A stretch of 21,912 nt of DNA from a virus. The notes under the pieces are model-generated. The model ran no database searches. It was not told the DNA's origin and saw only the letters and a list, made by a program, of their open reading frames with translations. Below are positions 1 to 21,912 of the stretch, piece after piece. The stretch is from IMG/VR virus record IMGVR_UViG_3300042383_001130, positions 1 through 21,912 of that record; one strand, written 5' to 3'. Numbering within the stretch: position 1 is the stretch's first letter; every line of letters starts with the position of its first letter. The position numbers and the translations under genes are program-made.

Positions 1-2005
1 GTGCTGCTGCATATGTGTCTAAATCATGTTCGCCAGCAGTAGTTTGTATCTCACTTAATATGTTTAGCTTGTCTAATTTATTTGGATCGTTTAGAACTTC
101 TGTAGCTAAAGAAGTCCAAGATTCACACTGAGATCCTAATATGATTGCTTCGGAAATACCTTGTGCTAATTTATTCTGTTCAGCGTTTAGAGATTTTTTA
201 GAATATTTCTTTTTCAAACCTAATTCTACAATAGAATACAAATCTTTTGTTTTATCCATGACTTTAGCGATTGCATCTTTTGCATAAACAGAAGCGTTAG
301 ATCCGACAGGACGACCTTTTTCAGTTGGAGTCGTTGTTTTTTTGATTGCGGGTTTAACTCCTGAAACTTCAGGCGTTGGAGGAGCGATAACAGGAACGCC
401 GCCAACAATTGGGTTATAATATCCCTTCTTTCTTTCTTCTACAAACTTAGCTTGAGCAGTGCCTAGCTCTTCTTTAGTTGGATAAATACCAGTTTCAATT
501 ACTCTCAACCCTTCTTCTGGAGGTAGTATTCCTAGTTCCATCATGCGCGTGACCACGCGATTAAATTGAGTCTCGTCTTTAATAGATACCTCTTCAAACT
601 TAGCGATAGGGCATTTACCTTTAAATCCCAAGTTGCGAAAAATCAATTCCATTTCAGGCTGTAGAAAATCATTCAAGAAAGCTTTTCTAGCTTCCTTTAA
701 TCTTTCGAAAAATACTTGAGCTTTTACAGTTGTGTTTGCAAACTTTTCTGAACCGATAAGAATGTTCTGCAATCCTTCTTTAATGTCCTCATTAACGACT
801 TTATACTTTTCATATCCTAAAACTTTATTCATATCTGGGATAATGAACTCAGCTTTTGTTGTATAATCTGCAACTAGAACGCGACCAACAGATTGATTGC
901 TCAAAAGACTTTGCATCGCTTTTATATTCTTGTGATTAATACCTCCTTTAGCTGGTTCGCTACCCATAGTTATCAATAGAATGACATTCTCAATTGTGCG
1001 GCAAATAGCTTGATCAATCTTTTTCATTTCCATCTTAAAATTGATATCATCAAGAACGGCAAAACCAAAAGGTATAGCAAAAGGTTCGTAATCTTGCTTC
1101 TTATAAAAAGAATAAATAATATCTGTAGGATTCAATTGAATTTTAAGCCCATCTCTTGCCCATTGACCCAATCTGATTTTTTCTTTTGTATCGTTGTCTA
1201 AACTATCAAACACAACTTTGTCATGATCGTTTTTAGGCGATCTAAGTCTTTCTAATTCGTATTCAGAAAGTATTTTTTGATAAACAATTTGATGCCAAGA
1301 ACTTGTGTGATTTGTTGTTAAATAATATGGATTGAGAAGTGTGTATTGAACTGGAATTAAATTCTTTACGTCGTATGACGTAGGATAATTATACAATTTA
1401 ATATCTGTATTATAAGACGCTCCATCATATGAAGCGTATGTTTCTAGAATTTTTTGAAAATCGTCGATATTAAATTTAGCATTTATCTTGTAAAAGAAAA
1501 CATTACCACTGCGATAATACTCGCGGAAGTATTGATCTTTAACATTCCACATCCTTGTATACTTCATCCATTTTGAGAAAAAGTCTTTTGATTTTTGACT
1601 TCCACCTTCTAAATATATTTCAGCATTAGCAAATTCAGACATAATATCAACAGCATTTCTAAAAATAGCTATATTTGCATAAGCTTTCTGGCATAATTCT
1701 ATAGCGTCACGAATATTATATCCGTTAATAGAAGTTTCGAACGGCAACATTCCTTCTCTAATGTTTCCATATTTATAAATTTTTGGTCCTACATAAGCCA
1801 AATTTCTGCGTAAATTAGTAGATTCTCCTCCTCCACTTCTTTCATAACTAGAAGCTTTAGCCTCTTGTTGATAGAATGGATCACCAACTAAAGAAGGTTC
1901 AGAAGCATTATCTCTTAACATAGCGTCAAGCGGCTCAGACTGCCCTTCTTGAGCTTTAGAGAATTTGCCCCAATAATCTGATCTTTTATTATATTTGCGA
2001 CTCAT
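1..2005 (-). CDS. Portal protein, gp20-like (partial, runs off left edge)
   Basis: The reading frame starts at the ATG complementary to 2003-2005 (MSRKYNKRSDYWGKF) and stays open to base 1, giving at least 668 residues without a stop. The C-terminus lies outside the window. Portal proteins form the dodecameric ring at the capsid vertex through which DNA is pumped and to which the terminase docks. The call rests on length, a mixed alpha/beta sequence of T4 gp20 character (an SYDVKNLIPVQYTLLNPYYL stretch near residue 205; KMEMKKIDQAICRTIENVIL near 310) and position directly downstream of the large terminase in the same orientation. The visible end is rich in K/T/P (about residues 560-600), typical of a flexible portal tail. 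No Shine-Dalgarno is visible; the leader reads TAACTATTATTAAC before ATG. The family assignment is from sequence character and synteny, not an alignment. Confidence 0.8.
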   Translation of the reverse strand, partial: MSRKYNKRSDYWGKFSKAQEGQSEPLDAMLRDNASEPSLVGDPFYQQEAKASSYERSGGGESTNLRRNLAYVGPKIYKYGNIREGMLPFETSINGYNIRDAIELCQKAYANIAIFRNAVDIMSEFANAEIYLEGGSQKSKDFFSKWMKYTRMWNVKDQYFREYYRSGNVFFYKINAKFNIDDFQKILETYASYDGASYNTDIKLYNYPTSYDVKNLIPVQYTLLNPYYLTTNHTSSWHQIVYQKILSEYELERLRSPKNDHDKVVFDSLDNDTKEKIRLGQWARDGLKIQLNPTDIIYSFYKKQDYEPFAIPFGFAVLDDINFKMEMKKIDQAICRTIENVILLITMGSEPAKGGINHKNIKAMQSLLSNQSVGRVLVADYTTKAEFIIPDMNKVLGYEKYKVVNEDIKEGLQNILIGSEKFANTTVKAQVFFERLKEARKAFLNDFLQPEMELIFRNLGFKGKCPIAKFEEVSIKDETQFNRVVTRMMELGILPPEEGLRVIETGIYPTKEELGTAQAKFVEERKKGYYNPIVGGVPVIAPPTPEVSGVKPAIKKTTTPTEKGRPVGSNASVYAKDAIAKVMDKTKDLYSIVELGLKKKYSKKSLNAEQNKLAQGISEAIILGSQCESWTSLATEVLNDPNKLDKLNILSEIQTTAGEHDLDTYAAA

Positions 2006-2025
2006 GTTAATAATAGTTACACATT

Positions 2026-2042
2026 GTCACTTTAAAAGTGAC
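2026..2042. repeat. Short perfect inverted repeat between terminase and portal
   Basis: GTCACTTT and AAAGTGAC face each other around a single A in the 47-nt gap between the terminase stop and the portal start. The T-run lies on the plus-strand side (2043-2047), so on the transcribed minus strand the hairpin is preceded by A's and not followed by U's. That argues against a terminator for the terminase transcript. An operator or an mRNA-processing or stability hairpin ahead of portal is possible. Confidence 0.4.
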
Positions 2043-2052
2043 TTTTTAACTT

Positions 2053-3918
2053 TTAAGCTATAAACATTGGTTCAAAAGTTTCAGTCATATCTTCAACTTG
2101 AGTATTATTCATGTCGAAATAAATCTTACACAACCAATTACCTAATACTAATGCTGAGTAACTATCTTTTCTAGGTTTATCTGGTCCAGACTTACGTTTA
2201 AGGTTCGCTGGAAGATCAAAGTTCTGCATACCTTGAGCAGATGTTGTTATTTGTATGAGAGCGCATTCTGTTTTAGTTAACAATATCATATCAGTTAAAT
2301 GTTCTACAAAATCAATCATTTTAGCTTCTTCATTTTCTTTTTCAGTGTCCAAAGCGTTAGAGAATTTTAAATCTGTAATACCAATACGCTTTTTAGTTTG
2401 ACTTCTGAAATTATCATCAATAGCTCTACTAGCGAAATATGTACGGCGATGATCGAAATTCGCTTGTAACAACTCATTCGCTAATCGTATCCAACCTGAA
2501 GTTGGTTTTCTTAAGAAAACGTATTTATAATCTGATCTGTTGTATTCAGTTTTTGCAGAATATAAATTTTGAGCATATTCTTCGGGTCTTTCGAATTCTG
2601 TTACCATTGATTTCAAATTTATTTTAGCATCCTTAAACAATTCGCTTTCATTGCAAGAATTCATGAACTGAACGCCGCCGTTATAGTCCATGCAGATCGC
2701 TATGATATTAAAGTTCTGCAATAGATATAAGAAATATTTAATATGATCTTTTAAAGAAGATCCAGAGAGAGCGTAAGAATGAATTAAAGTATTAATTTGT
2801 TTTTCTTTATCTATTTTTAATACTTGAATGGCAAAATCATCTGATGATTCAGTTTCTGACCAAGAAGGATCTACCGCCAATATATATTCATCTTCTGGAT
2901 TACCAACCACCTCAACGGCAGGAAGCTCACCATCAGGAACAGTGCATAACGCCATCTTAGATATTTTAAAATAGCCAGAACTATCATCACTAAACTGTGC
3001 GCCGAACTCTCGCAAAAACTGCGACTCACTCATTGTCGATTTTGCTTGATTAATTAGATTTTGATCGTACAACTGAACTGGAGCGCAGTCATAAGAGAAC
3101 TGCATAATACAACGCTTAGTCTTTTCTTTGTTTTTAGGGTTAGATATTAGATTTTCATACTGCTCGTATAATTTATACAAGTATTCAAATTTAAAAGACG
3201 CTGAAGATAATGCTATTAATTTATTGTTAGGCCAGATATACCTATCTTCTTCAGTCATTTCTCCTTTATTAATCAATTGGGTTTCAAGATTATAAAGTTC
3301 TTCTCTTTGAGTCGGGTTTTGAACGACGGATAAGAAGGGAATAATGACTTCGTTATAAATACGTTCAGGCATCAATAAAAACTCATCAATAATAATACGA
3401 TGAAAACGAAAACCACGAAGCTTTTCGCCATCACCTAATGGCAATGCACGAATGCGACTTTTACCAATCTCCATTACCCATTCATCGTTAGACTTGGATA
3501 TTTTTGTAATACATTGTTTTAAAAGATAAGCTTCAGGTTTAGCAGCGATGTCTTCTATCTTTTTAAATATCATTTTTGACTGACGAAATGATCGGGATAA
3601 TATACCTGTTTCAACTCCTTGATTTAATATAGCATCAAGTACGGCGTAAATACCAGTAGTATAAGACTTACTCATACCACGCGACCACACGCCCAAAAAA
3701 TAATCACTTTCCAACATGCCTTTAATAGCCATATGTTGAAAAGGAAACAGTTTGACACCAGTTATTAAATCAGTAGCAAAAGTAGTATTGTTGCGAAGAA
3801 ATTGATAAAACAATAACTTCGCTTCTCTCTCTTCTATATATCCAGGTATCTTCGCTAATTCCTCATTGGAAATTAACTGCGACTTCCTTGGTACTTGGTT
3901 GCCAATTTCCCAGCTCAT
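2053..3918 (-). CDS. Terminase large subunit, gp17-like packaging ATPase/nuclease
   Basis: This is the motor that pumps phage DNA into the prohead and cuts concatemers. Its 621 aa match the T4 gp17 class. The N-terminal ATPase has an adenine-binding region (LFPFQHMAIKG, about 57-67), a degenerate Walker A (WSRGMSKS, 78-85; SRG-x-SKS rather than GxxxxGKT), Walker B IIIDE (175-179) and a coupling motif LSSAS (about 237-241). The C-terminal RNase H-like nuclease shows ILAVDPSWSE (D350) and ICMDYNGG (D411) as metal-binding acidic candidates, with a further acidic patch near the end (VEHLTDMILL). The start overlaps the end of the upstream nuclease gene by 56 nt; the next in-frame Met is near residue 63, after conserved sequence, so the overlapping start is preferred. 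Portal follows 47 nt downstream. Confidence 0.93.
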   Translation of the reverse strand: MSWEIGNQVPRKSQLISNEELAKIPGYIEEREAKLLFYQFLRNNTTFATDLITGVKLFPFQHMAIKGMLESDYFLGVWSRGMSKSYTTGIYAVLDAILNQGVETGILSRSFRQSKMIFKKIEDIAAKPEAYLLKQCITKISKSNDEWVMEIGKSRIRALPLGDGEKLRGFRFHRIIIDEFLLMPERIYNEVIIPFLSVVQNPTQREELYNLETQLINKGEMTEEDRYIWPNNKLIALSSASFKFEYLYKLYEQYENLISNPKNKEKTKRCIMQFSYDCAPVQLYDQNLINQAKSTMSESQFLREFGAQFSDDSSGYFKISKMALCTVPDGELPAVEVVGNPEDEYILAVDPSWSETESSDDFAIQVLKIDKEKQINTLIHSYALSGSSLKDHIKYFLYLLQNFNIIAICMDYNGGVQFMNSCNESELFKDAKINLKSMVTEFERPEEYAQNLYSAKTEYNRSDYKYVFLRKPTSGWIRLANELLQANFDHRRTYFASRAIDDNFRSQTKKRIGITDLKFSNALDTEKENEEAKMIDFVEHLTDMILLTKTECALIQITTSAQGMQNFDLPANLKRKSGPDKPRKDSYSALVLGNWLCKIYFDMNNTQVEDMTETFEPMFIA

Positions 3919-4822
3919 TATCTAAAAAATACTGTATATCCACCTGCCATACTGACTTACCATGATATAATAATTTTGGTATAATATCTAAAGATTTGTT
4001 TCTACTACCAGTGAATATAAATTGTATATGCCTTGGATATTTATGGCATAAAGAACGCATATTATGAAAAACATATTCTAAATTTGTTTTTCTATTGTAT
4101 TTGCGCTGATTTATTAGTATGCTACTTATACTGCTTTCAATAACCACAAATAAATAACAATTCAATTCAACTGCTTTTATAACTTCCTTCTCAAATCTTT
4201 CTATTCCAGAAGCCATAGTGCCTAGAAAATCAGATTCGCTTTTTCTATCAACGAATGTATTAGTAAAATATTTTTTATCAGCGATTAGATAATCTCCTAC
4301 AAATATTTTTTCTATTTTAGACTTAGGGAATTCCAATGCGTCCTGTTCTCTAGTATCAATAAGTATCGGCAAATGAGATACATCTGTTTTATTAAAAGCT
4401 TCTGGTAAATTTTTATTATATAAAGGCTCAATATTTAAAAGCTTACATGCATTAGTATAAGAACTAAAATACTTCTTATAAATATTTAAACTCGGCAAAT
4501 CAAGAGTTATCACTTCATTATGAAACGGCGCAAAATGATATTGTTTTTCATCTACCCTCTTTTTTAGCAGTTCAATGCATTTTGTTTTAACTGTTTCTTC
4601 GTTAGATGCAGCTTCCCACTTCAGAAACTCTGTATAATCAAGAAACTCGGTTTCAAAATATTGTTTTTTATTTTTAAAAGGTATTTGTTGGCGATAATAA
4701 AGAGAGTTTCTCGGATAATGCGTGCAATAATACTCTGCTTGATAAAGGTTATGCTTTTTTAAATGGGCATGAAAAGACTTATCGTTATTAAAAGATTCGC
4801 TACAGATTTTACACTGAATCAT
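3863..4822 (-). CDS. C2H2 zinc finger + ERCC4-type nuclease
   Basis: A 319-aa protein with two recognisable parts. Residues 4-24 form a classical C2H2 finger (C4-x2-C7-x12-H20-x3-H24). Residues about 150-290 are an ERCC4/XPF-like nuclease: LIDTREQ (D156, R158, E159), VGDYLIAD (D177) and VDRKSESDF (D192, R193, K194, D198). These correspond to the GDx(n)ERKxxxD signature, with D in place of E in 'ERK'. ERCC4 nucleases cut branched or flap DNA next to ds/ss junctions. Lying between a 356-aa unknown and the terminase suggests a role in trimming replication or recombination intermediates before packaging, which is an inference. The start overlaps the preceding stop as ATGA (4819-4822), implying translational coupling. 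The segment between the finger and nuclease (about 40-145) is unrecognised. Confidence 0.8.
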   Translation of the reverse strand: MIQCKICSESFNNDKSFHAHLKKHNLYQAEYYCTHYPRNSLYYRQQIPFKNKKQYFETEFLDYTEFLKWEAASNEETVKTKCIELLKKRVDEKQYHFAPFHNEVITLDLPSLNIYKKYFSSYTNACKLLNIEPLYNKNLPEAFNKTDVSHLPILIDTREQDALEFPKSKIEKIFVGDYLIADKKYFTNTFVDRKSESDFLGTMASGIERFEKEVIKAVELNCYLFVVIESSISSILINQRKYNRKTNLEYVFHNMRSLCHKYPRHIQFIFTGSRNKSLDIIPKLLYHGKSVWQVDIQYFLDNELGNWQPSTKEVAVNFQ

Positions 4823-5889
4823 ATAGCATCTTCTTTAGAAATTCCTAAAATTCTAGCTTTCCATGAAGACATATTCTCTAAACGATCAGCTTCCTCCTTA
4901 ATAGTGCGCTTTTGCATATCGGCAATTTGAATCATCATTTTGCGTTCTTGCTCGTCTTGAAAAAGCTCTACAAGGTTAAGTATAGAAGCGTTCTTCTGAT
5001 GCGTTTGCTCTACTCTCTTGGACCGTTCGCCATTGAGCTTTTGAATACTCTTGTCTATACGCCCAGCGCACTGATTGTATTCTTCAGAGATCGTCTTAAG
5101 AACCTCAGTTAGACGCATTGTGAAGTCTTTCTGATCTTGCGTCTCATTGAACATATCATTTATCTTGTTTTTCTTAATATCGATCTGTCTTAGATTGATA
5201 TAGTCCATGCAAACATTAATATACAAATTAATTTCATCAACAGTCAAGTCAGGCTTATCCCAAACAGAGCGCACGAATTCCGCTTCGAATAATTCTTTAT
5301 CTATAGAGCTATTATATGAGTCGTAATTGCCAACAAATCTTGGACTTGATAAATAATTCAATAATTTTTCCATCCATTTTCTATGTTGCAAAGATAATTT
5401 TTCTTCAGAAATGTTTTGGCCGCACCATTTATTCGCTTTATTGATTACCGTTCTGATTGAGCGTGGAACAGAGTATTTGTCGCCAACTCCAGATTCGTTA
5501 TCTACAAGATAATCAGGATATTTTTCTTTTATGTATTTTTGAACGGCTCTATACTCAGGTGTAATAAAAATATTAAAGTTTTCAAGGCCCAGAAATTTTT
5601 CATGGAATATTAACTCTGTTACTTGCCTAGGAGTTATTCTTGTTTTAATGTTTTGTTCAATAAATTCACAATTTTCTTTTGATAGTATTTCTATTGTTTG
5701 TGTGGGCTTTGGCTTTTCTTGTTTTTTAACAAATCCAGTTGTTAAAAGAAAGTCTCTAACCAGTTTTGCCTCTTTAGATCTACCCGTTAAATCTTCACGA
5801 TTATAAAGTAGATTAGCGAGGACGACGTAGTCTTGAATTCCTTCGTTAATCTTCTTTAATATAAATGCTTTATTTTCGTCTGTTAACAT
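4819..5889 (-). CDS. Hypothetical 356-aa protein, candidate DNA-binding/small-terminase-position protein
   Basis: Not recognised as a named family. The N-terminus seems to contain two related helical modules. One is at about residues 1-50 (INEGIQDYVVLANLLYN..., then DLTGRSKEAKLVRDFL). The other is at about 70-125 (IKTRITPRQVTELIFHEKFLG..., then TPEYRAVQKYIKEKYPDY). Both have the form of a helix-turn-helix-like unit. The C-terminal third (about 240-340) is strongly charged and helical (long K/E/Q/R runs with heptad-like hydrophobics), consistent with a coiled coil. A DNA-binding N-terminus plus an oligomerising coiled coil, two genes upstream of the large terminase, fits a small-terminase-like role, but no motif proves it. 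It starts 1 nt after the sigma gene's stop and overlaps the next gene by 4 nt (ATGA). Confidence 0.65.
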   Translation of the reverse strand: MLTDENKAFILKKINEGIQDYVVLANLLYNREDLTGRSKEAKLVRDFLLTTGFVKKQEKPKPTQTIEILSKENCEFIEQNIKTRITPRQVTELIFHEKFLGLENFNIFITPEYRAVQKYIKEKYPDYLVDNESGVGDKYSVPRSIRTVINKANKWCGQNISEEKLSLQHRKWMEKLLNYLSSPRFVGNYDSYNSSIDKELFEAEFVRSVWDKPDLTVDEINLYINVCMDYINLRQIDIKKNKINDMFNETQDQKDFTMRLTEVLKTISEEYNQCAGRIDKSIQKLNGERSKRVEQTHQKNASILNLVELFQDEQERKMMIQIADMQKRTIKEEADRLENMSSWKARILGISKEDAI

Positions 5890-5890
5890 A

Positions 5891-6604
5891 TTAAGATGAG
5901 AATATATCGTTTTCTTTTAATAACAATTGAGCTTTCACATACAACATTTTTTTTAAATTTTTTATTTGTTTGTAACCCGCTTTTCTTCCTTTTTCGCTTG
6001 TTTTGAATTTTAGTATTTGGGCTACTTGATCATCGCTAAGATTGTCTATAAAAAACATTTTATAAATAAAGAAATGCTTATCTCCTAAATTATTTTTCAT
6101 TAAACCATGAAGTTTACTTTCAGCATTTTTATAATCATAGCTTATGCTTGATTCACAATTCATAAAATAATTTTTATGGTTCTCTAAACTTACGGTCATC
6201 TTGACATCGTAAGCGGATTTTTTTACTTTCTCCCATTTAGCGTATAATGGACATTCATTACATTGTTTGCCGCTAGTTGTAAAACCACATGACATTTCTA
6301 TTCCAGAATCACCTTCTTTATTTTGATTAAATGGACAAGACAAACAAGGACGCGCAAAACTTGTATAATTATTGCGTATAATATTTCTAATTTGATTCGT
6401 GACTATACGATTCACCCAAGGTTCAATCGCTCGCGATTGATCCCATAGATGCCATTTTTTATATATATGAAGTTTAATGACTTGCTCTATATCTTCAAAA
6501 TCAAACCAAGTAATCGCTTTTAACTTCCACTTGTTTCTGCGCTTTTTGATTACTTGGTTAATAATCTCATACATGTCTTCAAAATTTTTCTTTTTACGAT
6601 TCAT
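5891..6604 (-). CDS. Phage late sigma factor (gp55-like) with cysteine-rich insertion
   Basis: A 237-aa sigma-70-type factor. Residues about 30-80 look like region 2: WFDFEDIEQVIKLHIYKKWHLWD, then IEPWVNRIVTNQIRNIIRNNY, the core-binding and -10-recognition helices. Residues about 185-228 look like a region 4 helix-turn-helix (DNLSDDQVAQILKFKTSEKGRKAGYKQIKNLKKML). Between them is a Cys cluster (C87, C90, C106, C115, C118), which could bind zinc and is not part of ordinary ECF factors. In T4, gp55 directs RNA polymerase to TATAAATA late promoters. Such boxes occur in this window upstream of the GT4 gene and upstream of endonuclease VII, so this protein is the likely late sigma. Its start overlaps the zinc-ribbon gene's end by 11 nt. 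An ECF-type regulator is the alternative. Confidence 0.75.
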   Translation of the reverse strand: MNRKKKNFEDMYEIINQVIKKRRNKWKLKAITWFDFEDIEQVIKLHIYKKWHLWDQSRAIEPWVNRIVTNQIRNIIRNNYTSFARPCLSCPFNQNKEGDSGIEMSCGFTTSGKQCNECPLYAKWEKVKKSAYDVKMTVSLENHKNYFMNCESSISYDYKNAESKLHGLMKNNLGDKHFFIYKMFFIDNLSDDQVAQILKFKTSEKGRKAGYKQIKNLKKMLYVKAQLLLKENDIFSS

Positions 6605-6998
6605 CTATGTCTTGTATTGGGCGCGAACTACACTCCTTCAACGACTGACTTAAAAATTCTTCTTTAGTGAGTTTTCTATAATTAGAATTCGGTCTTGAAC
6701 TTATTCTTTCACTCTGATCGACTGGAGGAGCGTTAAATAAATCTTTTCCTAAATATTTATTACCTGCTGGTTTTTCTATTTCGTATGAAAGTTTCGATGG
6801 TCTGACGAAGACAGTGGGAATACCATCTTCATCGACTTCTGTATTTTGTTTGCGAGAGGTAGATCTCGATTGTAGTGAATTTTGTAAAGTCGGTTTACTG
6901 ATGTTTGCAAATCCTCCCAAAGAAACCCCACAGTTAGTACAGAATTTAGAGCCTTGGGCATGTTTTGTTCCGCAACTTGAACAGTAAATATTACTCAT
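6594..6998 (-). CDS. Small zinc-ribbon protein
   Basis: A 134-aa protein with an N-terminal zinc ribbon (C6-x2-C9 and C20-x2-C23: YCSSCGTKHAQGSKFCTNCG), like the 'zinc-ribbon domain' proteins common in bacteria and phages. The rest (about 30-134) is low in predicted structure, rich in S/K/R/P/N, and ends in an acidic DIDES. Function unknown. Its place directly upstream of a sigma factor that carries its own Cys cluster makes a transcription-related partner role possible, but this is only inferred. It sits in the operon PhoH -> zinc ribbon -> sigma, 10 nt after the PhoH stop and overlapping the sigma start by 11 nt. A shorter reading frame inside it in another phase is a shadow. Confidence 0.75.
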   Translation of the reverse strand: MSNIYCSSCGTKHAQGSKFCTNCGVSLGGFANISKPTLQNSLQSRSTSRKQNTEVDEDGIPTVFVRPSKLSYEIEKPAGNKYLGKDLFNAPPVDQSERISSRPNSNYRKLTKEEFLSQSLKECSSRPIQDIDES

Positions 6999-7008
6999 AG
7001 TTATTATA

Positions 7009-7758
7009 TCAATGAATGTTTGTTTTATCTAATCTCTTAAGAGAATGAACGATGTATTTAAGAATCTCACTACGCATAATATCTTCTTCATTGAATTCGA
7101 AACAATAAATACCCCTTTCTTCACTGTCTTTATTATTAAATAAATCATAGATTTTCATGAAACCAGATTTGTTTCCAATGTCTGATTGCATAGCGTCTCC
7201 GCAGATAAACATTTTAGTATTCTCGCCAATACGAGTGAGAAGAGTAATCAATTCCTTGCTGCTATAGTTCTGAGATTCGTCTGCAATAATGATCTTCTCG
7301 TTCCATGTGGCACCTCGTAAGAAGTTGACAGGCAAAGCCTCTATAATGCCACTAGTTTCAAGATATTTTGATTGAGACATCGGGATAAGCTCATCCAACT
7401 TATCATACAGCGGTATCATAAAAGGATTAAACTTTTCATCTACAGTTCCAGGCAAAGAACCTAATCCTCTTTCTCCAGACTCAACGATTGTTCTAATGTA
7501 TTTGATCTCGTACTTTGAATTCATATTCAACATATGCAATGCACAATAAACAGCCAAAAACGTTTTAGAACTTCCAGCCGGTCCATTAATAAAAACAATT
7601 TTAGTATTTTTATCAAAAGCTATTTGAGCAAAACTTTTTTGCTTGTCTGTTAAATTAAAATTCTTAATTGTTAATTTAGTCGATTTGAAACTATTATTTG
7701 AGATAATGTCGTTCAGATCGTGTTTTTCTTTTTGAATTTTTTTCTTTTTGATTGACAT
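7009..7758 (-). CDS. phoH: PhoH-family ATPase
   Basis: 249 aa, matching the single-domain PhoH family frequent in marine and other environmental phages. Walker A is GPAGSSKT (59-66). Walker B is IIIADESQN (D160, E161), followed by a helix and an 'ITLLTRIGENTKMFICGD' sensor-like segment. This is the superfamily-1-helicase-like core (QKSFAQIAFDKNTKIVFINGPAG; Q-motif-like Q40). PhoH proteins bind ATP, and RNA helicase or ribonuclease activity has been proposed; their role in phage infection is unsettled. The N-terminal 25 residues are lysine-rich. It is the first gene of the minus-strand packaging operon, divergent from the GT4 gene across a 27-nt gap. Confidence 0.9.
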   Translation of the reverse strand: MSIKKKKIQKEKHDLNDIISNNSFKSTKLTIKNFNLTDKQKSFAQIAFDKNTKIVFINGPAGSSKTFLAVYCALHMLNMNSKYEIKYIRTIVESGERGLGSLPGTVDEKFNPFMIPLYDKLDELIPMSQSKYLETSGIIEALPVNFLRGATWNEKIIIADESQNYSSKELITLLTRIGENTKMFICGDAMQSDIGNKSGFMKIYDLFNNKDSEERGIYCFEFNEEDIMRSEILKYIVHSLKRLDKTNIH

Positions 7759-7785
7759 ACTATAAATAAATTTACACTATTATAT
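7759..7785. promoter_or_regulatory. Divergent intergenic promoter region with T4-late-like TATAAATA box
   Basis: Only 27 nt separate divergent PhoH (minus) and GT4 (plus) starts. On the plus strand TATAAATA at 7761-7768 matches the T4 late promoter consensus exactly and would start transcription near 7775, about 11 nt before the GT4 ATG. On the minus strand TATATAAT (about 7781-7788) is a possible -10 for the packaging operon. No Shine-Dalgarno is apparent on either side; the leaders are A/T only. Confidence 0.5.
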
Positions 7786-8832
7786 ATGATTTTTCACTGT
7801 TTGAGCGTTCCTTACTCGCCTACTAGAAAAGATGTTTCATTATGTGCTTTTGTGCAAAAAGTTTATAAGTTTTGCGACGAAATGACTAAGAGGGGCCATA
7901 CTGTTTATCATTATGGTCATGAAAACTCTATTGTTAATTGCACAGAACATATTAATGTTACTAATAATGATATATTAATTAATAGCTATGGCAACTTAAA
8001 TGATTGGAAGGTTAAAGGTTTTGATCAAAACGTTAATACAAAAGCGGTTAATGCGTTTAATGACAATTGTGTTACAGAGTTAAACAAAAGAATAAAATCA
8101 AGTAATGAATTTATATTATGCTGGTTTGGGTTCGCGCATGAACCATGTGTTAAACACTTTTATGATAAAACTATAGTAGTAGAACCAAGCATAGGTTATG
8201 ATAGCATGTTCGCGCCAATTAAGATATTTGAAACATATAGTCAAATGCATAAAATGCACGGTCATTCTAAAACACACGTTGAATTAGGATGCGAATATGT
8301 TGTTTATCCCGGCTTTGATCCTGAAGACTTCATATACAAAAAACAAAAATCAAATACAGCATTATTTTTAGGCAGAATTATAGAAGATAAAGGCGCACAA
8401 CTTGCTTATGATATCTGCAATCACGTTGAACAAGATATTATATTTGCAGGACCAAACATACTGAATCTTAAAGAGACTAAACATTGTAAATTTGCAGGAT
8501 TCGTTGGTCCTATTGAACGAATGAATTTACTAAGCGATGCGAAATTTTTATTTGCTCCTTCGTTGTTTATGGAACCTTGTAACTGGACGGTTATTGAAGC
8601 TCAATTTTCAGGAACGCCTACTATTACAACGAATTTCGGCGGCTTTACCGAAACGGTATTGCAAGGAGAAACTGGATTAAGATGCTCTACTACAAACGAT
8701 ATGATATACGCCACTCAAAATATAGATAAGCTTATCAATCCTGAAAATTGTTATAAAAATGCTATTTCTAGATTTAATTTAAAAGCGCAATGTGATTATT
8801 ATGAATATATTTTTAAATCATTAATGATATGA
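7786..8832 (+). CDS. Glycosyltransferase, GT4 family (GT-B fold)
   Basis: 348 aa. The C-terminal half carries the GT4 nucleotide-sugar-binding pattern: GRIIEDKG (196-203), IIFAGP (218-223), then FMEPCNWTVIEAQFSGTPTI with the E-x7-E pair E263/E271, and FGGFTETV. The N-terminal acceptor domain (MIFHCLSVPYSP.., KVYKFCDEMTKRGHTVYHYGHE) shows the usual glycine-poor start of such enzymes. It should transfer a sugar from an NDP-donor; neither donor nor acceptor can be read from the sequence. It stands apart from the other glycan genes on the plus strand, coupled by an ATGA overlap (8829-8832) to the cytidylyltransferase, so the two probably act together. Confidence 0.85.
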   Translation: MIFHCLSVPYSPTRKDVSLCAFVQKVYKFCDEMTKRGHTVYHYGHENSIVNCTEHINVTNNDILINSYGNLNDWKVKGFDQNVNTKAVNAFNDNCVTELNKRIKSSNEFILCWFGFAHEPCVKHFYDKTIVVEPSIGYDSMFAPIKIFETYSQMHKMHGHSKTHVELGCEYVVYPGFDPEDFIYKKQKSNTALFLGRIIEDKGAQLAYDICNHVEQDIIFAGPNILNLKETKHCKFAGFVGPIERMNLLSDAKFLFAPSLFMEPCNWTVIEAQFSGTPTITTNFGGFTETVLQGETGLRCSTTNDMIYATQNIDKLINPENCYKNAISRFNLKAQCDYYEYIFKSLMI

Positions 8833-9218
8833 CAGCATATACATATGGAGTTTATGATCTATTTCATATAGGTCATGTAAATTTATTTAAAAGAATAAAA
8901 CAACAATGCAGTAAACTAATTGTTGGAGTTCATAATGATGAACAGGTTATGACTTATAAAAATAAACCTATCATTAATTACTATGATAGGTTAGAGATTA
9001 TTAAATCTTGTAGATATGTTGATGAAATTTATGAAAATGCAGATTTAGTAACTACTGATGATATATTAATAAAATTAAAAGCTGATTTCGTTTTCGCTGG
9101 AAACGAAAATCCAGAGTATCTTGAAAAATATTATCAAGTATCTTCTGGCAAATTGATTCTTTTAGATAGAACAGAAAACATTTCTACATCAAAAATTAAA
9201 AATTTATTAAAATTTTAA
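8829..9218 (+). CDS. Cytidylyltransferase, glycerol-3-phosphate (TagD/GCT)-type
   Basis: 129 aa, the size of the single-domain GCT/TagD family. The nucleotidyltransferase signature is complete: YGVYDLFHIGHVNLF with HIGH at 13-16, and RTENISTS at 114-121 (family RTxGISTS, with N instead of G). These enzymes make CDP-activated alcohols (CDP-glycerol, CDP-ribitol, or similar) or NDP-heptose precursors from CTP/ATP and a phosphate ester. In this setting it likely supplies an activated building block to the neighbouring glycan or phospho-alcohol decorating enzymes, possibly the LicD-like protein encoded convergently. Its stop overlaps the end of that convergent gene by 12 nt. Confidence 0.85.
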   Translation: MTAYTYGVYDLFHIGHVNLFKRIKQQCSKLIVGVHNDEQVMTYKNKPIINYYDRLEIIKSCRYVDEIYENADLVTTDDILIKLKADFVFAGNENPEYLEKYYQVSSGKLILLDRTENISTSKIKNLLKF

Positions 9219-9971
9219 ATGATCAATATCATTTTTTATCATAAATGAGATAAAATCCGAATAAAATATATTATCATTTTTAATAATAATTTCTGAATAA
9301 CAGTCGTCAAAAATATTTATTTTTGTACAATCTATATCTAAAACGCCTCTCTTTACTATTATCTTGCGGAAGAAATTTTTTAAATTTTCTACTTGCATAT
9401 CTATTTTATCATAGTTTTCTAAATCAGTATAGAAACAACACTCTTTCATGTGCGACGTATTTCCACTTTCTTTAGATCCGTATTGTATTTTTTCAACAGA
9501 GTAATCTCCATAAACAGTTTTTAAAAATAAATCTGGTCTATAGACAGTCGTAAAACTTTTATTTTCCAAAATAACTTCAGAAGATTTAAAAGTTTGAAAA
9601 TGAAATATTTTTTCATGTATAAAATTAAAATCCGCTAAATAATAATTTATATTTCTTTTTAAAAATAAATTTAAATCAATTCTTTTACTGCTATTAAAAT
9701 TAAAATATATCGATAAAACGGCAAGGTTCAAATGCCAAGAAAAAGGAGGAGAATTTGCAGATATTAAATCTAAAATACTATTTAAATTTTTATAATTTTC
9801 ATTAGCTATAATAGCAAAATCTATATCATCAGATTTAAAAACACCGTTGTCTCTAACCGCATTAATTAACGATCCTCCAATTAAATAACATTCTATGTTA
9901 TTTTCCCAAAACAAATTTTGCAAAAATTTTGCATAATTTATGTAATGATCTGTATGAAATTCTATATTCAT
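9207..9971 (-). CDS. LicD-like / nucleotidyltransferase-fold phosphotransferase
   Basis: 254 aa. The N-terminal segment FLQNLFWENNIECYLIGGSLINAVRD..FKSDDIDFAI has the nucleotidyltransferase pattern GGS (32-34) followed by DDID (D49, D51). That pattern is shared by LicD/fukutin-type phosphotransferases and pol-beta-like enzymes. LicD proteins transfer phosphocholine or related phospho-alcohols from CDP donors to surface glycans, which fits the CDP-forming enzyme encoded tail-to-tail. The rest (about 60-254) has no motif I can name, and the very C-terminal part appears AT-biased and variable. The alternative is a generic nucleotidyltransferase. It is the last gene of the minus-strand glycan block, separated by about 70 nt from the heptosyltransferase upstream of it. 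Confidence 0.65.
   Translation of the reverse strand: MNIEFHTDHYINYAKFLQNLFWENNIECYLIGGSLINAVRDNGVFKSDDIDFAIIANENYKNLNSILDLISANSPPFSWHLNLAVLSIYFNFNSSKRIDLNLFLKRNINYYLADFNFIHEKIFHFQTFKSSEVILENKSFTTVYRPDLFLKTVYGDYSVEKIQYGSKESGNTSHMKECCFYTDLENYDKIDMQVENLKNFFRKIIVKRGVLDIDCTKINIFDDCYSEIIIKNDNIFYSDFISFMIKNDIDHLKF
9217..9237 (+). terminator. Weak intrinsic terminator after the plus-strand pair
   Basis: AAATGAT and ATCATTT pair around a CAAT loop, and the right arm runs directly into further T's (9232-9237). The arm begins inside the stop codon of the cytidylyltransferase. The stem is short and AT-only, so termination would be modest. It lies within the coding 3' end of the convergent gene. Confidence 0.4.
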
Positions 9972-10042
9972 ATCGTTTATTAAATCCGCTTATTATTATT
10001 TTGTATAATAGCCAGTGTTATTCCAAAAACTTTGAGTTATGT

Positions 10043-10942
10043 CTACCTTTCTATTCCAACGTCTATTTCGTTCTTGCTTGTGTGTAAATCGTTTAGCAAT
10101 AAATCTATTTTTTCTTTTACCATTTCAAAAGATATTTCTTTTGAGCATTCAAAATCTTTATTTCTTGGACAATATTTCCAAGTTTTTGCTATATTTTTTT
10201 CATTATCTATTGAGCTATCATTCAAACAGCCATTACAAACATTTTTATTTATCACTCTATAATTATTTTCTTTGAATTCGTTATTCTCGCTTGTGCATCC
10301 AGATATCATGACAACTTTTTTATTTAAAGCCCAAGCTAACCAAGAAAGACCACTGCTTAAGCCGATAAAAAAAGCACAATTTTTTATTTGTTCTGTTCTG
10401 TATTCAATAGGATAATCTCCAGTTTCATTAATTGCTCCATTAGGAATTTTATTCCATTTTCCTTTTTCACCAAAAAGCTCATGTTTATCAATAGCATATA
10501 TATCATATCCTAAATTTTTAAGATAACTAACTACTTTTTTCCAACCATTATCGTTCCAATATTTCATTTGACTAGTTGAATGAACGCTTATACAAACATA
10601 TTTTTTCTTTTTATTAAATTTATATTTAGTAATTTCTTTCAAAAATGGTTTTATTTCTTGATATTCTAAATCTAAAGTTTCACAAATTATTTTTTGCATT
10701 GGTCCTTCTTGAAATTTAAAATATATATCTTTTATCGCGTCGAAACTATTTTCATAATCTTTGTTAACAAAAAAAACATTAGAATTGTTAGAGTGTAGAA
10801 TATTGTGCCAAATTGTTTTAACATAAACTAAACCTCCATATTTTTTTTGATAAAGGTCCGCATAAACCGAAAAAGCAATATTATCCCCTAAAGAATTAGA
10901 AATAAAATTTATTAATGTAGTTTTATTTTTCATACAGAACAT
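10043..10942 (-). CDS. GT9-type O-heptosyltransferase-like protein (autotransporter heptosyltransferase family), stand-alone copy
   Basis: 299 aa resembling the bacterial autotransporter heptosyltransferase (BAHT/TibC) family. It has SLGDNIAFS near the N-terminus (18-25), KYVCISVHSTSQMKYWNDNGW (114-134), INETGD (171-176), the donor-site segment FFIGLSSGLSWLAWALNKKV (191-210), and four cysteines C236, C239, C258, C266 in the pattern CNGC..WKYCP..FECS. In TibC-type enzymes four such cysteines bind an iron ion. It is clearly paralogous to residues about 385-660 of the protein encoded just upstream, so one arose by duplication. BAHT enzymes put heptose on Ser residues of adhesins; here the acceptor is unknown. 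The start could be M1 (10942, overlapping the upstream gene by 20 nt) or M4 (10933). Confidence 0.8.
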   Translation of the reverse strand: MFCMKNKTTLINFISNSLGDNIAFSVYADLYQKKYGGLVYVKTIWHNILHSNNSNVFFVNKDYENSFDAIKDIYFKFQEGPMQKIICETLDLEYQEIKPFLKEITKYKFNKKKKYVCISVHSTSQMKYWNDNGWKKVVSYLKNLGYDIYAIDKHELFGEKGKWNKIPNGAINETGDYPIEYRTEQIKNCAFFIGLSSGLSWLAWALNKKVVMISGCTSENNEFKENNYRVINKNVCNGCLNDSSIDNEKNIAKTWKYCPRNKDFECSKEISFEMVKEKIDLLLNDLHTSKNEIDVGIER

Positions 10943-13586
10943 TCCAAACGTATTCTAAAATTCTACCTGATACTTGAGAACTCAGACTTTGAGCATTTTT
11001 TGTGACTTTTAACTTTTCATCTATTTCAGTTATTAACAACCAATTTAAAAGACGAATATAAAAATCTTTAGTATAGATTAGAACTTTTTCTTTTTTAACT
11101 AAAAATTGAGCGCTACCCTTTCCATCTATTTTTTCAGGCATTAGAATCTCACCATTGAACAATTCAAACCATACGTCTTCGACCCATAGTTTATAACTTC
11201 TTTTATATGTACATCTTGATCCCAATCTATGATAAAAATGCTCTTCCTCACTTTCTACTTCATTTTTTAATAATGGGACTATATCGTTATTATTAAAATT
11301 AAAATATTTTTTCTGTAAGTCTAATTCTTTGATTAATAAATCTATATTTTTATCTTGATGCCAAGAGTTTCTATGAGCATGAATAAAAATCATGTTTTCT
11401 GGAAGATTATCATAGTTGTCAATTATATATTTTAAATAAGCGTAAGACTCGACGCCTTTATCATGATCTATATTTATTATTTTATCGGTATTATGTAAAG
11501 TTCTAGAATATATAACGTAATCAAACGAATCGTCTAAAAAATCTAACCAATTTAAATTTTCATTAAAGTGATGAGCTATTATTTTTGTATTCTTTTTCTC
11601 TTGAGAATCAGAAATACATGAATCAATTTTTTCTCTTACCATCTCAAACGTAATCTCTCGGGAACATTCAAAATTTTTATTTTTGGGACACCACAACCAA
11701 TTATCTCTTTCAAATGGTAACGACGAATCATTCCAACAACTATTACAAACGTTTTTATTATGAACTCTATATGGAGTATAAAATTCAGATTTAGGATCTG
11801 AAAACCCTGATATCATAATCACTGGTTTACCACATGCCCATGCTAACCAAGACAATCCAGAACCTAATCCAATAAAAAATTCACAATCGCGTAAATCATT
11901 CACTCTATCTTCTAAAGATATATCTCCCGTCTTATTAATAGCATTAGATGGAATGCTATTCATGTTATTAGGCGGTAATCCAAAACTTTCATAACGATCA
12001 ATGCATACTACATCATAATCTAATTTATTTAGATAATCTACTATTTGAATCCAACCATTTTTATTATTCCAGTATTTACATTGAAGAGTAGATTGCGTAG
12101 CTATGCAAACGTATTTTTTATTATATTTATTTCTTCTATTAAAGAATTTTATTTTACATTGTTCTTCGTTATAGGTTAAACCTAAAATTAAACAAGCGAT
12201 TTCTTGCAAATTTTTATCTCTCCAATCTAGATCTACAAAACAACCTATTTTAAAATCTATTTTTGAAAAAAAATCAAATTGTTTAGAATAATCATGAAAT
12301 TTTAATTCTGGATAGCTTTTTTCTAAAATTTCTTTGTATGGAGTAAAATAATTTACTTTTATATTTTTTTCTCTAGCGTATCTCGCTACAATTGGAGTCC
12401 AAGCTATAAAATCTCCTAAACTAGCAGATTCATTAGTTATATTAATTTCTTTTTTTTCAAATTCTTCTTTTAAATGTTGTGTTGCTATTTTTGCAGCCTT
12501 TTCCCAAGTAAAATCTTCTCTAATAATAAAACTATCTTTCAAAGCTTTCTCTTTATAAAAAGCGTAACTATTATAAACCTCTAACATTTTATCCTTAAGA
12601 TCGTTATAATCAGGACTATAATAACCAAACATAGGATTTTTTTTATCTAAAATTTCTCCATGAATTTTAACTGGTATACCCAATCCTTTTGCAAATTCTA
12701 ATTGACCCGAACAATCAGAATATATAGATGGAATACCACACGCTAAAGATTCTATAAGCGGCAAATTCCAACCTTCAGATTTTGAGCAAGATAAGTAAAC
12801 ATGACTACTTTGAATCATTTTTATGACCTCCTCTCTATGTTGAAAATCTATAATTTTAATATTCTTGCAATCAACGTTTATATTTTTAAGTCTTTCTGAT
12901 GTAGATTTAAAATCATCATCAGGGAAATTATTCGAACAAGATAGTAATAATTGTGTATTATCGTTATTCCCAAATAACTCCACATAAGCTTTTATTAATT
13001 CTTTTGTACTTTTTCTTGTTTCCCATTTTCCCAAAATTAAAAATGTAAATTTATCAAAAACATTTGTTTTGTCTGGGAATAAAATTTCAGGATCAATCCC
13101 TTCTGGAACAATTTTTACTTTTTCTTTTTGTATTCCCTGTTTAATCAAACAAATTTTTTGCCAATCAGTGGGAACCCACACTTGATCAGCGCATTTAAGT
13201 TTATTGAAAAATTCTTCTGAATACGTCGTTTTTTCCCAAACGTTATAAAATATTTTTTTCCCTAAATATTTATTATCGTAATATCTATGATGACAATCAA
13301 TTAAAACGATATCGTACTGATGATTAAAATTAGAAATTCCATTGTAAATAGGCACATCTATGTCACCTTGTTCTGAACCGCAAGTTTGTAAAGCTAATAT
13401 TTTTTTATCTAATTCGTCTACGGAATCACCATGAACTTCTTTAGAATTAATTCCCTGCCAATTAGAATCTATAGAAAAATTTCTTATTTTCACTTCGGCT
13501 TCTTTAGATAATGCTCTAAAAAAATTTTTAGAATGAACAGCATACCCAGTGTTTCCAATATAAGCACAATGCCCTAAAATTTTCAT
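10923..13586 (-). CDS. Three-domain fusion: GT4 glycosyltransferase - BAHT-like heptosyltransferase - DUF3431-like
   Basis: 887 aa, far longer than single glycosyltransferases. Residues 1-375 are a GT4 enzyme: N-terminal ILGHCAYIGNTGYAVHSKNF, FLILGKWETRKST (182-194) and SEGWNLPLIESLACGIPSI with the E-x7-E pair E271/E279. Residues about 385-660 are a BAHT/GT9 heptosyltransferase: SLGDFIAWTPIVARY (389-403), INKTGD (550-555), FFIGLGSGLSWLAWACGKPV (570-589) and the cysteines C614, C617, C633, C641. Residues about 665-885 resemble DUF3431: IIAHHFNENLNWLDFL, KGVESYAYLKYIIDNYDNLP and MIFIHAHRNSWHQD, a family often tied to glycosyltransferases. The protein could build a glycan in sequential steps on one polypeptide. 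The start overlaps the GT2 stop as ATGA. The reading frame is continuous, so the fusion is not a frameshift artefact. Confidence 0.85.
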   Translation of the reverse strand: MKILGHCAYIGNTGYAVHSKNFFRALSKEAEVKIRNFSIDSNWQGINSKEVHGDSVDELDKKILALQTCGSEQGDIDVPIYNGISNFNHQYDIVLIDCHHRYYDNKYLGKKIFYNVWEKTTYSEEFFNKLKCADQVWVPTDWQKICLIKQGIQKEKVKIVPEGIDPEILFPDKTNVFDKFTFLILGKWETRKSTKELIKAYVELFGNNDNTQLLLSCSNNFPDDDFKSTSERLKNINVDCKNIKIIDFQHREEVIKMIQSSHVYLSCSKSEGWNLPLIESLACGIPSIYSDCSGQLEFAKGLGIPVKIHGEILDKKNPMFGYYSPDYNDLKDKMLEVYNSYAFYKEKALKDSFIIREDFTWEKAAKIATQHLKEEFEKKEINITNESASLGDFIAWTPIVARYAREKNIKVNYFTPYKEILEKSYPELKFHDYSKQFDFFSKIDFKIGCFVDLDWRDKNLQEIACLILGLTYNEEQCKIKFFNRRNKYNKKYVCIATQSTLQCKYWNNKNGWIQIVDYLNKLDYDVVCIDRYESFGLPPNNMNSIPSNAINKTGDISLEDRVNDLRDCEFFIGLGSGLSWLAWACGKPVIMISGFSDPKSEFYTPYRVHNKNVCNSCWNDSSLPFERDNWLWCPKNKNFECSREITFEMVREKIDSCISDSQEKKNTKIIAHHFNENLNWLDFLDDSFDYVIYSRTLHNTDKIINIDHDKGVESYAYLKYIIDNYDNLPENMIFIHAHRNSWHQDKNIDLLIKELDLQKKYFNFNNNDIVPLLKNEVESEEEHFYHRLGSRCTYKRSYKLWVEDVWFELFNGEILMPEKIDGKGSAQFLVKKEKVLIYTKDFYIRLLNWLLITEIDEKLKVTKNAQSLSSQVSGRILEYVWNVLYEK

Positions 13587-14740
13587 ATCAGTATATAATT
13601 ATGTCTAAAATATTTAAAAAATCTATAAGAAAAACCGGCCAACTGGGTCTCAATTTTTGCAAAATTCTCGTTTAACGAATTATTTAATTGAACCTCATTA
13701 TCAAAATAATTTTCTTCTAGATAGTATAAAATAATTTGAGCTGAAGTGTTGATTTGTTTTATTTTTAATATCGTTTCTTTTATGGAATTCGAATTTAAAT
13801 AGTAATTACAAATTATTAAATAAAAATCAGCGTTCAAATCAAAATTAAAATTTATTTTACAATCAGAATATAAATTTCTAAGTTTATTTTTTTGATCTGG
13901 ATTTAAATTCTCTGATGTTATTGATATAGATTTATTATATAATACATTAATACCTAAAATAGATAAACCACAAGTTTCTTTATATATATCATTAAAAATA
14001 TATAACGGATCATAACAATTATCTTTTATTTTATCGTAAGCTAAATCAAAATTTCCATTAAAATTATCTTTAACTGTAGAATGAGACTCCGAATTATCTC
14101 TTAATTTCCAATCATATAAACATCTTGGTATATGCAACCATTTGCCAATACTATTCATATACATAACTCTGTATGAATCTTCAGCGCAAGCATCAAAATC
14201 ATTTATTTCAAAATTTAAATTTTGAACATTTTTAAAACACCTTAAATGCCCCAAAGCATTGTATGTGATATTTTTTAAATAATCTGTTTGGGGATGGAAT
14301 GTCGTAAGTTTTTTTAAAATTGTTTCATTATTTTTAACTAAAGACAAAGAATGCAAAGTATTATTTTGAGTTTTAATAAAATCACTAGTTATTAAAACAG
14401 CGTCTGGATATTTCTTAGCTAAATTGTTATAAACTTTCAAGAAGTTATGATCGAAACCATCGTCGCAATCTATTAAAACAATGTAATCAAATGAAGAATC
14501 AAAAAACTTATTTGGCTGCCAATACATTTCTTTTTTATGAGATTGTTCTATATATTTTACATTCTTAAGGTTCTTTACTTTCTCCAAAAGAATAGATTCT
14601 GTATTATCTCCGCTGAAGTCATCGGTTATTATCCATTCCCAATTATCATAATTGATTTTAGAAACTTCATTAAAGATAAAATCAATAAATTTTTCTGCTT
14701 TATAAAAAGAAGTGTATAAACCAAATTTTAAATTCTTCAT
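13583..14740 (-). CDS. Glycosyltransferase, GT2 family (GT-A fold)
   Basis: 385 aa from the preferred start at 14740 (MKNLKFGLYTSFYKAEKF). An in-frame ATG at 14803 would add 21 residues overlapping the upstream gene and not resembling the family. A purine-rich AAAAGGAAAC lies just before ATG at 14740, one of the few Shine-Dalgarno-like sites here. GT2 features: N-terminal YTSFYKAEKFIDFIF, the UDP-binding ITDDFSGDNTE (38-48) and the metal-binding DxD in VLIDCDDGFD (D91, D93). The C-terminal 130 residues (about 255-385) are a separate, unrecognised domain rich in Asn/Ile/Leu. It probably starts or extends a surface glycan with the adjacent enzymes. The stop overlaps the start of the fusion gene by 4 nt. 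Confidence 0.85.
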   Translation of the reverse strand: MKNLKFGLYTSFYKAEKFIDFIFNEVSKINYDNWEWIITDDFSGDNTESILLEKVKNLKNVKYIEQSHKKEMYWQPNKFFDSSFDYIVLIDCDDGFDHNFLKVYNNLAKKYPDAVLITSDFIKTQNNTLHSLSLVKNNETILKKLTTFHPQTDYLKNITYNALGHLRCFKNVQNLNFEINDFDACAEDSYRVMYMNSIGKWLHIPRCLYDWKLRDNSESHSTVKDNFNGNFDLAYDKIKDNCYDPLYIFNDIYKETCGLSILGINVLYNKSISITSENLNPDQKNKLRNLYSDCKINFNFDLNADFYLIICNYYLNSNSIKETILKIKQINTSAQIILYYLEENYFDNEVQLNNSLNENFAKIETQLAGFSYRFFKYFRHNYILI

Positions 14741-14751
14741 GTTTCCTTTTA

Positions 14752-15693
14752 TTATATAGCAAAATCTAAATATTCTATAACTTGATTCACAGAAGGCTGG
14801 CACTCAAATGTTTTTTTATTTTCTAGACAATTGATTAAAGGAGGAACGTAATTAATACTAGCCCACTCTTTTATAGAGTATCTTAAATTATTAGTGCAGT
14901 ATAAATCACAAGCGCCTTTTAAATATTTATATTTATAATTTTGACGACTATTTCTATAAGGAGCTACCAATCTTGGATCTTTTGCGCTTCCCAAATGTAA
15001 AATATTTACATCAGTTGTGCCAGCTAAATGCAAAGGTCCGGTATCGAATGAGATAAATAACTTAGAGTTATTTATAATATTCCAACATTGACTCATGTTA
15101 GTTTTATCTATTAAATTTAAACCATAAATATTTTCAAAATCATAAAAGTCTTTGTTTATTACATGAAATTCTTGCTCTATGGTTTTTTTACCTATCAGAA
15201 CTGTAAAAATATTTCTTTTCTTTAGGTAGTCTATTATTTTTTGCCAATTTTCTTTTGCCCATGTTCGATTAGGCCAATTTTTTGCAGTATGTAAAACAAT
15301 ATATGGAGATTTAATATTAAAATCATTTTTATAAGGCGAACTGAAAAATTCGCAATGCATTTCTTCAGGCATTAATGAAAAACCAAGATCCATAGCATGA
15401 ATCTGTCTAATATCGAAAGTATTAAATTTTCTTTCTATACCAAATTGATTTTGTTTACCAGGAAGGACGAATGATTCAAAAAACTCATAATCGCCAGATA
15501 AATTATTGATATTAAAATGATTTGAGTTTATTATTTTATCTATGTAAGGATTGTTTTGCAACACTTCGGGTGTATCATTTATTATATTTAATTTCGTATC
15601 GTATAATTTACTTAACTTTCTAATAACAGGGGTTGAACACAAAACGTCGCCTAAATTTGTACAATTTATTTTATAAAATATATTTTTATTCAT
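14752..15693 (-). CDS. Glycosyltransferase family 9 (ADP-heptose:LPS heptosyltransferase-like)
   Basis: 313 aa with the GT9 signature: CTNLGDVLCSTPVIRKLSKLY at the N-terminus (family GDxLxxTPxxRxL), VLHTAKNWPNRTWAKENWQKII in the middle, and FISFDTGPLHLAGTTDVNILHLGSAKD, the donor-binding D-x-GPxHLA motif. This type transfers heptose or a related sugar from an ADP/NDP donor to LPS core in bacteria. It is more canonical than the two BAHT-like copies downstream and lacks their four-cysteine cluster pattern. The stop is 11 nt upstream of the GT2 start, and the start overlaps the FkbM gene end by 4 nt. Confidence 0.85.
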   Translation of the reverse strand: MNKNIFYKINCTNLGDVLCSTPVIRKLSKLYDTKLNIINDTPEVLQNNPYIDKIINSNHFNINNLSGDYEFFESFVLPGKQNQFGIERKFNTFDIRQIHAMDLGFSLMPEEMHCEFFSSPYKNDFNIKSPYIVLHTAKNWPNRTWAKENWQKIIDYLKKRNIFTVLIGKKTIEQEFHVINKDFYDFENIYGLNLIDKTNMSQCWNIINNSKLFISFDTGPLHLAGTTDVNILHLGSAKDPRLVAPYRNSRQNYKYKYLKGACDLYCTNNLRYSIKEWASINYVPPLINCLENKKTFECQPSVNQVIEYLDFAI

Positions 15694-16685
15694 TTGATTT
15701 TCTGCGAATTATTTTTAGCGTAAATGATACCTAGCGTATCATTTAAATCGCCATGTTCAACAGTGAATTCATTTTCTTTTAAAAATTTAATTATCCCATG
15801 ATAAGGACCATGATATTCTAAAGCAATTTTATTAACTCTTTCTCTTAAAAAACTAGCGTTGTCTTCAATAAAAATATCATATTCGCCACCTTCACAGTCA
15901 ACTTTTAAGAAATCAATAAAATCTATATTATTTAATTTTACAAAGTCTAAAAAACTAAAAGTATTAACAGTTTCTTTTGAAAAAACATTTGGTTTTATAG
16001 AGTTGTTTCTTTCGTTTTTTAATAAAAAATTAGCCCCACTAAAAATATCTAATAACACTAAATCTTGAGTTTCTGTATTTTTTGATATAGCGCACTTATT
16101 TAAATGGACTTTTGAATTGCCATTAAAATTTTGTTGTAAAACCTCAAAACACTTCGAATTAGGTTCGCAAGAAAAGACGCGACTCGCTGCTTTTTCTAAA
16201 GCGTAATGAATAAATAGACCCACATTTGAACCAATATCTACCACTGTATCATTTTTTTCTATAAAAATTCCATATTTATTATAACTTTCGATAAAAAATA
16301 TTTCTTTAACAATAGATAAATCGATAGTTAAATTTTTGTTATAAAAATAATTCAACAAGCAAGGGACGTTTTTTAAGATATCGAAACAAGGGTTTTTTGA
16401 GAAACGAAATTCTTCTTTAAAAATAGTTTGACCGCCATCTTCAACAGAAAAATAAGCCCATTTTGAAAACGGTAAATTTGCCGTACTTATCCAATAACAT
16501 TGATTTTGAACAAGATTTAATGTTTCGCCATAAAGTCTAAAACCAAACAACGAATCGTCCAAACGTATATATAAATCTTTATTACATAAATTAGGGTTTG
16601 CGATAGAAAAAGTAAATTTTATTTCACTTTTCGTTTCGTAATATTCAACGTCGTGAACAATAAATTGCGGCTGATGTGTGATCAT
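15690..16685 (-). CDS. FkbM-family methyltransferase
   Basis: 331 aa from the preferred start at 16685 (MITHQPQFIVHDVEYY). An upstream in-frame ATG at 16727 lies inside the epimerase gene and would add 14 residues. The C-terminal half (about 135-325) is a FkbM-type SAM-dependent O-methyltransferase: NDTVVDIGSNVGLFIHYAL (motif I), FSCEPNSKCFEVLQQNF (acidic residue binding SAM ribose), and FLKVDCEGGEYDIF, the family hallmark. The N-terminal 120 residues look like a separate beta-rich domain (EIKFTFSIANPNLCNKDLYIRLDD..) of unknown function. It likely methylates a sugar hydroxyl of the glycan, for example capping it. It is 5 nt after the epimerase stop and overlaps the GT9 start by 4 nt. Confidence 0.85.
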   Translation of the reverse strand: MITHQPQFIVHDVEYYETKSEIKFTFSIANPNLCNKDLYIRLDDSLFGFRLYGETLNLVQNQCYWISTANLPFSKWAYFSVEDGGQTIFKEEFRFSKNPCFDILKNVPCLLNYFYNKNLTIDLSIVKEIFFIESYNKYGIFIEKNDTVVDIGSNVGLFIHYALEKAASRVFSCEPNSKCFEVLQQNFNGNSKVHLNKCAISKNTETQDLVLLDIFSGANFLLKNERNNSIKPNVFSKETVNTFSFLDFVKLNNIDFIDFLKVDCEGGEYDIFIEDNASFLRERVNKIALEYHGPYHGIIKFLKENEFTVEHGDLNDTLGIIYAKNNSQKIK

Positions 16686-16690
16686 TTTAT

Positions 16691-17500
16691 TTAAATATGG
16701 TTTTTGATTTTGCGAAGATCCGCACATGAGTGGCGTACCTCTTTCTTCGCTTCCTTGTATATTATATGGCTACCGAATTGTTTTGCAAGTGAGTTTATAG
16801 AAATAGAATTGCCGGTTCCTACATTAAATATCTCATTCTTTACTATAGTAATTATCAGTTTAGAAATATAGTTGCACACATCGTTAACACTGACGAAATC
16901 CCTAGTCTGTTCACCATCTCCATAAACGATCAGCGGCTCTTTTTTCTGAGCGGCGACATTAAATGCCGTTATGACTCCAGCATATTGCGGATTCTGTCCT
17001 TCACCATACACATTGAAGAAGCGAAATATTAAATAATCGATACCCCATTGTTGGCAATACATTTGTATGTATTTTTCGGAGGCTAACTTATCTAATCCGT
17101 ATGGACTGTTAGGTTCGGCGGCATCAGTTTCACTTACCGCGCCTTCTTTACTGCCATACACCGCTGCGCTAGAAGCGAAGACGAATTTCTTAATCTTATG
17201 AAGGTGGGCGGCTGATAATAATTTTATAGTACAGAACGTATTATTGCCAAAGCTATTTATTGGATCTTCAAATGATTTTGGCACACTCACCATACCAGCT
17301 AGATGAATGATAGTGTCTATATTATCGAAAAAGATATCGTTAACGTCGATATCTAGTATATCTATTATCTTTTGTTTGTCGGGTGGGAGTGCGGGGCTGC
17401 TAATTTTGTCCAGATTATAAATGTCATGCCCATCACTAGACAATTTTTTTATTAAATGGGTGCCAATAAAGCCGCTGCCACCAGTAATCAATATTCTCAT
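16691..17500 (-). CDS. NAD-dependent epimerase/dehydratase (extended SDR, GalE-like), C-terminally short
   Basis: 269 aa. Rossmann motif GGSGFIG (7-13), SSAAVYG (110-116), and the catalytic pair Y134/K138 in YGLDKLASEKYI, all intact. This is an extended SDR that interconverts or dehydrates NDP-sugars, supplying donors for the glycosyltransferases. It ends just after EVRHSCADLRKIKNHI, where relatives usually continue for some 35-50 residues (LGY-P-x-x-x-E-GL type tail), so the C-terminal substrate-binding tail is missing. The truncation coincides with the start of the FkbM gene 5 nt on. By eye the gene is less AT-rich than the glycosyltransferases downstream, suggesting a separate origin. The start overlaps the endonuclease VII stop by 4 nt. 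Confidence 0.85.
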   Translation of the reverse strand: MRILITGGSGFIGTHLIKKLSSDGHDIYNLDKISSPALPPDKQKIIDILDIDVNDIFFDNIDTIIHLAGMVSVPKSFEDPINSFGNNTFCTIKLLSAAHLHKIKKFVFASSAAVYGSKEGAVSETDAAEPNSPYGLDKLASEKYIQMYCQQWGIDYLIFRFFNVYGEGQNPQYAGVITAFNVAAQKKEPLIVYGDGEQTRDFVSVNDVCNYISKLIITIVKNEIFNVGTGNSISINSLAKQFGSHIIYKEAKKEVRHSCADLRKIKNHI

Positions 17501-17853
17501 ATATGGTATTGTATATTATTTTGCGTGTTCAGGTATTCTATAGCGTTATAGAGAATAGATATATCATCATTGAATCGCCCAATGCCTAAATTACAACTGT
17601 TGCATATATATCCGCGAAATGTATCGTCAAAATGACAATGATCTAGTATCCAAGTTGTTGTGTGGCTTTTGCAGATGGGGCATGGCCCAGCAATAGGTGG
17701 GCGGTTCTGGGCGCGGAGGTTTCGGCGTAAGGAACTAAGTTCATTATTACACGATCTGCATGTGTTTTTGCGGCCAGCATCGTTCGTAGAGAAAAAGGGG
17801 AACTCAATTATATCTTTTTCTTTCTTACAGTTTCGGCAGATCTTGATAGACAT
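17497..17853 (-). CDS. Recombination endonuclease VII (gp49-like, HNH/beta-beta-alpha-Me)
   Basis: 118 aa. The N-terminus has a Cys4 zinc ribbon (C6, C9, C32, C35: CRNCKKEK..TCRSCNNE). The C-terminal core is the endonuclease VII motif CPICKSH..ILDHCHFDDTFRGYICNSCNLGIGRFNDD, with zinc ligands C58, C61, C84, C87 and catalytic-type residues D71, H72, H74 and N88, matching the D-H-x-H...N layout of T4 gp49. T4 endonuclease VII resolves Holliday junctions and trims branched DNA before packaging. A free-standing homing HNH is the alternative, but the full endonuclease VII signature favours the resolvase family. The leader GATATAATATAATAA before ATG has no Shine-Dalgarno. It is first in the minus-strand glycan operon and overlaps the epimerase start by 4 nt. 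Confidence 0.85.
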   Translation of the reverse strand: MSIKICRNCKKEKDIIEFPFFSTNDAGRKNTCRSCNNELSSLRRNLRAQNRPPIAGPCPICKSHTTTWILDHCHFDDTFRGYICNSCNLGIGRFNDDISILYNAIEYLNTQNNIQYHI

Positions 17854-18170
17854 TTATTATATTATATCATACGTAGAAAACATGGGTTTTTTTATTTTTT
17901 GTTTATAGAAAACATGGGTTCGTATTTTTTTTATTTTTATTTATAGAAATATAGCGTTTTTATGTTTTTTTATAGGAAAAGGGGGGGGAGGGTATGGATT
18001 GTGTTGTTGTTGAGATAAGAAGAAGGAGATATAATAGATAGATATAATATGATGGTTATTTATGTTAAGGAATATAATGTTTAAGAATTTGGGGTTTGAG
18101 AGATTGAGAATAACCTCCCCCCGCCTATATCTCACAAAAGTCAAGAACTTTTTTTTTAAAAAAACGGGGG
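17854..18170. other. Low-complexity, T/A-rich intergenic region
   Basis: No supportable gene. The left part (17870-17975) holds imperfect repeats with TATAAA boxes, described separately. Then come a purine-rich AGGAAAAGGGGGGGGAGGG (17973-17991), a GTTGTTGTTG stretch, and an inverted pair GGTTATT (18054-18060) / AATAACC (18109-18115) enclosing a C-poor arm. Further C-rich and A/T-run segments lead into the first palindromic element at 18171. Reading frames here are short, low-complexity and lack start signals. This is where the style of the DNA changes, from AT-rich packed genes to GC-richer tiny genes. Confidence 0.6.
17867..17974 (-). promoter_or_regulatory. Tandem TATAAA-box repeats upstream of endonuclease VII
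   Basis: Read on the minus strand, the motif TTTTCTATAAA recurs. TATAAAAA is at 17967-17974, TATAAATA at 17938-17945 (an exact T4 late consensus) and TATAAACA at 17900-17907. Each is preceded by TTTC or TTCC. A degenerate fourth TTTTCTACGTATGATATAAT lies just before the gene. The sequence TAGAAAACATGGGTT (plus strand) is repeated exactly at 17874-17888 and 17906-17920, 32 bp apart. These look like stacked late-type promoters for the minus-strand glycan operon, probably read by the sigma factor encoded at 5891-6604. Confidence 0.5.
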
Positions 18171-18211
18171 GGTTGGCATGGCAAATGCTGGGAGCATAAC
18201 GCGTGCCAACC
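18171..18211. repeat. Palindromic element, short copy A (GGG centre)
   Basis: GGTTGGCA (18171-18178) pairs with TGCCAACC (18204-18211), and the inside reads TGCT-GGG-AGCA (18186-18196). This is the collapsed form of the family whose long copies carry a C-run/G-run between TGCT and AGCA. It lies at the head of the tiny-gene region, 50 nt upstream of the first leaderless promoter. No adjoining TATAAT-type promoter was found. Confidence 0.75.
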
Positions 18212-18260
18212 TACTGCGGCCAGGCCATCAAAAAAAAGTGAGAAAAAAAGCAGATTAAAA

Positions 18261-18289
18261 TTGACGACCTGCAAAATTTCGTGCATTGT
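18261..18289 (+). promoter_or_regulatory. Leaderless-type promoter, 17-nt spacer
   Basis: -35 TTGACG (18261-18266), 17 nt, weak -10 CATTGT (18284-18289), 6 nt, then the ATG at 18296. A-runs upstream (about 18229-18256) look like an UP element. The -10 is the poorest of the set, but the geometry is identical. Confidence 0.6.
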
Positions 18290-18295
18290 ATGTAC

Positions 18296-18532
18296 ATGAA
18301 AAACGAAATGACGGTCCTGAAGATCAGCAAGTTCAAGAGCGTGGTTCTGGTCTCGGTCACGTACCGATTGGCGAACGGTGAAGTCCGTGTGGCTTCTGGC
18401 AAGACCGAAAGCGAAGCAATGGCGAACATGACAACCGAGACGACGAAAGTCCTTGACTTCGCCCCGCTTGCAAAACGGAGCGATAGCGGAACAAGCTTCC
18501 GAAACAACCGAGGCATGATGGTCGAGGTCTGA
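18296..18532 (+). CDS. Hypothetical 78-aa small protein (leaderless)
   Basis: MKNEMTVLKISKFKSVVLVSVTYRL..., an unrecognised small protein. The first half looks like beta-strands (SVVLVSVTYRLANGEVRVASG), followed by a short helix (ESEAMANMTTETTKV). The tail is basic and Gly/Asn-rich (KRSDSGTSFRNNRG). The frame is open five codons upstream, but the promoter geometry places the 5' end at the ATG at 18296. The start peptide MKNEM matches the M-x-N-E-hydrophobic pattern of the other leaderless genes. The stop TGA runs directly into the A-tracts of the next promoter. GC is higher than in the left part of the window. Confidence 0.65.
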   Translation: MKNEMTVLKISKFKSVVLVSVTYRLANGEVRVASGKTESEAMANMTTETTKVLDFAPLAKRSDSGTSFRNNRGMMVEV

Positions 18533-18551
18533 AAAAAAAGTGAAAAAAAAG

Positions 18552-18580
18552 TAGACAGAAAACGCCAACTCGACTAAGGT
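18552..18580 (+). promoter_or_regulatory. Leaderless-type promoter, 17-nt spacer
   Basis: -35 TAGACA (18552-18557), 17 nt, -10 TAAGGT (18575-18580), 6 nt, ATG at 18587. Two A8 tracts (18532-18539 and 18543-18550), 11 bp apart and so on the same helix face, lie immediately upstream as an UP element or bend. Confidence 0.65.
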
Positions 18581-18586
18581 AACACC

Positions 18587-18757
18587 ATGACAAACGAATT
18601 CGCCAACATCAGCGCAGAGAGCAACATGAGCAGCATGATCACCCTGAGCTTCGAAGAAATCATCGAAGCCAACGCATGGTTCGACATGGTTTCCGCTCAA
18701 TTCGACGAAGTCGAAGCGGCATGGGATCGCCTTGTTGAATACGTTGACAACATCTAA
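18587..18757 (+). CDS. Hypothetical 56-aa acidic helical protein, paralogue family 1
   Basis: MTNEFANISAES...FEEIIEANAWFDMVSAQFDEVEAAWDRLVEYVDNI, a small acidic, probably all-helical protein. It is paralogous to the 46-aa product at 20694: both share NEF-x-x-ISAES, an M-I, E-I-x-EAN-x-WFDM and an acidic tail. Function unknown. It begins with the shared M-x-N-E-hydrophobic peptide and sits exactly 6 nt after its -10, so it should be translated from a leaderless mRNA. It heads a unit with two coiled-coil family 2 genes (18790, 19050) that ends at palindromic element B. Confidence 0.75.
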   Translation: MTNEFANISAESNMSSMITLSFEEIIEANAWFDMVSAQFDEVEAAWDRLVEYVDNI

Positions 18758-18789
18758 CACAACAACAACAACTTTAATACAATAACAAT

Positions 18790-18993
18790 ATGTCAAAACA
18801 ATCTCTTTCTATCAATCAAATCATTCAGTTGCGCCAAGGTCTAGAACTGCGTATCACAGAACTACAAAAGCGCATTGATCAGTGCAATGACATTAATCTG
18901 CCCGGTACTGCAAAACTTTGGCAAACCGATTTGAATGAAGTTACCGCAATGCAAAACATATTGAATTCTTGTTACACTGTAACTCTTGAATAA
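18790..18993 (+). CDS. Small coiled-coil protein, paralogue family 2 (copy 1), 67 aa
   Basis: MSKQSLSINQIIQLRQGLELRITELQKRIDQC..., a single long helix with heptad hydrophobics, then a short second helix (LWQTDLNEVTAMQNIL). It is one of four related products (18790, 19050, 20195, 20870) sharing the order: LR-x-x-L...I-x-x-x-x-I-x-x-C/A, a polar turn, a W preceded by an aromatic or L, E/D-rich residues and a closing N-x-L. No known family recognised; dimeric coiled coil inferred. There is no Shine-Dalgarno: the 32-nt leader is CAACAACAACAAC and AATACAATAACAAT directly after the upstream stop, so it depends on the family 1 promoter at 18552. Confidence 0.75.
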   Translation: MSKQSLSINQIIQLRQGLELRITELQKRIDQCNDINLPGTAKLWQTDLNEVTAMQNILNSCYTVTLE

Positions 18994-19005
18994 AAGGTAA
19001 TACAA

Positions 19006-19031
19006 TAAGGGCTGTACTAGTACAGCCCTTA
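19006..19031. repeat. Perfect 26-bp palindrome between two family 2 genes
   Basis: TAAGGGCTGTACT followed by its exact complement, with no loop, in the 56-nt gap between copies 1 and 2 of the coiled-coil family. Centre CTAG. It is flanked by AATACAA and CAATAAC. As RNA it would be a strong hairpin without a U-run; as DNA a symmetric operator or a nuclease/resolvase target. Confidence 0.75.
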
Positions 19032-19049
19032 CAATAACAATATAATAAC

Positions 19050-19235
19050 ATGCAAGACATTAACAACAACGAACTCGCCACCCTTCGTATCGCTCTTATG
19101 GATAAGATAGATAAGATGGATAGAATCATCAAAGAGTGCGAAAAGACAAACGATCAGCTTAGTAAGTTATATTGGGAAGAAGCTATTGTTAAACACAACG
19201 AATTGTTAAACAAGTTGTACGATATGCAGAGATAG
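19050..19235 (+). CDS. Small coiled-coil protein, paralogue family 2 (copy 2), 61 aa
   Basis: MQDINNNELATLRIALMDKIDKMDRIIKECEKTNDQLSKLYWEEAIVKHNELLNKLYDMQR. It has the family 2 pattern with LR-x-AL, a C at about residue 30, the YWEEA block and N-x-L near the end. Strongly helical, no membrane segment. Its leader is AT/CAA-rich (ACAATAACAATATAATAAC before ATG) with no Shine-Dalgarno. It is the last gene of the unit started at 18552 and is followed within 25 nt by element B. The neighbouring copy (18790) is diverged, so duplication is not recent. Confidence 0.75.
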   Translation: MQDINNNELATLRIALMDKIDKMDRIIKECEKTNDQLSKLYWEEAIVKHNELLNKLYDMQR

Positions 19236-19246
19236 TAATACAATAG

Positions 19247-19358
19247 CGCAGCAAGAAGCGTGCCAACCACCTTGGCACGCTATCTGCTCCCCCCCCCCCC
19301 CCCCCCCCCCCCCCGGGGGGGGGGGGGGGGGGGGGGGCCTAGCAAGGCCCGTGCCAAC
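19247..19358. repeat. Palindromic element B with 26-C/23-G centre, at a convergent gene junction
   Basis: From left to right: AGCGTGCCAA/TTGGCACGCT hairpin (19257-19266/19272-19281, 10-bp stem, 5-nt loop), ATCTGCT, C26 (19289-19314), G23 (19315-19337), CCT, AGCAAGGCCCGTGCCAACC (19341-19359). Both half-sites of the family are present. It separates the plus-strand unit (stop 19235) from the oppositely oriented gene (stop 19373), the position expected for a bidirectional terminator. No U-run follows on either strand. Exact tract lengths may be unreliable in an assembly. Confidence 0.85.
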
Positions 19359-19372
19359 CTATCCGCCAACCC

Positions 19373-19564
19373 TCAGTATACGTCGTCAACGTATTGGTTC
19401 GCGTCGTCTGCGACATCGTCGTAGACAGGCTCTGCGACATCGTCGCAGGTTGGGACGTTGTCCACCGTGCTGTCCTCGGTCCCGTTGTACGCACCGTAGA
19501 ACTCCTCGGGCGCGACGGTGGCGAAACTGGCGACTTCGTTCTGCGGATCAATCATTGAATTCAT
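19373..19564 (-). CDS. Hypothetical 63-aa acidic protein
   Basis: MNSMIDPQNEVASFATVAPEEF..., strongly acidic, with a repetitive C-terminal half (CDDVAEPVYDDVADDANQYVDDVY), i.e. DDV-spaced repeats ending in an aromatic. Not recognised; such acidic small proteins can be DNA mimics, but nothing here proves it. It is the only minus-strand gene in this region. The frame is open far upstream through a Pro/Gly-coding tract, but the promoter geometry (TACTCT, 6 nt, ATG) supports the start at 19564. The second Met (19555) is possible. It converges with the family 2 gene at element B. Confidence 0.6.
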   Translation of the reverse strand: MNSMIDPQNEVASFATVAPEEFYGAYNGTEDSTVDNVPTCDDVAEPVYDDVADDANQYVDDVY

Positions 19565-19570
19565 GCGTAC

Positions 19571-19599
19571 AGAGTAGGCTGGAAACCTTCCAGACACAA
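19571..19599 (-). promoter_or_regulatory. Minus-strand leaderless-type promoter with palindromic spacer
   Basis: Reading leftward: -35 TTGTGT (19599-19594), 17 nt, -10 TACTCT (19576-19571), 6 nt, ATG at 19564. This is the same geometry as the plus-strand set although the -35 is poor. The spacer holds an inverted repeat CTGGAA-GGT-TTCCAG, a possible operator. A-runs (T-runs on this strand) lie upstream, about 19601-19640. Confidence 0.5.
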
Positions 19600-19643
19600 G
19601 AAAAAAATGCAGAAAAAAGAAAAAAAAAATGTGCAAAAAAAGC

Positions 19644-19673
19644 TTGACACAGCCAACCGCGCATGAGTATAAT
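19644..19673 (+). promoter_or_regulatory. Consensus sigma-70 promoter firing into element C
   Basis: TTGACA (19644-19649), 18 nt, TATAAT (19668-19673): both hexamers match the consensus. Upstream A-runs are present. Initiation near 19680 falls inside the GGGGTATCCC palindrome. No reading frame starts close downstream; the next thing is the C/G tract, so the product is either a non-coding RNA or the promoter is under palindrome-operator control. Confidence 0.7.
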
Positions 19674-19800
19674 GGGGTATCCCAAAGGGGATACCCCCTC
19701 CCCCCCCTCCCCCCCAGGGGGGGGGGGGGGGGGGGGGGGGGGAGCAAGAGTCGTGCCAAGAGGTTGGCATGACATCTGCTGGGAGCAAGTACCGTGCCAA
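19674..19800. repeat. Palindromic element C: GGGGTATCCC palindrome + interrupted C-run/G26 + two half-sites
   Basis: GGGGTATCCC (19674-19683) pairs with GGGATACCCC (19688-19697). Then come C-runs broken by two T's (19694-19715), A, and G26 (19717-19742). Next is AGCAAGAGTCGTGCCAA, then GGTTGGCATGACATCTGCT-GGG-AGCAAGTACCGTGCCAA (to 19800), a second, short copy of the element with a GGG centre, like copy A. So one locus holds an expanded and an unexpanded centre side by side. The run lies between the divergent promoters at 19571-19599 (minus) and 19919 (plus). Confidence 0.8.
19680..19800 (+). ncRNA. Candidate structured non-coding RNA (element C transcript)
   Basis: If the consensus promoter at 19644-19673 is used, the RNA would run through the CCC/GGG part of the 5' palindrome, a long C:G hairpin and the TTGGCA/TGCCAA hairpins. 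It contains no sensible coding frame apart from Pro/Gly-only stretches. The same arrangement occurs in D and E on the opposite strand. Only the promoter and palindromes are seen; transcription is inferred and both ends are estimates. Confidence 0.35.
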
Positions 19801-19918
19801 GTGCGCGTCAAGATCAAAAAAAGATTTTTGCGATTTTTCTCGACTTCGCGCGAAGATTTCAAGTGTAAACGCCAGGTTGACGCTGCGAAAAAAAGTGAAA
19901 AAAAATATACGAAAGATG

Positions 19919-19947
19919 TGGACGAATCTCAGCCTTTCGTCTAATCT
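19919..19947 (+). promoter_or_regulatory. Leaderless-type promoter, 17-nt spacer
   Basis: -35 TGGACG (19919-19924), 17 nt, -10 TAATCT (19942-19947), TTGGGC, ATG at 19954. The block from TCGTC through TAATCTTTGGGCATG is identical to that of the promoter at 21531-21559. Upstream are A-tracts (19889-19905). The preceding about 115 nt (19801-19918) is an intergenic segment of the same style as those after elements D and E. Confidence 0.75.
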
Positions 19948-19953
19948 TTGGGC

Positions 19954-20142
19954 ATGGAAAACGAAATCAAATGGTCGGATCTGGTGGACATCGAAGTTGA
20001 CGGTGGCACTTCAACGGTGGCTTACGTCACAAGCGCATTCAGCAAGGTGCTGAATCGGGAACTCACGGAAGATGAGTGCGAGGCGGTCACTGCGAAGTTC
20101 TCTCGCGAGATGTACGAATTGGAGTTCAACAGGAAATACTAA
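19954..20142 (+). CDS. Hypothetical 62-aa protein (leaderless)
   Basis: MENEIKWSDLVDIEVDGGTSTVAYVTSAFSKVLNRELTEDECEAVTAKFSREMYELEFNRKY. Not recognised; an N-terminal strand-rich stretch, then two helices with an ELTEDECEAVTAKF segment typical of small phage helical proteins. A TTG two codons upstream is in frame, but the fixed -10-to-ATG distance of 6 nt supports the ATG at 19954. The first residues MENEI follow the M-x-N-E-hydrophobic pattern. It is paired with a family 2 coiled-coil gene 52 nt downstream. Confidence 0.7.
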   Translation: MENEIKWSDLVDIEVDGGTSTVAYVTSAFSKVLNRELTEDECEAVTAKFSREMYELEFNRKY

Positions 20143-20194
20143 CAACAACAACAGTAGTAGTAATACTACAATAACCTTTTATATAAACAACAAC

Positions 20195-20386
20195 ATGAAA
20201 AACATTTCTTATACTGAGCGCGTTGCAATCATGGCGGCTCTTAACATTCGTTTGTCACAGATTGACGATGAAATCAAGTTGTGTCAGAAGCTCAACAACG
20301 AAGACAGTGTTATATACTGGAGCAAAGAGCGTCAAACACTAGATGACGCATTCAATAAATTTACTGATTTAGTGATAAGTCAGTGA
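20195..20386 (+). CDS. Small coiled-coil protein, paralogue family 2 (copy 3), 63 aa
   Basis: MKNISYTERVAIMAALNIRLSQIDDEIKLCQKLNNEDSVIYWSKERQTLDDAFNKFTDLVISQ. The family 2 pattern is clear: L-N-I-R-L...I..EI..C, KLNNEDS, YW, E and a closing N-K-F. Probably a helical dimer; function unknown. The 52-nt leader begins TAACAACAACAAC, contains a GTAGTA-GTAA-TACTAC hairpin and ends AAACAACAAC before ATG, with no Shine-Dalgarno. It follows the gene at 19954 and is followed 25 nt later by element D, so the two genes form one short unit. Confidence 0.75.
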   Translation: MKNISYTERVAIMAALNIRLSQIDDEIKLCQKLNNEDSVIYWSKERQTLDDAFNKFTDLVISQ

Positions 20387-20410
20387 TAGTAGTATAACGG
20401 TACAGCACAA

Positions 20411-20502
20411 AGTGTGCCAACCATCTTGGCACGGCATCTGCTCCCCCCCCCCCCCCCCCCCCGGGGGGGGGGGGGGGGGGGGGGGGGGGTATCCCCTTGG
20501 GA
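20411..20502 (-). ncRNA. Candidate structured non-coding RNA (element D transcript)
   Basis: Leftward transcription from the promoter at 20509-20538 would give an RNA of about 90 nt: C27/G-side tract, complementary tract, AGCAGATGCC and a terminal GTGCCAA hairpin. It would converge on the 3' end of the coiled-coil gene. Transcription is inferred from the promoter; both ends are estimates. Confidence 0.35.
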
Positions 20503-20508
20503 TACCCC
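20411..20508. repeat. Palindromic element D: hairpin + C20/G27 + GGGGTATCCC palindrome
   Basis: GTGCCAA-CCATC-TTGGCAC (20414-20432), GGCATCTGCT, C20 (20443-20462), G27 (20463-20489), the last four G's belonging to GGGGTATCCC (20486-20495), loop CTT, GGGATACCCC (20499-20508). Compared with B, the right half-site AGCA..CGTGCCAA is replaced by the palindrome and a leftward promoter. It follows the plus-strand gene ending at 20386. Confidence 0.85.
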
Positions 20509-20538
20509 ATTGTACTCTGGAAGGTTGAGGCGCGTCAA
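20509..20538 (-). promoter_or_regulatory. Sigma-70 promoter firing leftward into element D
   Basis: Minus strand: TTGACG (20538-20533), 18 nt, TACAAT (20514-20509), then immediately GGGGTATCCC. The GAGTAYAATGGGGTATCCC block is shared with elements C and E. Upstream A-tracts lie at about 20540-20580. The spacer CCTTCCAGAG shares an 11-nt TCTGGAAGGTT (complement) with the spacer of the minus-strand gene promoter at 19571-19599. Confidence 0.65.
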
Positions 20539-20580
20539 GCTTTTTCGCAAAAAATATTTTTGTTTTTTCGAGCGATTTTT

Positions 20581-20605
20581 CTTGACTGTCGTCTAGGTTG
20601 TCAAG
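20581..20605. repeat. Inverted CTTGAC...GTCAAG pair (also at 21474-21497)
   Basis: CTTGAC (20581-20586) faces GTCAAG (20600-20605) across 13 nt. The equivalent segment after element E has the same pair at 21474-21479 and 21492-21497 across 12 nt, with unlike loops. Neither TTGAC has a -10 at a usable distance, so this looks like a two-half-site protein-binding site or relic -35 boxes midway between divergent promoters. Confidence 0.45.
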
Positions 20606-20658
20606 CGAAAAGTCCAGGCCGATGCCAAAAAATATCTGAAAAAATATCTGCAAAAAGA

Positions 20659-20687
20659 TTGACGATCCACGTTTTTCAGGCTAATGT
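20659..20687 (+). promoter_or_regulatory. Leaderless-type promoter, 17-nt spacer
   Basis: -35 TTGACG (20659-20664), 17 nt, -10 TAATGT (20682-20687), AACTGC, ATG at 20694. Upstream AAAAAATATCTG is repeated twice, 12 nt apart (about 20626-20650), as a phased A-tract UP element. Confidence 0.75.
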
Positions 20688-20693
20688 AACTGC

Positions 20694-20834
20694 ATGGTAA
20701 ATGAGTTTTCTACGATTAGCGCAGAGTCCGCCTTGTCCGACATGATCCAGATGTCCGCCACCGAGATCACCGAAGCCAACGAATGGTTCGACATGATCGA
20801 AGATAAATGGGTTGATTCGTTCCGTGAGGAATAA
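20694..20834 (+). CDS. Hypothetical 46-aa acidic helical protein, paralogue family 1
   Basis: MVNEFSTISAESALSDMIQMSATEITEANEWFDMIEDKWVDSFREE. It is the short relative of the 56-aa product at 18587: both share NEF-x-x-ISAES, an M-I pair, the EAN-x-WFDM block and an acidic end. This copy lacks the last ten residues. The reading frame is too small to be found by length alone; the promoter, paralogy and (CAA)-rich spacer to the next gene support it. It heads a three-gene unit (20694, 20870, 21048) ending at element E. Function unknown. Confidence 0.75.
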   Translation: MVNEFSTISAESALSDMIQMSATEITEANEWFDMIEDKWVDSFREE

Positions 20835-20869
20835 ATAATAACAACAGCAACAACGAAACAATAAATAAT

Positions 20870-21046
20870 ATGGAATTAACTAATAACGACATTTTTAGCA
20901 TGCGCCTTGCTTTACAAGAACAGATAAAGGAGGCAAACAAGTGGATTGCCGAAGCTCAAGAAAAGAACCGCCAAAGCAGTGTTAACTTTTGGCAAGAACG
21001 TTCGAATATGTACACCGAGACCCTGAACAAGCTGGAATATAAATAA
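20870..21046 (+). CDS. Small coiled-coil protein, paralogue family 2 (copy 4), 58 aa
   Basis: MELTNNDIFSMRLALQEQIKEANKWIAEAQEKNRQSSVNFWQERSNMYTETLNKLEYK. It carries MR-x-AL, an extended helix with heptad I/L/W positions, the FWQER block and N-K-L at the end, like copy 2. The cysteine of copies 1-3 is replaced by Ala (AEAQEK). The 35-nt leader is AATAATAACAACAGCAACAACGAAACAATAAATAAT-like with no Shine-Dalgarno. The stop is followed after a single base by the ATG of the next gene. Function unknown; an oligomeric helix bundle is inferred. Confidence 0.75.
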   Translation: MELTNNDIFSMRLALQEQIKEANKWIAEAQEKNRQSSVNFWQERSNMYTETLNKLEYK

Positions 21047-21047
21047 C

Positions 21048-21227
21048 ATGACAACAGAAGACTTTCGAATCATCGAAGCGATGTCTAAATACGGTGGCTC
21101 TTTTGCTAAGTCTATTGCTAATGCCGCCAAACTCGCAGACGATAACAATTATAATAAGTTAAAACAAGCATTCCCCGAACTGTGGGAACGTTATGAGAGT
21201 TTCGTAGTGTTTCTAAATAAGGAATAG
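21048..21227 (+). CDS. Small phage-type protein with YGGSF motif, 59 aa
   Basis: MTTEDFRIIEAMSKYGGSFAKSIANAAKLADDNNYNKLKQAFPELWERYESFVVFLNKE. The layout (xIIEAMxxYGGSFxxAxAxAxxxAD...KLxxAFPExWxxY) matches a small-protein type I recall from many phage and prophage genomes; no function is established that I know of. All-helical with a conserved YGGSF turn. It starts 1 nt after the coiled-coil copy 4 stop, so it is likely translated by re-initiation on the same mRNA. It is the last gene of the unit beginning at 20694; element E follows within 25 nt. Confidence 0.75.
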   Translation: MTTEDFRIIEAMSKYGGSFAKSIANAAKLADDNNYNKLKQAFPELWERYESFVVFLNKE

Positions 21228-21246
21228 TAATAGCGCCGCAGCAAGA

Positions 21247-21394
21247 AGCGTGCCAACCACGTTGGCACGGTATCTGCTCCCCCCCCCCCCCCCCCCCCCC
21301 CCCCGCGGCGGCCCACCCCGGGGGCGGGTGTGGGGGCCCCCCCCCCCCCCCCCCCTGGGGGGGGGGAGGGGGGGGTGGGGGTATCCCCTTGGGA
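21247..21394 (-). ncRNA. Candidate structured non-coding RNA (element E transcript)
   Basis: A leftward transcript from the promoter at 21401-21430 would be about 145 nt and fold into long C:G helices ending in the GTGCCAAC hairpin. Inferred from promoter and structure only; both ends are estimates. Confidence 0.35.
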
Positions 21395-21400
21395 TACCCC
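21247..21400. repeat. Palindromic element E: hairpin + complex C/G tract + GGGGTATCCC palindrome
   Basis: CGTGCCAAC-CAC-GTTGGCACG (21249-21269), GTATCTGCT, C26 (21279-21304), a mixed GC block (21305-21336) with GCGGCGGCCCACCCC, then C19 (21337-21355), T, and G-runs broken by A and T. Last come GGGGTATCCC (21378-21387), CTT and GGGATACCCC (21391-21400). The mixed block looks like a second C/G tract inserted or a decayed one. The C26 run equals that of element B. It follows the plus-strand gene ending at 21227. Confidence 0.85.
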
Positions 21401-21430
21401 ATTGTACTCGATCCGCGCCTACGTTGTCAA
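21401..21430 (-). promoter_or_regulatory. Sigma-70 promoter firing leftward into element E
   Basis: Minus strand: TTGACA (21430-21425), 18 nt, TACAAT (21406-21401), then GGGGTATCCC. Same geometry and GAGTACAAT block as in element D. A-tracts upstream (21431-21470) separate it from the divergent leaderless promoter at 21531. Confidence 0.7.
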
Positions 21431-21530
21431 GCTTTTTTTGTAGAAAAATTTTTCTTTTTTGTACGCTTTTTTCCTTGACTCCAGGCCGGTTGTCAAGCGC
21501 AAACGCCCAAAAAAAATATCTGAAAAATGT

Positions 21531-21559
21531 TTGACGGCGCACGATTTTTCGTCTAATCT
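21531..21559 (+). promoter_or_regulatory. Leaderless-type promoter, 17-nt spacer
   Basis: -35 TTGACG (21531-21536), 17 nt, -10 TAATCT (21554-21559), TTGGGC, ATG at 21566. The TCGTCTAATCTTTGGGCATG block is identical to that at 19939-19956 although the two genes are unrelated. Upstream AAAAAATATCTGAAAAAT forms A-tracts. Confidence 0.8.
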
Positions 21560-21565
21560 TTGGGC

Positions 21566-21709
21566 ATGAGAAACGAGTACGACATCAACTTCAGCAAGTT
21601 CCAAACCGGACAAATCACCGAGACCGAGTGGCGCGAGTTCTGCGACAAGGTTCTGGTTCAGGTTCTGGATGAGACCAAGGAGGTTTTCCAGAGGCTGAAA
21701 GTCCGTTAA
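21566..21709 (+). CDS. Hypothetical 47-aa helical protein (leaderless)
   Basis: MRNEYDINFSKFQTGQITETEWREFCDKVLVQVLDETKEVFQRLKVR. The core F-x-x-GQITETEWREFCDKVL is a pattern I recall from small phage proteins (short 'G-x-I-T-x-x-E-W-x-x-F/Y-C' helices); function unknown to me. Only 47 aa, but a strong promoter at the fixed distance and the MRNEY start support it. The stop TAA runs into the A-tract of the next promoter (21730), an arrangement also seen after the gene at 18296. Single-gene unit. Confidence 0.7.
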   Translation: MRNEYDINFSKFQTGQITETEWREFCDKVLVQVLDETKEVFQRLKVR

Positions 21710-21729
21710 AAAAATATCTGAAAAATCCG

Positions 21730-21758
21730 TTGACGGCATCGGAAAAATCAGATAACTT
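21730..21758 (+). promoter_or_regulatory. Leaderless-type promoter, 17-nt spacer
   Basis: -35 TTGACG (21730-21735), 17 nt, -10 TAACTT (21753-21758), AACAAC, ATG at 21765. A-tracts AAAAAAATATCTGAAAAAT directly upstream begin in the previous gene's stop codon. Confidence 0.75.
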
Positions 21759-21764
21759 AACAAC

Positions 21765-21912
21765 ATGAAAAACGAAATGAATCCAAACTACAACCCCAAC
21801 AACAATTTCAACCCGTACGCTGGAATGGACCCGAAGATCCTCAACTCCACGCACTTCGTCAACATCGGTGGCAAGCTCTGGAAGAGCTTCCGCAACATCT
21901 TCGAAGCGGAAC
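21765..21912 (+). CDS. Hypothetical protein, N-terminal part (runs off right edge)
   Basis: MKNEMNPNYNPNNNFNPYAGMDPKILNSTHFVNIGGKLWKSFRNIFEAE..., open to the window end (49 codons). The first 20 residues are Asn/Pro-rich and probably disordered, followed by a more ordered segment. It starts with the same five residues (MKNEM) as the unrelated gene at 18296. Not recognised. The next part lies beyond the window. Confidence 0.65.
   Translation, partial: MKNEMNPNYNPNNNFNPYAGMDPKILNSTHFVNIGGKLWKSFRNIFEAE

Follow-up and report, generated by a model that had tools for sequence, protein, structure and literature searches.

Gene content of the window

The DNA analysed here, referred to as the window, is the whole of a 21,912-nucleotide viral stretch (positions 1 to 21,912 of IMG/VR record IMGVR_UViG_3300042383_001130), in which a phage core adjoins a multi-enzyme island. 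Its features are given below with window coordinates, strand and supporting evidence.

Left end of the window, minus strand: portal-like ORF (label from position and appearance)
2–7758, minus strand: phage core adjoining the island (phrog_2 2e-27, phrog_170 2e-63; synteny with the viral relatives G042 and G046)
2053–3918, minus strand: terminase large subunit, part of the core
5891–6604, minus strand: sigma-like ORF, part of the core
7009–7758, minus strand: PhoH, part of the core
7786–8832, plus strand: second GT4, conserved island flank (phrog_3408 2e-62; 71–83% identical in G046 and G042)
8829–9218, plus strand: nucleotidyltransferase, GCT/HldE-C-like (PF01467 2e-21; phrog_7878 1e-22; TIGR02199 55 bits, under cut-off)
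9207–9971, minus strand: LicD-like protein, weak match (PF04991 E=0.0015, under gathering cut-off)
10043–10942, minus strand: BAHT2, stand-alone BAHT, 299 aa (TIGR04414 202.9 bits, cut-off 200)
10926–11606, minus strand: DUF3431 domain, C-terminal addition to the fusion, aa 661–887 (PF11913)
11607–12470, minus strand: BAHT1, BAHT/TibC-type heptosyltransferase domain of the fusion, aa 373–660 (TIGR04414 and TibC matches)
11664–11747, minus strand: predicted iron-finger, Cys614, 617, 633 and 641, equivalent to TibC Cys339, 342, 358 and 370 (alignment)
12411–12413, minus strand: predicted catalytic base Asp392, equivalent to TibC Asp110 (TibC alignment and residue census)
12471–13586, minus strand: GT4 domain of the fusion (GT-B, retaining type), aa 1–372 (PF00534 6e-14, phrog_2170 2e-35)
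13583–14803, minus strand: GT2 glycosyltransferase (PF00535 5e-13)
14752–15693, minus strand: GT9 heptosyltransferase-like protein, 313 aa, not a BAHT (PF01075 4e-16; TIGR04414 only 18 bits)
15690–16727, minus strand: FkbM-family methyltransferase (TIGR01444 3e-22, PF05050 7e-14)
16691–17500, minus strand: NAD-dependent sugar-nucleotide epimerase, GalE-like and more weakly HldD-like (PF01370 2e-55; TIGR01179 145 bits and TIGR02197 120 bits, both under cut-off)

The window is of phage origin and has a packaging neighbourhood, as an earlier note on this DNA had proposed: the terminase large subunit is encoded in the core beside the island, and synteny extends to G042 (terL 94%, portal 75%) and G046 (terL 85%, portal 71%). 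A chimeric right end was considered and rejected, as related viral contigs have the same repeats. Neither the overlapping second BAHT at 10043–10942 nor the separate GT9 at 14752–15693 appeared in that note.

A fusion of GT4, BAHT and DUF3431 domains

The fusion ORF runs from 13586 to 10923 on the minus strand, starts with ATG and encodes 887 aa; the plus strand of the same interval is full of stops. A single frame over 10923–13586 with GT4, TibC-like and DUF3431 domains had been correctly located in the earlier note, which did not state the strand. Within the GT4 domain, the PF00534 match spans aa 178–300 and the best folds are GT4 (Z 14–15.5; model confidence is low over aa 1–120), and the domain is 74% identical in the relative L025. 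Pfam also places a GT9 match in the fusion (PF01075, 8e-7, aa 476–619). The C-terminal DUF3431 match is well above threshold (PF11913, 4e-32, 112 bits versus a gathering score of 25, aa 669–886); a single-sequence fold of this domain reached a pLDDT of only 34. The joining of the three in one frame is confirmed, and these matches are not due to chance. Their description as a fusion of three enzymes is too strong, because DUF3431 has no established activity.

The DUF3431 addition is peculiar to this virus among its relatives. Only 1 of 48 related viral records has it, and L025, the closest relative and syntenic with the window, does not; a conserved GT4-GT9-DUF3431 order, as implied earlier, is thus unsupported. 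No relatives of the domain were found in IMG/VR with the patterns used or in phage records, and none in 299 genomes of one phylum, in a search run without a positive control.

The BAHT core retains the fold and donor site of TibC

The central domain of the fusion matches NCBIfam TIGR04414 (hepto_Aah_TibC) with 274.2 bits over aa 373–655, above the curated cut-off of 200 bits, and the sole solved structure recovered by sequence is TibC (PDB 4rap, 4rb4; E=2e-57, aa 377–654). The BAHT1 model is likewise closest to TibC (Foldseek E 3e-26; VIA Z 28.8, rmsd 2.8, 295 aa), and its similarity to WaaC and other GT9 enzymes is lower (Z 18–20; WaaC 18). The LPS heptosyltransferase profile heptsyl_trn_I gives 21 bits against a cut-off of 185. 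The assignment to the TibC/BAHT type made in the earlier note is thus upheld by profile, sequence and structure comparison. The four-Cys site that it described is also present, Cys614, 617, 633 and 641 aligning with the iron-finger cysteines of TibC, and a residue census covering 70 nonredundant viral rows and 71 bacterial ones found no variation at these four positions. No PHROGs family recognises either BAHT copy of the window.

In TibC, Asp110 is the base, and Thr226, Lys230, Arg286 and Trp305 contact ADP-heptose (PMC4358343). Alignment and census show equivalents of all five residues, together with the four cysteines, in both BAHT1 and BAHT2. The N-terminal beta-barrel (TibC 1–97), which is required for heptosylation of TibA (PMC4358343), is missing from both window copies: GT4 precedes BAHT1, nothing precedes BAHT2, and the TIGR04414 match begins at profile position 77 (fusion) or 80, of 374. 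Some viral relatives have the barrel region, as in L011 and L016, whose matches to the profile start at position 11 or 9. The hydrophobic thumb tip of TibC, Phe265-Val266, which joins dimers into a dodecamer, is replaced by polar Asn-Asn in BAHT1 and Gly-Lys in BAHT2, and differs in many bacterial members too.

A tandem BAHT and the probable sugar donor

BAHT2 lies in tandem with the fusion ORF, overlapping it by 20 nt, and this pairing is conserved in many viral relatives. A recent tandem duplication giving rise to BAHT1 and BAHT2 is unsupported, as each falls in a separate supported clade, BAHT2 in one of its own.

Heptose is the predicted sugar transferred by the window's BAHTs, from their donor-site residues only. 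At the equivalent of TibC position 300, which sets heptose stereoselectivity, BAHT1 has Gly and BAHT2 has Ser. We found no evidence for a viral heptose pathway: GmhA is absent from 48 viral BAHT records and HldE-C-like genes are sparse, occurring in 10 of the 48, none over cut-off. ADP-heptose would therefore have to be derived from the host. Laboratory E. coli BL21, for one, makes ADP-heptose and has served for tests of TibC. The residues at position 300 could also fit enzymes that bind ADP-sugars and transfer a sugar other than heptose, or that glycosylate DNA or another small acceptor, as could the loss of the Arg286 equivalent in some viral copies other than the window's and the lack of heptose biosynthesis genes in these viruses. 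However, every TibC ADP-heptose contact tested is kept in both window copies, and we consider this alternative very unlikely.

Distribution of viral BAHT domains

In the literature, BAHTs figure as enzymes that modify autotransporter adhesins of bacteria. The BAHT domain is widespread in viruses, being encoded on at least 571 IMG/VR stretches; a pattern search also found it in 229 GTDB genomes, a count that used different patterns and is not directly comparable. Terminase is present on 36 of 48 viral BAHT records, and the domain recurs in viruses fused to GT4, GT2, GT9 and FkbM modules. In a tree of the family, the sampled bacterial BAHTs, including TibC, lie on one side of a branch and the viral BAHTs on the other. 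The tree is unrooted; with a GT9 outgroup, branches were very long and some intended rows were not GT9. A literature search of partial coverage found no account of phage BAHTs.

Virion proteins as probable acceptors

Of 28 bacterial BAHT genomes, 22 have the strand-loop-strand (SLS) target repeat TIGR04415, as against none of 49 viral records, the window, itself a fragment, included. The BAHT-like action on adhesins implied in the earlier note is unsupported here. Glycosylation of host surface or secreted proteins such as adhesins and autotransporters, altering host behaviour during infection, would be in keeping with the catalytic family shared with TibC and AAH, and TibC modifies Ser in the protein that it targets (PMC4358343). 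We nonetheless regard this as highly improbable, since the host would have to supply the target, the window copies lack the barrel mentioned above, and adjacency to virion genes argues for self-modification.

Viral BAHT genes adjoin genes for Ser/Thr-rich virion proteins, namely tail sheath, fibres and Hoc-like proteins. One BAHT pair precedes a tail sheath gene by 92 nt, and the hypervariable insertion of that sheath is 18–31% Ser+Thr. The most Ser/Thr-rich ORF in the 190 kb of phage Mel-JY01 is collagen-like (805 aa, at 635–3052) and lies 1.7 kb from the BAHT gene; the structural protein WWT39289.1 is a further candidate acceptor in this phage. BAHT genes are also enriched on stretches with collagen-like (GSS/GTS)n fibres (8/120 versus 1/239 controls, p=0.0009), and the reciprocal test agrees (8/53 versus 1/120, p=0.0004); the eight concerned are at most 62% identical. 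Such fibres are encoded by both of the long relatives that share synteny with the window. The window's own fibre genes fall outside the contig, and a (GSS/GTS)n fibre is predicted among the genes past the portal-like one at its left end. Proximity of BAHT genes to the most Ser/Thr-rich ORF is modest (Fisher p=0.012, post hoc). A first permutation test of this proximity, which took in several target genes, gave no significant result (p=0.35), and in four genomes (G042, G046, G049 and G053) that ORF lies 15–40 kb away from the BAHT gene.

Published accounts interpret phage glycosyltransferase clusters as changing host surface glycans (PMC7824862; PMC7029224). The island could accordingly alter LPS, O-antigen or capsule, for example in superinfection exclusion, and its BAHTs, like GT9 heptosyltransferases, would then glycosylate LPS or a sugar precursor. 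LPS synthesis is a common role of GT9 and GT4 enzymes, and the window encodes a GT9 apart from the BAHTs, at 14752–15693. This reading is unlikely in our view. Neither in the island of the window nor among 97 neighbours does any protein have more than one predicted TM segment, and hence there is no flippase or polymerase, nor a membrane-bound transferase. The domain is moreover of the protein-modifying BAHT type and not the GT9 WaaC type, and BAHT genes both adjoin and co-occur with Ser/Thr-rich virion genes. Of the two targets proposed in the earlier note, the comparative evidence thus favours the virion and disfavours the host surface, because of the Ser/Thr-rich neighbours, the (GSS/GTS)n enrichment, the lack of membrane-bound glycan-export genes and the lack of autotransporter repeats.

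We think it probable that the island of the window serves protein O-glycosylation by the phage and that its BAHTs put the first sugar, probably heptose, on virion Ser/Thr. BAHT1 and BAHT2 would transfer this sugar from ADP-heptose in the cytoplasm during infection, and its extension and decoration would fall to the GT4 of the fusion and to the GT2, GT9, epimerase and FkbM proteins encoded nearby. Both the acceptors and the order of steps are what we infer: the former may be collagen-like (GSS/GTS)n fibres, tail sheath insertions or Hoc-like proteins, varying with the phage. More tentatively, and with somewhat less than even confidence, we suggest that tailed phages have a large, old BAHT-based protein O-glycosylation system, that it hyperglycosylates Ser/Thr-rich proteins of the virion, among them collagen-like (GSS/GTS)n fibres free of proline, which the sugars may help to stabilise, and that the autotransporter-modifying bacterial BAHTs are one branch of a mainly viral family.

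The catalytic and iron-finger core of BAHTs recurs across hundreds of phage contigs as an interchangeable module, in other architectures and with other likely targets. If the proteins modified are the fibres, sheaths and decoration proteins of the virion, phages bring their own soluble O-glycosylation machinery, which would bear on how BAHTs arose as well as on host recognition and the stability of the particle.

Comparison with known systems

TibC of ETEC shares with the window the catalytic GT-B domain, the Asp base, the ADP-heptose contacts, the four-Cys iron-finger, a predicted beta-hairpin thumb and a soluble enzyme, and tandem BAHT copies also occur in some bacteria. The window differs in its missing N-terminal beta-barrel, polar thumb tip and lack of an SLS autotransporter target, in the fusion of BAHT1 to GT4 and DUF3431, and in being phage-encoded within a multi-enzyme island. 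AAH (autotransporter adhesin heptosyltransferase), of the same family, has Ser at the stereoselectivity position, as does BAHT2, and uses both ADP-heptose epimers; unlike the window fusion, it stands alone and has an autotransporter partner. The LPS heptosyltransferases WaaC and WaaF (GT9) belong to the same GT-B superfamily as BAHT1 (Z 18–20) but lack the iron-finger, act on LPS and are clearly more distant than TibC.

Among phages, the isolated tailed Microcystis phage Mel-JY01 has an N-terminal GT4 and a C-terminal BAHT in one protein (WWT39291.1, 1226 aa; TIGR04414 317 bits), annotated 'methyltransferase FkbM' with the BAHT unnamed. It differs from the window fusion in a weak barrel match (PF21129, under cut-off), a long middle region and the absence of DUF3431 and of a tandem copy. 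The automated label of UniProt A0A6J5SVC1, 'Glycosyltransferase Aah/TibC [uncultured Caudovirales phage]', already records a TibC-like domain in a phage protein and is silent on architecture, tandem copies, distribution and target. Outside tailed phages, and modified by other enzymes, the BclA-type glycosylated collagen-like proteins and mimivirus collagen are likewise sugar-bearing collagen-like surface proteins (PMC8968730).

BAHT catalytic module in a three-domain fusion

The earlier note had read one continuous frame in the window as a fusion of a GT4 enzyme, a TibC-like heptosyltransferase and a DUF3431 domain, lying beside packaging genes. Pfam and NCBIfam searches confirm this on the minus strand. 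GT4 occupies aa 1-372, the BAHT (TibC/AAH-type heptosyltransferase) domain aa 373-655 (NCBIfam TIGR04414, 274 bits against a cut-off of 200) and DUF3431 aa 669-886. The next gene encodes a second, stand-alone BAHT domain, and a terminase and portal-like ORF are indeed found beside the island.

Features of the island and its surroundings
13586 (ATG) to 10923 (stop), minus strand: fusion ORF, 887 aa
10043-10942: BAHT2, next ORF downstream, 20-nt overlap with the fusion, TIGR04414 202.9 bits
Around the BAHT pair: GT2, GT9, FkbM, epimerase, nucleotidyltransferase, another GT4 and a weak LicD-like protein
Adjoining the island: PhoH, a sigma-like protein, terminase and a portal-like ORF

Also encoded, between the terminase and a 356-aa ORF, is a 319-aa protein (3863-4822) that by eye resembles a C2H2 finger plus an ERCC4/XPF-type nuclease (DTREQ, DRKSESD). 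The right end of the window (17900-21912) has higher GC, short ORFs and repeated cassettes with C18-26/G20-26 homopolymer palindromes and TATCCCCTTGGGATACCCCATTG. This end is real viral DNA, because 7 IMG/VR contigs share its 23-mer and three or more of them carry BAHT.

The sole PDB sequence match of the BAHT domain is TibC (2e-57). When mapped using the residue roles described for that enzyme (PMC4358343), the equivalents of TibC Asp110, Thr226, Lys230, Arg286, Trp305 and Cys339/342/358/370 are kept in both window copies, including all four cysteines of the predicted site. Trp305 and the four Cys are invariant in 70/70 nonredundant viral and 71/71 bacterial rows. In the AlphaFold2 model of the fusion, the BAHT stretch is well predicted, with block means mostly 70-96, and the N-terminus of GT4 and the DUF3431 domain are poorly predicted. 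The modelled BAHT part has a TibC-like fold, with TibC the nearest structure (Foldseek E 3e-26; Z 28.8, rmsd 2.8 over 295 aa) and GT9 WaaC-type structures scoring Z 18-20. Neither window copy has the N-terminal barrel of TibC, without which TibA is no longer heptosylated, or the hydrophobic thumb tip required for the TibC dodecamer (PMC4358343). Because both are missing, the window domain is a BAHT catalytic module rather than a TibC-like stand-alone enzyme.

Distribution of viral BAHT

Three new points stand out most: how widely the family is spread among viruses, the arrangement of BAHT genes as a tandem pair, and their association with virion proteins rich in Ser/Thr instead of with autotransporters. 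A full-length query matched 21 IMG/VR loci. An alignment query gave at least 571 confirmed stretches in IMG/VR and 229 in one-per-species prokaryote genomes, two counts that rest on different patterns and cannot be compared. The deposited phages gave matches only in Microcystis phage Mel-JY01 and in three uncultured-phage records (636-735 kb); PHROGs had no match to either window BAHT, and in UniProt the automated label 'Aah/TibC' is attached at least once to an uncultured phage. Terminase is present on 36/48 BAHT records.

Viral architectures include GT4-BAHT, GT2-BAHT, GT4-GT2-BAHT, GT4-GT2-FkbM-BAHT, GT4-GT4-FkbM-BAHT, GT9-GT4-BAHT, BAHT-FkbM and BAHT with its own barrel. In many records BAHT1 is followed directly by a short, barrel-less BAHT2, in most cases with an overlap of 4-44 nt. 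The closest relative, L025, has GT4-BAHT (663 aa) plus BAHT2 with the same flanks. The GT4-GT9-DUF3431 order is not conserved among the viral records: DUF3431 occurs in 1 of 48 of them and is absent from L025, which makes it a late addition to the fusion. Tandem BAHT genes also occur in several bacteria (L028, L035, L037, L040, L046, L074, L078 and L105), where both copies are long enough for a barrel.

In a 75-row tree, all sampled bacterial sequences (including TibC) and all viral ones fall on two sides of one branch (SH-aLRT 99), and the window BAHT1 and BAHT2 fall in separate clades (99 and 100). As the tree is unrooted and the bacterial set is the best 80 matches to a viral alignment, it shows separation only, not direction.

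Association with Ser/Thr-rich virion proteins

The earlier interpretation, glycosylation of virion or host-surface proteins by an adhesin-type enzyme, is partly supported: the TibC-like domain stands, and the autotransporter-type acceptor is not supported, the known target repeat TIGR04415 being found in 22/28 bacterial BAHT genomes and 0/49 viral records. In five records (L125, L126, L131, L132 and L133) a tail sheath gene starts ~92 nt after the end of the BAHT pair, and sheath genes are close downstream of BAHT in L010 and L020 too. At its ends the sheath shows 93-100% identity between most phages compared; for the insertion lying in between (18-31% Ser+Thr) the figure is only 22-73%. These sheath proteins (L125:11813-15766, L131:11811-15158, L132 and L133) are 1115-1337 aa long, with the insertion hypervariable and Ser/Thr-rich. 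Other BAHT genes lie near collagen-like fibres (Mel-JY01, L141, L147), a tail fibre (L022), or Hoc-like or tail proteins (L174, L161, L016). In a set of 11 long records, BAHT lay closer to the most Ser/Thr-rich ORF than expected if placed at random (post hoc test, Fisher p=0.012); an earlier, looser proximity test was not significant (p=0.35). The Mel-JY01 fibre, an 805-aa collagen-like ORF (635-3052), seems to be called wrongly in GenBank, whose annotation has an antisense CDS (739-2298) and a short one (2519-3052) in its place.

IMG/VR was also scanned, independently of BAHT, for DNA encoding (Gly-[Ser/Thr]-[Ser/Thr])8. BAHT occurred in 8/120 of these repeat stretches versus 0/119 with another Gly-X-Y pattern and 1/120 with a random 14-mer (pooled p=0.0009), and the eight BAHTs share at most 62% pairwise identity. 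Reciprocally, the repeat was found in 8/53 nonredundant BAHT loci versus 1/120 random stretches (p=0.0004). The BAHT loci had the greater mean length: the 53 total 834 kb, the 120 random stretches 1,098 kb. Synteny with the window is seen in two long contigs, G042 (terminase 94%, portal 75%) and G046 (terminase 85%, portal 71%). Both have (GSS/GTS)n fibre ORFs, which in G046 start 4.4 kb past the portal gene. Since the window, a 21.9-kb IMG/VR fragment, breaks off inside the portal-like gene, its own fibre copy would fall off the contig. Contigs of the window's phage group also hold very long fibre ORFs, collagen-like and free of proline, with the repeat (GSSGTSG)n (L225:1940-7706, L226:1-3402), and a capsid-like ORF adjoins those in G046. 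The pattern is an association, not proof of modification, and common ecology or lineage could play a part in it.

Proposed mechanism

No lipid-linked export route is visible, because no protein with two or more predicted TM segments occurs among the window island genes or 97 neighbour proteins. Most likely, BAHT modules would act in the cytoplasm by placing the first sugar on Ser/Thr, which the GT4/GT2/GT9/FkbM modules linked to them would then elongate and cap. The donor-site residues suggest ADP-heptose as donor; GmhA was not found in the viruses. An HldE-C-like adenylyltransferase piece (L010:1927-2333) sits directly after BAHT-FkbM and ahead of the tail sheath gene, with a frame change that reflects a sequencing error or a broken gene. 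The sugars may stabilise the proline-free fibres, and sugar-bearing collagen-like surface proteins are known from BclA and mimivirus (PMC8968730).
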